Assembly (NCBI RefSeq): GCF_000426625.1
Contig: NZ_KE384548.1
Location: 682,001 to 746,000, forward strand
Reading direction: 5' to 3'
Length of the DNA: 64,000 nt
DNA from: Psychrilyobacter atlanticus DSM 19335
GTDB taxonomy: Bacteria; Fusobacteriota; Fusobacteriia; Fusobacteriales; Fusobacteriaceae
The translations under genes were made by a program, and so were the position numbers. Positions 1 to 64,000 of the stretch are shown one piece after another (within the stretch, counting starts at the first letter, position 1; each line of letters opens with the position of its first letter). The notes under the pieces were generated by a model. That model was not told the DNA's origin. It ran no database searches and saw nothing but the letters and a program-made list of their open reading frames with translations.

Positions 1-2
1 GA

Positions 3-440
3 AATATTGTTGAAAATAATAATATTCCATCAAAAACAACTTATTTTATCATATCGAATTATGAAGAAGTGGGCCACGGAGGAGCAGGTCTAATAAATAA
101 TAAAATAAAAGAAGTTATAGCTGTAGATATGGCTACACCTGGAATAGGGCAACAATCAAAAGAACAAGAGGTAACTATATGTGCAAAAGAAAGCACAGGA
201 CCCTATGATCTAGAATTAAAGAAAAAACTTATAAAAATAGGAAAAGAAAAAAACCTTAATTATAATATCGATGTGTTTAAATACTATAATTCTGATGCGA
301 GAGTTGCATTGGTTGCAGGAGGGCAGTTTAAGCACGCTCTTATAGGTCCAGGAGTAGACGCATCTCATGCTTACGAAAGGACTCATATACAAGGCCTTGA
401 AAATACAGTTAAGTTGCTTATAGCATATTTAAACTCTTAA
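3..440 (+). CDS. M42 family metallopeptidase, C-terminal part
   Basis: The reading frame is open from the window edge, so the N-terminus lies outside. The visible part carries the M42 hallmark EEVGHGGAG (family: EEVGxRGA), whose glutamates act in catalysis and metal binding, then AVDMATPG and a late DASHAYERTH with a metal-ligand histidine. M42 enzymes (glutamyl aminopeptidase, endoglucanase-M-like) are cytosolic dinuclear-metal aminopeptidases that trim peptides. A GTG inside EEVG could be taken for a start, but the frame and family similarity continue upstream of it, so it is not one. The exact substrate cannot be told. Confidence 0.85.
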   Translation, partial: NIVENNNIPSKTTYFIISNYEEVGHGGAGLINNKIKEVIAVDMATPGIGQQSKEQEVTICAKESTGPYDLELKKKLIKIGKEKNLNYNIDVFKYYNSDARVALVAGGQFKHALIGPGVDASHAYERTHIQGLENTVKLLIAYLNS

Positions 441-554
441 ACATAAGTAGTATTTAAACTATTCTGTTAGTTTTAAAGTGAAAGGGAAGAGTATTAAAAT
501 TTAAAAATAATCTTACTTGTAGGTGATTATGACAGATAAAAAGGAGGAGAAATA

Positions 555-815
555 ATGAAAAAAGCAAAAATACAAATAACAGTAGTTAATAGGCTAGGTA
601 AATGTAAGTGTCACCGTGGACATCAAATTGGAGATTCTTTTGATTATGATACACAACGAGGTGAGATCTGCCCTATGGCAATGCATATAGCATTTCCGTA
701 TATTGATATTCTCAGATATGGTGGATCTCTTCCAGCTAATAAAGATGGAAAAAATTATTTTTGTTGCTCAGATGTAGATGTAATCAATGTTTTTAGTCTT
801 GAAATTACAAAATAA
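555..815 (+). CDS. TIGR04076 family small protein
   Basis: An 86-residue protein preceded by a strong ribosome site (AAGGAGGAG, 7 bases before ATG). It begins with a KIQITV strand and has Cys17 and Cys19 (KCKCHRGH), a GDSFDY motif, an ICPMA motif with a third Cys, and a late CCSD pair. This spacing fits the TIGR04076 family, small cysteine-rich proteins of anaerobes whose function is unknown; the cysteines suggest metal binding or a redox role, which is inference. It appears monocistronic, with a hairpin about 100 bases downstream. Confidence 0.75.
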   Translation: MKKAKIQITVVNRLGKCKCHRGHQIGDSFDYDTQRGEICPMAMHIAFPYIDILRYGGSLPANKDGKNYFCCSDVDVINVFSLEITK

Positions 816-919
816 AATAAATCTTATCTATATGTTCTTTTAAAATCCAAAATAATTTAAGATTATGTTAATTTTTTATTGTCATCATTAATTTTGGCGT
901 AATAATTATAGAAAAATAT

Positions 920-961
920 AAAAGGGCATTTCGATCTAATCAATCGGTCTGCCTTTTCTTT
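920..961 (+). terminator. Probable intrinsic terminator after the TIGR04076 gene
   Basis: AAAAGGGCA pairs with TGCCTTTT around an inner CGAT/ATCG stem, followed by T-rich sequence. It lies about 105 bases after the stop codon of the 555-815 gene. Confidence 0.55.
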
Positions 962-1139
962 ACAATATTCCTTATTTTGATTTTTAGATTAAATAAAATA
1001 ATTATTATAATACATAATATCTGTATATATCAACCCTTACTGGCAGAAATTAGAATTTATATAAATTAAAAAGTTGTAAATTAGTACATAATCATAAATT
1101 TAAATATATATTTATAAAAAAAAGAGAAAAGTTAAACCA

Positions 1140-1345
1140 TCAAATGCTAAAAGTATTATATTTGATAGAGGAAAAAACTTGCTAAATGGGAAGAGATGGA
1201 CAAATCTACTAAAATTGGTATATTCTTTAGCGAGCCTAGTTCAGCAAGGCAGGAATTGTTAAAAAAATCTGCCTAAATCAACAGACCTATCAAAACATAG
1301 CCAAAAAAGAGGGTGTCCAGAAAAGTCTGCAAAGAGAAAATAGTT
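1140..1345 (+). pseudogene. IS30-family transposase relic
   Basis: No intact frame remains, but with a frameshift near 1180 the plus strand reads AKSIIFDRGKN, then FAKWEEMDKSTKIGIFFSEP, then PSSARQ, and further on LPKSTDLSKHSQKRG. These match in order the C-terminal catalytic part of IS30 transposases (SITFDNGKEF, YFADPYSSWQRG, LFPKGTDF). The middle and the N-terminus are gone. The remainder of 816-1373 shows only AT-rich sequence and the hairpin at 920-961. Confidence 0.6.
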
Positions 1346-1373
1346 CCTATGATAATTTTTAACACGATAAAAA

Positions 1374-2482
1374 GGGGCTGTTGCAAGTTTTGTGTAAACT
1401 CTAAAAATTAATGTAAAATTTCTATAAAATGGAGAGGTGTAATTGCTTTAATTACTGTTTCTCCTTTTTTACATAGTAGAACTTTCTTTTTTGTGTGTCA
1501 AGAGCAGAGCCTAAAATTAGCCTCTTTAAAAAGGTGTATTTTAGATTGTACTTACTTTAATCTTTTTTCAAAAAATATTTGTAATTGAGAGTGAATTACA
1601 CCCCAGTTTCTTCGGCGTCCTGTCCATTTTCGTGTAATATCCATTGTAGTGAGATAAAGAAGCTTAAATAAACTATCATCTGTAGGAAATACAGATCTAC
1701 TTTTACTTGCTTTTCTTAGCGGCCTATTAAACCCCTCTATTCTTTAATTCATTCATTTAAAGTAGCTAGAACTTAGTACTTTCATTTTCACCAACCCACA
1801 TCCATAAAATTTCTTTCATTCCATCCATATTAATTCCAATAGCGATATAGACAGCCTTTTTAACTATGCGCCCTTCACTTCGAACGTTGTAATGAATTGC
1901 ATCCATAAAAACTACAGCATATGTGTCTTCTAATGGCCTATCTTGCCATTCTTTAGCTATAGGAAAGATCTTATCAGAATTCTACTAATAGAACTTTTGG
2001 AGATATCAAAATCATACATATCAGCGACATGAGTCTTAATATCACTAAGAGTCATTCCTTTGGCGAATAAAGAAGTAACTTTTCCTTCAAAGTCTTGGCT
2101 TATTGAGTTTTGATGCTTTTTAATGATCTGTGGTTCAAAATCATTGTTTCTGTCTCTAGGAACACTAATCTCAATTTCTCCAGATCTACTTTTTAGTGTT
2201 TTTTTAGAATATCCGTTTCTAAAATTATCCGTAGGTTTATTAAGGTAATCATATTTACTATAACTAAGTTGCTCCTCAAACTCTCCATCCAAAGCACCTT
2301 CAAGCATTTGTCCTAATACACTAAAATCTAAGCTATTATTAGGTGCTTTACTAAGGTACTCTCTTATTAGCTCTTTTCGCGCTAATTCATTAGGGAATAA
2401 ATCTTTTCTAAAAAAACCTCCAAATTAATGTAATTATAGCTTACACCAATTTGAAAGTTTACACAAAATATGAGACAGATCC
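1374..2482 (-). mobile_element. Decayed IS256-family insertion sequence
   Basis: The ends form imperfect inverted repeats: the left end GGGGCTGTTGCAAGTTTTGT matches the complement of the right end GGATCTGTCTCATATTTTGT, and both continue with GTAAACT. About 1.1 kb separates them, shorter than a normal IS256 element (about 1.3 kb), in line with an internal deletion. The transposase inside is broken. No clear target duplication is visible, so the flanks have probably drifted. Confidence 0.75.
1559..2420 (-). pseudogene. IS256-family (mutator type) transposase, broken
   Basis: The minus strand reads a typical N-terminal region (LGQMLEGALDGEFEEQL, then GEIEISVPRDRN), an open stretch from 2307 to 1957 ending soon after KSSISRI, then in another frame KEWQDRPLEDTYAVVFMDAIHY (the first DDE aspartate is in FMDAIHY) to MWVGENESTKF, then after a deletion NRPLRKASKSRSVFPTDD and the family C-terminus WTGRRRNWGVIHSQLQIFFE. 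At least two frameshifts and the loss of the region between ENES.KF and NRPL make it nonfunctional. No convincing start codon remains. Confidence 0.85.
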
Positions 2483-2548
2483 TTCTAATCACTATATCTT
2501 AAGAATAACGACTTACTATCTACCACAAACTTCCTCCTCTTAAAACTA

Positions 2549-2734
2549 TTATTGACACTTCTCAATTTTAACCTTAATAATATTTCCACCTATACTTTCA
2601 ACTAGTTTTTCAGCCTTATTTTTATTTGTAAATAACCTTGGCTTTCCTATTGTACAAAATGTTATACGAGTCGGAATTGAAGTTTCTACAAGATATGCTT
2701 CATTTTTTACTATTATATAAAAATTCTGTTTCAT
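2549..2734 (-). CDS. Small hypothetical protein (61 aa)
   Basis: A basic protein of 61 residues, not recognised. The start is taken as the ATG at 2734, eight bases after a strong AGGAGGG; an in-frame TTG just before it is less likely. It has a TTTT-free, Lys/Ile-rich composition with no membrane segment and a single Cys at the penultimate position. A copy of the repeated intergenic element (2822-2870) lies about 90 bases upstream. Confidence 0.5.
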   Translation of the reverse strand: MKQNFYIIVKNEAYLVETSIPTRITFCTIGKPRLFTNKNKAEKLVESIGGNIIKVKIEKCQ

Positions 2735-2821
2735 CAACCCTCCTACTACTTAGCTAATATCCATTCTCTATTTATTTTAAAGTCTGATTTTATTTAATAT
2801 TATAATAAATTTACTCCTTAA

Positions 2822-2870
2822 TATCTCTAATGGTATGAATTGTTTTCCAACAATTTATATGTTATAATAT
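2822..2870 (-). repeat. Dispersed intergenic element, copy A
   Basis: Contains AATTGTTTTCCAACAATTTA followed by TATGTTATAAT on the plus strand, matching copies at 21931, 28973 and 61139. Read on the plus strand it has a TTGTTT and a TATAAT 17 bases apart with an extended -10 TG. It lies upstream of the minus-strand gene starting at 2734. It is the most diverged copy in its left third. Confidence 0.6.
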
Positions 2871-2948
2871 TAATTTTTTCTAATTAAATTGAAATTGCAT
2901 TACTTCCTCTAGAAGAAATATAAATCATAGTTTTTATAATAAACAACT

Positions 2949-2976
2949 AAAAAGGCACTAATTTAGTGCCTTTTTT
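2949..2976 (-). terminator. Terminator of the coiled-coil protein gene
   Basis: AAAAAGGCACTAA pairs with TTAGTGCCTTTTT with almost no loop. T-runs lie on both sides, so it can work in both directions. It follows the stop codon of the 2987-3496 gene by about 10 bases. Confidence 0.8.
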
Positions 2977-2986
2977 AACATCTCAA

Positions 2987-3496
2987 TTATTTAGGTTGAA
3001 ATTCAACTTTTTTTAATTTTTCTACTATATATTTTGCTATACTTGGTTCATATGAATAGTGTCCTTTCGAATTATAAAAATCTTTATCTGAAATATAATT
3101 TTCTAAAACTTTTTTCACTACCGGATATGTATTCCCCTTTGAATTTCTAATTTTCAATTCATCATAAATACTTACAATTTCAAAGGGGCGTCCTGTCTGC
3201 GTTTTTAATTTTAACCCTATATGTAGTATATCTAAATAACTTAAAAAGCTATCATTATTTTTTATATCCCCCACTTTATTTTCTAACTCTTGATTTTTAC
3301 TAATTAATTTTTGAATCTCGCCTGAGTATTTAATCTCTTTTGTTTTAAACCCCTCTATTATTATATTTTTTTCTTGAATAGCATTTGCTAGTTTTTCTTT
3401 CTGAGATTTCATCCTTTCAACACTTTTTTCTAAATTATCAATTATTATATTTAACTCAGCTAGTTTTTCTTTTTCTTTGATTCCAAACAAACTCAT
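2987..3496 (-). CDS. Coiled-coil protein of unknown function
   Basis: 169 residues with a good ribosome site (TGGAGG before ATG). Residues 5 to about 80 are a charged heptad-like coiled coil rich in Glu, Lys, Ile and Leu. The rest, from about 85, is a small basic globular region with KTQTGRPFEIVSIYDELKIR and a tyrosine-rich stretch near 140. No signal peptide or membrane segment. I do not recognise a family. It follows the TPR gene by about 40 bases, so the two are probably co-transcribed and may act together. Confidence 0.6.
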   Translation of the reverse strand: MSLFGIKEKEKLAELNIIIDNLEKSVERMKSQKEKLANAIQEKNIIIEGFKTKEIKYSGEIQKLISKNQELENKVGDIKNNDSFLSYLDILHIGLKLKTQTGRPFEIVSIYDELKIRNSKGNTYPVVKKVLENYISDKDFYNSKGHYSYEPSIAKYIVEKLKKVEFQPK

Positions 3497-3537
3497 AATA
3501 AACCTCCATTTTTAATTAAAATAACTTATTCAAATCT

Positions 3538-5295
3538 TTAATTATTTTCTTTTGTATTCCACACAATAGACTCTGTTATTAATTCCAATTCAAAATCCGT
3601 TTCTGCTAATTTTTTCGCAACAGAAAGAATTTCAAGTGCTTTTTTATGCTCATTTAACCTACCGTATAATCTACCTAATTCATAATAAATTTTAGCTTTT
3701 GGTTTAGATATTTTTTTAGCTTTTAGAAAATATTTTATAGAATCCTGGTATCTCTTAACTTCTCTGTAACAATCTCCTAAATTCATCAAGAGTTTAGGGT
3801 TATTTTCTTGGCCTAAAGAGATTAAAGTCTCAAATACCACTATAGCTTCTTGATAAATTTTTAGCTCAAAAAATGACTGTCCAATTATATCCATAAAAAA
3901 CATATGTAAATTAAGATTATTTTCATTCATATCCTTTAAATCTACTTTTTTTATATACTCAAGTGTTTCAGTATATCTTTCTAAATTATAAAAAGTACAA
4001 ATTATTTCACTATAATTATCATAACTATGATTACCTTGTTTTTCTGCTTTCAGTAGATATTCTAAACCTTCCTCTTGTCTTCCTAACCTTATCAGGGCAA
4101 AACCAAGTTCATATAGTAGTGTTGGTGTTAATTGATTTTTATTTATCTTCTCTTTTGAATCTTTTACGTGATTATTTAGATTTTTTATAAGTTCTTCATC
4201 TATCTTTTGAACCTCTTTTTCATTCGTAGAGATTATTTTAGCATTCACAAGATAATTCCAACCTTCATGATATCTTTTTAATCGCGTCAAACAAAACCCT
4301 ATCTCATAATACAAGTCATTTTTTACTCCTAAATTATTTTTAGCATATTGTTCACAATAGACTAAAGCTTCTTTAGCTTTTGCTAACATAGTTTCATTGT
4401 CTATATTATCAGATTCTAATCCTTCTAATGCTCTACATTGTTCTATCCTTATTTTAGCTAAAAATAATGACCTTTTTTCTTTAATTGATTCTAGGCAATT
4501 AAAATAAACTTGCTGTAAATTTTTATGGAGAAGATAATCCCCAAGATAAATAATAAAATCAATATTTTTTAGATCTGATATAAGGTTTTCTACTTGTTGA
4601 AACTTTTCTAATTCAATATTATTTTTTATTAAATATTCTATTATTATAGAATTTTCATTCTCATTCAATGTTTCGAACTTAGACAGCCACCTTAAAGACT
4701 GTTTATAATCTTTTAATTCGTATAGTGTTATTCCTATATTTTGTATTATATCTTTATTCCAACCACCTGAAATTTCCAACCCCTTATACAAGATATCTAA
4801 CGATTCTTTTTTTCTTTGAAGTATTCGATAAGTTGTTCCCAACTCATTAAAGATCCAGGGATCCTTTCGCCCGAGTTCTTTGGCTCTCAATAAATTTTCT
4901 AAAGCTTCTTTTGATCTCCCCAGCGCATTTAATGTCCACCCTTTTTCACTGTATATCCACTCATCATCTCTTCCTTCTTTTGAAACTTCCTCTAAATATT
5001 TAATGGATTCTTCATAATTGCCTAAACTATTATTTAAATGTGCTAAAAAAGATATATTCTCTATATCTTTTTTGTAATGGTAAGAAACTTTAACCATCTC
5101 TAAGGCTTCATATGGACTTTCCATAGCATTTAATACCTCACTTTTTAAGAAATACAATTTAGATAATTCTGTAATTTCTTCTTCCGTTAAATCTTTTCCC
5201 ATTCTATTTATAACATGATCTATATTTAATAGAGCCGTTGTATACTTTCCTTCTTCATATAAAGTTCTCATTTTTTTTAAATCTTTTATCGACAT
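3538..5295 (-). CDS. Tetratricopeptide repeat protein
   Basis: 585 residues made almost entirely of TPR-like helical hairpins: repeats of the type ALENLLRAKELGRKDPWIFN, ESLDILYKGLEIS, EEGLEYLLKAEKQG, DSIKYFLKAKKISKPKAKIY and KALEILSVAKKLA are spaced about 34-36 residues apart, at least ten in all. There is no signal peptide, so it should be cytosolic. TPR proteins are protein-interaction scaffolds; the partner is unknown. The start at 5295 has a good AGGAGG seven bases upstream. A 22-residue membrane peptide gene lies directly upstream and the coiled-coil gene directly downstream. Confidence 0.85.
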   Translation of the reverse strand: MSIKDLKKMRTLYEEGKYTTALLNIDHVINRMGKDLTEEEITELSKLYFLKSEVLNAMESPYEALEMVKVSYHYKKDIENISFLAHLNNSLGNYEESIKYLEEVSKEGRDDEWIYSEKGWTLNALGRSKEALENLLRAKELGRKDPWIFNELGTTYRILQRKKESLDILYKGLEISGGWNKDIIQNIGITLYELKDYKQSLRWLSKFETLNENENSIIIEYLIKNNIELEKFQQVENLISDLKNIDFIIYLGDYLLHKNLQQVYFNCLESIKEKRSLFLAKIRIEQCRALEGLESDNIDNETMLAKAKEALVYCEQYAKNNLGVKNDLYYEIGFCLTRLKRYHEGWNYLVNAKIISTNEKEVQKIDEELIKNLNNHVKDSKEKINKNQLTPTLLYELGFALIRLGRQEEGLEYLLKAEKQGNHSYDNYSEIICTFYNLERYTETLEYIKKVDLKDMNENNLNLHMFFMDIIGQSFFELKIYQEAIVVFETLISLGQENNPKLLMNLGDCYREVKRYQDSIKYFLKAKKISKPKAKIYYELGRLYGRLNEHKKALEILSVAKKLAETDFELELITESIVWNTKENN

Positions 5296-5334
5296 AATGC
5301 CTCCTAATTTTAATTATATTATTTAAAATAGCTA

Positions 5335-5403
5335 TTATGAATAAGCTATTATGACTAACATTATAATTATTACACCTATTATATTTTTTAATATAAATTT
5401 CAT
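5335..5403 (-). CDS. Predicted 22-residue membrane peptide
   Basis: A short frame with ATG at 5403 preceded by AAAAGGAGTAATAAATT, a very good ribosome site, and closed by TAA and TAG in tandem. The peptide is basic for seven residues (MKFILKN) and then an unbroken hydrophobic helix of Ile, Val, Leu and Met ending in AYS. It sits 40 bases upstream of the TPR gene in the same direction. It could be a small membrane protein or a toxin-like peptide; the assignment rests on the ribosome site and composition only. Confidence 0.45.
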   Translation of the reverse strand: MKFILKNIIGVIIIMLVIIAYS

Positions 5404-5445
5404 AATTTATTACTCCTTTTAATTGCCTTTCTAAACATGAAATAA

Positions 5446-5496
5446 TAAAAAGTTGCTTTAAAATTAATTTTAAAACAACTTTTTATATTTTTTTTG
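5446..5496 (-). terminator. Terminator after the surface-protein operon
   Basis: AAAAAGTTG and TTTAAAAT pair with ATTTTAAAA and CAACTTTTT; T-runs on both sides. It lies about 70 bases beyond the stop of the OmpA-like lipoprotein gene and closes the operon that begins at 20915. Confidence 0.75.
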
Positions 5497-5566
5497 TATC
5501 TATTCTCACAATAGATAGTTCTTTTATATCCTTACTCCTCCTATAGACATTTTAGAATAAGTAAAC

Positions 5567-6028
5567 TTAGTTATTCGTTTCTATAAATGTAATTTCTACA
5601 CGTCGATTGGCTGCCATTTCAGGGATAGATTTTTCCAGTTTATAGATAGGTTCTCGTTCTCCCTTACCAACAACTTCTAGTTGATATTTATCAAAGTCTA
5701 ACCTTTCCTCCATATAGTTCTCTATAGCCCTAGCTCTTCTCATAGAAAGTTTATCATTATATTCATAACTACCATTTGTATCGGTATGCCCAATTATAAT
5801 TAAAGTTCCTTCTAATTCTTTAATTTGGTCTATAAATTCATTTAATTTAGGAATATCTTTATTTAGAAGGACTGACTTGTCAAAATCAAAGTTCGCCCCT
5901 GCACTAAGAGTAAGTTTTAAGATTACCCTTGGAACTTTTCTGATTACAATTTTTTTATCTTCTCTATAGTTTGGTTCAGCACAAGAAATAAGTGTAAGAA
6001 CCATAACTAATAAAAAAAGTTTTTTCAT
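5567..6028 (-). CDS. OmpA-family lipoprotein
   Basis: 153 residues. The N-terminus is a lipoprotein signal with lipobox LISC and Cys16, so it should be anchored by lipid, probably in the outer membrane facing the periplasm. Residues about 45-153 are an OmpA/MotB peptidoglycan-binding domain with FDFDKSVLLNKDIPKLNEF, GHTDTNGSYEYNDKLSMRRA and NRRVEITF; the Asp of GHTD and Arg of the RA..I motif, which bind diaminopimelate in this family, are present. It follows the barrel gene by 15 bases and is the last gene of the operon. Likely role: tie the surface complex to the cell wall. Confidence 0.9.
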   Translation of the reverse strand: MKKLFLLVMVLTLISCAEPNYREDKKIVIRKVPRVILKLTLSAGANFDFDKSVLLNKDIPKLNEFIDQIKELEGTLIIIGHTDTNGSYEYNDKLSMRRARAIENYMEERLDFDKYQLEVVGKGEREPIYKLEKSIPEMAANRRVEITFIETNN

Positions 6029-6043
6029 GTGTTAACCACCTTT

Positions 6044-9000
6044 TTAAAATTTACCCACAATATTAATAAACCAACCGTTTGCATCATAGTCATCATAACG
6101 AAGATCATCTTCAAAACTAGAAAAATTATAACCTAATCCAACTTTAAGGTTGTTTCCCAAATGTCTATTGACGCTTATAAGTGCACCTTGCTCTAAAGCA
6201 TTTTCATATTGATCAAATTTCCAATGATATTCAGAAAATATATCCCAATTTTTAATAATATGATAAGTTGATTTCATCCCTACTAGATAGATCTGTGTTC
6301 TCATCTTAATATTATTTCCAGAGGCCCTCTCAATTATTTCACTTTTATCCTTTCCTGCTAATTTCAGTCCTAAATCCCATCTAGCATTATATGAATAAAT
6401 TGTTTCAAATTCAAAAATGTGACTATTTTCATCGGAATAATCTATATCACGATCACTTTCCTTTTCTTGATCTTGTAAATAGGTATATCTAGTAAGAAAA
6501 TTCAATTTATCGTTGTATATAGGCCTATAAGCTAGTCCCAAATTACCTTCTGTAAATTCCGCTTCCTTTTTAGATGTAGTTTTATTATCTGTCCTAGAAT
6601 AATTTAATTTTCCTACAATTGTATATTCATTAGTCCACTTATATTTAAAGCTATTGGTAGTTACCCATTGGTTTACCTTTTCATCTCCCTTATCTTGTCT
6701 AAATTCAACCTTATTCTTTAGAGTTAATTTTGAGATTTCAGCACTTTGATATAAGCTAATAGCTCTTCTACGAACATCTTCTTCATTATCTTTTTTTAAC
6801 TCCCCTGTTTGCAAAGCTGCTCCTATTTTATAATCTTCAATATATTCATAATCTATTCCATAGGAATCTGTTCTTCCCTTACCGTTATTTTCATCCACAA
6901 ATTGATTTTCTTGATAAATGTCCACTTTCTCAGTAAGGCTAGCTCTTTGCCCAAAGGTTACGTTATTTTTATCAGAATCTTCCATCTCTTCTAATACATA
7001 TCCTAAGTAAATATCGTAGTCGTCATATAAACTATAATCAGCTGTAGCATCTGCTGAATATCCACGATCACCAGTGCTATATTCTCCAGTTAACTTTAGT
7101 TTATCGTTGATTTCTGTTTCTCCTCCAATAGTATATAGATCATTATCACTATAATCATCATTAGAGCTTACAGTTGTTTGAGCTTTTACATATAGCTTCG
7201 TATCCTCTGTAAATTCATACTCAACCATTCCACCTACAAGATTACCTTTACCCAATTTATCATTTTCCAATTCTTGAACATGTTTGGCCTCTGCTCCTAC
7301 CTTTAATTTATCAGTAACAGCATACTCTCCTTGGATTTGAAGCTCTTCAGTATCTGTAACTTTTTTTTCATTTATATCTCTTTCTATTGTAGAAAGATAA
7401 CGCGATTTAAATTGCAAGTTATTATTAGGACGATACCTAATTTCTGTACCATAGCTCTCCCAAGAAAGATTATCATCTTTAGAAGCATATGAATACTCTG
7501 CATCCTTGTTTTGGTACCAAACTTTAATATCATTTCCATATGGACTAAATAGTTCTGGGCTTAGATCATAAAAACTAAATACTCCTGCTACTCTAAATGC
7601 TTCTCCATCTTTATCTTTGCCATTAGAATTTGATATTTCTTTGAAATTTAATCCTCCATCAAAAGATACAAAATTACTATCAACTTGAGTTCCCTCTGAC
7701 TTACTATATTCAGCTGTTAAATATGTTCCTTCAGTAGCTCTTAAAGTAAGATCTGTTCCCATCATTTGGTAATCTTGAGCATCTTTTTCTTCATTAACAT
7801 AGGTACCACCTATTCCAATATGATCATTGACCCATCCTTTTCCACGTCCTCCAAATGTCAGGTTATCCATGGAATCAGAGTCATCTGGAATATATTCATA
7901 ATCTACAACTAAATAATTTTCATAGCCATCTCTAGGATTATCTTTTATAATAGATCCAAAAGAATCAGAAGAAATATCCGATAGTGGTCTAGTTAAGATA
8001 ATACGTCCTTGATAATTATCTATTTCATAGTCTTTCCCTTCTTGGATATAGATTATATCCTCAGTAACTTTAGTAGTTTTATTAACTAATTTTATTGCTA
8101 CTTTGTCACTACCAGCAGCTATATCTCCATGTTTTAGAAAATATAAACTTCCACCTGTTCCTAAAAATTCATCATGGGAAGAAAGTAAATTTGGTTCAGA
8201 GACAAATCCAACTAAATTTAATTTATCTTCTCCATAGCTAGTAGTCTTACGTGTTCTATAGTCAGCCTTAGCACCATATAAACTCCTGTTATATTGACTA
8301 AATTCTGTAGCTGTTAAACCAGTATTATAGTTCCCCCATAAATATCTTGATTTATCATAATCTACACTAAGATATAGTTTTCCTTGAGTATTTACTTCAC
8401 GACGAATAGTCGATTCATCACCATAAGTGGGGTAATATCTATCGTCATCATCTACCCTTTCAAAAATATTATAGCTATCACTTTTGTATATATCTTTAAA
8501 CAGGTCTTTTATATTATTTTCACGGGTATCCATCTGTGCAGTTACTCTTAATTTATCACTAAATTTTCCCATTCCAAAATATGCTAACCTTCCACGGTTA
8601 TAAATATCTCCATCATATTCAGAGTCTACACTAAGAACTTCTTTATTTGAAGTGACATAATTTTTACCGATATACATATCTGCTAATCCAGTCTGAACAA
8701 AATATTTTTCCGGAATTTCAACATAAATTTCATACTCTTGAGTTTCTTCATTATCATAGACTACTTCTACAGGAATAAAGTATCTATCGGTAGGAAGATA
8801 CTCTTCAGCAAAAAGCGTTTCTTTTTCGATAGTATATTCTTCTTGTCCAATAATAACTTTGTCAACTCCTACTAGGTTAGTTCCATGAAATCTAACCATT
8901 CCCGAATTCACGGGAATATTATGACGCATTAGTTTTGCTTGTCCAAATGTTCTTTTGTCATCTTCTAATTCTCCAAAATCTTCCATGGTAAAATCTGTTT

Positions 9001-9547
9001 CTTTTTTTACTAGATCTACTACTCCTGTAGTGGTAATATCCATATTTCCTTCAGCATCCCATGATACTAACCTAAAGAGGAGTTGTCTTCCTCCCTTTAG
9101 GTCATAGTCTTCAGCTATCCCATCCCACTTTATATCCATATTATTATGTAGTTCATCGCCTGTAATTGTTTTTATTGGTGCCATAAGATTAATATCATCA
9201 CCACGATAGATAGCTAATTCCCACTTTTTTACATAGTACCCATAGTTAGTTTTCACACTAAAATTCATTTCTTGTTTAAGATTTCCACTTTCTACTACTG
9301 CTTCATTGTTTACTGTTATTTTCATATCAGGTTCAATTGTATTTATATCTCTAGTTGCCCATATAGCCCCTTCATTTAGATAAACTCTAGTGTTATCTGT
9401 CTGCACGCCCATTTTATTATCTATTTCCATCTCTTCACTTCTTATTAACTCTAAATTTTCTACTTCGTTCGTAGGAATTTCTACACCTAAAGCTGCTACA
9501 GAAAGTAATGAAGTTATTAGTATTATTATTTTTTTTGTATTAGCCAT
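6044..9547 (-). CDS. Outer-membrane beta-barrel protein partnered with giant DUF11 protein
   Basis: 1,167 residues. It starts with a signal peptide (basic MANTKK, then hydrophobic, cleavage near ALG-VE). Residues about 50-300 are periplasmic-like beta domains with EGAIWATRD, YGYYVKKWELAIYRGDD and NIPVNSGMVRFHG. From about 320 on the sequence alternates aromatic and polar residues in barrel-strand fashion (for example KLYVKAQTTVSSNDD) and it ends in Phe (NIVGKF), the usual last residue of barrel proteins. Its ATG overlaps the end of the giant gene by 8 bases, implying translational coupling. Best guess: anchor or exporter of the giant protein; the export role is inference. Confidence 0.8.
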   Translation of the reverse strand: MANTKKIIILITSLLSVAALGVEIPTNEVENLELIRSEEMEIDNKMGVQTDNTRVYLNEGAIWATRDINTIEPDMKITVNNEAVVESGNLKQEMNFSVKTNYGYYVKKWELAIYRGDDINLMAPIKTITGDELHNNMDIKWDGIAEDYDLKGGRQLLFRLVSWDAEGNMDITTTGVVDLVKKETDFTMEDFGELEDDKRTFGQAKLMRHNIPVNSGMVRFHGTNLVGVDKVIIGQEEYTIEKETLFAEEYLPTDRYFIPVEVVYDNEETQEYEIYVEIPEKYFVQTGLADMYIGKNYVTSNKEVLSVDSEYDGDIYNRGRLAYFGMGKFSDKLRVTAQMDTRENNIKDLFKDIYKSDSYNIFERVDDDDRYYPTYGDESTIRREVNTQGKLYLSVDYDKSRYLWGNYNTGLTATEFSQYNRSLYGAKADYRTRKTTSYGEDKLNLVGFVSEPNLLSSHDEFLGTGGSLYFLKHGDIAAGSDKVAIKLVNKTTKVTEDIIYIQEGKDYEIDNYQGRIILTRPLSDISSDSFGSIIKDNPRDGYENYLVVDYEYIPDDSDSMDNLTFGGRGKGWVNDHIGIGGTYVNEEKDAQDYQMMGTDLTLRATEGTYLTAEYSKSEGTQVDSNFVSFDGGLNFKEISNSNGKDKDGEAFRVAGVFSFYDLSPELFSPYGNDIKVWYQNKDAEYSYASKDDNLSWESYGTEIRYRPNNNLQFKSRYLSTIERDINEKKVTDTEELQIQGEYAVTDKLKVGAEAKHVQELENDKLGKGNLVGGMVEYEFTEDTKLYVKAQTTVSSNDDYSDNDLYTIGGETEINDKLKLTGEYSTGDRGYSADATADYSLYDDYDIYLGYVLEEMEDSDKNNVTFGQRASLTEKVDIYQENQFVDENNGKGRTDSYGIDYEYIEDYKIGAALQTGELKKDNEEDVRRRAISLYQSAEISKLTLKNKVEFRQDKGDEKVNQWVTTNSFKYKWTNEYTIVGKLNYSRTDNKTTSKKEAEFTEGNLGLAYRPIYNDKLNFLTRYTYLQDQEKESDRDIDYSDENSHIFEFETIYSYNARWDLGLKLAGKDKSEIIERASGNNIKMRTQIYLVGMKSTYHIIKNWDIFSEYHWKFDQYENALEQGALISVNRHLGNNLKVGLGYNFSSFEDDLRYDDYDANGWFINIVGKF

Positions 9548-12500
9548 TTTCTTTACCCCTTACCTTTCTGACTTTATTTGCATCTTTGATATTAAAATCA
9601 TCCAATTCCCTTTGAATACTAAAGTTAAATTTATTAAGTCCATTAGGAGTTATTCTCTTTACTCTAGGATTTTCACTAATAACTCTCATCCCTTGAGGCA
9701 GACTATCTCTATCAACTTTTACTAGAAAATTTGAACCTGTTTTTTTAGTAACCCACTCATCCGGTACATGGTAACGACCAAATTCATCAGTAGTTATAAC
9801 TACTCCTCCTAAAGTAATTAACCTTATCCCAGGGATTCCATCCTCATAAATACCAAAGTTTTCCACCACAATCTCTTGGAGATAATTTGGTGATCCCTTT
9901 TGTGCATATATATTTCTTGTGATTTTTAGGTTTTCTCTAGCCAGTCCTTCTTTTAAATCGCCTTTATGAGAAGCTTTTGCCTTCCCATTACTATCTATAA
10001 GAATAGTTGTTCCATCTTTACTAGTAACCTTTAGAGGTTCCCATGTAGAAGTTATTGTTTCATATCTTATAATAGCTTTATTAGGCTCTTTTATTTTTCT
10101 ATTTCTAGAAACACCACGAAGTTTTCCTATAGTGATACCTCTAACTAAAGGTGAGCTTTTATCTTTAATTTTTGTTGTTTTATCGCCAATAGTTAAAGTT
10201 GTAGTATTTGGAATATAGTTTGTAGGATCTATTGAGCTTATTAATTTAATTCTTTTAGCAGTTGCATCTGCTTGATATCCATCTCCATTTATATCTTCAA
10301 ATACTTTTCCTATAATAGTTGCCGTATCAAACAATGCATCTGGAATAACTTCTACATCTGCTGAGTCATAGTTTGATACAACCTTCCCACCAGATACAGC
10401 ATGTGCAGTATTTACATATTTACCAAAAGTGGTTCCAATACTAGCACGCAGTAGATACCTTATACGAAGATTTTCTTTAGGAGCTATATTTACAGCTGTA
10501 AAGCCTAATGTATTTCCTATAATTGGTTCATCTGAAACATCTCGATCATCATTATTACCAAATTTTCCATCTGTACTTAAAATAATCTCAGTTGTATCCT
10601 TCACATAAGTAAATCCCGCAGGTGTTTTATCTTCTACAGCTACATTAGTAAAATAAACGTCTGTAGGGTTATTAACTATAATCTCGTATTCTACTACTTG
10701 ACCTTTCTCAACATCCTTTTTTAACGCACGTTTACTTAGTTGTAATATACCTTCATTAAGTTTTATTTTGGAGCTTACTTCTGCAAATGCAGTATTTTTA
10801 TTTCCATCATTGTTAGTAAAGGTATAATCAGCTCTATTTGTTATATCTTCTCCTATAATTTTATTAGTAGTACCTACTAAAGTAAATATAATGCTATCAT
10901 TAGGAGCAATATCAACTAGAGTATCTAAATTTTTATTAGGGTCATATGATTCTATGTTACTTACAGGGTTTAAAGAGCCACTATTGTCTGTAATAACTAC
11001 ACTGTCAAAAGCTTTAATAGAGTTTCCACTTATAGATTCATTTTCAATATCCAAAATTAAATCTATAACTTTAACATCATTTGCAATTCCTAAGCCTGTA
11101 TTTGATATTGTTACTACATAAGTTAGATCTTTCCCTGCAACAAATTCACTTGTATCAACAGTTTTAATGATATTAAGTTTTGCATTAGCTGGGTTAGATT
11201 CAGCATTAGCCGTCCCCTCTTTATCAGTTCCATCATTATCGGTATAACTAAATTCCGCAATGTTATCTATCTTACCAACTACGTCTAAAGAAACATTACT
11301 TGCAATAGTATAGATTGCATATCCATCTCTAGGTAATTCTAGTTCCGAAGTAAAAGCATTTCCAATATTACTAAGTGGTTTGTTTTCGCTGGCATTATTA
11401 AATAATTCTACTTTAATAACCTTACTTGTAGCAGGATCAAATGCATCACCATTTCCACTAGTTGTAAGTGCCTGAGGAAGTATATCCTCAAACTTAACTT
11501 TATGAGCTGGCCCTGGTCCAACATTCCATACTTTAATAGTGTATGTAATCTCTTCCCCTGGTGCAAAAGTAATTTTATCTACTATTTTTTCAATATGTAC
11601 TTCCGATCTAGATGGTTGGAAACTATCTGAGTCACTAATATCTGAAGCTTTAGTTCCGTCATTATACTTATCTTGGTCATAACTACCTGTAGCACTATTT
11701 GTTAGCTCTCCAAATGCTTCAGGGATAACAGTGGCTATAATTTTAAATTCAACTTCATCTTCTGGTGCAACATCTATATCTATATCTAAATTTTTAGCTG
11801 AATCAAAAGTCGGAATAGAGGTTATTGGTGAGTTTCCTTCATTTTCTATACTAATAGTCCAATTACTAAATGCTAATTTTTTAATTCCACCTATAGCATC
11901 TACCATAACCTTGTCTAATTCATCTGAAATATGGAATTTATCTCCTATTCCATTTCCATCATTAGTAACCTTAATTTTAAATTCAACTTCATCTCCTGGA
12001 ATATACCCTCCTAAATTAGGATCAACTATGGCAATTTTATCTATCTTCATATCTGCGTTAGCCACAGGTACTGATACTTTAGATTCACCTATTGTAGGAA
12101 GTTCATCATAGTTTTTAGTAAATTCAAAAGTTGCGGTGTTGATAATAGTTCTATCAGTGGGATCAGCATTTATACCATAAACCATAGTATCTTTTAGTTT
12201 TCCTATGATCTTAATTTTTACCTCTCCATCTGCCTTTAAATCAAATGTACTATTAACCTCATTTCCAGTTGTATCTAACACTGGTATTTTAGGTGTAGCA
12301 CCTGTTGCACTAATTACACTAGCACTAATACTCTCAAATACATGTCCTCTAAGGTTAGTATCTGATAATAACCCTTCAATAGATGAAAGATCATCTATAA
12401 ACTTAAGGTCATTAGCTAAACCACCTTTATTTTTTATAAGGACTTCATATTCTATATTTTTTCCAGGTATAGCTAAAGGTGTAGTTGTGGTCTTTTCTAT

Positions 12501-15500
12501 AGTGATTTCAGCAGGTGTCGGCTCAAAGATCACTTCATTAGAATCCTTTGTTTGAGCCCCACTATTATAACTAGCAGTCGCAGTATTTTTAATCTCTCCT
12601 ATAGCAGTATCTATAATAGTAGAAGTAACAATAAACTCAACTTTATCATTAGGAGCCAAATCTATAGTTACATCTATCCCATTTGTATAATCAGGTGTTC
12701 CTACTACTTTACTTGGGGCATTTATTGTTGGTTTTACCGAAATCGAATTAAATGCCTTAACATAGTTAGGAATACCTGAGCTATCCACCATAATATCACC
12801 TACAATATCTTGGACTTTCAAGTTGTGTATAAAAGAAGTATTTTTATTTTCTACAGTTATTTTATAGTAACTTTCTCCTCCAGATTTATATTGCATTGGA
12901 GCATCACTATAATTGCTACCACCTATACTTTCTTCCTTTGTTATAATTAGGTTTTTTAAGTCAACATCTTTTGAAATAGCAGTTACTACATTAGTATCAT
13001 ACCCTGTACTTTTTTTTGTGAATGTTGCCATATTGTCTATTTCACCTATAATATTATTATTAATAGTAGCTTCTACATCAAAGGTCATAGTTTGTCCAGG
13101 TCCTAGATCAAAAATTCCTTTTAAATTTTTATCCAAAACATCTATTTTACTATAGTTTGGTGTTCCTGTATTAATATTAGTTATCTTAATTGTAGCAGGA
13201 TCAAATGCTGGACCTTGTCCACCACCTGAAATATCTGCTTTAATTTCTTTTATTTCATCTAATATTTCAACGTCATCAATCCACCCTGATCCTGTACTAT
13301 TATCAGCAATAATTCGGTAATAAATAGTATCTCCTGGAGAATAAATAATTTTATTAATACCATAACTAGTCCCATCTGAACTTATCTCTTTTTTTATTTT
13401 CACATCATCTTTTACAGAAGAAATTTTAGCTGATGCAATTAACTCTTTAATAGCTTTTACAACCTTAGTAATACTAGGATCAAATTTAACAACTACATTT
13501 GTAGTTATTTCTTTCATAGCTTCTTTATTTAATTTACTAGTAATCCATATTTGGAAAGTATCTCCTGGTGCAATATTTACTTTCCCTTCAAATCCAAGTG
13601 TTTCATTTGGAGTTCCAATAGGTCGTGTATCTAAAGAACCATTTTTAGATCTATACTTCACTTCTAAAGGAATAGTCCCACTATTTTCTCTAAAAGCATC
13701 TACTTCATGGGTTGAATCGCCTGGAAAATTTCCTCCTCCTAAGGTTTTTATCTCCATAAGTTTATCTGAAATATCTACTCCTAGAGCGAATCCTTCCCCA
13801 ATATTTTTTACTTCTATTAAGAAAGTTTTTTCCATTCCAGGTGTATAATTACTATCCCTTGTTATACTAATCCTATCTACAACTGGAGTCTTAACCACAA
13901 TTATATCCCCATCTGAGTGGAGGATATCCCATTCTTTAGACACTACAGTATCATAATAATCTGTTGTAAATGTATTGCTTATATCCCCTATAGCATCATC
14001 TATAACGGTCGCATCAATGGAGATGGTCACTTTATCTCCTGTACCTAAAGTTATTGGTCTATATTTTATATCTCCATTTGATGGTATCTGTGAAATGTCA
14101 CTATTTCCATCTCTATCATCAAGAACTGTTGAAATACTCCATCCAGGTTTAAATGCAGGCTTTTCTGTTCCTCCTATAGTTTCAACCTTTATCTCGCTTA
14201 TAAGCTCATTTAAAATAATATCCTGAGCTGTTGAGGCCCCTGTATTTTCAACTGTTAGAGTATATGATACAGGATTCCCTGGCCCATAATAGTCACTTCC
14301 TGTTTTAGTAGATTCAATAGTCGATTCAGCTAAATATGCTATTACTTCCTTTGTATTTGTACCATCTATAGTCGCTTTGTTTTTTATTTCCCCTAAAGCT
14401 TTCTTACTCACCTTTGCATTTACAAAAAACTCCACCTTTGCTCCAGGTTCTATATCTATACTAGTATCAAATCCATTGATATTATTTTGGAAATTTGAAA
14501 CAACAGTTTTGTTATCTGTAGTACTATAAGTTTCGTTACCAGCTTTATCCGTAATTTTGATTGTAGTGCTTACACTACTAAATGCAGAATTACCCTTACC
14601 ATCTATAACGTTTTTTAGAATATCTTTTGTGTTTACCTTTACACCATATCCTAGCCCCTTATTTTCTAATATTATTTTATAATAAAGACTATTTGAAGGA
14701 ATATAATATACATAACCAGTACCATAAGTAATTCCGTCATTACTAATCTCTTTATGATAAGTAAGTTTAGGAGGGTTGGGAGTAATTACATCTGTTGTAT
14801 CTTCATCTAAATCAATAGTTCCATCTTTAACAGCAACAGAATTCCCAGGTATAGTCCCGATTAAGTTATCTCTTATTTTTGCTTTAATATTAAATGTTAT
14901 AGTATCATTAGGTGCTATATCTACTTTAACATTAAGATCTTTTGTTTTATCATAGGAGTGAATAAATGTAAGATCATTAGTTTTACTATCTTCTGTAATT
15001 TCCCAAGATTCAAATGCTGTATCTGTAGTGTTTCCTGAAATATCACTTCTTATAGAACTTAAGGTATCTACTACTAAAATATTATTCCCAAAAGATTCTC
15101 CTGTATTAGTAGCTTTAATCTCATAAATAACTTCTCCTCCAGGTTTATAATGCATCCCAGTTGTCCATGGAATCCCATCTACAGAAACAATTTTTTTCTC
15201 TACTTCCATTTTAGGAGCTAAAGGTCTTAATACAGCAGTATCATGAATAGTTTTTTCCTTTGATAAATATGTTCCCTTATTAGTAATAGAGGTCATAGCA
15301 TCATCTCTAATTATCGCAGTAACTACATATTCAATCCAACCTCCAGGTGCTAAAAATATATTATTATTTTTAATATTCAAATTGCTTATAGGTTTAAAAT
15401 CACCTAAAGTAGTAACATTATCCCTACCATCATTGTAGTTACTGCCGTCTCCTATGGTAATACTTTGGCTATTTCTTTTACTAGCAGTAACATTCCAACT

Positions 15501-18500
15501 AGAAAACGCTTGCTTGCTTAAATGAGGTTCACCAGGCGTTTCAACAACTACATCTTCTAAGAAATCTTTAAAACTTGGAGTTTTTCCTATGGAAATACCG
15601 TCTCCTTTATTCTCTACCCTTATAACATACTTAACTTCGTCTCCCGGCTTATAAGTTATCTTATCAAAATCCTTATCAGTACCGTTTATTTCAAGAACTT
15701 TTTTATTAATCGTTATATCTTGCTCCTTCATCTTAGATATACCACTTTTCTTCGATGAGGTTTCACTAGTTGCAATATTTTCTATCTCACCTATGGCTCT
15801 TTCATCAACTTTAGCTTTTATCTTAAAGATTATTTCACTTTTAGAAGCTATGTCTATTATCATATGAACTCCATCTCCAGGTGTTTCAAGTAAATCTTGA
15901 TTTTTTATAGGGTAATTGACTCCCTGTCCTGGAACTGTTACAGAGCCTCCAGTATGGGATTCTGTAATATCCCATCTGGAAAAAGCTTTAAGGTTTGTTC
16001 CATCTATCCTGTCTGTTTTAATTTTACTTACGAGATCTCCTAAAGGAATATTATTTATAACCCCATCTCCTTGATTTTTTAGAGTTAATAAATACTCAAT
16101 ATATCCTCCAGGCTTATAACCTCCTGTTATTTCAGTCTTCCCATCTCTGTCATAATATTTATTAATTTCTTTACTAATTTCTAATCCTGGTCTAGCAGTT
16201 CCTATCCCAGTTCCTACTTGATCTCCATCAATAAATGCTGTATTAAGAATGTTCCCAATAGCTTTTGGGTTAACTTTAGCTGTAATCTTATATTTTATTT
16301 TAGTATTTATAGGCAAATCAAATTTAGTTATGATATCTGTATTATCTGGAGTACTCCCAAAATCTACATAATCAATATAGTCACCTGACTTTTCTCTTGT
16401 AATAGTCCAAGCCAATGGGTCAAAAGCATCTCCAATAGTTCCATCAGAAAGGGGAACTTTAATATCAGATATAATATCTCTTATAGGTATCTGCCCTGCA
16501 TTTCCATTACTATTATTTTCTATATCAATTATAAATGACATATTTTCACCAGGTGTATATGCTGCTATATCAGTTGTTTTTTTTATATCTAAATTATATC
16601 TGTGTTGCTTGGTTACGAGCCCTTTATAACTTATGTCTCCATTTGCATCGGGTCTTATTCTACCTGTAACAGTATAGGTAATCATATCTCCTGGAGCTAC
16701 ATCTAGAATTTCATTAATTATATCTGTATTATCAGCTGGTTTAGAAGGATTACTTGTTCCCGAATTTGTAGCACCAACATCTAATGTCCAGGTATATTTA
16801 GGGGCTATACCATTTATATCTCCAAATACAGGTCCACTAGTACCATCCATCAATTTAACTTCAATTTTACTAATTTCTTCCAAGAGGTCTATATTATTTG
16901 CATATCCATTTGCACCACCTTGAACTACTATAGTATAAGTTAAGTTTTGGCCAGGAATATATTCTTGTTTATCAACCGTTCTAGTCAATTCCCCATAATC
17001 TCCGCCTCCATTAAGTTCTACAGAAGCTTTTGCAAATTTATCGTTGTTGTTATCGATTAGAAAAACTTTATTTTCCATTTTTCCATGTAAAACACGATTA
17101 CTAATTCGTGTTTTGACATCGTATTGATAGCTCCCATTTGCAGGAATCGTTGGTTGATCGTTGATATCTCCACTACCTTCGGTCCCATTTTCCCCTGTCC
17201 AATTAATCTCGTCAAAAGGATCTCCAGCAAAAATATCTACATAGGGATTCACCCCATCATTAGCTAAATCCACTTTAATATCACTAAATTTATCGCTAAC
17301 TGTATAACCTGAAGCTTTAAAATCTATTGGATCATTTGTAGTATTAAAAATTGTTATAGTATAACCAAGAGGTTCTCCTGGAATATAATTAAATTTATCA
17401 GCAACTTTAGTAATATATAGACCATCGTTTGTACCATCTAACTCAACAGAAGAAGAATAGTCGTTCCCACTTTGAGTGTCGTGTACATTAGCAAGATTTG
17501 AGATCATTTCGCTAGGTAAAACCGTCGATTTCACTAATGCTTCTATATGATATTCTACAAATCCACCAGGTTTTATATCTGTTAATACATCAATATTTTG
17601 AGTGTTTTGACCACTTGGAATACGATTATTAACATCAGCATTACTTCCTCTATATCCACTTGTTCCTTTATCTCCATCTGTTTTAGTTGTTATAGTCCAA
17701 TATTCAAATTGGGTATTATTAAAAACATCAGTGACATGAGCATCATTAGCATATCCATTCCCATTATTATCTACACGAATATCATAATTAACTATTTGAC
17801 CAGGAAAAAATTTAAGATTTGTTGTAGATTTTACTATGGCTAAATTAGGTTGCCTAGGTAAGGTTATAGCATCAATATTTATAGTCGAACCATTTTTAGG
17901 AGTTACAGTTCCTGTGTTTTTTATTGCTCCATAGGGTATATGATCTATTGGATAATCTTTTTTCAAGGTAGCTTTAATAATATATTTAATTGTTTGGTTT
18001 CCACTTAAACTAGTTGTTTCATCTAAGATCCCATCAAATACTTTAGCTCCTTTAGGAGAAGGACTAGTACTGCTGCATCCTCCACTGTCGATAATTTCCA
18101 AAGTATATGATGAGAAAATATCTGTAATTTTATTTCCGTTTAACAATTCAACTTCAATGTTAGTTAGATCATCTCTTATATCTACTTGCTCTATATATCC
18201 ACCATTTACATTATTTAAAGTAATTGTATATGTTAAAATATCATTTCCATCAATAGAAGCATAATTTCTAACATCCACTGTTTTTGTAGCCGTCAAATTC
18301 GATGGATTAGATACAATACCCTTATCAGCAACTAATAACCCATTTATCGTTGCTTTATTTTGTATTCTCCCAGTAGCTTCACAATTTATAACGGCTTTAA
18401 TTGTATATGTTAATTTTGTATTGGGGCCTATTTGTGCTGTTTTCATATAAGGGTTATCTGGATCTATATTATTAGGAGACATCAATGGTTCACTTATAAT

Positions 18501-20915
18501 TCCTGAATGCCCACTAGCTGGTCTTCCAGGGGAAAGTCCTTCTAATTTTGAAGTAACCTCCCAACTAGAATAAGCCTTTACCCCTGTATCAGAAACAATT
18601 TCTGATAATAAATCTACTACTTCTATATTCTGAGCATACCCATTTCCTGTATTTTCAATAATAACTTCATAGGTCATCTCTTCATTGGGACTATAATTTG
18701 TTTTATTTACAGTTTTTACAATTCCTAATTCAAGAGAAGACATCACCACACCTTCGTCATTTTCAATAACATTATCTCCATTGATATTATTATCAACTAT
18801 CTTTCCAACTGCATTTTCTTTTATTTTAGCTTTTAATTGATATTTTATAGATTCACCAGGTGCAATATCTAAATTAATATTAATGTCTGCATCTGTTACA
18901 ATATCTGTTCCTGGTTTAGTTCCATTAATTGAACTAGTAGGATCAACTGTTGTAAGTGTCCAACTTTCAAAGGCAGAGCCTCTAATAGTTTGACCATAGG
19001 TAGGGCTATTAATATTAATATCTAAAAGATCCGTTTCTATATTAGTTATAGTATCCTTCAGATTAAAATTATTGATGAAATGAGCTGTATCAGTATTTGT
19101 CACAAGAATATCATAAGTTATTTCATCACCAGGTCTATATTCTTTTTGAGATATAGGATCAATTTTTTTAGTGATTTCTACTCCACTTTCCTCTCCTAAT
19201 TTCTTAGGTGTAGTAATAGCATTAGCAGTCTTAGGAAAATCACTATCTCCACTAGGTGAAGTTACTACTACTTCATTATTTATATCTCCTATGGCACTAG
19301 GATTAGTCGGAATTATTATTTTATATTTCAAATATTCCCCAGGTGCAATATAAACCCTATCAGTTAAATCTTTATTACTTTGTTGGGAACCAAGAGTATA
19401 GTTTTTAGAGCTACTATTATCTCCAATGTATATAAGCTCAATAATTCCTATTCCAAAGGGATTTCCACTAGTAATGTCAGTAGAATCAAAATAATTTGTA
19501 TTTTCATTAGCTAGTAAAGTTTTAACCTCGCTTAAAAGGTCTTCGACTATATATTCCTCTCCATATCCTCCACCATTATTTTCTATTTTTATAGTATAGG
19601 TCAAACTATCCTCTGGAAGGTAATCCTTGGTTTTATCTACTTTTTTTGTTACTACTATATTAGCTTTTCCAGGATCAACAACAACTTCATTACTAGTTTT
19701 AGTGTTGTTATCTCTAGTAGTTTCAATAATCGTAGCTGTATTTCTTATTTCTCCTATAATATTATTATTAATTTTAGCAGAAATAGTATACTCTACCCAT
19801 CCATTAGGAGCTAACTCAGCTGAAGTAGCTACTAAATCTCCATTAAGTGGGTTACTAGATAGACCAGAGTGAGAACCTGAACTTACGTTGGCACTAACGG
19901 TAGTATTAGACATATCAAAGGCTAATCCATCACTTCCTGCTGTTGTATTAGCTACAATAGTAGATAAAAGATCTGTAATATCTAAACCTTTTACCTTGTT
20001 TGTTTTATTATTTTCTAGTCTTAAAGTATATATAAGCGGTTCCCCTAAGGTGTACTTTGATTTATTGACACTTTTAAAAATACTATAATCATAAAGTATC
20101 CTTGTATGAGTGACTGTAGCTACTTTATCTGTTCCAGCTATTGTAGCTTTAGCTTTATTTACAATAGGGTAAGATTGAGTATTATTAACTGTACCAGTAA
20201 GGGTATAGACTATGCTTCCATTTGGTCCTATTATTGCATCTGGAATATCTAGTTCCATACTCGGTAGGTTACCATCTGAAACTTTTGAATCTGTTCCTAT
20301 ACCACTGGTAGACACTACAAGATCTACATTACTAAACCCCAAACTAGACAGATCATCTAAAATTTTAATATCTTTAACTGTTTTATTACTGCTATTAGTT
20401 AATTTAATCTTATATTCTATTTTCTCCCCATTGTCATATTCAGTTGTTGGAGAAGTTTTACTTAAACCAATGGCAGCACCTTGATCTAATTCTTTTACAA
20501 CTACATTAGAACTTTCAGAAATTCCTGCACCCATGACTTTAGAAATATTAGTAATATCTCCATTAGCATCAATGTCTAATTCAACCTCCAAAGTATATTC
20601 TATATAACTATTTGCTCCCACAGTAACATCTGAAGCATTAAATTTTTTATTATTAAAACTATAAGTTTTACTGCTACTGCCTATTCCTTCATCTACAGAC
20701 ACAGATTTTTCTATAAGAGGTAAACTACTCATATCATCATTTACTGTTAAATTTCTTACTTCTACAAAATCATTATTTTCTATCCTTATAGTATAGGTGA
20801 AAACTTCTCCAGGTATATATTCTGATATACTTGCGTCTTTATTTATAGTTATTGCCCCTAAAGCATACGCTGTTGTTATTAAAAATAACATAATTTTAAG
20901 CAACTTTCTTTTCAC
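9540..20915 (-). CDS. Giant DUF11-repeat surface protein (3,791 aa)
   Basis: Begins with GTG at 20915, set by AGGAGGG nine bases upstream. A short signal peptide (KRKLLKIMLFLITTAYALG) is followed by about 24 tandem DUF11/TIGR01451-type Ig-like domains of about 140 residues, each opening with a variant of Y.PGE.LTYTI..EN.G.G and containing a D..S.I and an AF..W motif (for example YIPGQNLTYTI, YKPGDEVKYVI, FAPGEEITYTI). After about residue 3,480 comes a different C-terminal region with GKVFEDINGDGYQ, YEDGIPGIRLITLGG, DEFGRYHVPDEW and ENPRVKRITPNGLNKFNFSI, resembling SdrD-B-like domains. No LPXTG motif or barrel. Probably a long surface filament or adhesin. Expression is under the c-di-GMP riboswitch at 21030-21100. 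Confidence 0.9.
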   Translation of the reverse strand: MKRKLLKIMLFLITTAYALGAITINKDASISEYIPGEVFTYTIRIENNDFVEVRNLTVNDDMSSLPLIEKSVSVDEGIGSSSKTYSFNNKKFNASDVTVGANSYIEYTLEVELDIDANGDITNISKVMGAGISESSNVVVKELDQGAAIGLSKTSPTTEYDNGEKIEYKIKLTNSSNKTVKDIKILDDLSSLGFSNVDLVVSTSGIGTDSKVSDGNLPSMELDIPDAIIGPNGSIVYTLTGTVNNTQSYPIVNKAKATIAGTDKVATVTHTRILYDYSIFKSVNKSKYTLGEPLIYTLRLENNKTNKVKGLDITDLLSTIVANTTAGSDGLAFDMSNTTVSANVSSGSHSGLSSNPLNGDLVATSAELAPNGWVEYTISAKINNNIIGEIRNTATIIETTRDNNTKTSNEVVVDPGKANIVVTKKVDKTKDYLPEDSLTYTIKIENNGGGYGEEYIVEDLLSEVKTLLANENTNYFDSTDITSGNPFGIGIIELIYIGDNSSSKNYTLGSQQSNKDLTDRVYIAPGEYLKYKIIIPTNPSAIGDINNEVVVTSPSGDSDFPKTANAITTPKKLGEESGVEITKKIDPISQKEYRPGDEITYDILVTNTDTAHFINNFNLKDTITNIETDLLDININSPTYGQTIRGSAFESWTLTTVDPTSSINGTKPGTDIVTDADININLDIAPGESIKYQLKAKIKENAVGKIVDNNINGDNVIENDEGVVMSSLELGIVKTVNKTNYSPNEEMTYEVIIENTGNGYAQNIEVVDLLSEIVSDTGVKAYSSWEVTSKLEGLSPGRPASGHSGIISEPLMSPNNIDPDNPYMKTAQIGPNTKLTYTIKAVINCEATGRIQNKATINGLLVADKGIVSNPSNLTATKTVDVRNYASIDGNDILTYTITLNNVNGGYIEQVDIRDDLTNIEVELLNGNKITDIFSSYTLEIIDSGGCSSTSPSPKGAKVFDGILDETTSLSGNQTIKYIIKATLKKDYPIDHIPYGAIKNTGTVTPKNGSTINIDAITLPRQPNLAIVKSTTNLKFFPGQIVNYDIRVDNNGNGYANDAHVTDVFNNTQFEYWTITTKTDGDKGTSGYRGSNADVNNRIPSGQNTQNIDVLTDIKPGGFVEYHIEALVKSTVLPSEMISNLANVHDTQSGNDYSSSVELDGTNDGLYITKVADKFNYIPGEPLGYTITIFNTTNDPIDFKASGYTVSDKFSDIKVDLANDGVNPYVDIFAGDPFDEINWTGENGTEGSGDINDQPTIPANGSYQYDVKTRISNRVLHGKMENKVFLIDNNNDKFAKASVELNGGGDYGELTRTVDKQEYIPGQNLTYTIVVQGGANGYANNIDLLEEISKIEVKLMDGTSGPVFGDINGIAPKYTWTLDVGATNSGTSNPSKPADNTDIINEILDVAPGDMITYTVTGRIRPDANGDISYKGLVTKQHRYNLDIKKTTDIAAYTPGENMSFIIDIENNSNGNAGQIPIRDIISDIKVPLSDGTIGDAFDPLAWTITREKSGDYIDYVDFGSTPDNTDIITKFDLPINTKIKYKITAKVNPKAIGNILNTAFIDGDQVGTGIGTARPGLEISKEINKYYDRDGKTEITGGYKPGGYIEYLLTLKNQGDGVINNIPLGDLVSKIKTDRIDGTNLKAFSRWDITESHTGGSVTVPGQGVNYPIKNQDLLETPGDGVHMIIDIASKSEIIFKIKAKVDERAIGEIENIATSETSSKKSGISKMKEQDITINKKVLEINGTDKDFDKITYKPGDEVKYVIRVENKGDGISIGKTPSFKDFLEDVVVETPGEPHLSKQAFSSWNVTASKRNSQSITIGDGSNYNDGRDNVTTLGDFKPISNLNIKNNNIFLAPGGWIEYVVTAIIRDDAMTSITNKGTYLSKEKTIHDTAVLRPLAPKMEVEKKIVSVDGIPWTTGMHYKPGGEVIYEIKATNTGESFGNNILVVDTLSSIRSDISGNTTDTAFESWEITEDSKTNDLTFIHSYDKTKDLNVKVDIAPNDTITFNIKAKIRDNLIGTIPGNSVAVKDGTIDLDEDTTDVITPNPPKLTYHKEISNDGITYGTGYVYYIPSNSLYYKIILENKGLGYGVKVNTKDILKNVIDGKGNSAFSSVSTTIKITDKAGNETYSTTDNKTVVSNFQNNINGFDTSIDIEPGAKVEFFVNAKVSKKALGEIKNKATIDGTNTKEVIAYLAESTIESTKTGSDYYGPGNPVSYTLTVENTGASTAQDIILNELISEIKVETIGGTEKPAFKPGWSISTVLDDRDGNSDISQIPSNGDIKYRPITLGTGDKVTISIDATVIDDAIGDISNTFTTDYYDTVVSKEWDILHSDGDIIVVKTPVVDRISITRDSNYTPGMEKTFLIEVKNIGEGFALGVDISDKLMEIKTLGGGNFPGDSTHEVDAFRENSGTIPLEVKYRSKNGSLDTRPIGTPNETLGFEGKVNIAPGDTFQIWITSKLNKEAMKEITTNVVVKFDPSITKVVKAIKELIASAKISSVKDDVKIKKEISSDGTSYGINKIIYSPGDTIYYRIIADNSTGSGWIDDVEILDEIKEIKADISGGGQGPAFDPATIKITNINTGTPNYSKIDVLDKNLKGIFDLGPGQTMTFDVEATINNNIIGEIDNMATFTKKSTGYDTNVVTAISKDVDLKNLIITKEESIGGSNYSDAPMQYKSGGESYYKITVENKNTSFIHNLKVQDIVGDIMVDSSGIPNYVKAFNSISVKPTINAPSKVVGTPDYTNGIDVTIDLAPNDKVEFIVTSTIIDTAIGEIKNTATASYNSGAQTKDSNEVIFEPTPAEITIEKTTTTPLAIPGKNIEYEVLIKNKGGLANDLKFIDDLSSIEGLLSDTNLRGHVFESISASVISATGATPKIPVLDTTGNEVNSTFDLKADGEVKIKIIGKLKDTMVYGINADPTDRTIINTATFEFTKNYDELPTIGESKVSVPVANADMKIDKIAIVDPNLGGYIPGDEVEFKIKVTNDGNGIGDKFHISDELDKVMVDAIGGIKKLAFSNWTISIENEGNSPITSIPTFDSAKNLDIDIDVAPEDEVEFKIIATVIPEAFGELTNSATGSYDQDKYNDGTKASDISDSDSFQPSRSEVHIEKIVDKITFAPGEEITYTIKVWNVGPGPAHKVKFEDILPQALTTSGNGDAFDPATSKVIKVELFNNASENKPLSNIGNAFTSELELPRDGYAIYTIASNVSLDVVGKIDNIAEFSYTDNDGTDKEGTANAESNPANAKLNIIKTVDTSEFVAGKDLTYVVTISNTGLGIANDVKVIDLILDIENESISGNSIKAFDSVVITDNSGSLNPVSNIESYDPNKNLDTLVDIAPNDSIIFTLVGTTNKIIGEDITNRADYTFTNNDGNKNTAFAEVSSKIKLNEGILQLSKRALKKDVEKGQVVEYEIIVNNPTDVYFTNVAVEDKTPAGFTYVKDTTEIILSTDGKFGNNDDRDVSDEPIIGNTLGFTAVNIAPKENLRIRYLLRASIGTTFGKYVNTAHAVSGGKVVSNYDSADVEVIPDALFDTATIIGKVFEDINGDGYQADATAKRIKLISSIDPTNYIPNTTTLTIGDKTTKIKDKSSPLVRGITIGKLRGVSRNRKIKEPNKAIIRYETITSTWEPLKVTSKDGTTILIDSNGKAKASHKGDLKEGLARENLKITRNIYAQKGSPNYLQEIVVENFGIYEDGIPGIRLITLGGVVITTDEFGRYHVPDEWVTKKTGSNFLVKVDRDSLPQGMRVISENPRVKRITPNGLNKFNFSIQRELDDFNIKDANKVRKVRGKENG

Positions 20916-21003
20916 TTCTATTTCCCTCCTAAATAAATTTAAAATATATATTATATTTCCCTTCTTACTTAACTCTTTCTAACTTTATTCAGTTCAAAAT
21001 CTC

Positions 21004-21032
21004 AAAAAAATACAGATCTAAAAAAGATCTGT
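21004..21032 (-). terminator. Riboswitch-linked intrinsic terminator
   Basis: On the minus strand ACAGATC, a T/A loop and GATCTGT are followed by ATTTTTTT. It starts at the last bases of the c-di-GMP aptamer and lies 90 bases before the giant gene, so it is the expression platform. Whether the ligand promotes or prevents termination cannot be decided by eye. Confidence 0.8.
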
Positions 21033-21100
21033 AACTGGCTGCCATTTTAGAGGCCCTATAGTTTTGCGTCACAAGATTTCCCTTGGTTTGCCAATGAGTT
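21030..21100 (-). promoter_or_regulatory. c-di-GMP-I (GEMM) riboswitch
   Basis: The minus strand shows the conserved GEMM-I elements in order: CATTGGCAAACC, a GAAA tetraloop hairpin (CCAAGGGAAATCTTG), GTGACGCAAA, GGGCCTCTAAA, ATGGCAGCC and a closing AACT/AGTT pairing. This aptamer class binds cyclic di-GMP (Sudarsan et al. class I). It lies in the leader of the operon for the giant DUF11 protein, the barrel protein and the OmpA lipoprotein, linking surface-structure production to the sessile/motile second messenger. Confidence 0.88.
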
Positions 21101-21148
21101 TAAAATATATTTGATTGAGAGATCCATTTAATTTATTCTAAAAGCCTA

Positions 21149-21790
21149 TCAATGTAAATAATCTATATAAAATTCCTTTAATCTTTCGTAATTTAATATT
21201 TTTATGCTATTTTTAGATTTTTCAATTATGCCGTCCTTTAAAAATTTATTTATAGTAGAATAAAATCCATTCCCACTGATGTTTAAGCCTTTTATTACTT
21301 CATTATAATTTTCAATATATATATATCCCTCTTTTGACTTTTTTATTAAATAATAAGCTATAATTCCTTTGTTCCCTGAAAAACTCCTTATAGTCATTAC
21401 TTCTACAGTTTCTACCCACCGTTTAGAAGTTATATTTAGAATATAATTACTAAACTTTACACTTTCCTCTAACAACCTTTTAACCATGTTAACATCTAAT
21501 TTTATAGCTTTTAAAGTGTTTGTTGTAACTACTGCATCTCCCGCCCCTACTCCATTCAAAAACTTCATTATTCCTATAATATAACCTTCTGAAAGAATAG
21601 AAGCCGAAGCCAACCTTATTTTTTCTAAATTTTTAAAAAATCTAGCTTCTCCTTCTAATATAAAATAAAATTTTTCTTCTTCTTCAATCAAAGTTATAAT
21701 TTCATTTTTTTTATAAATTTTTACTTTAAAATTTTTCCTTTCTTCAACGGTTAATAAGTTATAAAATGGAAATTTTTCTTTATCTTTCAT
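21149..21790 (-). CDS. CRP/FNR-like transcriptional regulator, paralog 1
   Basis: 213 residues: an N-terminal cupin of the cyclic-nucleotide-binding type (residues about 15-115, with KFYFILEGEARFFKN and SILSEGYIIGIMKFL) and a C-terminal winged helix (about 145-205, NISGNGFYSTINKFLKDGII) ending in YIDYLH. There is no FNR-type cysteine set, and the arginine needed for cAMP in CRP is not evident, so the signal is unknown. It is related along its whole length to two further regulators at 24903 and 25952. The ribosome site is weak, and a copy of the dispersed element lies about 140 bases upstream. The two paralogs differ by having good ribosome sites. Confidence 0.82.
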   Translation of the reverse strand: MKDKEKFPFYNLLTVEERKNFKVKIYKKNEIITLIEEEEKFYFILEGEARFFKNLEKIRLASASILSEGYIIGIMKFLNGVGAGDAVVTTNTLKAIKLDVNMVKRLLEESVKFSNYILNITSKRWVETVEVMTIRSFSGNKGIIAYYLIKKSKEGYIYIENYNEVIKGLNISGNGFYSTINKFLKDGIIEKSKNSIKILNYERLKEFYIDYLH

Positions 21791-21930
21791 AATTTCAACT
21801 TTTAATACTTATTAGTTTACAGTGTTTTTTTTCTTTCGCCCCTCAATCCATTATAATTTTTGAAATAAATAAAAATCCTCTCCTTATTTTGTAATTTAAT
21901 CTTATTTATAATAACAATTTTTCTATTTTC

Positions 21931-21980
21931 TATCCCTACCTATAGAGATTGTTTTTTGATGATTTATATGTTATAATTAT
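21931..21980 (-). repeat. Dispersed intergenic element, copy B
   Basis: The plus strand reads TATCCCTACCTATAGAGATT followed by GTTTTTTGAT, GATTTATATG and TTATAAT. TTGTTT and TATAAT are 17 bases apart. It lies upstream of regulator paralog 1. The rest of 21791-22292 is AT-rich with no gene, apart from the hairpin at 22094-22143. Confidence 0.65.
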
Positions 21981-22093
21981 ATTTTTGTTTTCCTTTTCTT
22001 CCTATCGCTATACTGATATAAATTAAATATTTTTTAGAATGCACTTCCCAATGTACTTTAACTTTGTTTACACTCGTAGTATTAAATCTTTAT

Positions 22094-22143
22094 CAAAAAC
22101 CCACGGAATAAATACTTTTATTTAGTATCCTACTCCATGGGTT
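22094..22143 (-). terminator. Probable terminator after the flavodoxin operon
   Basis: AACCCATGGA pairs with TCCGTGGGTT around an inner ATACT/AGTAT stem, and on the minus strand the hairpin is followed by TTTTT. It lies about 150 bases beyond the flavodoxin stop codon. Confidence 0.55.
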
Positions 22144-22292
22144 ATAATTTAAATTAGTAATCTATCTAAAACTTCCTATTTGAAAAACAAACTGCATCAA
22201 CTAAAACACTAAGGTATAAATTCCTAAATATTATATATCATAGTATTTTTAATAATTTTAAGTGATATTTTATTGATTTTAAACTTTAAAAA

Positions 22293-22787
22293 CTATACTA
22301 ACATTTTAAAGTAGTTATAAGCATTTTCAAAATCTTTTTCATCTGGATGTTTAGCAGCTTCTTTCCATCTTTGGACATTCCCTTTGCTAGCTGAGAGTGG
22401 ATTTTCAGCCGGAAGCTCTGACATCCAGGAAATTAATTTAGGATCAATTGCACCCTGGCAGTGGAAGTTTCCAATGAGGGTATTTTTATTATCCAGGAAC
22501 AATTTATCTATATTTTTTATGCAGTCATTTGCATGATCAGAATTTGGATAAGCACCCAATGTAAAGAAATAAGCTATTTTTTTCTCTTTTATAGTTTCTA
22601 TGAATTTAAGAGCCTTTGCATCTGCGGTCCCCTTATCAATCCATGTCCCGACAATAATAAGATCATAATCAAGATTATCTATATCTTTGATGTCACTAAT
22701 TTCTCCTTTAGGAAAAGCCTTTAAAATAGACTCCGCGACCTTCTTGGTGTTTCCTGTTTTACTTGAATAAGCAATTAGTGTTTTCAT
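22293..22787 (-). CDS. Flavodoxin family protein (BilS-like)
   Basis: 164 residues. The N-terminus has the flavodoxin phosphate loop SSKTGNTKKVAE (residues about 8-19), then a DYDLIIVGTWIDKGTADAKA strand-loop and a second flavin loop around TLGAYPNSDHANDC. The long C-terminal tail (AAKHPDEKDFENAYNYF) is typical of a group of stand-alone flavodoxins that includes BilS, the companion of bilirubin reductase BilR; no bilR is visible here, so the partner is open. It should bind FMN and carry electrons in the cytosol. It is the last gene after the ompA-ybaY pair, 32 bases downstream. Confidence 0.82.
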   Translation of the reverse strand: MKTLIAYSSKTGNTKKVAESILKAFPKGEISDIKDIDNLDYDLIIVGTWIDKGTADAKALKFIETIKEKKIAYFFTLGAYPNSDHANDCIKNIDKLFLDNKNTLIGNFHCQGAIDPKLISWMSELPAENPLSASKGNVQRWKEAAKHPDEKDFENAYNYFKMLV

Positions 22788-22819
22788 TGTTACCTCCGTT
22801 ATGTTTTAAATTTGATGAT

Positions 22820-23209
22820 TTATTTTGTTTTTTTCAATATAATTACCTTTTCATCTTCTTTAAAAGGATCATATGAATCTGTCGATGTAAAAAGTAACTT
22901 TTCGTCTTTCATAATCTTAACTCTTACGTTGTATCTATGGTTTTGAATAATATCTTTTTCAGGAAAATCAATTGTTAGTTTATAAGGTAAATTCCCTGCC
23001 GGTATCTCTTGTTTTGCTATTTCAATACTAGGTGCATCTGCTTTAGAAACATCTTCTAGTATTGCTATAACTTTGGCTCCAGGTAATAACGCTATCCTCT
23101 CACGGTAAGTTGCAGTTATATTTATACTTGATTTTTTTTCTTTATCTAAATTGGAATTACAACTTACTAATGTTAAAATAGATAAAACTATTAATATTAT
23201 TTTTTTCAT
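22820..23209 (-). CDS. YbaY-family lipoprotein
   Basis: 129 residues with a lipoprotein signal (lipobox LVSC, Cys17). The remainder is a beta-sandwich of the YbaY/YscW type: ITATYRERIALLPGAKVIAI, then LPYKLTIDFPEKDI and YNVRVKIMKDEKLLFTSTD. These are lipid-anchored envelope proteins; YscW helps secretin assembly, while YbaY has no firm function. It sits 13 bases after the ompA stop, with its own ribosome site. The role here is probably envelope maintenance (inference). Confidence 0.75.
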   Translation of the reverse strand: MKKIILIVLSILTLVSCNSNLDKEKKSSINITATYRERIALLPGAKVIAILEDVSKADAPSIEIAKQEIPAGNLPYKLTIDFPEKDIIQNHRYNVRVKIMKDEKLLFTSTDSYDPFKEDEKVIILKKTK

Positions 23210-23222
23210 TGTTCCTCCTATA

Positions 23223-24257
23223 CTATTTAGCTATAAAATTAACTTCTATTCTTCTATTAGTTTTTCTTTTATTGAGAGTAGAGTTATCAGTTAAAAAATT
23301 AGTTTCTCCTAATCCTTCTGATATAACTTCAATATTTTCATTATTGATTCCTTCTCTTATTGCTTCAGCAGCTTTATCTGCTCTTTTTTTAGAAATTCTT
23401 AAATTAGCTGCTTCTGATCCTGTATTATCTGTATAAGCCCTAACTGTAAGAGTCCCAGACTCTTCGGATAAATCACTAGCAATATTTTCTAAAAATTCTT
23501 GATTGACATTCATAGGTTTGTTTTTATCCATAGAATAACCATCGGCAACAATCACGTTATTATATTTTTTTAGGATTTCGGTTCTTTCATTTTCTTTAGC
23601 AATATTTTCAGTCTCTAAAGCAGCCGCTTCTTCCTTTGTTTTATTTTCTGCAGCTATTTTAGCAGTTTCCTCAGCTTGTTGTTTTTCATACTCTGCTTTT
23701 AATGCCTCTTCTTTTTCTCTTGAGATTACATCTCTCTTATTTTCGCCGAATTTATAACCAAATTTGATTGATGCCAGGTTAGCTCTATCACCTGAATACA
23801 TATGAGAACTTCCACTTAAATCCATAGATTCATAAAGTGCTTCTACAGTAATGTGACCAAATTGTTTTCCAACTCCTACAGCTCCATAAAATCCATCAAT
23901 AGATTCAGAAGTATCGTACATAGCCCATCCAGCTCTCCCTACTAAATAAAATAAATCTGCTCCTATTCCATATTTACCAGTTAAATACACAGGAAATGCA
24001 TTACTTTTTGTTTCAGCTAATACATTATTTTCTCCTCCAGAAAATTCAGATTTCCACTCCATTCCTATACCATAATCAAATGGGCTATTTTCTGCATTAA
24101 ATAATAGTTCTGCTCCTAAACTTCCACCTTGATCAAAACTTGAAGATGAATTATTTCCTTCTCTCCAAGGTTCAAATCCACCTTTTAGTTCTAGTTGTGC
24201 CCCATAAGAAACTCCAGTAATAACTAAAGCTGCTAATAAAATTGATATTTTTTTCAT
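23223..24257 (-). CDS. OmpA-like outer-membrane protein
   Basis: 344 residues. Signal peptide to about residue 19 (VSYGA-Q), an eight-strand-type barrel domain (about 20-172, ending GYKFGENK), a Glu/Lys/Ala-rich coiled linker (about 175-228) and a C-terminal OmpA domain (about 235-344) with GTLTVRAYTDNTGSEAANLR, SKKRADKAAEAI and NRRIEVNF. The usual GHTD is AYTD, but the Asp and the SKKRA arginine that grip peptidoglycan are kept. Strong AAGGAGG site. It heads an operon with the YbaY lipoprotein and flavodoxin. Known role of the family: outer membrane-to-wall linkage and passive permeability. Confidence 0.9.
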   Translation of the reverse strand: MKKISILLAALVITGVSYGAQLELKGGFEPWREGNNSSSSFDQGGSLGAELLFNAENSPFDYGIGMEWKSEFSGGENNVLAETKSNAFPVYLTGKYGIGADLFYLVGRAGWAMYDTSESIDGFYGAVGVGKQFGHITVEALYESMDLSGSSHMYSGDRANLASIKFGYKFGENKRDVISREKEEALKAEYEKQQAEETAKIAAENKTKEEAAALETENIAKENERTEILKKYNNVIVADGYSMDKNKPMNVNQEFLENIASDLSEESGTLTVRAYTDNTGSEAANLRISKKRADKAAEAIREGINNENIEVISEGLGETNFLTDNSTLNKRKTNRRIEVNFIAK

Positions 24258-24585
24258 TTTTTCCTCCTTATAATTGTTTTAACATTAAAATTGTACCTAT
24301 TAGAAAAATTAAAATAAATTAATATTCTATTAGGAAATAATTATAACAAATCAAAATAAAATTAAAACTCACCGTTGAAATTTATTTTTTTTAAAATTTA
24401 TGATATAATTAAAGTTTTTATATTTTTATACTCATTTTTAACAAACAAAATGACCTTACACATTTTAATAAAAAAATCAATCACTATAGGTCGTTATATT
24501 TGAAATAAATTTTATTATAATCTATAAATATAAAAATAAAGATCACTTAAGTGTATATTTTGATAATTTATGAAGGGAGATATTT

Positions 24586-24756
24586 ATGGAAAATAAATTA
24601 AAGAAAAAAACAAAATGTTTAAAATGTAAAAGAGTGTTTGAAACAGAGATAGACTCTTGCGGAGTCCCTTATAATAAAATTTGTAAAGGGTGTAAAAAAA
24701 ATAGAACATCACAGAATAGAGGTATTCTTTCCAGTTTCCAAAAATCTTATAATTGA
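24586..24756 (+). CDS. Small zinc-finger-like protein (56 aa)
   Basis: ATG follows GAAGGGAGA at a good distance. The protein is very basic, with Cys11, Cys14, Cys25, Cys33 and Cys36 (CLKC near the start, CKGC later), i.e. two CxxC knuckles that could bind one zinc, and a basic tail. It is a single plus-strand gene between minus-strand genes, closed by a perfect terminator, which supports that it is real. Such mini zinc ribbons often bind nucleic acid; the function is unknown. The 24258-24585 gap upstream contains only AT-rich promoter-like sequence. Confidence 0.7.
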   Translation: MENKLKKKTKCLKCKRVFETEIDSCGVPYNKICKGCKKNRTSQNRGILSSFQKSYN

Positions 24757-24770
24757 GATAAATAATTAAT

Positions 24771-24812
24771 AAAAAAGCTTTCAGAAAATTATATTCTGAA
24801 AGCTTTTTTATT
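24771..24812 (+). terminator. Terminator of the zinc-finger gene
   Basis: AAAAAAGCTTTCAGAA, a seven-base loop and TTCTGAAAGCTTTTTT; a perfect 16-bp stem with T-run, 14 bases after the stop codon. It can also serve the minus strand. Confidence 0.9.
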
Positions 24813-24902
24813 TGCAGTTAAAATAGGAAAATAAGATAATTCAGAGCGTATCTAAATCTTTGAAATGTTTCTACTGCAATAAATTATTTAAATATATTTT
24901 TA

Positions 24903-25547
24903 TTAATTTAAAAAATCCATATAAAGTTCTTTAAGCTTTTGAGCATCTAAAATTTTTATACTATTTTTTGATTTTTCTATTAATTTATCTTTAACAAGCT
25001 TATTTAACGTACTGTAAAAACCATTATGACTAATATTTAAATAGTCAATAACTTCATCATAATTTTCTATGTATAAATATCCATTTTCAGAACATCTAAT
25101 TAAATAGTAAGCAATTATTCCTTTAATCCCAGAAAAATTTTTTACTGTTAAAGCCTCTACAGTTTCCATCCCACGTTTTACAGCTAAATCAAGTAAATAG
25201 CTATTAAATTCAAGACTTTCTTCTTTTAATCTTTTAATTATATTAGGGTCGATTTCTATCACTTTTACAATATCCGTTGCAGCTATAGCGTCACCAGGTG
25301 ATCTTTCCCCTGTTAAAAATACCAATATCCCCAATATGTATCCCTTAGATAATATTGAAACCCCCATTAATTTTAATCTGTCTAAATTTTTAAAAAGTTT
25401 TACTTTGCCATCTAGAATGAAATAATATTTTTGTATATTTTCAAAAGAAACTAAAATTTCGCCTTTTTCATAAACTTTTAATTTTAAACTTTCTTTTTCT
25501 TCGTCTGTTAATAAATTGTAAAATAAAAAATTTTCTTTTTCGTCCAT
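24903..25547 (-). CDS. CRP/FNR-like transcriptional regulator, paralog 2
   Basis: 214 residues with the same layout as paralogs 1 and 3: cupin sensor (KYYFILDGKVKLFKN, SILSKGYILGILVFL) and winged helix (NISHNGFYSTLNKLVKDKLI). The start is set at 25547 (MDEKENFLFYNLL), five to ten bases after AAAGGAGC and aligned with MDDKEKFLFYNLL of paralog 3. An in-frame upstream ATG at 25598 is spurious: those 17 codons derive from the C-terminal end of a decayed mscS copy (compare MDIYM with MDIHM of the intact channel). Probable sensor of an unknown ligand, tied to the neighbouring mscS. Confidence 0.85.
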   Translation of the reverse strand: MDEKENFLFYNLLTDEEKESLKLKVYEKGEILVSFENIQKYYFILDGKVKLFKNLDRLKLMGVSILSKGYILGILVFLTGERSPGDAIAATDIVKVIEIDPNIIKRLKEESLEFNSYLLDLAVKRGMETVEALTVKNFSGIKGIIAYYLIRCSENGYLYIENYDEVIDYLNISHNGFYSTLNKLVKDKLIEKSKNSIKILDAQKLKELYMDFLN

Positions 25548-25584
25548 AGTTTGCTCCTTTAATTTTAATAATTTTTTATTATTC

Positions 25585-25790
25585 ATATAAATATCCATTT
25601 ATAGATTTGATTTTGAAACTAGAAGTTTCTAAAATTCAACTTTTACCATTTTCATAGATTGAAAATATACATCCCAATAATAAAAAATACTGCATCAAAC
25701 ACTGTATACAGTGTTTAATATTGAATCCGCATACTCAATTATTTCCATAAAATATCTCGACCTTCTAAAAAATTTTCTTATGCTCTAGCT
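25585..25790 (-). pseudogene. Relic of an MscS channel gene (3' part)
   Basis: The DNA matches the 3' end of the intact mscS at 26796 base by base over long stretches: ATTCAACTTTTACCATTTTC, CATAGATTGAAAATATACAT and CATCCCAATAAT, and further up GCATACTCAATTATTTCC and AAAATATC. Stops interrupt every frame. The order mscS relic then regulator copies the order of intact mscS then regulator 3. The part at 25790-25951 is gene-free and I cannot place it. Confidence 0.8.
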
Positions 25791-25951
25791 GCCCCAATGA
25801 ATACCGTCTTTATTATAATAATACAACCAAGGCAATACTTATCCTACTTATTAAATTTTTAGAATAATTGCTTTAATAGAACAACCTCAGTTATTAATAT
25901 AAGAGATCCTAGAAAAACACAAAGCTATTTAGGCTATCGAAAATTAAATAG

Positions 25952-26599
25952 TCATTGATATAAGAAATCTGTGTAAATATCTTTAAGACCTTGAAAATCC
26001 AAAATTTTTATACTATTTTTTGATTTTTCTATTAATTTATCTTTAACAAGCTTATTCAATGTACTATAAAAACCATTATGACTAATATTTAAATATTTAA
26101 TGATCACATCATAGTTTTCAATATATAAGTAACCATCTTTCGAATATTTTATTAGATTATAAGCAATTATTCCTTTAATCCCAGAAAAATTTTTTATTGT
26201 TAAAACATTTACAGTTTCCATACTACGTTTTACAACTAAATTGATTAAATAACTATTGAATTCAATACTCTCATTTTTTAATCTTTTAACTACATCATAT
26301 TCTATTTCAACCACTTTTAAAGTCTCACTTAAGACTACTGCTTCATCATTTGTTCCTTTTCCTGTTAGAAACCTTAATAACCCAACTAAGTATCCTTCTG
26401 TTAATATTGAAACAGATGCTAGTAACATCTTATCAAGATTTTTAAAAATTCTAACTTCCCCATCTAGAATAAAGTAAAATTTATGTACATTTTCAAAATA
26501 AGTTAAAACCTCTCCTTTTTCATAGTTTTTTATTTTCAAACTTTCTTTTTCTTTATTTGTTAATAAATTATAAAATAAAAACTTCTCTTTATCGTCCAT
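25952..26599 (-). CDS. CRP/FNR-like transcriptional regulator, paralog 3
   Basis: 215 residues with a cupin sensor (KFYFILDGEVRIFKN, SILTEGYLVGLLRFL) and a winged helix (NISHNGFYSTLNKLVKDKLI) that is identical to paralog 2 over most of the recognition region, so both probably bind the same DNA. The ATG at 26599 follows AAAGGAGC. It lies about 200 bases after the mscS gene. No signal residues can be named. Confidence 0.85.
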   Translation of the reverse strand: MDDKEKFLFYNLLTNKEKESLKIKNYEKGEVLTYFENVHKFYFILDGEVRIFKNLDKMLLASVSILTEGYLVGLLRFLTGKGTNDEAVVLSETLKVVEIEYDVVKRLKNESIEFNSYLINLVVKRSMETVNVLTIKNFSGIKGIIAYNLIKYSKDGYLYIENYDVIIKYLNISHNGFYSTLNKLVKDKLIEKSKNSIKILDFQGLKDIYTDFLYQ

Positions 26600-26740
26600 A
26601 CTTAGCTCCTTTAAATTAATTTTTCATTTATAATAACATATTAATAGTAAAAAATTAATTTTTTTTAAGAATTATTTTGATATTTTATTAAAAATTAGGA
26701 TATATAGTCATAAAAGTTATAGTCATTCTTTCCTTAAAAA

Positions 26741-26785
26741 ATAAATAAAAAATCAGGAGTATTTCTCCTGATTTTTTATTTATTC
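26741..26785 (-). terminator. Terminator of mscS
   Basis: ATAAATAAAAAATCAGGAG, a short loop and CTCCTGATTTTTTATTTAT, with T-runs on both strands, directly after the mscS stop codon. Confidence 0.85.
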
Positions 26786-26795
26786 TTATATTTTT

Positions 26796-27602
26796 TTACT
26801 TATCCATATGAATATCCATTTGCGGATATGGGATGGAAATTCCTGCTTTATCAAATTCAACCTTTGCCATTTTCATAGACTGGAAATAAACATCCCAATA
26901 ATCAGGTGTGTTACACCAAACACGATATACAATATTTATCGATGAATCAGCATACTCTATTATTTCTACGAAAATATCTGAACTTTTTAATATTTTTTCC
27001 TGGGATTTTGCTATTTCAACTAGTACTGCTTTTGCTTTATCCAGATCGTCATTATATCCTACACCAAAGGTAATATCTACCCTCCTTGTTGAGTTTTTAG
27101 AGTAGTTCATAAGGGTTTCATTGGATAATTTCCCATTAGGGATAACGATTCTCTTATTATCTAATGTATTTAAAAGAGTAGCAAAAATTTGAATTTCTAC
27201 TACGATCCCGCTAACTCCATTGGCTTCTATAAAATCACCGATTTTGTAAGGCTTAAACAGGATAATTAATACTCCTCCTGCGAAGTTAGCTAAACTTCCT
27301 TGTAGGGCAAAACCAATAGCTAAAGAAGCCGCACCTAATACTGCTACAAATGAAGCCGTTTGGATACCTAAAGTTGAAATTATTACAATGAATAAAAAAG
27401 TATATAAAAGTGTGTTAACAATAGAATGTAAGAATTTTCTCAAAGTTATCTCTGTTTTAGTAATCTCCATTTTTTTATCAACTAATAACATTAATTTACT
27501 AATAACAAACTTCCCTATAATCCATATTATGACAGCGTATAGAAGCTTAAGACCATAATCGACAAAAAGTTTAGATAGATAGTCAAAATCTATATTTTTC
27601 AT
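26796..27602 (-). CDS. mscS: Small-conductance mechanosensitive channel, MscS family
   Basis: 268 residues, close to E. coli MscS (286). Three transmembrane helices at about 15-37, 57-80 and 83-118, the last with the packed Gly/Ala helix GAASLAIGFALQGSLANFAG that lines the pore, followed by FKPYKIGDFIEANGVSGIV (beta domain) and a cytosolic vestibule ending near SIPYPQMDIHMDK. It releases osmolytes on hypo-osmotic shock. A terminator separates it from regulator paralog 3, and a decayed second copy lies beyond that regulator. Confidence 0.92.
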   Translation of the reverse strand: MKNIDFDYLSKLFVDYGLKLLYAVIIWIIGKFVISKLMLLVDKKMEITKTEITLRKFLHSIVNTLLYTFLFIVIISTLGIQTASFVAVLGAASLAIGFALQGSLANFAGGVLIILFKPYKIGDFIEANGVSGIVVEIQIFATLLNTLDNKRIVIPNGKLSNETLMNYSKNSTRRVDITFGVGYNDDLDKAKAVLVEIAKSQEKILKSSDIFVEIIEYADSSINIVYRVWCNTPDYWDVYFQSMKMAKVEFDKAGISIPYPQMDIHMDK

Positions 27603-27661
27603 GATGTACCTCCTAAAATAAATTTAATATAAAGTATTATAACAAAGATTTCAGACAAAAA

Positions 27662-28519
27662 TTAAGTTTTTAACCACGAAAGTATTTCGTTAGAATTATT
27701 TTTAGCATCTTCATAACCTAATTTGTATAATTCTTCTATCTTTGAAATATTTTTTTCTAACCGTTTCACCTCAATATTTTTACTAGGTCTAAGAATGTAT
27801 GCTTCACCTGTATTTTCAAATTTTTCTATAGTTTCCATAGTTTCGTTATAAATTTTATGACGATTTATAAGTGCTTTTGCTACTCTTGGATGTTTAGAAT
27901 AAAAAAGATTTATTAAAGGTTTGCATTTAAGTGTCTTTTTTATATAACCTTTACCTTGAGTTAGTATTATAAGATGTTTTTTATTTCCAATTTTAACTGA
28001 TTCATTAATTGGTATAGGATCTGCTATGCCTCCATCTAAATAAATTTGGTTGTTTATATTTACTTTCTTTGATAAAAAGGGTAGACTGGTCGACGCTATA
28101 AGTGCAGTAATAATTTCATCAAAACTTGATAAATTATCCTTAGAAAAAAAATCTGTTTTCCCAGTTAAACAATTGAATGCTCCTATTTTAAAATCTATTT
28201 TTGAATTTTTAAAAGTTGAATAATCCAGTGGTATTAATTCTTTAGCCATCTTAAAATGAGCAAAATCAGGATCAAATAAATTTCCTTTTATAATAAGGTT
28301 TTTCAAACTCATATATCTTTTGTCGTTCATATATCTTTTTTTTATCATCAAAGAACGCTTTTTTTGTTTAGAGATATAAGCTGCTGGAAATAATGCCCCC
28401 GCTGAAACGCCTACAAGAGATGAAAAATATAAATCCTGATCTATAAAATAATCTAAAACTCCTGCGGTATATATCCCTCTTAGCCCGCCGCCTTCGCAAA
28501 CTAAACCGACATTTTTCAT
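27662..28519 (-). CDS. Patatin-like phospholipase
   Basis: 285 residues with all patatin motifs: oxyanion loop CEGGGLRGIYTAG (residues about 8-20), nucleophile elbow GVSAG (Ser about 39) and the catalytic DGGIADPIP (Asp about 170). Length and the C-terminal region with KHPRVAKALINRHKIYNE fit the YjjU/RssA-like bacterial group of cytosolic serine esterases or lipid acyl hydrolases. The substrate is unknown. It is 60 bases upstream of mscS in the same direction, and may share membrane-stress biology with it (inference). Confidence 0.88.
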   Translation of the reverse strand: MKNVGLVCEGGGLRGIYTAGVLDYFIDQDLYFSSLVGVSAGALFPAAYISKQKKRSLMIKKRYMNDKRYMSLKNLIIKGNLFDPDFAHFKMAKELIPLDYSTFKNSKIDFKIGAFNCLTGKTDFFSKDNLSSFDEIITALIASTSLPFLSKKVNINNQIYLDGGIADPIPINESVKIGNKKHLIILTQGKGYIKKTLKCKPLINLFYSKHPRVAKALINRHKIYNETMETIEKFENTGEAYILRPSKNIEVKRLEKNISKIEELYKLGYEDAKNNSNEILSWLKT

Positions 28520-28618
28520 TTAATTTTCCTCCTACAACTCTTTATTATAATAATAGATATAGTATAATTATTTTTTATAAAAAAAATATATATGCCTTGT
28601 TTTTTATTTTACGATATA

Positions 28619-28662
28619 GAGCAGCAACGCTTATTCCTAAAGCCTCTGCTGCTCCTTTTTTT
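28619..28662 (+). terminator. Terminator-like hairpin on the plus strand
   Basis: GAGCAGCA and TGCTGCTC enclose a 20-base loop and are followed by CTTTTTTT on the plus strand. No plus-strand gene precedes it, so it may stop antisense transcription or be a decayed element. Confidence 0.4.
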
Positions 28663-28682
28663 CCTCTTAACGTATCACCTTT

Positions 28683-28904
28683 TCATTCTGATAGAAGTAT
28701 TTGAAATAAAAACATATATAGTGATGTTAGCACCAAATAAATTCCGATTAACATGTATACTTTACGAGTTTTTCTTCTCCCAATTAATTTAATCATCTTT
28801 TTTGCTTTTACGTGCCCATAAAATTCATCTAAATCTTTATGGGCTTGTAAAAATAAGTACCAGCCTGCAATAAGTACTGAAATCATAATTATATAATTCC
28901 CCAT
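28683..28904 (-). CDS. Small two-helix membrane protein (Imm17-like)
   Basis: 73 residues with hydrophobic helices at about 3-19 and 48-70 and a basic middle (KAKKMIKLIGRRKTRKVY). The arrangement and the LIGR....R..Y...G core recall the Imm17 family of small membrane immunity proteins, but no toxin gene lies nearby, so I call it only similar. ATG at 28904 follows AAGGAGG. A copy of the dispersed element lies 70 bases upstream. Confidence 0.6.
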   Translation of the reverse strand: MGNYIIMISVLIAGWYLFLQAHKDLDEFYGHVKAKKMIKLIGRRKTRKVYMLIGIYLVLTSLYMFLFQILLSE

Positions 28905-28972
28905 AATAGCCTCCTTGTTCTTTTATAAATTAACAGTTCAACTAATCTAGTTTATCATAATTAAAATATTTC

Positions 28973-29021
28973 AATCCCTCCCAACAGTGATTGCTTTACA
29001 ACACTTTATATGCTATAAAAT
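28973..29021 (-). repeat. Dispersed intergenic element, copy C
   Basis: The plus strand has TCCCTCCCAACAGTGATTGC followed by TTTACAACACTTTATATGCT and ATAAAAT. TTGCTT and TATAAA are 17 bases apart. It shares AGTGATTG and TTATATGCTATA exactly with copy D. It lies upstream of the small membrane protein gene and directly beside the IS91-type relic. Confidence 0.65.
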
Positions 29022-29039
29022 TTATTTATTTTTAATATT

Positions 29040-29462
29040 GAAGGTGAACCTCTTAATACCGACCTTAAATCTCTTCAATATATTGGATGTTATCTTATGA
29101 GAGCTGTTATTGCTGAATATCGAATTATTAAATTTGTGAACAATGAAGTTACATCTTGATATATCGATGTAGTTACTTAAGAAAAAATATTTCTAATTCT
29201 TTTACTATTTAAATTTATTGGAAGCCTTATTCTTCATATTAAACCTAGAGGTTTTAAAGCAATGGAAAATATGGATTTTATACCCGTAACATTAAAAGTA
29301 ATCTCAAAGAAAAATTTAAATTTCTCTTTAAAAACACTTTATGGAAGAAACCCTTTAACTTGTTCTAATTATTTTTCTAAACCAAAGTTAACATCATCTC
29401 ATCATAAAAAATATAGTGATCTGTATCCCCTTAGATTTCAAAAATTAAATATATCACCTTAA
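29040..29462 (+). pseudogene. IS91-type (Y2) transposase relic, C-terminal part
   Basis: In one plus-strand frame, interrupted by at least two stops, the sequence reads LQYIGCYLMRAVIAEYRIIK, then NNEVTS, then KFIGSLILHIKPRGFKAMEN and finally YGRNPLTCS. This follows the C-terminal pattern of Y2 transposases (YLGRYLxRPPIAE.RI, F+.RL..HI.P+GFK..R.YG, FG.NPLTCP). The catalytic N-terminal part and the second half of the last zinc knuckle are missing. A 66-codon open stretch at its end (29262-29462) is part of this relic, not a gene. Confidence 0.75.
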
Positions 29463-29590
29463 CTTAATTTTTAAGTCTTTTTTTTATGCAGTTTTTCTAA
29501 TAATCCAGTGCTTAAAACACAGCTTTTAACTTTAAATACTACTTTATTGCAAATCTCTAACTAGATTTGCTTTTATAATTTCTAATATAA

Positions 29591-29624
29591 TAAAAAAGAA
29601 GAAGAGATGTAAAATCCCTTCTTC
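29591..29624 (-). terminator. Terminator after the distal RidA gene
   Basis: On the minus strand GAAGAAGGGAT, a five-base loop and ATCTCTTCTTC are followed by TTTTTTA. It closes the rpoN-molybdopterin protein-ridA group. Confidence 0.75.
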
Positions 29625-29629
29625 CAATC

Positions 29630-29977
29630 TTATACTGCTGCTACAACTGAAACTTCTACAAGTAACTCTTCTCTTGCCATTTTAGCTTCTACACATGCTC
29701 TGGCTGGAGTAAACCCTTCATTTACCCATTTATCCCAGATTTCATTCATATCTTGAAATAATGACATATCCTTAACGTAGATAGTAGCAGATAATATCTT
29801 ATCTTTGTTTGTTCCTACGCTGGCTAGTAATTCATCTATTTTTTCAAGTGTTGTGATTGTTTGTTCCTTCATTCCTTTAGTAGAATCTTTGGCCACTTGT
29901 CCGCACAGATATACTGTATTATTGTGTACCACTGCCCTACTCATTCTTTTCTTAGTTTCATATCTTTTGATTTCCAT
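29630..29977 (-). CDS. RidA family protein (distal copy)
   Basis: 115 residues, the normal RidA length, with [10 protein letters not shown] near the start, a [19 protein letters not shown] helix and the late PARACVEA segment, whose Arg is the catalytic residue in RidA enzymes. RidA hydrolyses reactive 2-aminoacrylate and related enamines to keto acids and ammonia. It follows a molybdopterin-binding protein and rpoN. A second RidA lies at 32554. It has diverged in the N-terminal part, so its imine substrate may differ. Confidence 0.88.
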
Positions 29978-30050
29978 ATTATCTTCCCGCCTTTTTATTT
30001 ATTTTTATCTTTAAGCCTATTTATACAGACTAAAGTTGTTGACTTATCTC

Positions 30051-31067
30051 TTATTTTCCAAAACTGCAATTTGGGTATCTGCATACTTCACAACTTTGAC
30101 ACAGCCCCCCTTGACCATATCTCATAATGTCTTCCATATTCAATTTTTCTCCGCTTAGAACCCTAGGTAATACTAGATCAAATACCGTTTTTTTACAATA
30201 CATCACACAGCCAGGAAGACCCATGATTGGGATTTCATCTAAATATGAAAGTAGAAACATGGAACCTGGAAGAACAGGGGATCCATAACTCACTAATTCT
30301 CCTCCTAGTTCTATTATAGAAGCAGGTGTTAGATCATCTGGATCCACAGACATCCCGCCGGTACAAATAACCATTTCAGCACCATTATCTAGGTGTTTTC
30401 TAATAGCATTCTTTATCATCTCTTTATCATCTGAAACTATTATCTGACCAATAACATCACAACCATATTCTTTTATTTTATCTTCAACTACAGGTCCAAA
30501 TTTATCTATGATTCTCCCATGGTAAACCTCACTTCCTGTTGTTACAATTCCTGCCTTCATTTTTTTAAAAGGTTTAACATTTATAAGTTTTTGATTTATA
30601 AGAGTTTTAGCTTTCTCCATTTTTTCTTTTTTTATGATAAGTGGAATAATTCTAGCTCCTCCCACCTTTTCCCCTTTTTTTACTGGGATATTTTCAGATA
30701 ATGTAGCAAATGATACTTGGCCCAGCATATTTAGTTCTAAGAGTTTTTCTTTGTTTACTTTGAGTAATCCGTCAGCCTGTGCATAGAACTCTATCTTACC
30801 TTCTTTAATTTCTTCACTTAAATAGATATTTTCTCCACAACCAATCTCTCCCAAGATAATAGCCGCTTCATTTTCATGCATCTCATCATCTTTCATTTCA
30901 AATATATAGATGTGTTCTTTACCTAGTTTTAAAAGTTTTTCAATATCTATCTCTCTTATGATATCTCCCTTTTTAAAAGCTCTGCCTTTAAATTTTCCAG
31001 GTATTATTTCTGTAATATCATGTGAAAGGATATGTCCTATTGAATCTTTAACATTTATTTTTTTCAT
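30051..31067 (-). CDS. MoeA-like molybdopterin-binding protein with cysteine tail
   Basis: 338 residues. An N-terminal region of about 170 residues unlike MoeA (MKKINVKDSIGHILSHDIT) is followed by a MoCF-type fold (about 172-310) with AGIVTTGSEVYHGRIID, MVICTGGMSVDPDDLTPASI and IPIMGLPGCVMY, i.e. the molybdopterin-binding GGxSxDPDD and LPG motifs. The last 25 residues hold four cysteines (CQSCEVCRYPNC), a possible metal site. Proteins of this type sit next to selenium-dependent molybdenum hydroxylases and are thought to help mature their cofactor. Gene context (rpoN before, xanthine dehydrogenase operon upstream) agrees. Confidence 0.82.
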   Translation of the reverse strand: MKKINVKDSIGHILSHDITEIIPGKFKGRAFKKGDIIREIDIEKLLKLGKEHIYIFEMKDDEMHENEAAIILGEIGCGENIYLSEEIKEGKIEFYAQADGLLKVNKEKLLELNMLGQVSFATLSENIPVKKGEKVGGARIIPLIIKKEKMEKAKTLINQKLINVKPFKKMKAGIVTTGSEVYHGRIIDKFGPVVEDKIKEYGCDVIGQIIVSDDKEMIKNAIRKHLDNGAEMVICTGGMSVDPDDLTPASIIELGGELVSYGSPVLPGSMFLLSYLDEIPIMGLPGCVMYCKKTVFDLVLPRVLSGEKLNMEDIMRYGQGGLCQSCEVCRYPNCSFGK

Positions 31068-31089
31068 AACCCTCTCCCTATATTTTTAT

Positions 31090-32397
31090 TTATTTGACTT
31101 CCTTCATGTATTCCCCTATTCTATTGTTTTTTGATCTTCGTTTTCGTTTTGAAGATGATGGTAATAAGATTTCTTCCCTATATTTAGCAATTGTTCTTCT
31201 GGAAATTTTTATTTTTTCTTTCAAAAGTAGTTTTGCTAAAGTTTCATCTGAATAGGGTTTATTTTTATCTTCTGTCATTACTGTTTTATAAATAATGTCT
31301 TTGATATAATCTCTTGTCATTTCATCAGTAGTACCATTATTATTTCTGGGTTTAAATTGCTTTGCAAAAAGATCCTTTAGAGTCATAATTCTTCCATCTA
31401 TATCTATATCCCTGTTTTTTATAGATCTTGAGACTGTTGATTGGTGCATTTCAAGAGAATCTGCTACTTCTAAAAGTGTTAAAGGTTTTAGCTCACCACC
31501 TAGAAAGAATTCTTTCTGCCTTATAATCACTTCTTCAATAACTCTTTTCAAAGTTTCTTGACGTTGTTTGATACAGCTTATTATAAACTCTGCTCTTTTT
31601 CTGCATTTTGATATATATTTTTCATATTTTTTATTCCCGCAGGATGATTCTGATTGCTCTATGAGTATTCTAGGAATAACTTGTTCATTTAACTTTATAT
31701 TTATGTTTTCACCATCTACTTTTACATATGCATCAGGAATAAGCTTCTCTCTTCTCTCTTCTATATAATACCCATTAGAAGGTATCGGATTTAAGCTCTT
31801 TATTCTTTCTATTGCTTTAATCATTTTTTTCATGTCTATCCCAACACTTTTAGCTATTTTTCGTTTGTCTCCATAAGCTAAATCCTCTAGATAGTCTTCT
31901 ATTATTATTTTTTCATATATTTCATCCTCATTTAATTGTAATAAAAGGCAACTTTTTAAATCATCTCCCGCTACTCCTATAGGATCAAAACCTCTTACTA
32001 TTTCTAAACATTTCTCAAAATCAAATTGATTATAAGGATGCCTCAACCAATGGCTAATATATCCCCTTGAATCTATATTATCAACTATGTATTCACATAT
32101 TTCTTTCATCCTTTGAGTAAGACTTAGTTCTCCTATTTGAGAGTATAGATGGTCATAAAAAGATATCTCTTTTTCGGTAACTTCTCCATAGGGATCATAC
32201 TCACTATCTTTATAACTGTTTCTTCTTCCTATTTCTCTTTTTTCTATTTTTATAAGAATATTGCTTTCCTGCTCTTTTTGTATAAATTCATTTAATTCTT
32301 TCGAATTCATTTGAAGAATTTTTAAAGAAAGCTTCATCTTTTGAGTGAGAAATAATTTTTGCGATAAACCTATTGATAAACTATTCATTAATTCCAT
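31090..32397 (-). CDS. rpoN: RNA polymerase sigma-54 factor
   Basis: 435 residues, slightly shorter than E. coli RpoN (477). Region I is Gln/Leu-rich (LSQKLFLTQKMKLSLKILQM), residues about 80-290 are the core-binding region, about 300-350 hold the promoter helix-turn-helix (LEVADSLEMHQSTVSRSIKN) and the RpoN box SRRTIAKYREE lies near residue 405. It directs core polymerase to -24/-12 promoters that need an AAA+ activator. Here it lies beside the operon whose promoter at 46497 has the -24/-12 pattern and whose activator is encoded at 46827. Confidence 0.95.
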   Translation of the reverse strand: MELMNSLSIGLSQKLFLTQKMKLSLKILQMNSKELNEFIQKEQESNILIKIEKREIGRRNSYKDSEYDPYGEVTEKEISFYDHLYSQIGELSLTQRMKEICEYIVDNIDSRGYISHWLRHPYNQFDFEKCLEIVRGFDPIGVAGDDLKSCLLLQLNEDEIYEKIIIEDYLEDLAYGDKRKIAKSVGIDMKKMIKAIERIKSLNPIPSNGYYIEERREKLIPDAYVKVDGENINIKLNEQVIPRILIEQSESSCGNKKYEKYISKCRKRAEFIISCIKQRQETLKRVIEEVIIRQKEFFLGGELKPLTLLEVADSLEMHQSTVSRSIKNRDIDIDGRIMTLKDLFAKQFKPRNNNGTTDEMTRDYIKDIIYKTVMTEDKNKPYSDETLAKLLLKEKIKISRRTIAKYREEILLPSSSKRKRRSKNNRIGEYMKEVK

Positions 32398-32461
32398 AGC
32401 TCACACCCCCAACTACATTTTAAATAAAAGGGTCCCTTTTGTAAAATTTTATTAAAAATAA

Positions 32462-32546
32462 TTAATAAAATAAAGAAACTAAAATATTATTTTAGCTTTT
32501 TTATTTCATGAATATATTTTAGAGGGTGCCATAAGACACCCTAAAT
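32462..32546 (-). terminator. Terminator region between purine operon and rpoN
   Basis: Two hairpins follow the stop codon of the proximal ridA: AGGGTG/CACCCT immediately after the gene, with a poor T-run, and a longer A/T-rich one (CTAAAAT/ATTTTAG) with T-rich flanks. Together they probably separate the long catabolic transcript from rpoN, perhaps with read-through. Confidence 0.55.
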
Positions 32547-32553
32547 TTTATGT

Positions 32554-32949
32554 CTAATCTAAGTAATTTTTTGTAAGGTATGCTGTCACTTCGATTTCTA
32601 TTTTTACATCTAAAGGTAATCTAGCTACTTCGACACAAGCTCTTGCAGGTTTATTTTTATTGAAATATTCACTGTATACTTCATTTATTGCTGCAAATTC
32701 ATTCATATCTTTAATAAAAACTCCTACCTTTACTACATCATTTAATGACGCTCCAGCTTCTTCCAGGATAGCCTTTACATTTTCTAATGATTGCCTTGTT
32801 TGTTCTTTAATATCCTGAGATACTAGTTTCATAGTTGATGGAACGAATGGAATTTGACCAGATACGAATAACATGTTCCCTGCTTTCATAGCCTGTGAGT
32901 AAGGTCCTACTGCAGCAGGTGCTTTTTCTGTAAAAATTGGTTCATTCAT
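32554..32949 (-). CDS. ridA: RidA family enamine/imine deaminase
   Basis: 131 residues, close to standard RidA (128): [20 protein letters not shown] at the N-terminus, [28 protein letters not shown] and the late [20 protein letters not shown]. The catalytic Arg (PARAC), the Tyr of GPYSQA and the Glu of the final strand are present. It is the last gene of the purine/diaminopropionate operon, 23 bases after the xanthine dehydrogenase. The likely job is to remove 2-aminoacrylate formed by the diaminopropionate ammonia-lyase of the same operon. Confidence 0.92.
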
Positions 32950-32972
32950 CTTTTTCTCCCTCTATTATAATT

Positions 32973-35528
32973 TTATTTTTTGTATGCTGTTTTCTTTAAT
33001 GGTAATTCAGTTCTAAATTCACCATCAAATTTATAGTATGCTCCTTGGACTGCTGGAGCAGTAGGGATTACTACAATCTCTCCTACACCCTTAGCTCCAT
33101 AAGCTAACTCTTCGGTATTTTTTTCTACAATTATTGATTTGATTTCTGGAATCTGGGTTGCTCTTAACAATCCTAAAGTACCAAATTTTACCTGTGGCAT
33201 ACCGTTTTCAAAAGACATTACCTCAGTGAGAGCATAACCTAACCCCATTACAACTCCGCCTTCAATCTGTCCTTCTACAGATTTAGGGTTTATAGCTTTT
33301 CCGACATCATGGGCTGCTACTACTTTTTCTACTTTCCCATTCTCATCTAATACAACTAATTGAGTTGCATACCCATAAGCTATATGACTTTTAGGATTTT
33401 CTTTATCTATTCCTATTTTATCAGTAACTCCAGAATACTCTCCGATATGATCATATCCGTTGATCTCTTTCAGTGTTTTTCCCTTGAGAGCTTTTTTCAG
33501 TTCGAATGCTGCAACTCTTACTGCTTCGCCTGTAAATACAGTTTGTCTTGATGCTGTTGTTGTTCCTGAATTAGGAGTTATATGAGTATCCGGAGTTTCT
33601 ATAATTATGTTTTTAGGATCAATTCCGGTTGTCTGGCATAATATTTGCAAGTTAACAGTTCCTACTCCCTGGCCTATACATGCTGCTGAAGTTCTTAAAT
33701 GGACTTTTCCATCTATGACAGTTAATCTACATTTTCCAATGTCAGGCAGTCCTACTCCTATTCCTGCATTTTTAAAGGCACAGGATAATCCTACATATTT
33801 ATTTTTATCAAATTCATCCTTTACAGCTTCCAATGTTTCTACTAGCCCTGTTCCTTTATCTGCAATCTGCCCGTTTGGTAATATTTGTCCAGGCCTTATT
33901 GCATTTCTATATCTAATTTCCCACGCTGAGATTCCTACTAGTTCAGCTAATTTGTTGATATTTGATTCGGTAGCAAAAACTGATTGAGTCACTCCAAATC
34001 CCCTAAATGCTCCTCCAGGAGAATTGTTGGTATAATACGCTTTCCCGTCTACTTCAATATTATGATAGTTATATGGTCCCGATGCATGAGTACACGCCCT
34101 TTGAAGAACTGGTCCTCCTAAAGATGAATAAGCCCCTGTATCAGATAAAATAGTAGCTTTCATTGCTGTTAATATCCCATTTTCATCACAAGCTGTGGTC
34201 ATTTCAATTTCCATAGCATGCCTTTTAGTGCTCACATAAATACTTTCTTGTCTAGATAAAGTTACCTGGACAGGTACCTGTAAAACATACGCTATTAACC
34301 CTGCATGATGCTGAACTGTCATATCTTCTTTACCACCAAATCCTCCACCTACTAAAGTAGAAGTTACCCTTACTTGAGATGGTTCTAGCCCTAACAATCT
34401 GCTTACTTCCCTTTGTTCGTCATATATAGACTGAGATGAAGTGTATAACTGAACTCCATCTTCTGTTGGCAGTGCTGTTGCACTTTCAGGCTCTAAATAT
34501 GCATGTTCTGTTGCAGGAGTCTTGTAAACATGGGTTATTGTGTGTTTTGATTCAGCTATTGCTTTCTCTACATTTCCTCGATTCAAAGTTTGATGAAATA
34601 ATAAATTTCCCTTTTCATGAATTTTTGGTGCATCTTCTTTTTTTGCTTCCTCTACAGTCAGTATTGGAGTTAACTCTTCATATTTTACTTTTACAGCTTT
34701 TTTAGCAGCTTCCAAAGTTTCTTTATCCTTAGCAGTGACTAGTGCTACAGCATCTCCTCTATACCTGGTTATTTCTCCAACTGGAATTAATGCATCCCAA
34801 TCTGAGATAAAAGAAAGGTGCCCTATGTTATTAAGTCCCGGAACATCTGCTGCTGTTAATACTTTTAGTACACCTTCCATTGCTTCTGCTTCACTTACAT
34901 CTATTGATATTACTCTTGCTCTAGGATATTCTGATCTTACAGCTCCTCCATAGTACATACCATCTATCCTTATATCTTCTGCATAAACTCCTTCACCTAC
35001 TGCTTTAGCCGGACCGTCTATTCTATGTGCATTTGTCCCGACCATTCCTTTACACTCTCTTTTGGGAATTACTCTGTCTGTTCTTAATATTTCTGCCGCC
35101 AGTTCAATAGCTTGTTCTATTTTTACATATCCTGTACATCTGCAGATATTACCGATCAGTGCTTTTTTTATTTCTACTTTGGTTGGGCTTAGAGTTTTTA
35201 AGAATAAAGCTGTGGCACTCATAACCATTCCTGGAATACAGAAACCACATTGAACTGCCCCTGCTTCTGTAAAAGCATATGCAAATACATCTCTTTCTCT
35301 CTGGGATAACCCTTCTAAAGTAGTTATCTTTTTCCCTTCTAATTTATCTGTCTTAAGAATACACGCTTTTATAGCTTTCCCGTCTACAAGAACCATACAT
35401 GTACCGCATGCTCCCTCTCTGCATCCATTTTTAGAAGCTTTTAAATCAAGGTCATCCCTTAAATATTCTAATAGATTTTTTACTTTGTCCGATTTATAAA
35501 CATTTCCATTTATCTCAATTTTATACAT
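32973..35528 (-). CDS. Selenium-type xanthine dehydrogenase, fused Fe-S and molybdopterin subunits
   Basis: 851 residues, the length of the selenium-dependent xanthine dehydrogenase family (TIGR03311, about 848). Residues 1-155 carry two [2Fe-2S] sites (Cys36, 41, 44, 56 and Cys94, 97, 129, 131); from about 165 on the molybdopterin domains follow, with GGGFGGKED and the catalytic Glu in GAKGVGE near the C-terminus. There is no FAD domain, so electrons leave through another protein. The selenium in this family is a labile cofactor, and no in-frame TGA is seen. It oxidises xanthine or a related purine. Neighbours on both sides are purine catabolic genes. Confidence 0.92.
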   Translation of the reverse strand: MYKIEINGNVYKSDKVKNLLEYLRDDLDLKASKNGCREGACGTCMVLVDGKAIKACILKTDKLEGKKITTLEGLSQRERDVFAYAFTEAGAVQCGFCIPGMVMSATALFLKTLSPTKVEIKKALIGNICRCTGYVKIEQAIELAAEILRTDRVIPKRECKGMVGTNAHRIDGPAKAVGEGVYAEDIRIDGMYYGGAVRSEYPRARVISIDVSEAEAMEGVLKVLTAADVPGLNNIGHLSFISDWDALIPVGEITRYRGDAVALVTAKDKETLEAAKKAVKVKYEELTPILTVEEAKKEDAPKIHEKGNLLFHQTLNRGNVEKAIAESKHTITHVYKTPATEHAYLEPESATALPTEDGVQLYTSSQSIYDEQREVSRLLGLEPSQVRVTSTLVGGGFGGKEDMTVQHHAGLIAYVLQVPVQVTLSRQESIYVSTKRHAMEIEMTTACDENGILTAMKATILSDTGAYSSLGGPVLQRACTHASGPYNYHNIEVDGKAYYTNNSPGGAFRGFGVTQSVFATESNINKLAELVGISAWEIRYRNAIRPGQILPNGQIADKGTGLVETLEAVKDEFDKNKYVGLSCAFKNAGIGVGLPDIGKCRLTVIDGKVHLRTSAACIGQGVGTVNLQILCQTTGIDPKNIIIETPDTHITPNSGTTTASRQTVFTGEAVRVAAFELKKALKGKTLKEINGYDHIGEYSGVTDKIGIDKENPKSHIAYGYATQLVVLDENGKVEKVVAAHDVGKAINPKSVEGQIEGGVVMGLGYALTEVMSFENGMPQVKFGTLGLLRATQIPEIKSIIVEKNTEELAYGAKGVGEIVVIPTAPAVQGAYYKFDGEFRTELPLKKTAYKK

Positions 35529-35549
35529 TACTCCCCCCTAGGTATTACG

Positions 35550-36923
35550 CTAAAATCGATTCCTTTTTATAAATTTTCCCCGTCCTTTTTTTCCTAAAAA
35601 TTTTCCGTTTTTTACTATTATTTCCCCATTAGAAATAGTCATAGTTGGGTATCCGACCAGATCTATTCCTTCATAAGGTGTATAATCAACGTTTTCATGT
35701 AAATTTTTATGTTCTATAGTCATCTTTTTTTTAGGGTCTATAATCATAAAATCTGCATCTGCTCCTAAAATAATTTCTCCTTTTTTAGGATATAATCCAA
35801 ATAATTTAGCTGGTGTTGTACTTACAACATCGACAAATTTAGTTATGCTTATTCTCTTTTTAGTTACTCCCTCAGAATACATAAGAGCTATTCTAGTTTC
35901 TACCCCTGGTGCTCCATTTGGACACTTGGTAAAGTCTTTACTTCCAAGCTCTTTTTTTAATTTAAAATCAAAAGGACAATGGTCTGTTGCAACAGTCTGA
36001 ATATACCCTTCAGCTATTCCTTTCCAAAGCCTTTTATTATTATTTTTTTCCCTGAGAGGAGGACTCATTATATATTTAAGGCCTCTATATTTATCCTCAA
36101 GATACTTATCTTCATTCAAAAATAAGTATTGAGGACAAGTTTCAGCATAAATATTTCGTCCCTCAGCTCTTGCTTTTTTTATCACATCTAAACCATCACC
36201 AGAAGATAAATGAACTATATATAAAGGAGCCTCTCCTGCTTCTTTAGACATTTTTATCATTCTTTCTATAGCTTCAACCTCTGCTTTTACAGGTCTTGAT
36301 TTAGCATGATATATTGGTTCAACTTTCCCGTCTTCTATATACTTTTTTCTAAGTTCTTGTATTTCATCATGAGCTTCAGCATGGACAGTTGTCATTGCTC
36401 CCAAAGAACTCAGCTTTTCCATAATAACTTTCATATTTTTATCCTGTAATTTATAATCATATGTCATATAACCCTTAAAAGAAGTTATTCCATCCTCTAC
36501 CATTGAGTCCATTTCATCTAATATTTCATCATTAATATGCTGGATTACCCCGTGAAAACTATAATCAATTACAGCATCTGTTTCTGCATCTGCCTTATAT
36601 TTATCCAATTGGTGATGAAGTGTACACCCCTTAGGTCCAAACCCCATATGATCTATTATTGTAGTGGTCCCTCCACAAGCAGCAGCCACAGTTCCTGTAT
36701 AAAAATCATCTTTTGCAACTGCTATTCCTATATCTAAATTAAAGTGTGTATGAACATCTATTCCGCCTGGCATAATGTATTGTCCATGAAGATCTACTGC
36801 TTGCCCACTATCTATAGATAAATTTTTGCCAATTTTGGATATCACTCCATTTTCTACAAGGATATCTTCTTTAAATACTTTACCACTTGTTACTATAGTT
36901 CCGTTTTTCAGTAGAAGTTTCAT
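35550..36923 (-). CDS. hydA: Dihydropyrimidinase / hydantoinase
   Basis: 457 residues. The start is the ATG at 36923, nine bases after AGGAGG; an in-frame TTG at 36944 would place the ribosome site inside the gene. It is a cyclic amidohydrolase with Zn ligands HTHF, the carbamylated lysine in SFKGYM, His in VHAEAHD, HLSSGDG and Asp in TDHCPF. It opens dihydropyrimidine or hydantoin rings. It lies 21 bases from xanthine dehydrogenase, matching HyuA/HydA of the E. coli yge cluster, which acts in anaerobic purine breakdown. Confidence 0.93.
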   Translation of the reverse strand: MKLLLKNGTIVTSGKVFKEDILVENGVISKIGKNLSIDSGQAVDLHGQYIMPGGIDVHTHFNLDIGIAVAKDDFYTGTVAAACGGTTTIIDHMGFGPKGCTLHHQLDKYKADAETDAVIDYSFHGVIQHINDEILDEMDSMVEDGITSFKGYMTYDYKLQDKNMKVIMEKLSSLGAMTTVHAEAHDEIQELRKKYIEDGKVEPIYHAKSRPVKAEVEAIERMIKMSKEAGEAPLYIVHLSSGDGLDVIKKARAEGRNIYAETCPQYLFLNEDKYLEDKYRGLKYIMSPPLREKNNNKRLWKGIAEGYIQTVATDHCPFDFKLKKELGSKDFTKCPNGAPGVETRIALMYSEGVTKKRISITKFVDVVSTTPAKLFGLYPKKGEIILGADADFMIIDPKKKMTIEHKNLHENVDYTPYEGIDLVGYPTMTISNGEIIVKNGKFLGKKGRGKFIKRNRF

Positions 36924-36933
36924 TGTTAACCTC

Positions 36934-38034
36934 CTATCTGGCAATAGTCATAGCATCTTTAGGACACTTAGATACACATACTCCACATCCAAAACATACA
37001 TTAGGATCAATTACAGCCATCTTATCTTCATTTATTTTAATTGCATGGTATGGACAGAGGTTTGCACAAATACTACAGCCGATACATTTCTCTGCTTTTA
37101 CTACTGGTGGTGTAGTTACATAGTTATGAGCTGTTCTATTTTCTAAATGTTTCCCTACCATTCCTCTTATATCATCTAAACTTTCATACCCATGGTCATC
37201 TAACCATTTTTCAGTCTCTCTAACTATTCTTCCAAATGCCTTAGGACCTTCAATGATTGCTTGAGTACATACTTGTACTGCTGTTGCTCCAGCCATTATG
37301 AATTCAATTACATCTTCACCTTTAGTTATTCCTCCAACTGCGAATACAGGAATATCAACTGCTGCAGATAATTCATATACTACTCTCATTGCAATTGGCT
37401 TTATAGCTGCTCCTGACATCCATCCATATCCATTCTTAGACCCCATATGAGGTTTTCCAGTTTCCAAATCGATGGAAAGACATGGTCCTACAGAGTTTAT
37501 AGCTACCAATCCGTCTGCTCCATTTGCTTCTAATTGTCTTGCTACTTCACCTAAATTTTCTACACCTGGAGATACTTTCATGAATACCGGCTTCGCAGAT
37601 AATTCCTTAGCTGCTCTTAATGTGTTTAACATTGGAGTTAGATCTCTTCCAACATAATGACTTGATATTTCGTATCCGTCAGCAAACTCGTCTACCATGG
37701 GTATTAATTTTCTAATATCAGCTTCTACATACCCCAATCCAATGATTAATGGCTCATTTGCTGCTTTACATCTTGCATATTCATTTTTTACCCAATGTTC
37801 TGGTGATTCTTCAGACCATAATTCTGTATTTAAAAAATGTTTCCCTTTAAAATCATGCATACATGGTTTTGGGATCTCTGCTGCTACAGATGATATAGTT
37901 TTTGCTACTACTCCTGCTGCTCCATTTTTTACTGCATTCACGCAAGTCTCAGCATCTTTTGATGGTGGTCCTGCTGCTACGATTACCGGATTTTCATACT
38001 CTAGTCCTGCGAAATTTACTTTTATATTTGCCAT
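36934..38034 (-). CDS. PreA-like dihydropyrimidine/dihydroorotate dehydrogenase with ferredoxin domain
   Basis: 366 residues: an FMN-binding TIM barrel (about 1-300; NPVIVAAGPPSKD, KPVFMKVSPGV, VFAVGGITKGEDVIEFIMAG, VQVCTQAI) and a C-terminal 2x[4Fe-4S] ferredoxin (CIGCSICANLCPYHAIKI and CFGCGVCVSKCPKDAM). It resembles PreA, the catalytic half of NAD-dependent dihydropyrimidine dehydrogenase, but is about 45 residues shorter, and no PreT partner gene is in the window. It likely passes electrons to or from a ring substrate that the neighbouring hydantoinase then hydrolyses. Confidence 0.88.
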   Translation of the reverse strand: MANIKVNFAGLEYENPVIVAAGPPSKDAETCVNAVKNGAAGVVAKTISSVAAEIPKPCMHDFKGKHFLNTELWSEESPEHWVKNEYARCKAANEPLIIGLGYVEADIRKLIPMVDEFADGYEISSHYVGRDLTPMLNTLRAAKELSAKPVFMKVSPGVENLGEVARQLEANGADGLVAINSVGPCLSIDLETGKPHMGSKNGYGWMSGAAIKPIAMRVVYELSAAVDIPVFAVGGITKGEDVIEFIMAGATAVQVCTQAIIEGPKAFGRIVRETEKWLDDHGYESLDDIRGMVGKHLENRTAHNYVTTPPVVKAEKCIGCSICANLCPYHAIKINEDKMAVIDPNVCFGCGVCVSKCPKDAMTIAR

Positions 38035-38131
38035 TTTATTCCCCCTATATTCTGTAATTTCCTCTCAATATTTTGAATAATTGATTTATCAATATCAGCG
38101 TAATATTTTAACCCCTTGCCCTTATAAGTAT

Positions 38132-39499
38132 TTAATTAGAACAATTTAATTTTTCAACAAGAATGTTGGCTTTTAAAGCCACTTTTTTCTCATCTATATT
38201 AACTAATTTTCCATTTTCAACTACAACATTCCCATTAACAATGGTATAATCAACGCTCCCTTTTACTCCAACAGTTCCAAGCATAGCCTTATAATCATAT
38301 TGGGTTCCGACTAACTCAATTCTATTCGAGTCTATCATAAATAGATCCGCAGCTTTCCCCACTTTTAAAGACCCTAAATCATGTTGCCTTCCTAAAATTT
38401 CAGCACCACCATTAGTTGCTAATTTTAAAATTTCATATCCACCGATAGATTCATTACTATATTTCAATCTTTGAAGCAGGTATGCTACCCTAATCTCTTC
38501 AAGGATATTCGAGCCATCATTACTTGCACTACCATCAACAGCTAAACCTACAGGAATTTCCATTTTCTGCATCTCAGAAATTCTTGCAATTCCTGAAGAG
38601 AGTTTCATATTTGAAACTGGACAATGAGCAACTCCAGTTTTCGTTTTAGCTAATAGTTCCAGTTCCTCATCGTTAAAATGAATCCCATGAGCAAACCAAA
38701 CATCATCTCCAATCCATCCAAGACTTTTCATATACTCAAGTGGTCTCATCCCAAATTTTTCAATTGTAAAGTTTTCTTCATCTATAGTTTCACAAAGATG
38801 GGTGTGTAATCTAACATTGTATTTTCTCGCAAGTTCAGCAGATTTCTTCATAAGTTCCCCTGTAACACTAAATGGTGAACATGGAGCCAAAACCATTTGT
38901 CTCATAGAGTATGGTTCTGAATCGTGGTATTCTTTTATAAGTCTTTCAGAGTCATTTAAAATTTCTTCAACAGATTGAACAACGGCATCAGGTGGTAAAC
39001 CGCCATCTTTTTTACTTAATGACATACTTCCTCTAGAACAGTGCATTCTAATCCCTAATTCCGTTGCAGCTTCAAACTGTACATCGATAAGATTATTGGC
39101 AACATTATTAGGAAATACATAGTGGTGATCAAAACAAGTCGTACAACCTGTTTTTAAAAGCTCTCCCATCCCAACTAGCGAACTAAATCTGATTGTATCT
39201 GCATCTAAATTTTTCCAAATTTCATAGAGATGTAATAGCCAAGGGAAAAGTTCCATATTTTGTACCTCTGGAAGGTTTCTGGTAAAAATTTGATATAAAT
39301 GGTGGTGTGTATTTATTAATCCCGGATATATGATCATTCCAGTAGCATCAATTGTTTTTTCAGCTTCATAAACTTTATTACTTATATCCTTAATAACTCC
39401 ACTTTCAATGAATATATTCATATTTTCATAAACTTGATCATTCGAATCACAACTAATTATGGCTTTTACATTTTTTATAAATAAAGTTTTATTTTTCAT
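38132..39499 (-). CDS. 8-oxoguanine deaminase-like amidohydrolase
   Basis: 455 residues of the COG0402 deaminase superfamily. Metal ligands are HHHLYQ (residues about 66-71), HLCE with the catalytic Glu, His in AHGIHF, and Asp in VDGSASND. The phrase LINTHHHLYQIFTRNLPEVQ near residue 65 is typical of the 8-oxoguanine/hydroxydechloroatrazine branch rather than of guanine deaminase proper. It removes an exocyclic amino group from a purine. It lies beside a nucleobase permease in the operon. Guanine or a related purine could also be the substrate. Confidence 0.85.
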   Translation of the reverse strand: MKNKTLFIKNVKAIISCDSNDQVYENMNIFIESGVIKDISNKVYEAEKTIDATGMIIYPGLINTHHHLYQIFTRNLPEVQNMELFPWLLHLYEIWKNLDADTIRFSSLVGMGELLKTGCTTCFDHHYVFPNNVANNLIDVQFEAATELGIRMHCSRGSMSLSKKDGGLPPDAVVQSVEEILNDSERLIKEYHDSEPYSMRQMVLAPCSPFSVTGELMKKSAELARKYNVRLHTHLCETIDEENFTIEKFGMRPLEYMKSLGWIGDDVWFAHGIHFNDEELELLAKTKTGVAHCPVSNMKLSSGIARISEMQKMEIPVGLAVDGSASNDGSNILEEIRVAYLLQRLKYSNESIGGYEILKLATNGGAEILGRQHDLGSLKVGKAADLFMIDSNRIELVGTQYDYKAMLGTVGVKGSVDYTIVNGNVVVENGKLVNIDEKKVALKANILVEKLNCSN

Positions 39500-39533
39500 T
39501 AGCTACCTCTTTATTTTATTTGATTTTAACTAC

Positions 39534-40862
39534 CTAAATATTTTCTTGTATGACTTTTTTCTTGCTATTAAAACTATCTATTAACCTGTATAATTCTTGA
39601 AGTATTAAAGCGATAATAACTCCTGATATAAGGGATGATTTACCTATCAATGTTTGGATTGTTGGTGAAAATTTTAAAAACATTGTTGGATTATAAGTAA
39701 TTCCAATACTAATTGCAATCGATATTCCAGCTATTAATTTTGAATATTCATTATCACCTACTCTGTTTAAAAGACCCATCCCAGAGATAGTAATCATTCC
39801 AAAAATTACAAGAGTTCCGCCTCCTATTACTGAATTTGGTATAGATATTAAGCAGGATGCTATTTTAGGAGATATACTAGTGACTAGTACCATTAATGAT
39901 GCTAAAACAAATATAACCTTTTGGGTTTTTTTATTTATCGAAATAATTGCTGCATTTTGTGTAAGTCCGGCCATTGGTATAGATCCAAATAAAGACGATA
40001 TAACAGAGCCTACTCCCATTGCTATAGTACTATTTGCAATTTCTTCACCTTTAAGCGGTCTTCCATATGCACCAAATGTTGTTACTGTTCCACACCCGAG
40101 TAAAGAAATAATAGAAATAGCATAAGCTATTGTAAATGTAATTATTATTCCTGTATCAAACTCAATTCCATAAGCCATTGGTTTTGGAATTGCAAGCCAT
40201 CCAGCTTCAGCAATACTTGAAAAATCAACCATCCCTAAAGGAATTGCCACTATATAACCGACTATCATTCCGATTACAATAGCCGCATTTTTTATCATAC
40301 CTCTACCAATTTTATTTAAAATAGCTATTATGAAAACTACTAATAATCCAACAAATATATTTTTAGGATCCCCATAGTTTTCAGGTTTTATCCCAGATGC
40401 AAAATTCTTTACTGCTGATGGGTAAAGGCCTATCCCCATACATATAACTAATACTCCTGATATAAGTGGTGTAAATATTTTTTTTATTCTATCAACATAA
40501 AACCCCATAAAAACTCCAATTATTGAAGCAACCAACAAACTACCAAATAAAACTGGTAATCCTTGATCCTTTGCAACTGCTACAGTTAATCCTAAAAATA
40601 CATAACTCATTCCCATCATCATAGGAAGACCGGATCCTAATTTGTATTTTTTGAATAAAGGTAGTGGAAATAACTGAATAAAAGTTGCTATTGCCGATAC
40701 AAAAAGTGCTGATTGAATAAGAGTTATTCGTTGCTCAATCGAGGCACCAATTGCCCCTGCTATTAAAATTGGAGGTACAATTGTCCCTACAAACATTGCT
40801 AACAAATGCTGAAAACTAAGTGGTAATGCTTCTCCTATTAATAATTTATTGTTATCGCTCAT
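39534..40862 (-). CDS. NCS2 family nucleobase permease
   Basis: 442 residues with 12-14 hydrophobic segments. NCS2 landmarks: QHLLAMFVGTIVPP at the start, SGLPMMMGMSYVFLG, ISGVLVICMGIGLYP, TTFGAYGRPLKGEE (the loop near the substrate site), GSIPMAGLTQNAAIISI and the conserved FGMITISGMGLL. Members import xanthine, urate or uracil with protons or sodium. Its place between the two purine amidohydrolases points to xanthine, urate or guanine. Confidence 0.9.
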   Translation of the reverse strand: MSDNNKLLIGEALPLSFQHLLAMFVGTIVPPILIAGAIGASIEQRITLIQSALFVSAIATFIQLFPLPLFKKYKLGSGLPMMMGMSYVFLGLTVAVAKDQGLPVLFGSLLVASIIGVFMGFYVDRIKKIFTPLISGVLVICMGIGLYPSAVKNFASGIKPENYGDPKNIFVGLLVVFIIAILNKIGRGMIKNAAIVIGMIVGYIVAIPLGMVDFSSIAEAGWLAIPKPMAYGIEFDTGIIITFTIAYAISIISLLGCGTVTTFGAYGRPLKGEEIANSTIAMGVGSVISSLFGSIPMAGLTQNAAIISINKKTQKVIFVLASLMVLVTSISPKIASCLISIPNSVIGGGTLVIFGMITISGMGLLNRVGDNEYSKLIAGISIAISIGITYNPTMFLKFSPTIQTLIGKSSLISGVIIALILQELYRLIDSFNSKKKVIQENI

Positions 40863-40935
40863 TAAAAATTCCCCCTAAATATTTTTATTGTGATTTTTAG
40901 CTATCCACATTCCTTTTCATCCTAATAATTAAAAT

Positions 40936-42273
40936 TTATTTTAATTGCATTTTATTCCACATTTTTTTTGCATGTTCTCTTGATCTTTCAAATATTTCAT
41001 TTTCATTTATTCCTACTAATTTTCTATCTTTCATTATAATTTTTCCATCTATGATGGTGGTATTCACACTTCTACCCATCAGCCCAAATAATATATGACT
41101 GCTATAATTTGTTTCATTCATAGGAGTTAATGGGTTATAGTCAGCTATTATTATGTCTGCCATAGCTCCTTTCTTTAACACTCCTATATTTCCATCAAAA
41201 TACTTAGCTACAATCTTTCTGTTATTTTCAAACAACATCTGAGGTGTTTCTCCCCAAGCTACAGAAGGGTTTGATTTTACATGTTTATGTATTATATTAG
41301 CGACTTTCATAGACTCAAACATATCATTTGTATAACCATCGGTTCCAAGTCCTACATTAATCCCTTTTTCTAATAATTCTAAAGCTGGGGAGCAGCCCAC
41401 TGCATTTCCCATATTTGATTCAGGATTATGAACTACCTGAGTTCCATTATTTTTTAAGATATTCATTTCATTGTCATCTACGTGGATACAATGAACTGCT
41501 ATTGTCTTTTCTCCTAAAATTCCATATTCATCAAGTCTCTCTACGACTCTCTTGTTGTATTTAGTTAATGAATCTTCTAAATCATCTATAGCTTCCGCTG
41601 TATGAACGTGATAACCGGCATCTAGGCCTTCCATAGATTTTACACACTTGTGTAAAGATTCACTTGATAGAGTGAAAGAAGCATGCATCCCAAACATTCC
41701 CTTAATCATATTTTGGTTTTTTGTGTTGTAGTATTTAATAAAATCTGTATTCTCTTTAATTCCCTCCTCTAATATATCAATACCATCTCTGTCTGAAACT
41801 TCATAACAAAGGCAGGTTCTTATTCCAATCTCTTTAGCGGCATCTGCAATGGTGAATAAACTGTCTTTTGCTGCCATTGGACTTGCATGGTGATCAAATA
41901 TTGTTGTTACTCCATTTTTTATGCTTTCTATATATGTCGTAAGAGCACTGTACTTTACATCTTCTAATTTTAAATTTTTATCCACTTTCCACCACATATT
42001 TTCTAAAATATCTACAAAGTTTTTTGGAGCTGGACCTGTAGAAGCCATACCTCTTGCAAAAGCACTATATATATGATGATGAGTATTGATCATTCCCGGC
42101 ATTATCAATTGACCTTTTGCATCAATAAATTCTGCATCCGGATATTTTTCTTTCATTGTTTGAGTTTCACCTGTTTCTATTACTTCATTCCCTTCTACCA
42201 CAACAGTTCCGTTGTGATAGAAGGGATTCATTTCTTCTTGTGTTATCAATCTTCCATTTCCAATTAAAAACAT
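40936..42273 (-). CDS. ssnA: SsnA-type aminohydrolase
   Basis: 445 residues, the size of SsnA (TIGR03314, the selenium-metabolism-linked amidohydrolase). It starts with MFLIGNGRLITQ and has INTHHHIYSAFARG (metal His pair), TTIFDHHASP, HVHTAEA, HCIHVDD and GTDGYTNDM with the metal Asp. In E. coli ssnA lies in the yge cluster, now known to break down urate and related purines anaerobically; its exact substrate is not firmly known. It overlaps nothing and is 11 bases from the D-aminoacylase-like gene. Confidence 0.92.
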   Translation of the reverse strand: MFLIGNGRLITQEEMNPFYHNGTVVVEGNEVIETGETQTMKEKYPDAEFIDAKGQLIMPGMINTHHHIYSAFARGMASTGPAPKNFVDILENMWWKVDKNLKLEDVKYSALTTYIESIKNGVTTIFDHHASPMAAKDSLFTIADAAKEIGIRTCLCYEVSDRDGIDILEEGIKENTDFIKYYNTKNQNMIKGMFGMHASFTLSSESLHKCVKSMEGLDAGYHVHTAEAIDDLEDSLTKYNKRVVERLDEYGILGEKTIAVHCIHVDDNEMNILKNNGTQVVHNPESNMGNAVGCSPALELLEKGINVGLGTDGYTNDMFESMKVANIIHKHVKSNPSVAWGETPQMLFENNRKIVAKYFDGNIGVLKKGAMADIIIADYNPLTPMNETNYSSHILFGLMGRSVNTTIIDGKIIMKDRKLVGINENEIFERSREHAKKMWNKMQLK

Positions 42274-42284
42274 CTTCCCCCCCT

Positions 42285-43880
42285 TTAGTTTCTTTTAACT
42301 ACCTTCCCTGCAAGGATCTTATTGTAAACACCTTCATCTATTACGTGATGTCCATTAATAAAAACATTATCTATTCCCACAGGAAATTGAACAGGGTCTA
42401 TAAATGTTCCTTTATCAATAACTGTTTCCATATCTATAATAAGAACATCAGCATGTTTTCCAACTTCTAAACTGCCTCTTCCTTTAATCCCGATAGCTTC
42501 TGCAGCTTTTTTAGTCATCTTATTGATAGCCTGCTCTATAGTAAGTACTTTCTTCTCTCTTACATATCTTCCAAGTATTTTTGGGAAAGAACCATATGCT
42601 CTTGGGTGAGGTTTCCCTTTAGCCATTAATCCATCAGTACAAACATTATGTTCCGGTCTTTTCATGAATTTTATTATGTGCTCTTCTTTTCCATAAAAAT
42701 CTACCATTCCAACTGCATTCTCTTCATCCCTTAAAAGATCAAAAGTTGCATCCAATGGATCTTTCCCTTTAAATTTTCCTAATTCTTCTAAACTCATTCC
42801 TACTACTTCCTGATTTTTATCAGTTTTAACAGATGTTACAAATATTTGATCAATTCCAGCAAAATCCACAAAGTTATCCCAGCCTGGAATCCCTTTTTCT
42901 ATATCAGCTTTCATTTTTTCCCTATCAGATTTACTTTTCAACCTTTTTATTAATTCATCTGTTCCCCCATTATGTGCCCAGGGAGGTAAAATAACTCCAA
43001 GCATAGTGCTTCCTGCTGCATATGGGTATTGGTCAAACGATACTTTTATTCCGGTTTTTTTAACTTCTTCCAACAACTCAATAACTTCATCGATGTATTT
43101 CCAGTTTTGCTTCCCACATACTTTAAAATGAGAAAAATGAACTTTTACCCCCGATTCTTTTCCAATTCTTATAATCTCTTTCATAGAATTTAATATGGTG
43201 TCGGCTTCACTCCTTTGATGGACTACAAATACTCCATCATATTCAGCTACTACTTTACACATCTCTATAACTTCTTTTGTCTCGGAATAAGCACACGGCA
43301 TATAGATGAGTCCAGTAGAAAGACCATAGGCTCCTGCTTCCATCTCTCTTCTTGTTATTTCACACATCCTTTCTATCTGTTTATCTGTAGCTGCTTTCCC
43401 AGCCAACCCCATAGCTTCCATTCTTATATTCCCGTGGGGGACTAAATACGTTTCATTTAAACCCACGCCTTTTTTAGCCATCATATTAAGATAATTTTCT
43501 GTTGTTTCATATTCCCAGTCTATATCATCTGAATCACCATCAAGACCAGCCAGATTTTTTCTCCAAGGACTGATATATTCAATAGGGAGTGGAGCCATAG
43601 ATATTCCATCCTGGCCCAGCACCTCTGTTGTTATTCCTTGTCTAATCTTTACTTCATTGTAAGGATTGAGGAGCATCACTAAATCTGAGTGACTATGAGT
43701 ATCAATAAATCCCGGAGCAACTACACGGCCCTTGGCATCCACTATTTTTATTCCATCAATATGAATATTTTCACCTATTGCATGTATTTTCCCGTCTTTT
43801 ATATGGAGATCTCCTATGAAAGGTTTTGCCAGTGTTCCATCAACTATATTTCCATTTTTTATTAGAATATCCATTTTCAC
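42285..43880 (-). CDS. D-aminoacylase / N-acyl-D-amino-acid deacylase family protein
   Basis: 531 residues of the amidohydrolase superfamily: DTHSHSDLV near residue 63, a QGITTEVLGQDGIS segment, VHQRSEADT, HFSHFK-like (VKVHFSHFK), and the late NVCTDGLM Asp. Classical D-aminoacylases have Cys in the GNCGFS position, which binds zinc; here it is GQDGIS with Asp, so metal binding may differ. The family cleaves N-acyl-D-amino acids or related ring/urea compounds. In this operon a purine-derived N-carbamoyl or formimino intermediate is also possible. Confidence 0.85.
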   Translation of the reverse strand: MKMDILIKNGNIVDGTLAKPFIGDLHIKDGKIHAIGENIHIDGIKIVDAKGRVVAPGFIDTHSHSDLVMLLNPYNEVKIRQGITTEVLGQDGISMAPLPIEYISPWRKNLAGLDGDSDDIDWEYETTENYLNMMAKKGVGLNETYLVPHGNIRMEAMGLAGKAATDKQIERMCEITRREMEAGAYGLSTGLIYMPCAYSETKEVIEMCKVVAEYDGVFVVHQRSEADTILNSMKEIIRIGKESGVKVHFSHFKVCGKQNWKYIDEVIELLEEVKKTGIKVSFDQYPYAAGSTMLGVILPPWAHNGGTDELIKRLKSKSDREKMKADIEKGIPGWDNFVDFAGIDQIFVTSVKTDKNQEVVGMSLEELGKFKGKDPLDATFDLLRDEENAVGMVDFYGKEEHIIKFMKRPEHNVCTDGLMAKGKPHPRAYGSFPKILGRYVREKKVLTIEQAINKMTKKAAEAIGIKGRGSLEVGKHADVLIIDMETVIDKGTFIDPVQFPVGIDNVFINGHHVIDEGVYNKILAGKVVKRN

Positions 43881-43892
43881 ACCTTCTTAAGA

Positions 43893-45083
43893 TTATTTGT
43901 TATAAACTGATTTTAAAATCCCATAATATCCTTTTGCTCCCAAGCAAAGTTGCTCTATTTCAATATGTTCGTCAATTGTATGAGCTAAATTTTCTTTTGA
44001 TGGTCCAAATCCTATAGTTTTGATTCCTGCTTCACCTGCATAATGAGAACCATTAGTACAGAATGAATATTGAGTAATTTCAGAATTAATTCCTGCCTCT
44101 TTTAATCCTTTATGTGCCGCCTGTACAAACTCATCTTCTTCAGAGTAAAGCCAACCTGGGAAGAACCTTTCTCCTTCGATATGGTTTCCTGTATAACACA
44201 TTTCTTTACCTATTGCATAGGATACTTTTGCTTTCAATTGGGGATCTGCTGCCATCATTTCTTCTAATAATTTTTCTATTGGAGCAAGAACTGATTCTTT
44301 TGTTTCACCAACAAGAAGCCTTCTATCAAAAGTTGCTCTACAGTGTTCAGGGACTACAGATGCTCCTGGATATGGTGACGATTTAATATCAGTTAAACAA
44401 AGAATTCCTTTTCCCAATTCTGGATGCTCAGTGGGCACAAGTTTTTCTATTCTTTCTATTATTCCGGCCATTTTAACTACAGAGTTAATTCCTTTATGCG
44501 GGTTAGCTGAATGTGCAGGTTTTCCAAATACTTCTACTACAATTTCTCCTCTACCTCTTTGACCTATTTTAAGGTTAAGCTCTGAAGATTCTCCAATTAC
44601 TACATAATCAGGTTTGATATTTTTAGAAATTTCTCTAGCTGCAATCCCTTCAAATATTTCTTCATGTACTACACCTGCTACATAAATTTCTCCAGCAAAA
44701 TCTTTTTTTATATCTTCAGCAAAATAAGATGCAGCAGCAATCATTGCAGATACCTGTCCTTTCATATCTGAAGTTCCTCTCCCATAAATCTTACCGTCAA
44801 CAATTTCTCCTCCAAATGGAGCATATTTCCATACTGAATCATCCGTTACCGGGACAGTATCAATATGACCATCGAATAATATTGCTTTTCCTGGTTTATT
44901 TCCCTTAATTCTTCCTATGATATTTCCATATCTATCTATCTGAACATCATCAAATCCAAATTCATCTAACATTGCCTTTTTTATTGCTTCTACTACCTTC
45001 TCCTCTTCTCCAGAAACAGATGGATTTCTAATTAACTCCTGACATAATGCAATTAACCTCTCTTCTCTAGTTTGATTTAACAT
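43893..45083 (-). CDS. ygeY: YgeY-type M20 hydrolase
   Basis: 396 residues, the length of the selenium-metabolism-linked hydrolase YgeY (TIGR03526). M20 metal sites: LFDGHIDTVPV, GRGTSDMKGQ, GVVHEEIFEG with the catalytic Glu, the dimer-domain GKPAHSANPHKG and a late HTIDEHI. In the E. coli urate cluster YgeY works with YgeX and YgeW on the way to 2,3-diaminopropionate. It follows ygeX by 71 bases. Confidence 0.93.
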   Translation of the reverse strand: MLNQTREERLIALCQELIRNPSVSGEEEKVVEAIKKAMLDEFGFDDVQIDRYGNIIGRIKGNKPGKAILFDGHIDTVPVTDDSVWKYAPFGGEIVDGKIYGRGTSDMKGQVSAMIAAASYFAEDIKKDFAGEIYVAGVVHEEIFEGIAAREISKNIKPDYVVIGESSELNLKIGQRGRGEIVVEVFGKPAHSANPHKGINSVVKMAGIIERIEKLVPTEHPELGKGILCLTDIKSSPYPGASVVPEHCRATFDRRLLVGETKESVLAPIEKLLEEMMAADPQLKAKVSYAIGKEMCYTGNHIEGERFFPGWLYSEEDEFVQAAHKGLKEAGINSEITQYSFCTNGSHYAGEAGIKTIGFGPSKENLAHTIDEHIEIEQLCLGAKGYYGILKSVYNK

Positions 45084-45154
45084 TTTATTCCTCCTGAATT
45101 TATATTATTTTTTTATTGTATTTCCAGAAACTCAAAACACCGTAAATATTTGAG

Positions 45155-46360
45155 TTATTTTGTATGAGCTCCATGCCATACTATCTTTTTGTATACTTCA
45201 GGATCTGTATCTCCCTCAGTGGAAAATAATAATACTTTTGAATTCTCATCTAACTTTAAATCTTCTTTCATTTGAGCATATTCAGGGTTAGTCATTACTT
45301 CAAATAATAATCCCGCTGTAACTGCTCCTGATTCTCCTGAGACTACTTGGTCATCTCCCTTAATAGGGCACCCTAATATTCTCATCCCATTTGCAGCTAC
45401 CCAGTCCGGACAAGATACAAATGCTGCCGAATGATTCTTTAATACTTCCCAACCTATTGTGTTTGGCTCACCACAAGCAAGACCAGCCATAATTGTCTGC
45501 ATATCTCCACCAACATATTTCATTTCTCCTGCCTTTGCTGATTTATATAAACAATCTGCTAAGTTTGATTCCACTATTACAGTTGTCGGACAGTCATCTC
45601 CGTATATTGAAGCAAAAACTCCCTGCACTGCACCTGCTAATGACCCTACTCCTGCCTGTAAAAAGATATGAGTAGGTTTTTCTATCTTCTTTTCTTTTAA
45701 CTGCTCTATTGATTCTAAGGCCATTGTTCCGTATCCCTGCATAATCCATGCCGGGATCTCTTCATATCCCTCCCACGCTGTATCCTGAATAACTACCCCA
45801 TTATTTTTATTTGCGTAATCTGTTGCAATTCTTACTGCATCGTCATAGTTCACTTCTGTGATGCTTGCCTCAGCACCTTCTGCTCTTATATTTTCAAGTC
45901 TTGTTATAGAAGATCCTTTTGGCATATAAACTACTGATTTCTGATTTAATTTATTAGCAGTCCAAGCTACTCCTCTACCGTGGTTTCCATCAGTTGCTGT
46001 AGCAAATGTAATATCTCCTAATTCTTTTTTTACATCTTCTGAAATTAGTTCTTTATATCCCAATTCAGAAATATCACGACCTAATTTAGAAGCAAGGTAT
46101 CTTCCCATTGCAAATGACCCACCTAATACTTTAAATGCATTTAGCCCAAATCTATATGATTCATCTTTTAGATAAACTCCATTTAATCCAATATGGTTAG
46201 CCAGGTTACCTAAGTCAGCTAATGGAGTTACTGTATATTGATCAAAACTTTCATGAAAACTCTTTGCTTTTCCTACTTCTTTTTCACTTAAAAATTCAAT
46301 ACATTCTTTATAGTTGGTTCTCTTGATATTATTTTTAGTCCATTTTATATTTTTTTCCAT
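45155..46360 (-). CDS. ygeX: 2,3-Diaminopropionate ammonia-lyase
   Basis: 401 residues (E. coli YgeX: 398). A PLP fold-II enzyme with the Schiff-base Lys in LNAFKVLGGSFAMGR, the DGNHGRGVAW strand, HIFLQAGVGSLAG and the phosphate loop GESGAVTAG. It converts 2,3-diaminopropionate to pyruvate and two ammonia through 2-aminoacrylate. It is the first gene of the long catabolic operon and lies 137 bases from a sigma-54 promoter. Confidence 0.95.
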   Translation of the reverse strand: MEKNIKWTKNNIKRTNYKECIEFLSEKEVGKAKSFHESFDQYTVTPLADLGNLANHIGLNGVYLKDESYRFGLNAFKVLGGSFAMGRYLASKLGRDISELGYKELISEDVKKELGDITFATATDGNHGRGVAWTANKLNQKSVVYMPKGSSITRLENIRAEGAEASITEVNYDDAVRIATDYANKNNGVVIQDTAWEGYEEIPAWIMQGYGTMALESIEQLKEKKIEKPTHIFLQAGVGSLAGAVQGVFASIYGDDCPTTVIVESNLADCLYKSAKAGEMKYVGGDMQTIMAGLACGEPNTIGWEVLKNHSAAFVSCPDWVAANGMRILGCPIKGDDQVVSGESGAVTAGLLFEVMTNPEYAQMKEDLKLDENSKVLLFSTEGDTDPEVYKKIVWHGAHTK

Positions 46361-46496
46361 GTCACTCTCCTATATTTTAATTTTATTGATTTTCTTAGAA
46401 TAGTTAAAGTCACATATAAGTTATTCTTTTTTCGTCTACTTTAAATAAATTAAAAGTTTCACTTAATTATCCTATTGCCATCTATAAATTAGTATA

Positions 46497-46515
46497 AGCA
46501 AATTTTATGCCAAGT
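46497..46515 (-). promoter_or_regulatory. Sigma-54 (-24/-12) promoter of the ygeX operon
   Basis: On the minus strand TTGGCATAAAATTTGCTT: GG and GC are separated by exactly ten bases, as in the consensus TGGCAC-N5-TTGCA. The distance to the ygeX ATG is about 137 bases. Three repeated operator-like sites lie 140-270 bases upstream, and RpoN and an AAA+ activator are encoded near. Confidence 0.8.
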
Positions 46516-46652
46516 GTTTTTCTTTTAATAAAATTAAAAGCATATTTTAAAAAGTTGAACCCTAAGTTTTTCGGCTATTTCCTCTTCTACTCATTATATT
46601 TACTCTTATTTTGTTGTTAAAATACTATTTAAAACTGATATAAAAAACGAAA

Positions 46653-46668
46653 TTATCAAAATGAGAAT
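46653..46668 (-). promoter_or_regulatory. Activator site 1 (upstream activating sequence)
   Basis: TTATCAAAATGAGAAT on the plus strand, an imperfect inverted repeat TTATCA-N3-TGAGAA. An identical 16-base copy begins 22 bases away, two helical turns, as expected for activator dimers side by side. Confidence 0.65.
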
Positions 46669-46674
46669 CGATTA

Positions 46675-46690
46675 TTATCAAAATGAGAAT
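46675..46690 (-). promoter_or_regulatory. Activator site 2
   Basis: Second exact copy of TTATCAAAATGAGAAT, 160-178 bases upstream of the sigma-54 promoter. Confidence 0.65.
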
Positions 46691-46750
46691 GCATTTTATT
46701 TAACCTTTTATTGACTTTTAAAAATATATATAGTGATTTTCATCTCAAAG

Positions 46751-46765
46751 TTATCATTTTGATAA
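46751..46765 (-). promoter_or_regulatory. Activator site 3 (perfect palindrome)
   Basis: TTATCATTTTGATAA, a perfect 6-3-6 inverted repeat and the ideal form of sites 1 and 2, about 240 bases upstream of the promoter. The spacers between the sites are AT-rich and could bend. Confidence 0.65.
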
Positions 46766-46788
46766 TTAGAGAAAACCTTTACTACAAT

Positions 46789-46828
46789 AAAAAAAGGTTA
46801 GTACAGATTTAACTGTACTAACCTTTTT
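46789..46828 (-). terminator. Terminator of the activator gene
   Basis: AAAAAAGGTTAGTACAG, a six-base loop and CTGTACTAACCTTTTT; a strong stem directly at the end of the activator gene that isolates it from the ygeX control region. Confidence 0.9.
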
Positions 46829-48578
46829 AAATATTATATTTTTCAACTTTCCTATATAATGTTGCTATTCCTATCCCTAATTCTTTTGCAGCTTCTTTTT
46901 TCCCACTTGTATTATTTCCATATTTATTTATTGCATTATCTATTAAAATCTTTTCTGCATCAGCTATAGTTAAAATACCTTCTAAAATATTTACATCAGA
47001 TTTTTCTTCTGAAATTAAATTGTCAGGAAGTAAGTCTTTTGTTATAATACCACTTTCATCAGATAAATTTATCATAAATTCTACTACATTTTCTAATTCC
47101 CTGACATTTCCAGGCCACTCATAAGACATTAATATTTTTTTAGTTTCAATGTCTATGGTATGAACATACTTATTTAAAACTTTATTATATTTTTTCATCA
47201 GCTGCTCTATTATTAAAAGTATGTCTTTTCCTCTGCTCTTTAGATTTGGAATTTCAATAGGAATTACATTTAATCGATAATAAAGATCTTCTCTAAATTT
47301 TTTCTTTTCAATCCTCTCTTTGAGATCTATATTTGTAGCTGCTAAAACCCTTATATCTAAATCCATTAATTTATTAGATCCTATTCTTACTAATTTTCTT
47401 TCTTGCAGGACTCTCAGAAGTTTTGCCTGTAAATAAAGAGGCATATCTCCTATTTCATCTAAAAATATTACCCCTTTATTCGCTAATTCAAATTTTCCCA
47501 TTCTCCCATTAGAACTAGCCCCTGAAAAAGCTCCTTTTATGTAACCGAATAATTCACTTTCAAGAAGAGAATCTGGTATCGCTGCACAATTTATGGCTAT
47601 AAAAGGTTTATCCTTTCTATCAGAGTGAGCATGGATAGCTCTAGCTACTAATTCTTTTCCCGTTCCACTTTCTCCGGTTATTAATACAGTAGATTTAGTT
47701 GGAGCTATTTTTTTTATCTTTCCTTTCAGCCTGAGCATCGGGTAAGATTCCCCTATTATAGCTTCTATCCCTAAAGCTCTCTCCGCTGATAATTGCTGAA
47801 ATTCATCATTTAATTTTTTAATACTATCAAATATAAAGACCTGATATGTTTCTTTTTTTAGGCCATCCGTTTTAAACTTTTTTCCTACAATAATATAGCT
47901 CTTTTTACTTGCAGTTATAGTTACTTCATATGTCTCTTTCCCAAATAAAAATTCATCCTTATTTTCTATATTTATCTTTTTATTCAATGAATTAGGGGAT
48001 AACTCTAATTCTTTCATGGCAGAGTTATTTAAGTTGACCACCTTACTATTTTCATCTAATACGATTACACCTTTATCTATAACACTCAATATCTCATAGA
48101 ACAGTTTTGCCCTTTCCTTTCTAAATAAATTATCATTTTGTTCATTTATTTTTATAGAAATAAATTCACTTATTTGTTTTATAAACTTAAGATGTGAGTT
48201 TAAATTTTCTAGAACTTTTTCCTTTTGATAATTTGTAGAACATACTAAGCCTATTACTCCTATTATCTCACTATTATAAAATATTGGAGTTGATATTTCC
48301 AGCGTTTCTGGACACCTATCTTTTTCTGGGCATGTTATACACAATTTATCTTTTCCCGGCTCCCTTATTATATGAGGTTCTCCTGTTTTTAATACATCTT
48401 TATAAACTGATCCTTTGGCTGTCACTCCAACACTTTTTTTAAAAATTCCTGTTCCTGCTATTCTTATCATATCTTTATCAATTATCTCTACATCTACCTT
48501 CATTGCTGAAGAAATTATAGCAGCGTATTGTTTTACATGTTTTTCTATCTGAATTAACTCTGTTTTATTTTCTATCAT
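46827..48578 (-). CDS. Sigma-54-dependent activator (YgeV/UacR-like role)
   Basis: 583 residues. Residues about 1-150 are a GAF-like sensor with a cysteine group (KLCITCPEKDRCPE) that could hold a metal or sense redox; about 160-260 resemble a PAS domain (GVIVLDENSKVVNLNNSAM); about 283-510 are an AAA+ domain with Walker A GESGTGKE, GAFSGA (the sigma-54 contact loop, usually GAFTGA) and Walker B FLDEIGDM; the C-terminus is a Fis-type helix-turn-helix (KKEAAKELGIGIATLYRKV). It lies directly upstream of the sigma-54 promoter and three palindromic sites, so it very likely activates the purine operon. Its inducer may be a purine, by analogy to E. coli YgeV. Confidence 0.9.
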   Translation of the reverse strand: MIENKTELIQIEKHVKQYAAIISSAMKVDVEIIDKDMIRIAGTGIFKKSVGVTAKGSVYKDVLKTGEPHIIREPGKDKLCITCPEKDRCPETLEISTPIFYNSEIIGVIGLVCSTNYQKEKVLENLNSHLKFIKQISEFISIKINEQNDNLFRKERAKLFYEILSVIDKGVIVLDENSKVVNLNNSAMKELELSPNSLNKKINIENKDEFLFGKETYEVTITASKKSYIIVGKKFKTDGLKKETYQVFIFDSIKKLNDEFQQLSAERALGIEAIIGESYPMLRLKGKIKKIAPTKSTVLITGESGTGKELVARAIHAHSDRKDKPFIAINCAAIPDSLLESELFGYIKGAFSGASSNGRMGKFELANKGVIFLDEIGDMPLYLQAKLLRVLQERKLVRIGSNKLMDLDIRVLAATNIDLKERIEKKKFREDLYYRLNVIPIEIPNLKSRGKDILLIIEQLMKKYNKVLNKYVHTIDIETKKILMSYEWPGNVRELENVVEFMINLSDESGIITKDLLPDNLISEEKSDVNILEGILTIADAEKILIDNAINKYGNNTSGKKEAAKELGIGIATLYRKVEKYNI

Positions 48579-48584
48579 TATAAA

Positions 48585-49547
48585 TTACCCGCCTATTTGA
48601 TTCATATTATATTTATCTTCGAATTTATTTATGTTATTAAATAAATGCTTTTCAGGTTTATTATATATTTCTTTAGCAATAATTTCTATTTTTTCTTTTT
48701 CATTTATACTATTTTTCATAATATTACTTAATTTAAAGGTTGATTTTTTATTAAGACACTGTTTCATTATTCCTTTTGATGTGACTCTTATCCTATTACA
48801 TTCCCGGCAAAAACAATTACTTATTGGATTAATAAATCCTATCTTCCCTTTTCCCCCTTCTAATTTATAATATTCTGAAGCCCCCTCTTTTCTTTTTAAA
48901 TTCTTTAGTTTTTTACTCTTGCATATGATCTTTCTTATATCATTTCCTGTAAATCCTTTATACCTCTTTCCTTCTCCTATAGGCATTAATTCTATAAACC
49001 TTACATCTATAGGATATGTTTCGGTTAAACTAGCTAAATTTATTATTTCATCTTCATTTACTCCATCTATTATTACACTATTAATCCTCACTTCTATCCC
49101 ATTTTCCATAGCTCTCTTTATTCCTTTCCAAACTTTATTAAAGTCTCCTGTCTTAGTTATTTCTTTAAATTTTTTTTCTTTTAAAGAATCTAAACTTACA
49201 TTTATTCTTGTCACTCCGCAAATTTTGAGAAATTCTATTTTTTCATTTAAAATACTCCCATTTGTAGTAAGGCATAATTCTTTTATTTCCTTTATTTTAG
49301 ATATTTCATATAATATTTTATCTATATCTTTTCGAATTAAAGGTTCTCCGCCTGTTATTCTTATTTTCTTTATCCCTAATTTTACCCCTACCTTTACAAT
49401 CTCTAGTATTTCATTTTTAGTGATAGGATTTTCTTTTTTCAATTCAATATTTTCTTCTTGAGACATACAATAAAAGCACCTATAGTTACACTGCTCTGTT
49501 ACAGATATTCTCATATAATCTATTTCTCTGCCAAACTTATCTTTCAT
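48585..49547 (-). CDS. moaA: GTP 3',8-cyclase, molybdenum cofactor biosynthesis
   Basis: 320 residues. Radical-SAM cluster Cys20, Cys24 and Cys27 (CNYRCFYC), GGEPLIRKDI, a second [4Fe-4S] site near the C-terminus (CFCRECNRIRVTSKG, then KQC) and the conserved terminal Gly-Gly. It makes the first pterin intermediate of the molybdenum cofactor from GTP. It is 6 bases upstream of the sigma-54 activator gene, so cofactor synthesis and regulator are co-transcribed. A TTGAAA/TATAAC pair with 18-base spacing lies about 90 bases upstream as a possible promoter. No moaC or moaE is in the window. Confidence 0.95.
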   Translation of the reverse strand: MKDKFGREIDYMRISVTEQCNYRCFYCMSQEENIELKKENPITKNEILEIVKVGVKLGIKKIRITGGEPLIRKDIDKILYEISKIKEIKELCLTTNGSILNEKIEFLKICGVTRINVSLDSLKEKKFKEITKTGDFNKVWKGIKRAMENGIEVRINSVIIDGVNEDEIINLASLTETYPIDVRFIELMPIGEGKRYKGFTGNDIRKIICKSKKLKNLKRKEGASEYYKLEGGKGKIGFINPISNCFCRECNRIRVTSKGIMKQCLNKKSTFKLSNIMKNSINEKEKIEIIAKEIYNKPEKHLFNNINKFEDKYNMNQIGG

Positions 49548-49663
49548 AGACTCATCCCTTTTTTATTTATCCAACAATAGTTATAATTTCACTTTATATA
49601 AAGTTAATACATATAGTTATACAAGCTATTAAGCCCGCCTTTCAAGTAAACACTAATTGAATT

Positions 49664-50220
49664 CTATCTCACCACAAATCCATATTTTTTAAAAATTGAT
49701 ATTCTTTTCATCAGATATTCATTAAATTTACTTCCTTCAACACTTCCTTTTCTAACTCCTGCAGAATATATAATAGGAGAATGTTTTCTTTTATCCACCT
49801 GATAGATTTGATACCCTTTTTTGGGATTTGTATCGGTTTTATAAACAAATGAATAATCAACTTCTCCTCTTTCAGCATATGATAATGCTGACCTTACATC
49901 CTTTGTTTATAAAATATTTTTTTTTACGCTGCTCCATATACCTTCTGTTATTAAAGCTTCTTTAGCGTATCTCCCAGCTGGAACAAAACCAGGATCTCCT
50001 ATCGCTATTAATCCAGTTATATCCTTTAATTCCTCCAATTTATTTTTACCTATAACTACTAAATTATTTTCAAGTAAATCTTCTTTTTTTTCTACAAGAC
50101 CTTTCTGCAGTAATTTTCTTAAATCTTTTTCAGAAGCTAAAAAGATAAAATCAACAGGAGCTCCTTCTTCTACCTGTTTTCTTAAAGACCCAGAACCACC
50201 TAAATTTAGAAAAGAAAGAA
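49664..50220 (-). pseudogene. modA: Broken molybdate-binding protein ModA
   Basis: Two frames together give the C-terminal two thirds of ModA: GGSGSLRKQVEEGAPVDFIF, LVVIGKNKLEEL, IAIGDPGFVPAGRYAKEAL in one frame, then after a frameshift near 49908, KDVRSALSYAERGEVDYSFV and YKTDTNPKKGYQIY to a stop at 49664. The signal peptide and first lobe (the usual AAASL region) are absent, replaced by unrelated AT-rich sequence. No modB or modC is near. The gene cannot make a functional periplasmic molybdate-binding protein. Confidence 0.85.
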
Positions 50221-50248
50221 TTAAAAGTTTTATATAAACAAAAAAATA

Positions 50249-50290
50249 AAAAAAGAGCAAACTAATATACTTAATTTGCTCTTTTTTTAT
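50249..50290 (-). terminator. Terminator of the GntR regulator gene
   Basis: AAAAAGAGCAAA pairs with ATTTGCTCTTTTTTT; it follows the GntR stop codon by about 10 bases, with T-runs on both strands. Confidence 0.8.
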
Positions 50291-50298
50291 TTTTTTCC

Positions 50299-50937
50299 CT
50301 ATACTATTAAAATTTTTAAATAGTATCTTTGGGCTCTTTCTAAATGTTCATAGAGAACTTCCTCTGCTTCTTCTATTTTCTCTTCTAAAAGAAGATTTAT
50401 TAATATGATGTGTTCTTCTGTAGATTGTAAAATTCTTGCTTTTAATTTTTTCCCTAAAGAAAACATTTTAATTCTTTTTGCATGTTCCATGATATTTATA
50501 GATGCTTTGTTTAGAAAAAAATTATCATAAAAACTAAGTATCATATTATGAAACTCATCATCTATATCATCCATTTTTTTCCTATCATCCACAGTAAGAC
50601 CGTCAAATTTTTCTTTTAAAAGTTCCAATTTTATTTTTGGAAGTTTATTTGTAGTTAATTTTAAAGCTGAAACTTCTAAATTTTTCCTAGCATCAAATAT
50701 ATTATTTATTAAATTTTCATCAACTTTAGACACATATATCCCTTTTCTTGGATATATTTTTACCCACCCTTCATCCTCAAGACGGCTTAAAGCTTCTCTC
50801 ATTGGAGTTCTACTGACTTCCAGCGAATCACTTATTTTTTTTTCTTCTAGATATTCCCCAGGAACATAGGTTAAATTTATTATGTTTTGCTTGATAATTT
50901 CATACGATTTTTCTTTTAAGTTCATATATTTAGACAT
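50299..50937 (-). CDS. GntR-family regulator, FadR/FCD type
   Basis: 212 residues: N-terminal winged helix (about 8-70) with SRTPMREALSRLEDEGWVKI and PRKGIYVS, and an all-helical FCD ligand domain (about 75-210), with metal-ligand type His in DDEFHNMIL and a late EHLERAQRYY. FCD members usually bind small carboxylic acids. It is divergent from an NhaC-iadA-racemase operon, with a perfect palindrome between them, so it probably represses that operon and responds to an amino acid or dipeptide. ATG follows GGGAGGG. Confidence 0.9.
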   Translation of the reverse strand: MSKYMNLKEKSYEIIKQNIINLTYVPGEYLEEKKISDSLEVSRTPMREALSRLEDEGWVKIYPRKGIYVSKVDENLINNIFDARKNLEVSALKLTTNKLPKIKLELLKEKFDGLTVDDRKKMDDIDDEFHNMILSFYDNFFLNKASINIMEHAKRIKMFSLGKKLKARILQSTEEHIILINLLLEEKIEEAEEVLYEHLERAQRYYLKILIV

Positions 50938-50959
50938 TTCACCCTCCCAATAGGTCTTA

Positions 50960-50989
50960 ATTATACTTCTCTATACCCATATAAGTCAA
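50960..50989 (-). promoter_or_regulatory. Promoter of the GntR gene
   Basis: On the minus strand TTGACT, an 18-base spacer and TATAAT, 22 bases before the GntR start codon. Confidence 0.6.
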
Positions 50990-50997
50990 TCTTTTCT

Positions 50998-51027
50998 CTT
51001 TACAAGGATAAATTAATGTAGTAATAT
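50998..51027 (+). promoter_or_regulatory. Probable promoter of the NhaC operon
   Basis: TTTACA, a 17-base spacer and TAATAT. The palindrome at 51039 would cover the start of the transcript. Confidence 0.5.
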
Positions 51028-51038
51028 ACTCTCTAAGA

Positions 51039-51060
51039 ATACCTGTGTATACACAGGTAT
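51039..51060 (+). promoter_or_regulatory. Perfect 22-bp palindrome, probable GntR operator
   Basis: Half-site ATACCTGTGTA followed immediately by its exact complement in reverse. The core TGTATACA is common in operators of FCD-type GntR proteins. It is 30 bases before the NhaC start codon and downstream of the likely promoter, fitting repression by blocking. Confidence 0.75.
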
Positions 51061-51089
51061 ACTAAAAAATATTTCAAGGGGGAATTATT

Positions 51090-52520
51090 ATGAAAAAAAC
51101 GCCTACACTTGGGCAATCTTTGTTTCCAATAGTCTTTATGGTATTAGCTTTAGCTATTGGATATGGTTATTTTGGGTTTAGAACAGAGCCTATTTTGGTA
51201 GCATCTGCTTTTGTTGCTGGAACTATAGCACTTAAATTAGGGTATGGCTGGAAAGAGATGGAGGGGGCTATAGTTGAAAAAATTACTAAAGCTATGCCTG
51301 CTACACTGGTTTTATGGAGTGTTGGATTTCTAATCGGTTCATGGATGTTTTCAGGAACAGTTCCTATGATTATCTATTATGGTGTTCAAATTGTAAATCC
51401 TAAATTTTTACTTGTATCTGCATTTATAATTACTGCTCTTGTCTCTACAGTTACCGGGACATCTTGGGGAGCTGCCGGGACTATAGGAGTAGCTATTATG
51501 GGAATAGCTGGCGGGTTAGGTATATCTCTTCCTGCTACAGCCGGAGCTATCGTTGCTGGAGCTTATTTCGGTGATAAAGTATCTCCACTTTCAGACACTA
51601 CTAACCTTGCTCCTATTGCAGCGGGGAGTGAATTATATGAACATATAAAACACATGTTTTATACTACAATACCTGCAGCTATTATTTCTATTGTAGTATA
51701 TTTAATTGTAGGGCTAAATTCTAGTGGTCAGACTACTAATCCTGAGACTGTAGCTACTATGCTTTCTCAGTTAGATTCAATGTATAGTTGGAATATCTTA
51801 TTATTATTGCCAGTATTTATAATTATTTTTGGTTCAGTAAAAAAATGGCCTGCTGTTCCTACGATGTTAAGTGCAAGTTTTGTTTCTATAATTCTAGGTA
51901 TTTTTATACAGGGGTTTGCTCTTAAAGACGGTTTAGCTTCCCTTGTTAAAGGATTTAACGTTGGTATGACTGGTACCGAAACTAAGATTATCTGGGAAGT
52001 TACCAGGCTGATTAACAGAGGGGGAGTAGTTTCTGTTACAGGTACCACAGTTTTAATTTTCTGCGCTATGGGCTTTGCAGGTATAATTAGTGTTACAGGA
52101 ATGTTAGACACTGTTCTAAATTCTATTTTAAAAAGAGTTCGTTCAGACAGTGGTATTATTTTATCAACTATCTTCTCATGTTTTACAATGGCATTTGTAA
52201 CAGGTAGTTCATACCTTTCAATTCTTATTCCTGGAGAATTATTTAAAAATACATATATTAAAAGAGGCCTTCATCCCAAAAATCTCTCAAGAACTCTTGA
52301 AGATTCGGGAACAGTACTAGTTCCTTTAGTGCCATGGTCGGCAGCGGGAGCATATATGGCGGCAACATTAGGGGTTCCGACATTTCAATATCTTCCATGG
52401 GCAGTTTTAAATTATGCAGGTATTATAGTTGCAATTATTCTTGCTATTACTGGTATAGGAGTTACAAAATTAAAGGATGAAGAAAAAGCTGAATTTAAAG
52501 CTGCTTTCGGAATTCAATAG
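51090..52520 (+). CDS. NhaC-family Na+/H+ antiporter
   Basis: 476 residues with about 12 membrane helices and NhaC signatures: TGTSWGAAGTIGVAI, GAYFGDKVSPLSDTTNLAP and a late DSGTVLVPLVPWSAAGAYMA. Some relatives exchange malate/lactate or transport amino acids, so in an operon with an isoaspartyl dipeptidase it may be a substrate carrier rather than a pH antiporter. Start codon after AAGGGGGAA. Confidence 0.88.
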   Translation: MKKTPTLGQSLFPIVFMVLALAIGYGYFGFRTEPILVASAFVAGTIALKLGYGWKEMEGAIVEKITKAMPATLVLWSVGFLIGSWMFSGTVPMIIYYGVQIVNPKFLLVSAFIITALVSTVTGTSWGAAGTIGVAIMGIAGGLGISLPATAGAIVAGAYFGDKVSPLSDTTNLAPIAAGSELYEHIKHMFYTTIPAAIISIVVYLIVGLNSSGQTTNPETVATMLSQLDSMYSWNILLLLPVFIIIFGSVKKWPAVPTMLSASFVSIILGIFIQGFALKDGLASLVKGFNVGMTGTETKIIWEVTRLINRGGVVSVTGTTVLIFCAMGFAGIISVTGMLDTVLNSILKRVRSDSGIILSTIFSCFTMAFVTGSSYLSILIPGELFKNTYIKRGLHPKNLSRTLEDSGTVLVPLVPWSAAGAYMAATLGVPTFQYLPWAVLNYAGIIVAIILAITGIGVTKLKDEEKAEFKAAFGIQ

Positions 52521-52532
52521 GAGATGAAACAA

Positions 52533-53678
52533 ATGTTTAAATTAATTAAAAATGCAAGGGTTTATTCACCTAAAGATTTGGGAATAAAGGATATTTTGAT
52601 TTGTAACGATAGAGTTATTGAAATAGAAAGTAACATACAATTTACACATAAAGAATTAGAGGTAATAGATGCTGCTGGAAAAATTATTATACCTGGAATT
52701 ATAGATCAGCATGTTCATGTCACTGGAGGCGGGGGTGAAGGCAGTTTTAATACCAGAGTTCCCGAGGTTATGTTAAGCGAATTAGTACAAAGTGGAATAA
52801 CAACTGTAGTTGGTCTCCTTGGTACAGATACAGTTACTCGAAGTGTTGAAAATCTCCTTGCAAAAACTAAAGCTCTTAAAGAGGAAGGGATTACAGCTTA
52901 CTGCCTTACTGGAGGATATGAATATCCTAGTCCTACTATAACTGGAAGTGTGAAAAAAGATATTACTTTTATCCAAGAAATTCTAGGAGTAAAGCTTGCT
53001 ATTTCAGACCACAGGGCTTCTCATATTACCAAAGATGAATTTACAAAATTAGTAAGTGATATCAGAGTAAGCGGAATGTTTTCTGGGAAATCTTCTTATA
53101 TTAAATTACATATGGGAAATAGTTCCGAAAGATTTTCTATCATTAATCAAATATTAAATGAAACTGATCTCTCTATTTCTCATTTCAGGCCTACTCACGT
53201 TGGGAGACGTAAAGAATTGTTTGAGGAAGGCATGGATTTTGCTAAAAGAGGCGGAATTATAGATATTACCGCATGCAATAATTCTAATATAGTTCCTCTT
53301 CCTAAACTTTTTAATATCATTAAAAAAAACGAAGTTCCTTTAAAAAATATAACTCTTAGTTCAGATGGAAGGGGAAGTTGGTCTACTTATGATAAACTGG
53401 GAAAATTAGAGAAAATTGGCCATGCAGCATGTGACACTATATATAAAACTATCAAAGACTTAACAAACAAAGGTGTTCTTTCTTTTGAAGAAGCTTTAAC
53501 TCTTGGTACGGAAAATGTGGCATTGGCTCTTGATTTAAAGGGGAGAGGCGTCATATCTAAAAATGGATTTGCAGATATTCTTATTCTAGATGATAATTTG
53601 GATCTGAATTCTGTTCTTATAAATGGGCGACTTATGATGAAAAATAAAGAAACTATAGTAAAAGGTACTTATGAGTAA
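52533..53678 (+). CDS. iadA: Isoaspartyl dipeptidase
   Basis: 381 residues from the ATG at 52533, which lies nine bases after AGGAG; an in-frame ATG nine bases earlier would overlap that site. Landmarks: DQHVHVTGGGGEG (two Zn His), GLLGTDTVTRSVENLLAKT, TGGYEYPSPTITGS, DHRASH and the catalytic Asp in SSDGRGSW. It cleaves L-isoaspartyl dipeptides from damaged proteins or cyanophycin. It follows the NhaC gene immediately and precedes an Asp/Glu racemase, giving an aspartate recovery route. Confidence 0.93.
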   Translation: MFKLIKNARVYSPKDLGIKDILICNDRVIEIESNIQFTHKELEVIDAAGKIIIPGIIDQHVHVTGGGGEGSFNTRVPEVMLSELVQSGITTVVGLLGTDTVTRSVENLLAKTKALKEEGITAYCLTGGYEYPSPTITGSVKKDITFIQEILGVKLAISDHRASHITKDEFTKLVSDIRVSGMFSGKSSYIKLHMGNSSERFSIINQILNETDLSISHFRPTHVGRRKELFEEGMDFAKRGGIIDITACNNSNIVPLPKLFNIIKKNEVPLKNITLSSDGRGSWSTYDKLGKLEKIGHAACDTIYKTIKDLTNKGVLSFEEALTLGTENVALALDLKGRGVISKNGFADILILDDNLDLNSVLINGRLMMKNKETIVKGTYE

Positions 53679-53739
53679 TAGATCGTTTTAGATTGCAAGG
53701 TTACCTAGAAAATATTATAAAAAAGAAGGAGCTAAGACA

Positions 53740-54429
53740 ATGAATATAGCAGGTATTTTAGGTGGGATGGGACCCCTTGCCACAATGGATTTATCAAATA
53801 AAATAATAAAATATACTGATGCAGAAAAAGATAGCGATCATGTGCATATATTAATAGATAATAATACAGAAATCCCAGATAGAACTGCATATATTTTGGG
53901 AAAGGGAGAAAACCCTGAAAAATATCTGATTGATTCAGCTTTAAGATTAGAAGCTATGGGGGCTGATTTTATAGTTATGTCCTGCAATACAGCTCATTAT
54001 TTTTATGAACATATTAAAAAATCTGTAAAAATACCCTTTATAAATATGATAGAGGAAATAGCAAAAGAATTAAAAGGAATAAAAAAAGTAGGTCTTTTGG
54101 CTACCAAGGGAACTTATTATAGTAATATTTATGAAAATATCTTTAAAAAATATGGAATTGAAGTAGCTGTCCCTCCTATGCATTTACAAGAAACTGTAAT
54201 GGAGTTAATCTATAGAGTAAAAGATGGTAATAGTGATATTAACGAGGTCCCTATAAATTCTGTTGTAGAATATTTTTCTAAATTAGGAATTGATAATATT
54301 ATTTTAGGGTGTACAGAACTTCCTGTAGCTTTTGAAAAAATGGCAATAAAGGGAAATTTTTTAGATCCAACCAAAATACTAGCCATTAGTACAATAAAAT
54401 TGGTTGGGAAAAAAGTAGCAAGAATATAA
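53740..54429 (+). CDS. Aspartate/glutamate racemase family protein
   Basis: 229 residues with GILGGMGPLATMD, the first catalytic Cys in VMSCNTAHYF and the second in LGCTELP. Both catalytic cysteines are there, so a functional PLP-independent racemase (aspartate most likely from context) or a related hydantoin-type enzyme. It has its own AAGAAGGAG site and is the last gene of the NhaC-iadA group, closed by a terminator. Confidence 0.9.
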   Translation: MNIAGILGGMGPLATMDLSNKIIKYTDAEKDSDHVHILIDNNTEIPDRTAYILGKGENPEKYLIDSALRLEAMGADFIVMSCNTAHYFYEHIKKSVKIPFINMIEEIAKELKGIKKVGLLATKGTYYSNIYENIFKKYGIEVAVPPMHLQETVMELIYRVKDGNSDINEVPINSVVEYFSKLGIDNIILGCTELPVAFEKMAIKGNFLDPTKILAISTIKLVGKKVARI

Positions 54430-54464
54430 AAAGAAAAAATTATTTTTATTTTTTTAGGTATGGT

Positions 54465-54496
54465 AGAGGCTTTCTTAATGAAAGCCTCTTTTTTTA
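54465..54496 (+). terminator. Terminator after the racemase gene
   Basis: AGAGGCTTTC, a five-base loop and GAAAGCCTCTTTTTTT. Confidence 0.92.
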
Positions 54497-54513
54497 CAAA
54501 AAATGTATTATTA

Positions 54514-54542
54514 TTGACATTTTTGATTTTATACTGTATAAA
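54514..54542 (+). promoter_or_regulatory. Promoter of the DUF5058 operon
   Basis: TTGACA, a 17-base spacer and TATAAA: the best sigma-70-type promoter of the window. A small palindrome TATACTGTATA overlaps the -10 and could be an operator. In the leader, AAAGGAC and GTCCTTT form a hairpin at about 54547-54573. Confidence 0.75.
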
Positions 54543-54595
54543 TATACAAAAGGACTTGTCCTAAAGAGTCCTTTATTAAAAAAGGGGGATATATT

Positions 54596-55309
54596 ATGAC
54601 TACACAGAATCACATGTTTTATGCAAATCATCCATTAATTTGGGCGAGTGCAATCTTTGGAATCTCTATCGTTTTAATTCAATCGGCTTTAATAATCAAA
54701 AAATCAATTAAGGTAGGTAAAGCAATTGGGATATCAGAAAATGATATGAATAAGGGAATAAGAACTAGTGCTATTGCCAGTATCGGTCCAGCTTTAGGTG
54801 TCGTAGGAAGTTTGCTAGCACTATTAGTAACAATGGGCTCAGCGGTTTCAGCAGTAAGGTTAAGTTTAATTGGAGGTTCTAATTTTGAAGCAATGGCAGC
54901 CAATTTTGGTGCTAAAGCAATGGGAGCAGAATTATCTACGAATATGCTTCCAGTTGTGTTTACAAATGCTCTTTGGACAATGGCATTAGGTTCATTAGGA
55001 TGGATTACTTTTGTTTTTTTATTCGCACATAAGATGGATAAAGTAAATGGGTTGTTAACCAATGGTAGAAAAGCACTTCTTCCAGCAGTGGGACTAGGAG
55101 CTATGTTAGGATCTTTTGCCTACTTTAACGTAGGCAATTTACTGAAAGTAACTACAAACCCTGAGATAACTCTTTCAGGCGGAACTGGATTGATCATTAT
55201 GGTTGCCTGTCTAAAAATTGGAGACACAAAAAAAATTACTTGGCTGAAGGAATGGGCTCTAACATTTGCAATGTTTGGTGGAGCAGCTATAGGAACATTG
55301 ATTGTTTAA
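54596..55309 (+). CDS. DUF5058 membrane protein
   Basis: 237 residues, with about six hydrophobic segments. After the first helix comes a charged cytosolic loop (KKSIKVGKAIGISENDMNKG), then SIGPALGVVGSLLALLVTMG and a Gly/Ala-rich helix pair. It matches the DUF5058 family, membrane proteins of unknown function usually found next to peptidases. It opens an operon with a second membrane protein (25 bases on) and two M20 peptidases. A two-subunit transporter is the simplest model; it is inference. Confidence 0.8.
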   Translation: MTTQNHMFYANHPLIWASAIFGISIVLIQSALIIKKSIKVGKAIGISENDMNKGIRTSAIASIGPALGVVGSLLALLVTMGSAVSAVRLSLIGGSNFEAMAANFGAKAMGAELSTNMLPVVFTNALWTMALGSLGWITFVFLFAHKMDKVNGLLTNGRKALLPAVGLGAMLGSFAYFNVGNLLKVTTNPEITLSGGTGLIIMVACLKIGDTKKITWLKEWALTFAMFGGAAIGTLIV

Positions 55310-55334
55310 TATTATATTATTAAGGAGATGAAAA

Positions 55335-56021
55335 ATGAATACAAATATAAAAGCAAGTAATATTATATCATATGATTCGTATATTGATGATATCACAAAG
55401 ATAGGTAGAACAACTATGGTTTTAGGAGCACTGGCTTCTTTATTCCCAGCTTTAATCATGACATTTTATTTTGGAATTAATCCTGGAATCGCGGCAATAA
55501 TGGCAGGGGCAATCTCGCAAATGTCAGTCTCTGGAGCTTTTTATATCAGTGAACCAATTAGTTATTATCCAATAGTTGGTAGAGCCGGATTATATATGGG
55601 GTTTTTATCTGGTAATTTAGTAAATATGAGAATACCCGCAGCTATTTCAGCGCAAGAAGCTTCTGGGCATTCTGCCGGAACTGAAGAAGGATCAATTATG
55701 GGTACTATAGGAATTGGTGTTTCTATATGGGTTGGTATTTTCTTTTTAGCAATTTCTGTTTTAGCAGGACAAGCTCTTTTATCAAGTTTACCGCCTTCTT
55801 TAATGGCTATGCTTAAATTAATTATTCCAGCGTTATTTGGTGGAGTATTTGGACAATTCGCAATAAAATCTCCTAAGACTGGTATTTTTGCTCTAGTTAT
55901 CTCATTTATAATGACAAAAGTTGTTGCTTTAATTCCTGGTAACCCATCATTTTTAATAACTTTAACATCTGTATTTGCGACTATAATATTTGCTAAAAAA
56001 TTAATGTTAAAAAATAAATAA
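55335..56021 (+). CDS. Membrane protein, partner of DUF5058 protein
   Basis: 228 residues. After about 25 polar residues come five to six helices: TTMVLGALASLFPALIMTFY, an A/G-rich pair with INPGIAAIMAGAISQMSVSG, a loop rich in small residues (IPAAISAQEASGHSAGTEEG) and paired helices at the end. The loop, with Gln, Glu, Ser and His, could be a substrate loop. I know no function. The tight pairing with the DUF5058 gene suggests one complex. Confidence 0.7.
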   Translation: MNTNIKASNIISYDSYIDDITKIGRTTMVLGALASLFPALIMTFYFGINPGIAAIMAGAISQMSVSGAFYISEPISYYPIVGRAGLYMGFLSGNLVNMRIPAAISAQEASGHSAGTEEGSIMGTIGIGVSIWVGIFFLAISVLAGQALLSSLPPSLMAMLKLIIPALFGGVFGQFAIKSPKTGIFALVISFIMTKVVALIPGNPSFLITLTSVFATIIFAKKLMLKNK

Positions 56022-56032
56022 GGAGTAAAATT

Positions 56033-57157
56033 ATGAATAAAGAAAGGATAATCGAAAATTTTATAGAAATGATTAAAATACATTCTCCTTCAAAAAACGA
56101 GAAAAACTATACGAATTATTTAGTTGAAAAACTCAATGAATTAGGATTAGAAGTTTATTTAGATCATGGGTATAAAAACTATGATGGAAATGCTCCAACT
56201 ATTTTTGGAAAATTAAATGGTAAAATAGCAGGAGAGGGAGTAACACTTGCAGCTCATACAGATGTAGTTGAACCTTCGGAATCTGTAAATGCTATAATTG
56301 ATGGACATATTATAAAAACAGATGAAACCACTACTCTAGGCGGAGATGACAAAGCAGGAATAGCTTCTATATTAGAAGTTTTAAGAGTAATCCAAGAAAA
56401 AAATGTTCCACATAAAGATATATTTGTTTTATTAACACCATGTGAAGAACTAGGAATGTTAGGAGCTAAAAATATTAATTGGAATTTAATCCCAGAACAT
56501 ATGAAACCAGCTAAAAATATGCTTGTAATTGATAATGCAGGAAGAGCAGGGTTAATTGCTCATACAGCACCTACCAAATATGATGTAGATTTAATTTTTA
56601 AAGGAAAAACTGCACATGCTGGAATAGAACCTGAAAATGGGCTTAATGCAATCCAATTAGCTTCTATAGCGATCGCAGATATGAAGATGGGACGTATTGA
56701 TGAATTAACTACTTCAAATATAGGATCTATATTTTCAAATTATGCAACTAATGTTGTAGCCGAAGAATGTATTGTAAAAGCAGAGGTAAGAGGACATTCT
56801 ACAGAAAAAGTTTTAGAAATTATTAAGTCTTATGAAAAAAGTTGTGAATTGGCTATTGAAAAATTTGGAGGCAAATATAGTCTTAAATATATATGTGACT
56901 ATCCAACACTAAAACCAAAAGATAATTTAAAATTTGCTAATGAATTTAAAGAAATATATAAATCCTTAGGTATAAAATCAGAATTAGCAGTTATTGGTGG
57001 TGGATCTGATAGTAATATCTTAGCTTCAAACGGTTATAATTCTATTATAATTGGAGTAGGAATGTATAATGTACATACAGTGTATGAAACTTTAGATACT
57101 AGAGATTTATTTTACACAACAGAAGCAATTTTAACTTACATAAAAAAAAGGAGCTAA
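56033..57157 (+). CDS. M20 peptidase, PepT-like
   Basis: 374 residues with the two-metal site of the M20 family: LAAHTDVVEPSESV, the bridging Asp in LGGDDKAGIASIL, the catalytic Glu in TPCEELGMLGAKN, the metal Asp in DNAGRAG and the late HTVYETL. Between them is a lid domain with GKTAHAGIEPENGLNAIQ. It looks most like the PepT-like group (TIGR01883), an aminotripeptidase branch. It sits 11 bases after the membrane pair. Likely cytosolic cleavage of an imported peptide. Confidence 0.87.
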   Translation: MNKERIIENFIEMIKIHSPSKNEKNYTNYLVEKLNELGLEVYLDHGYKNYDGNAPTIFGKLNGKIAGEGVTLAAHTDVVEPSESVNAIIDGHIIKTDETTTLGGDDKAGIASILEVLRVIQEKNVPHKDIFVLLTPCEELGMLGAKNINWNLIPEHMKPAKNMLVIDNAGRAGLIAHTAPTKYDVDLIFKGKTAHAGIEPENGLNAIQLASIAIADMKMGRIDELTTSNIGSIFSNYATNVVAEECIVKAEVRGHSTEKVLEIIKSYEKSCELAIEKFGGKYSLKYICDYPTLKPKDNLKFANEFKEIYKSLGIKSELAVIGGGSDSNILASNGYNSIIIGVGMYNVHTVYETLDTRDLFYTTEAILTYIKKRS

Positions 57158-57158
57158 A

Positions 57159-58472
57159 ATGAATAAACAAGAGTTAAAAAATAGAATTATAAAAACTATT
57201 GATGATAATCGGTACTCTATTATTGAAGCAGGAAGAAAGATTTATTCTACTCCTGAATTAGGCTACAGAGAAGTAGAAACAACAAAGACTGCGGTAACTT
57301 TCCTTAAAGAATTAGGGTTAGAAGTAGAGGAAAATATTGCTATTACTGGGTGTAGAGCAAGATTGAATCAGAACTCTATAGGACCTAAAATAGCCATCTT
57401 AGGAGAACTTGATTCTATATCTGTTACTAACCACCCAGATGCCAATGCTAACGGTAATATACATGCATGTGGTCATAATATTCAAATGGGTGGATTATTA
57501 GGTGCAGCTCTTGGACTTGTTAAATCAGGCATATTAGAAAAATTAGATGGAAAAATTGATATTATGGCAACTCCTGCTGAAGAGTTTATAGAACTAGAAT
57601 ATAGAGAGCAACTAAGATCAAAAGGTAAGATAAAATATTTTGGAGGCAAACAAGAGCTTATAAGTAGAGGAGCCTTTGATGATGTTAATATGTCTATAAT
57701 GTTTCATTCTTTAGATCTAGGAGAAAACAACGCTTTAATTGGACCTGTAAGCAACGGTTTTATAGGTAAAAAAATAAAATTTATAGGAAAAGAATCCCAT
57801 GCAGGTTCTGCTCCAGAAGATGGTATTAATGCATTAAATGCAGCAATGCTTGCTATAAATAACATTAATGCTCAAAGAGAAACTTTTAAAGATTCAGATA
57901 GAGTAAGAGTGCATCCCATTATTACTAAGGGAGGAGACATAGTCAACGTTATTCCTGCTGATGTAAGGATGGAAGCTTACGTAAGAGCTAGAACTATTGA
58001 AGGAATGTTGAGTTCAAATGTTAAAGTAAATAGAGCTCTTAAAGCTGGAGCAATGGCTGTAGGAGCAGATATTGAAATAACAGAAATCCCTGGGTATCTT
58101 CCAATATTAAAATATTCTGATATGGATAAGCATTTTAAAGAAAATCTTGAAAATTTAGGATTAAAGGGAAAAATTATAGAAGGTGGGGATTTTACAGGCT
58201 CTTTTGATTTCGGTGATGTTTCACATCTAATGCCTACGCTTCATCCTATGATAGGAGGTGTTAAAGGGGCTTTACATTCCGTTGATTTTAATATCATAGA
58301 TGAAGATTTAGCATATATAGTCCCTGCTAAAGCAATGGCGATGACGGTAGTTGACCTTCTTTTCAATAACGCGGAATCCGCTAATAATATTTTAAATGAT
58401 TTTAAGCCCGTAATGACTAAAACTCAATATCTTGAATTTATGGAAACAAATAATAAAGTTATCAAAAATTAA
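57159..58472 (+). CDS. M20-family amidohydrolase
   Basis: 437 residues of the M20D amidohydrolase/aminoacylase type: STPELGYREVET, HACGHNIQMGGLLGAA (metal Cys/His), MATPAEEF with the catalytic Glu, FHSLDLGE, SHAGSAPEDGINALNA. It resembles the AbgB/N-acyl-amino-acid hydrolase branch. One base separates it from the preceding peptidase stop. Together the two enzymes could remove an N-acyl or aryl group and then a peptide bond. Confidence 0.87.
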   Translation: MNKQELKNRIIKTIDDNRYSIIEAGRKIYSTPELGYREVETTKTAVTFLKELGLEVEENIAITGCRARLNQNSIGPKIAILGELDSISVTNHPDANANGNIHACGHNIQMGGLLGAALGLVKSGILEKLDGKIDIMATPAEEFIELEYREQLRSKGKIKYFGGKQELISRGAFDDVNMSIMFHSLDLGENNALIGPVSNGFIGKKIKFIGKESHAGSAPEDGINALNAAMLAINNINAQRETFKDSDRVRVHPIITKGGDIVNVIPADVRMEAYVRARTIEGMLSSNVKVNRALKAGAMAVGADIEITEIPGYLPILKYSDMDKHFKENLENLGLKGKIIEGGDFTGSFDFGDVSHLMPTLHPMIGGVKGALHSVDFNIIDEDLAYIVPAKAMAMTVVDLLFNNAESANNILNDFKPVMTKTQYLEFMETNNKVIKN

Positions 58473-58485
58473 ATATATTCTTAAA

Positions 58486-58546
58486 TTCCTCTTATAACCT
58501 AGACTTTAACATTGTCTAAACTATAAGAGGATTTTTAATTTTTTTA
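58486..58546 (+). terminator. Terminator after the amidohydrolase gene
   Basis: TCCTCTTATA pairs with TATAAGAGGA, with an inner AGAC/GTCT, followed by TTTTT. Confidence 0.75.
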
Positions 58547-58607
58547 GATACACTAAGATTCTATGGTAATATATACATATACACAATCTATAATTATGGA
58601 GGTTCCG

Positions 58608-59894
58608 ATGAAAATAGGAATAATTGGTCCCAAAGATTCAGTAACTAAAGTTAAAACTATAATAAATAAAATTTTCCCAGAAATATTAATAAATATATAT
58701 ATAGAAGAAAAAATAATAGATGCACTTAAAGTTTTTGATAAGTGTCAAGATGAAAATGATGGAATCATCTTTACTGGAATTGGAGTAATGAAAAGTATTT
58801 TAAATTCTAATAAAGTTATCAAAAAAGAGTATGAATATATCCCTAGAAGTGGGTCTAGTATTTTTAAAGCTCTTTGGGAAATGAAACAATATGGAATACT
58901 TCCTAAAACAATTAGTATAGATGTAACTAGTGATTTTTTATTAAATGAAACTCTAGAAGAACTTGAGATATCCTTTGATAAAATTTATAGTCTTCCATAT
59001 TCCTCGTTATTAAGTGAAGAAGAATATTTAGAATTCCATGAAAAAAGATATCTTTCAGGACAATCAGAAGCTATTATTACAGCCTATGGCTCTGTCTATA
59101 CTTCTTTAAAAGAAAAAAAATACCCTGTATTTAGACTTTCTCCTACAAATATTCAAGTAAGAGAAACAGTAGAAAAATTAATTTCAAAAATTAAAACACA
59201 AATTATAAGTGACTCTGCAATTGCAGTACAAGTTATCAAATTAACTTCCCCTGCAACTTCTTTATGTCAATATGAGATGCAAAAAAATAAAGGATTTTTT
59301 GAAATAGACCTTTTAGAATACGTAAAAAAAATACAAGGTTCTCTCTTTAATTTTGGAAGGGACGAATATATTATATTTTCTACTCGTGGAGCAATTAAAA
59401 ATAGAGAAAATATGATTGATTTTTTAGAAATATTAAAAATAAAAACAAAGTCAAACTTCACAATATTTACTGGAATAGGATATGGAAGCACATCATATAT
59501 AGCTGAAATGTCTGCTAGAAAAGCTCTTAATAATTCAATTTCATATAATAAACCATCTTTGTTTATAATGGATGGAAATGAAGTTAGTGGGCCGATTGGA
59601 GAAAAAAGTGAACTTTTTTATGATATAAAGATATCAGATAAAAAAGTTATAAAAATAGCCGAAACTTCAGGCGTTAATGTATTACACATAGTAAAATTAA
59701 TTTCTCTTTCTCAAAAAACTAAAAAAAATGAATTTGACTCTCAAGAAGTTGCAGCTTACCTTAATATTACAGAAAGAAGTGCCCGTAGAATATTGAAAAA
59801 ACTAGTTGAAAATAATTTTGCAACTCTTTATGGTAAAGAAGCTCCAAAAGGCGGAGGTCGACCTAAAAATATTATTAAAATAAACATAATTTAA
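58608..59894 (+). CDS. Regulator with GGDEF-like sensor and C-terminal helix-turn-helix
   Basis: 428 residues from the ATG at 58608, set by GGAGG eight bases upstream; an in-frame ATG at 58563 is without a ribosome site. Residues 1-190 look like an alpha/beta sensor (KIGIIGPKDSVTK, then DGIIFTGIGVMKSIL), about 215-330 resemble a nucleotide-cyclase/GGDEF-like fold but without a GGDEF motif (FGRDEYIIFSTRGAI, IGYGSTSYIAEMSARKAL), and the last 70 residues are a winged helix with EVAAYLNITERSARRILKK. The most likely job is control of the DUF5058-peptidase operon. The family is not one I can name. Confidence 0.65.
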   Translation: MKIGIIGPKDSVTKVKTIINKIFPEILINIYIEEKIIDALKVFDKCQDENDGIIFTGIGVMKSILNSNKVIKKEYEYIPRSGSSIFKALWEMKQYGILPKTISIDVTSDFLLNETLEELEISFDKIYSLPYSSLLSEEEYLEFHEKRYLSGQSEAIITAYGSVYTSLKEKKYPVFRLSPTNIQVRETVEKLISKIKTQIISDSAIAVQVIKLTSPATSLCQYEMQKNKGFFEIDLLEYVKKIQGSLFNFGRDEYIIFSTRGAIKNRENMIDFLEILKIKTKSNFTIFTGIGYGSTSYIAEMSARKALNNSISYNKPSLFIMDGNEVSGPIGEKSELFYDIKISDKKVIKIAETSGVNVLHIVKLISLSQKTKKNEFDSQEVAAYLNITERSARRILKKLVENNFATLYGKEAPKGGGRPKNIIKINII

Positions 59895-59948
59895 CTTCAG
59901 AAAGTAAAAAAAGTTTTCCCTAATAAAATTTAATAAGGAGATTCAACT

Positions 59949-60479
59949 ATGTCTTTAAAAATTAAAACAGAAAATCTAAAAATTTCATCTGCAAAAATAG
60001 GAGAAATTGAAAAAATAATACTTCTTGAAAATAAAGAAGAAAATAAAAAGTTTGTATGGCAAGGAACTTATGAAGAACATATAAAAGAAATAAATAGCTC
60101 TTCAGATTTTTTGCTTACATTTAAAGAATGCAAAAGTAAAAAAATAGTTGGTTTTTCACTTGTAAATATTAATAAAAAATCAAATGTTTTTGAATTAAGA
60201 AGAATAGTAATTTCTGAAAAAGGAAAAGGATATGGAAGAGAGTCTATATTTGGTTTAATGAATTATGCCTTTAATAAAAAAAATATAAATAGATTTTGGT
60301 TAGATGTTTATACAGATAATGTAGTAGCGATAGAATTATATAAAAAATTAGGCATGACATTTGAAGGAACTCTCAGAGAATCATATAAATCAGAAAGAGG
60401 ATATCTTGATCAAATGATATTTTCTATATTAAAAAAAGAATTTAAAACAAAATATCAAAATACTAATATCATTAAGTAA
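59949..60479 (+). CDS. GNAT family N-acetyltransferase
   Basis: 176 residues of the RimJ/RimL type: LRRIVISEKGKGYGRESIFG (acetyl-CoA pyrophosphate loop near residue 87-100), RFWLDVYTDNVVAIELYKKL and GFEGT-like MTFEGTLRESYKSERGYLDQ. It acetylates an amino group of an amino acid, antibiotic or protein. It is 54 bases after the regulator gene, probably in the same unit. Acetylation of a peptide-derived amino acid is one possibility. Confidence 0.85.
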   Translation: MSLKIKTENLKISSAKIGEIEKIILLENKEENKKFVWQGTYEEHIKEINSSSDFLLTFKECKSKKIVGFSLVNINKKSNVFELRRIVISEKGKGYGRESIFGLMNYAFNKKNINRFWLDVYTDNVVAIELYKKLGMTFEGTLRESYKSERGYLDQMIFSILKKEFKTKYQNTNIIK

Positions 60480-60600
60480 TAAAATTAAAAAGCAAAGAAA
60501 AAACTCTATTCTTTATTTTAAAAGGATGAAATGCTAAATTGATAACTAGAAAATCAAAAAGATCACCATATGTTAACTCTTTTTGGACTCTAAAAAATAA

Positions 60601-60640
60601 AAACACCTAGTCTCAAATATGATACTAGGTGTTTTTATTT
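60601..60640 (-). terminator. Bidirectional terminator
   Basis: AAACACCTAG and CTAGGTGTTT with T-runs on both sides, between the converging GNAT gene and the transporter fragment. Confidence 0.85.
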
Positions 60641-60848
60641 AATAAACTTGTATATTTTTTTCCAAATTTTCTCCTTTTTCCATTTTTTCAATTGGTTTAT
60701 TTATAGAAAATAAGATCAGACCTACTACAACCAACGCTACAGTGAATCCTAAAAATACCTGTAATGGGCCCAATTTATCCACAAAAAACTGCACATATCC
60801 GGAAGCTTTTGAGGCTAAGAATGTGCTTGCAAACCAAACTCCCATCAT
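60639..60848 (-). pseudogene. C-terminal fragment of a POT/PTR peptide transporter
   Basis: 69 codons beginning MMGVWFASTFLASKASGY and ending with one long helix (FLGFTVALVVVGLILFSI) and a charged tail. MMGVWF followed by a two-helix end is the C-terminus of proton-dependent oligopeptide transporters (DtpA/DtpT, about 450-500 residues). Nothing upstream encodes the other 10-12 helices, so it is a leftover rather than a short gene. Confidence 0.7.
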
Positions 60849-60888
60849 ATTTATCCTGTAAATTTATTTATATATAAGTTTATATTAA

Positions 60889-61041
60889 TTACTTTTCTAA
60901 TAAATTTTTCATTCTTTTTTCTAATTCATCCAAAAGATCATGAAGACAGTCAATTTCTTTCTTGTCATTTTTTAATTTTAATTTTTTGTTCTTTATCAAT
61001 TCATATCTTAAACGAAAAATTAAATCTAATTCTATTCCCAT
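60889..61041 (-). CDS. Small charged protein (50 aa)
   Basis: ATG at 61041 follows AGAGGTTGAT. The protein is very rich in Lys, Leu, Asp and Glu (LKLKNDKKEIDCLHDLLDEL) and should form one or two amphipathic helices. Not recognised. It has a copy of the dispersed element about 100 bases upstream, as the other genes of that group do, which supports that it is expressed. Confidence 0.5.
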   Translation of the reverse strand: MGIELDLIFRLRYELIKNKKLKLKNDKKEIDCLHDLLDELEKRMKNLLEK

Positions 61042-61138
61042 ATCAACCTCTTTTCTTTATAAAAGTGACTTACTTTTGATTCTAATTAATTATAAATTTC
61101 TCATATATATTTTCAATTATAATAAGCTCTAATTTTTT

Positions 61139-61187
61139 TCTCCTTACCTTTAGTGATTGTTTTTTCATACATTATATGCTATAGAAT
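61139..61187 (-). repeat. Dispersed intergenic element, copy D
   Basis: The plus strand has TCCTTACCTTTAGTGATTGT followed by TTTTTCATACATTATATGCT and ATAGAAT. It shares TTAGTGATTG-like and TTATATGCTATA blocks with copies B and C. The rest of 61042-61583 holds no gene. Confidence 0.65.
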
Positions 61188-61265
61188 TAAATTATTCTTT
61201 TCCTATTTACTACCTCAAATAAGCGCAGTTAAAAATAATGCCGATACCATTAATGAATATTAAAG

Positions 61266-61330
61266 AATAAATAAATAAATAAAAGTTCCTAAAAAATTAG
61301 GATCTTTTATTTATTTATTTATTTATTTAT
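61266..61330. repeat. Long A/T hairpin with tetranucleotide repeats
   Basis: (AAAT)n, then AAAAG.TCCTAA, a four-base loop, TTAGGA.CTTTT and (TTTA)n form a stem of about 30 pairs. It looks like a terminator of a short plus-strand transcript starting near copy D, or simply a cruciform-prone repeat. Confidence 0.6.
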
Positions 61331-61539
61331 GAGGAGACAAACTCTGGCATATGTTTCTATCCACTTCCTTTACAAGTAACATACTCCCTAAAATTAAACA
61401 ACTAACTACTAATCATTCTCATTCTTCATATCCACCTAATTAACTAGAGACACTCTCGCACACCAAGGGGTGAGAAAAATAGAGGAATATTAATTTATTT
61501 TCCTTTTGGATATAATATCACGTTGATTTTTTATTTAGA

Positions 61540-61578
61540 AAAAAACCACCTATTCAAACTTATTGAATAGGTGGTTTA
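61540..61578 (-). terminator. Terminator of the EamA transporter gene
   Basis: AAACCACCTATTCAA, a five-base loop and TTGAATAGGTGGTTT, followed on the minus strand by TTTTT, just after the stop codon. Confidence 0.9.
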
Positions 61579-61583
61579 TATAT

Positions 61584-62492
61584 TTAGTTTGTTTTTAATT
61601 TAGTTATCTTAATTATAGAAAAAATCATAATACTCATACTCACCCATTGAAATGGAGATAAGATACTTCCATTGAATAGGTAGTCAAATAAGATACTTGA
61701 GATAGGGAATGAAAGTTCACAAATTGTAGCTACATTTGCTTTTACATGTCTCAATCCATAATAATATATAAATGCTGCTCCACTTCCACTTGTCAATCCA
61801 ATAATTATAAATATTTGCCAGTTAAGGGTAGTTATTTTAGAAAACTGACCAAAATTATTACTTAAAACATTTACAACTGCAAGAATCAGTGTTGTAAGCC
61901 CATACCTGAAGAATAATGTCTGTTTATGCGTAATTGTTGAAACCATTCTTTTCCCAAAAACGGTAGAACTACCAAAGGCAAAAGCTGCAACTATAGCATA
62001 CATAGATGCTTCTAACATATTTTGATGTTCAATAGAGAACGGATTACTAAATTCAAAAGTTAAAAAATATCCTGCTGTTAAAGCTAACATAGCCCATACC
62101 ACAAATTTTTTAGCAATTTTCTCTTTGAGGATAAACCTAGCTAAAACAATGGCAAATACCGGCTGTAATTTTTGTAGAAGTGTTACTATTGTCAGATGCT
62201 GAAAATTTAATAAAAACAGTGCTTTTACAATGGATAATGTCCCTATGACTCCTCCAAAGAGTGCAACTAATGTCATAAATATATAGTCATACTTAGTAAA
62301 CTTTTTTAATGCTTTATATTCCTTATAAAATATAAAGTTCATTCCTATAAATGGCAGCAGGTGAAGCATAAACACCACAAATTTTGTATCCAGGTTATAT
62401 AGACGAGGTGTCAGTACTATCCCATCTAATCCCCATAAACTTGCTGCTATAACTATTGCCAATCCACCTATTTTGCTTTTTCTTTCGTCCAT
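61584..62492 (-). CDS. EamA/DMT-family transporter, probable riboflavin importer
   Basis: 302 residues, the normal EamA length, with ten helices in two five-helix halves. The start at 62492 (MDERKSKIGGLAIVIAASLW) follows AGGAGG and comes after the riboswitch terminator. A longer frame from 62585 would begin inside the FMN aptamer and is not translated as such. Because an FMN riboswitch controls it, it most likely carries riboflavin, as RibN-type DMT transporters do; this is inference from regulation. Confidence 0.85.
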   Translation of the reverse strand: MDERKSKIGGLAIVIAASLWGLDGIVLTPRLYNLDTKFVVFMLHLLPFIGMNFIFYKEYKALKKFTKYDYIFMTLVALFGGVIGTLSIVKALFLLNFQHLTIVTLLQKLQPVFAIVLARFILKEKIAKKFVVWAMLALTAGYFLTFEFSNPFSIEHQNMLEASMYAIVAAFAFGSSTVFGKRMVSTITHKQTLFFRYGLTTLILAVVNVLSNNFGQFSKITTLNWQIFIIIGLTSGSGAAFIYYYGLRHVKANVATICELSFPISSILFDYLFNGSILSPFQWVSMSIMIFSIIKITKLKTN

Positions 62493-62509
62493 TTCTTTCT
62501 TCCTCCTAA

Positions 62510-62537
62510 TAAAAAATACCCCAAGTAAACTTAGGGC
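62510..62537 (-). terminator. Riboswitch-controlled terminator
   Basis: On the minus strand CCCTAAG, a four-base loop, CTTGGGG and a T-run (GTATTTTTT) lie between the FMN aptamer and the ribosome site. Ligand-bound aptamer is expected to allow this hairpin to form and switch the gene off. Confidence 0.8.
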
Positions 62538-62575
62538 ATTAAAATTTAGGATATTTATTCCGATTTTTTTAATAA

Positions 62576-62677
62576 CTTCTATCATCCAGACTATACTGTC
62601 GGTATCAGAATTTCACTGATTCAGCCTAAGCTCGCGGACTATCACCGCCGGTAGGGAATCAAACCCTGCCCCGAAGT
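62576..62677 (-). promoter_or_regulatory. FMN riboswitch (RFN element)
   Basis: The minus strand shows the RFN blocks in order: CTTCGGGGCAGGG, ATTCCCTACCGGCGGTGATA, GTCCGCGAGC, a GAATCAGTGAAATTCTGAT-type stem, ACCGACAGTATAGTCTGGAT and the closing AGAAG. This aptamer binds flavin mononucleotide and controls riboflavin synthesis or uptake genes. Confidence 0.95.
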
Positions 62678-62728
62678 TTTATATAATTTATAATTGATTA
62701 TAAACCATATCAATTTACTCTGTCAACA

Positions 62729-63514
62729 TTATTTATTGTAATAGGTCATAGCCTCCGGAAGATATCTCTCAATATCTGCTATCCTGTGTTCATGGGATGG
62801 GTGAGTGCTCATAAATTCATTTCCCTCATTTTTACTAAGTTCTGACATTCTTTTCCAAAATTCTATTGCTTCCTTGGGATCATATCCTGCCATAGCCATG
62901 AATATAAGTCCCAACCTATCTGCTTCTAATTCATGTTTTCTGGAATAACTCAAGATTCCCAAGTTGGTTCCTACTCCATACGCCTGAAGTGCTAAATCAC
63001 TTGAAACAGGTATCTCCACATTGGATAAACCTAAATTTAAAAGGTTAGCGCCTGTTTGTACAGCCATTTGATGACTCAACCTTTCAGAACCATGTCTAGC
63101 CACTGCATGTGCTACCTCATGCCCCATAACCACTGCTATTCCAAGTTCATCTTCTGTTATAGGCAGGATTCCAGTATAAAAAGCAACTTTTCCTCCAGGC
63201 ATACACCAAGCATTTACCTCTTTCCCCTCAACCAGATTAAATTTCCATTCATATCCCTCAAGAAGTTCTTCCTGTCCTTTCCCTTTAAAGTATAACTCCA
63301 CAGCTGCAGATATATTTTTTCCAACTTTTTTTACCAATTCAGAATTTTTATTGTTTAAAGGTCTATTTTCCTTTAAAAAATCCTGATATTGTTTTTCACT
63401 GGATACAATGATCTCACTTTCATCTACCAGCATCAATTGATTCCTTTCTGTAACAGGAACATTACTACAAGATATTATAAACATTAAACTAAATAATAAC
63501 ATTAATTTCTTCAT
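62729..63514 (-). CDS. M48 family metalloprotease lipoprotein
   Basis: 261 residues with a lipoprotein signal (lipobox IISC, Cys16). The zinc motif HEVAHA is at residues 132-137 and the third ligand Glu is in ELEADRLG. The GYDPKEAIEFWKRM and STHPSHEHRIADIERY segments are those of the LoiP/BepA-like periplasmic Gly-Gly and outer-membrane quality-control proteases. It should act at the inner face of the outer membrane on misassembled proteins, with obvious substrates such as the barrel proteins in this genome. Confidence 0.92.
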   Translation of the reverse strand: MKKLMLLFSLMFIISCSNVPVTERNQLMLVDESEIIVSSEKQYQDFLKENRPLNNKNSELVKKVGKNISAAVELYFKGKGQEELLEGYEWKFNLVEGKEVNAWCMPGGKVAFYTGILPITEDELGIAVVMGHEVAHAVARHGSERLSHQMAVQTGANLLNLGLSNVEIPVSSDLALQAYGVGTNLGILSYSRKHELEADRLGLIFMAMAGYDPKEAIEFWKRMSELSKNEGNEFMSTHPSHEHRIADIERYLPEAMTYYNK

Positions 63515-63546
63515 TTTCTTCCTCCCTAGTTCTCTTTTTCTTCTGA

Positions 63547-63999
63547 TTATCTATCAAATAATTTTACAAATATTTCTAAATTCCCATAGAAATGGATGTG
63601 TGGGTATCCTGCAATGATCTTATCCTTTTTATAGCCGCACGACCACATCCTACCGTTCTTTTTCTTCAGCTCAAAATATAAATCTTTTTCATCTATATCA
63701 TAGAGGTCTGAATAGTGAAATTCATGGCATCTCCCGGTTACTCCATCTTTACTCTCATAATCTACATATCCAAATCTTTTGATATTGAGTCTAGATTTCA
63801 TCTCTACCTTTATATCTAGCAATCCACACATAGGATCAAAGTCACCATCTAACTGCTTTATTCCCTTTGTAAGGTACATGAACCCCCCACACTCAGCATA
63901 GATAGGTATCTTCTTGGAAGCTTTGCTTATATCATCCATCATAGAGATATTCTCATATAGTTTTTTACTGAATATCTCTGGATATCCTCCACCTAAATA
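63547..63999 (-). CDS. cbiA: Cobyrinate a,c-diamide synthase, C-terminal part
   Basis: The frame is open to the right edge; the visible 150 residues hold the glutamine amidotransferase domain: LGGGYPEIF at the edge, nucleophile Cys in YAECGGFMYL, then GYVDYES and the catalytic His in CHEFHYS, and a late YPHIHFYGN. CbiA/CobB amidates the a and c side chains of cobyrinic acid in B12 synthesis. A nearer ATG at 63942 is internal. Its ATP-binding N-terminal half lies outside the window. Confidence 0.88.
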   Translation of the reverse strand, partial: YLGGGYPEIFSKKLYENISMMDDISKASKKIPIYAECGGFMYLTKGIKQLDGDFDPMCGLLDIKVEMKSRLNIKRFGYVDYESKDGVTGRCHEFHYSDLYDIDEKDLYFELKKKNGRMWSCGYKKDKIIAGYPHIHFYGNLEIFVKLFDR

Positions 64000-64000
64000 T

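Follow-up and report, generated by a model that had tools for sequence, protein, structure and literature searches.

A predicted DioR-type sigma-54 control region upstream of a purine/uric-acid operon with an embedded rpoN in Psychrilyobacter atlanticus

The purine/uric-acid operon of Psychrilyobacter atlanticus DSM 19335 is very probably (roughly 90%) governed by a DioR-type sigma-54 regulon control region, in which an activator bound to three palindromes drives a −24/−12 promoter. The region was analyzed within a window of 64,000 nucleotides (C3:682001-746000) of the 3.54-Mb genome, which consists of three contigs, and computation established which elements it has, how rare and how conserved they are, how its three sites are laid out and that the palindrome is linked with the recognition helix. 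According to the proposed mechanism, the neighboring AAA+ activator would receive a purine-related or redox signal and bind three TTATCA-N3-TGATAA palindromes as dimers, and the three dimers would assemble one AAA+ hexamer, as is suggested by the presence of three palindromes to seat them and by the precedent of NorR. The hexamer would loop to sigma-54 RNA polymerase at the promoter 140-250 bp away and use ATP to open it, such that transcription would begin near the predicted +1 (46487) and ygeX and the downstream reductive, selenium-dependent uric-acid/purine genes would be switched on. The sigma-54 used would be that of the operon itself rather than the chromosomal copy.

Promoter, palindromes and genes of the locus

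The promoter TTGGCATAAAATTTGCT, read from 46513 down to 46497 on the minus strand, is a GG-N10-GC element that fits TTGGCAY-N5-TTGCW and faces ygeX, the start codon of which is at 46360, and the exact −24/−12 spacing claimed in an initial annotation of this DNA was confirmed. The pattern TTGGCAYN5TTGCW has exactly two matches in the 3.54-Mb genome and its reversed-pattern control has 0, while the two intact rpoN genes indicate that a functional sigma-54 is probably available. That this element is a sigma-54 promoter of the purine operon, as the initial annotation proposed, is supported by its conservation before ygeX/ssnA and by the way in which the palindrome tracks the recognition helix of the activator. 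Matches resembling sigma-70 promoters in the AT-rich intergenic DNA numbered 12, against 5.4 expected, on both strands. The presence of a riboswitch or another known type of RNA in the cluster was rejected, given that 29-52 kb yielded no Rfam match and the ygeX leader folds no better than shuffles (z −0.48).

Three predicted activator sites lie upstream of the promoter (Table 1). The direct repeat TTATCAAAATGAGAAT occurs at 46653-46668 and 46675-46690, and these identical 16-base copies spaced 22 bp apart, like the perfect palindrome TTATCATTTTGATAA at 46751-46765, are as first described; both TTATCAAAATGAGAA copies depart from a 6-3-6 palindrome by one base (TGAGAA instead of TGATAA). The genome contains five mismatch-free matches to TTATCANNNTGAKAA, of which three are those described here and the other two, at C3:654198 and C3:833643, lie inside ORFs and were rejected as regulatory sites. 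In the form TTATCA-N3-TGAKAA, the three sites are the sole copies that the genome has between genes. If the window is taken by itself, the palindrome with one mismatch is not rare (3 found, 0.99 expected), and its significance therefore comes from clustering and conservation. A chance origin of promoter and palindromes was rejected on the grounds of their rarity in the genome, their conservation and the helix association.

The gene for the activator ends beside these sites, as had been stated, with its stop codon 61 bp from the distal palindrome. The protein has the architecture of a bacterial enhancer-binding protein (bEBP), with an AAA+ domain (PF00158) that carries the Walker A motif GESGTGKE and a GAFTGA-type loop, GAFSGA, a variant also present in Clostridiales activators (PMC6615313), and with a C-terminal Fis-type HTH (PF02954; LGIGIATLYRK) whose linked upstream sites track its helix. 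There is a hint that the N-terminal sensor is GAF-like, and the predicted structure, which is poor (mean pLDDT 53), served solely as a hint. In this domain, the motif Cys80-x2-Cys83-x5-Cys89 (window 48312-48341) is found in all 61 aligned DioR/CdsR-type activators and a fourth cysteine, Cys113, in 40 of the 61, and the three-cysteine motif is absent in a Brevibacillus relative (L111); it is a candidate metal or redox sensor.

Downstream of the promoter the gene order is ygeX, ygeY, UacY-like, ssnA, NCS2, 8-oxoguanine-deaminase-family, UacX-like, D-hydantoinase, XdhD, ridA, rpoN, MoCF and ridA. By family membership, XdhD, UacX, SsnA, HyuA, UacY, YgeY and YgeX are all encoded in this one gene run, and the same seven genes make up the C. 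difficile-type reductive uric-acid cluster (PMC12507026). Judged from its genes, the operon is thus predicted to encode the selenium-type reductive uric-acid/purine pathway, and the position of moaA beside the activator gene would suit a pathway with a molybdenum enzyme. Among named plasmids, the closest matches of the ygeX-ygeY region are from Cetobacterium somerae (72.6% identity).

Further genes were observed elsewhere in the window. A short ORF near moaA (49907-50260), which matches just part of the SBP_bac_11 solute-binding domain, is possibly the remnant of a gene for a molybdate-binding protein. A plus-strand cluster at 51090-60479, adjoined by a gene for a GntR/FCD regulator (50299-50937), encodes an NhaC-type antiporter, an amidohydrolase, an Asp/Glu/hydantoin racemase, DUF5058 and M20 peptidases, and is perhaps a hydantoin or ureido-acid utilization operon. 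Two ORFs, a very long one of 3791 aa and then one of 1167 aa, occupy 9540-20915.

Table 1. Coordinates of the control region, the operon and adjoining features in the window
Feature	Position	Strand	Remarks
Second RidA-like gene	29630..29977	-	PF01042; then terminator-like hairpin 29597-29625
Molybdopterin-binding MoCF_biosynth protein	30051..31067	-	PF00994
rpoN (sigma-54), operon-embedded	31090..32397	-	PF04552, PF04963, PF00309; RpoN box SRRTIAKYRE
Sigma-70-type promoter of rpoN, TTTACA-N17-TARAAT	32417..32445	-	Conserved in four genomes
Hairpin between ridA and rpoN	32523..32542	-	In four genomes; without T-run on coding strand
RidA/TdcF-like deaminase	32554..32949	-	PF01042, TIGR00004
XdhD, selenium-dependent xanthine dehydrogenase	32973..35528	-	TIGR03311 1363.6 bits
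HyuA / D-hydantoinase	35550..36944	-	TIGR02033 586 bits
UacX-like DHO_dh flavoprotein with Fe-S domain	36934..38034	-	PF01180 + Fer4
Aminohydrolase, 8-oxoguanine deaminase family	38132..39499	-	NF006055 over cut-off
Purine permease (NCS2)	39534..40862	-	PF00860
ssnA	40936..42273	-	TIGR03314 over cut-off
UacY-like amidohydrolase (D-aminoacylase type)	42285..43880	-	Amidohydro_3
ygeY	43893..45083	-	NF009555 over cut-off
ygeX/dpaL, diaminopropionate ammonia-lyase	45155..46360	-	First gene of operon; TIGR03528 651.8 bits
-24/-12 sigma-54 promoter TTGGCATAAAATTTGCT	46497..46513	-	Exact consensus; position conserved in orthologues
Proximal activator site TTATCAAAATGAGAA (predicted)	46653..46667	.	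About -166 to -180
Middle activator site TTATCAAAATGAGAA (predicted)	46675..46689	.	About -188 to -202
Distal activator site TTATCATTTTGATAA (predicted)	46751..46765	.	About -264 to -278
Intrinsic terminator of activator gene	46791..46828	-	16-pair stem; 0.0 expected in shuffles
Sigma-54 activator (bEBP), DioR-like	46827..48578	-	PF00158 239.7 bits, AAA_lid_14, HTH_8
moaA	48585..49547	-	Immediately upstream of activator gene, 6-bp gap; TIGR02666 over cut-off

Conservation of the layout and its link to the recognition helix

Conservation was assessed in activator orthologues drawn from two sets of genomes, 61 of the same family and a sample of 391 belonging to the class of a Clostridium relative. 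The palindrome and a −24/−12 promoter precede ygeX or ssnA in the same-family loci with a DioR-like activator and, more broadly, in most loci of Fusobacteriaceae and Clostridia that encode an orthologue of the activator. In several genera and gene orders this module is kept whether the activator gene has the same, the opposite or a divergent orientation. The same palindrome is also found in sampled Clostridia in which the helix is GI/VATLYRK (L266-L276), several times before ygeX, ssnA-like or other purine-type genes. A lack of conservation, which the initial annotation had named as evidence against its reading, was therefore not encountered.

Most of these promoters have three sites. Among 28 loci that have a recognizable promoter and at least one near-exact site, 21 share (with at most 2 mismatches) an arrangement in which two proximal sites are spaced by 17-22 bp and a third, distal site lies upstream of them, at 52-82 bp in 19 of the 21 and at 130 bp in two closely similar loci. 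The distance to the promoter varies (the pair is at −170/−151 in L273 and at −169/−150 in L274), and hence it is the layout, and not the absolute position, that is conserved. If three sites were placed at random in 200 bp, the tight form of this layout (55-77, 18-22) would be expected in about 1.6% of loci, the loci being non-independent. The ssnA promoters of one genus of Fusobacteriaceae (L230-L233) have the close pair alone, together with overlapping weak matches, and in three further loci a single site is accompanied by a weak match at most. CdsR-type paralogues mostly have three sites too, packed at about 21 and 17 bp. From the conserved layout it seems that activators of this family may generally assemble their hexamers on three DNA sites, as is known of NorR.

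The palindrome varies with the helix predicted to read it. Of 60 loci, 30 encode an [IV]ATLYRK helix, and 24 of these have the exact TTATCA form, as against 0 of the 30 whose helix is different, an association that ignores shared ancestry and has few clades behind it. None of the ten loci with an IGLTTLYRK helix has the TTATCA palindrome and seven of them have TTTTCA-N3-TGAAAA instead, located, where read, before a CdsB/CyuA-like gene (identified by sequence recognition and not by a family search). These pairings point to the adjacent activator as the probable binder of the palindromes, and IATLYRK-TTATCA and LTTLYRK-TTTTCA provide a ready specificity hypothesis. Further pairs were seen in the same activator family, with GISKTTLYRK near TTCCCA-N3-TGGGAA, GIGRATLFRK near GTATCA-N3-TGATAC and ISRATLYRK near ATCTCA-N3-TGAGAT (L286, L292, L280, L284, L287), hinting at a wider specificity code.

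These results bear on two other explanations of the control region. One is that a sigma-70 promoter drives the operon while the palindromes are targets of a repressor or of a regulator of the Crp/Fnr type and the −24/−12 match is decorative. Sigma-70-like hexamers are indeed present in the region, the product of the gene at 25952-26599 has a cNMP-binding domain of the Crp/Fnr type, and an AT-rich 6-3-6 palindrome is a common kind of operator, but the promoter sequence is conserved in distant relatives, the palindromes are at a typical enhancer distance, and their tracking of the activator helix runs counter to either a repressor or a Crp/Fnr-type protein, making this explanation highly improbable. 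The other accepts the activator but has no single hexamer on three sites, with the close pair as the enhancer and the distal site either serving the activator gene or being accessory. It is unlikely, since the distal site is retained in 21 loci, in some of them with a divergent activator gene, although retention of the close pair alone in L230-L233 would fit it, as would the fact that the distal site here is the one nearest the activator gene.

Sigma-54 supply and the second sigma-54 set

The rpoN gene noted at the outset as part of the same cluster was verified there, 14 kb downstream of the control region in the same gene run. All three of its domains (AID, core-binding and DNA-binding) are retained, and in four genomes (this one, G007, G001 and G011) the gene is flanked by ridA and the MoCF gene, with extra sequence between rpoN and the MoCF gene in G001 and G011. 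The operon copies form their own clade (support 100/99) and the other copy falls in a separate clade (100/100), the two full rpoN genes of the genome being about 27-30% identical. The gap upstream of the operon rpoN contains no −24/−12 match and no palindrome, and sigma-54 autoregulation was rejected, as there is a conserved sigma-70-type promoter in place of a sigma-54 element. The basal supply of sigma-54 would probably come from this promoter, with more provided by read-through once the operon is active. That transcripts read through into rpoN is a guess, and between ridA and rpoN there is a conserved hairpin; its stem is longer in the most distant of the four genomes, and it is possibly a processing or attenuation site ahead of rpoN.

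A second set of rpoN, activator and promoter was observed on another replicon (C2:2155200-2162300; locus L061, 5230-12259). Its rpoN (C2:2161092) overlaps the gene for its GAFTGA activator, which has a PAS-like N-terminus, and the other consensus promoter of the genome, TTGGCACGATTTTTGCT, directly follows the activator gene and precedes galactonate-dehydratase-like, BCCT transporter and galactarate/altronate-dehydratase-like genes. In total, the genome encodes two sigma-54 proteins and two GAFTGA-type activators and has two consensus promoters, all clustered at two loci. The initial impression that the whole regulon is encoded in one place holds for the purine activator, since its motif has no further copy between genes and just one other consensus promoter exists; with the second triad, the purine system is one of two in the genome. 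A scan of genome contigs for activators returned mostly unrelated AAA+ activators. The two remaining full-length activator-like proteins of the genome, at C2:290445 and C2:985466 (L062, L063), were not accepted as alternative partners. Neither has the GAFTGA loop, and activator-like AAA+ matches occur also in relatives without a detected rpoN, so they are probably not sigma-54 activators.

It is conceivable, if on balance doubtful, that these are two mutually insulated, self-contained sigma-54 systems, each with its own sigma factor, activator and promoter and each traveling as a cassette with one catabolic operon. If so, sigma-54 has shrunk from a global factor to a private component of an operon. 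In G002, which belongs to the same genus, the second rpoN copy is the only one and the purine activator lacks an orthologue, as expected if sigma-54 sets come and go as units. Against this stands G006 (98% complete), where a fragment of the purine activator gene lies at the end of a contig and no rpoN was detected. Most other genomes of the family have one rpoN, which adjoins a related activator in some lineages and is far away in others.

Whether the operon uses its own sigma-54 is a separate matter, as the chromosomal rpoN (C2:2161092) might serve the promoter equally well or instead, leaving the operon rpoN redundant or decaying. This is a serious possibility, though a somewhat doubtful one. 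The two consensus promoters, TTGGCATAAAATTTGCT and TTGGCACGATTTTTGCT, are alike and RRTIxKYRE boxes are kept in both sigma proteins, but the operon rpoN is intact in all three domains, holds the same gene position in four genomes and belongs to a well-supported clade of its own, and no chromosomal copy was found in G001, a genome just 76% complete.

Relation to known sigma-54 systems

The principle of this control is already known, in that the Clostridiales counterpart is the predicted DioR regulon, where sigma-54 control of dpaL, ssnA, pbuX and related genes has been predicted, with the function listed as unknown (PMC6615313, Nie et al. 2019), and DioR has been termed uncharacterized (PMC11448449). 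In C. difficile, the −24/−12 promoter of dpaL2 was assigned to DioR2, and expression was 0.3-fold in a sigL mutant (PMC7438776). Like DioR, the activator described here is a one-component sigma-54 activator with a Fis-type HTH that lies beside targets of the ygeX/dpaL, ssnA, pbuX and tdcF type, which are linked to it, with −24/−12 promoters and several upstream sites 100-250 bp away (PMC6615313, PMC7438776). An orthologue with a similar gene order is found in a MAG (L110) of Desulfotomaculum, one of the genera in which DioR was described. Judged from its target genes and mode of working, the locus is very probably a member of the DioR system. The differences are that the host belongs to the Fusobacteriaceae and not the Clostridiales, that rpoN lies inside the target operon, and that there are two rpoN genes versus the single sigL reported for each Clostridiales genome (PMC6615313). 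The locus supplies a testable model of a control circuit for anaerobic uric-acid breakdown, a process said recently to be poorly understood in its regulation in gut bacteria (PMC12507026).

The CdsR-cdsB system of C. difficile is similar in having two inverted repeats about 21 bp apart (−179/−190 and −200/−211), in a region required for cdsB expression, and SigL-linked activation (PMC5767170), and differs in its target gene and half-site. The paralogous activators beside TTTTCA-N3-TGAAAA sites resemble it in preceding a CdsB/CyuA-like gene. NorR-norVW of E. coli likewise has a GAF-AAA+-HTH activator and three enhancer sites, which scaffold NorR oligomers (PMC2941729). Unlike the system described here, NorR has an NO-sensing iron center and no private sigma factor. 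Its half-site is GTCA-N3-TGAC.

As far as the literature was searched, what is new is the occurrence in Fusobacteriaceae, the conservation of the three-site layout across phyla, the pairing of helix and half-site, and an operon-embedded private rpoN in a genome with two triads. Of these, the private sigma-54 stands out as the most unusual. Specialized sigma-54 paralogues are also found in the multiple-rpoN genomes of Cereibacter sphaeroides (PMC11999139), Ralstonia (PMC4371752) and Bradyrhizobium (PMC13207237), but these Proteobacteria have larger regulons, whereas each copy here lies in or beside a single catabolic operon with its own activator, and two such one-operon triads in one genome would show a global sigma factor in the course of becoming a private one.
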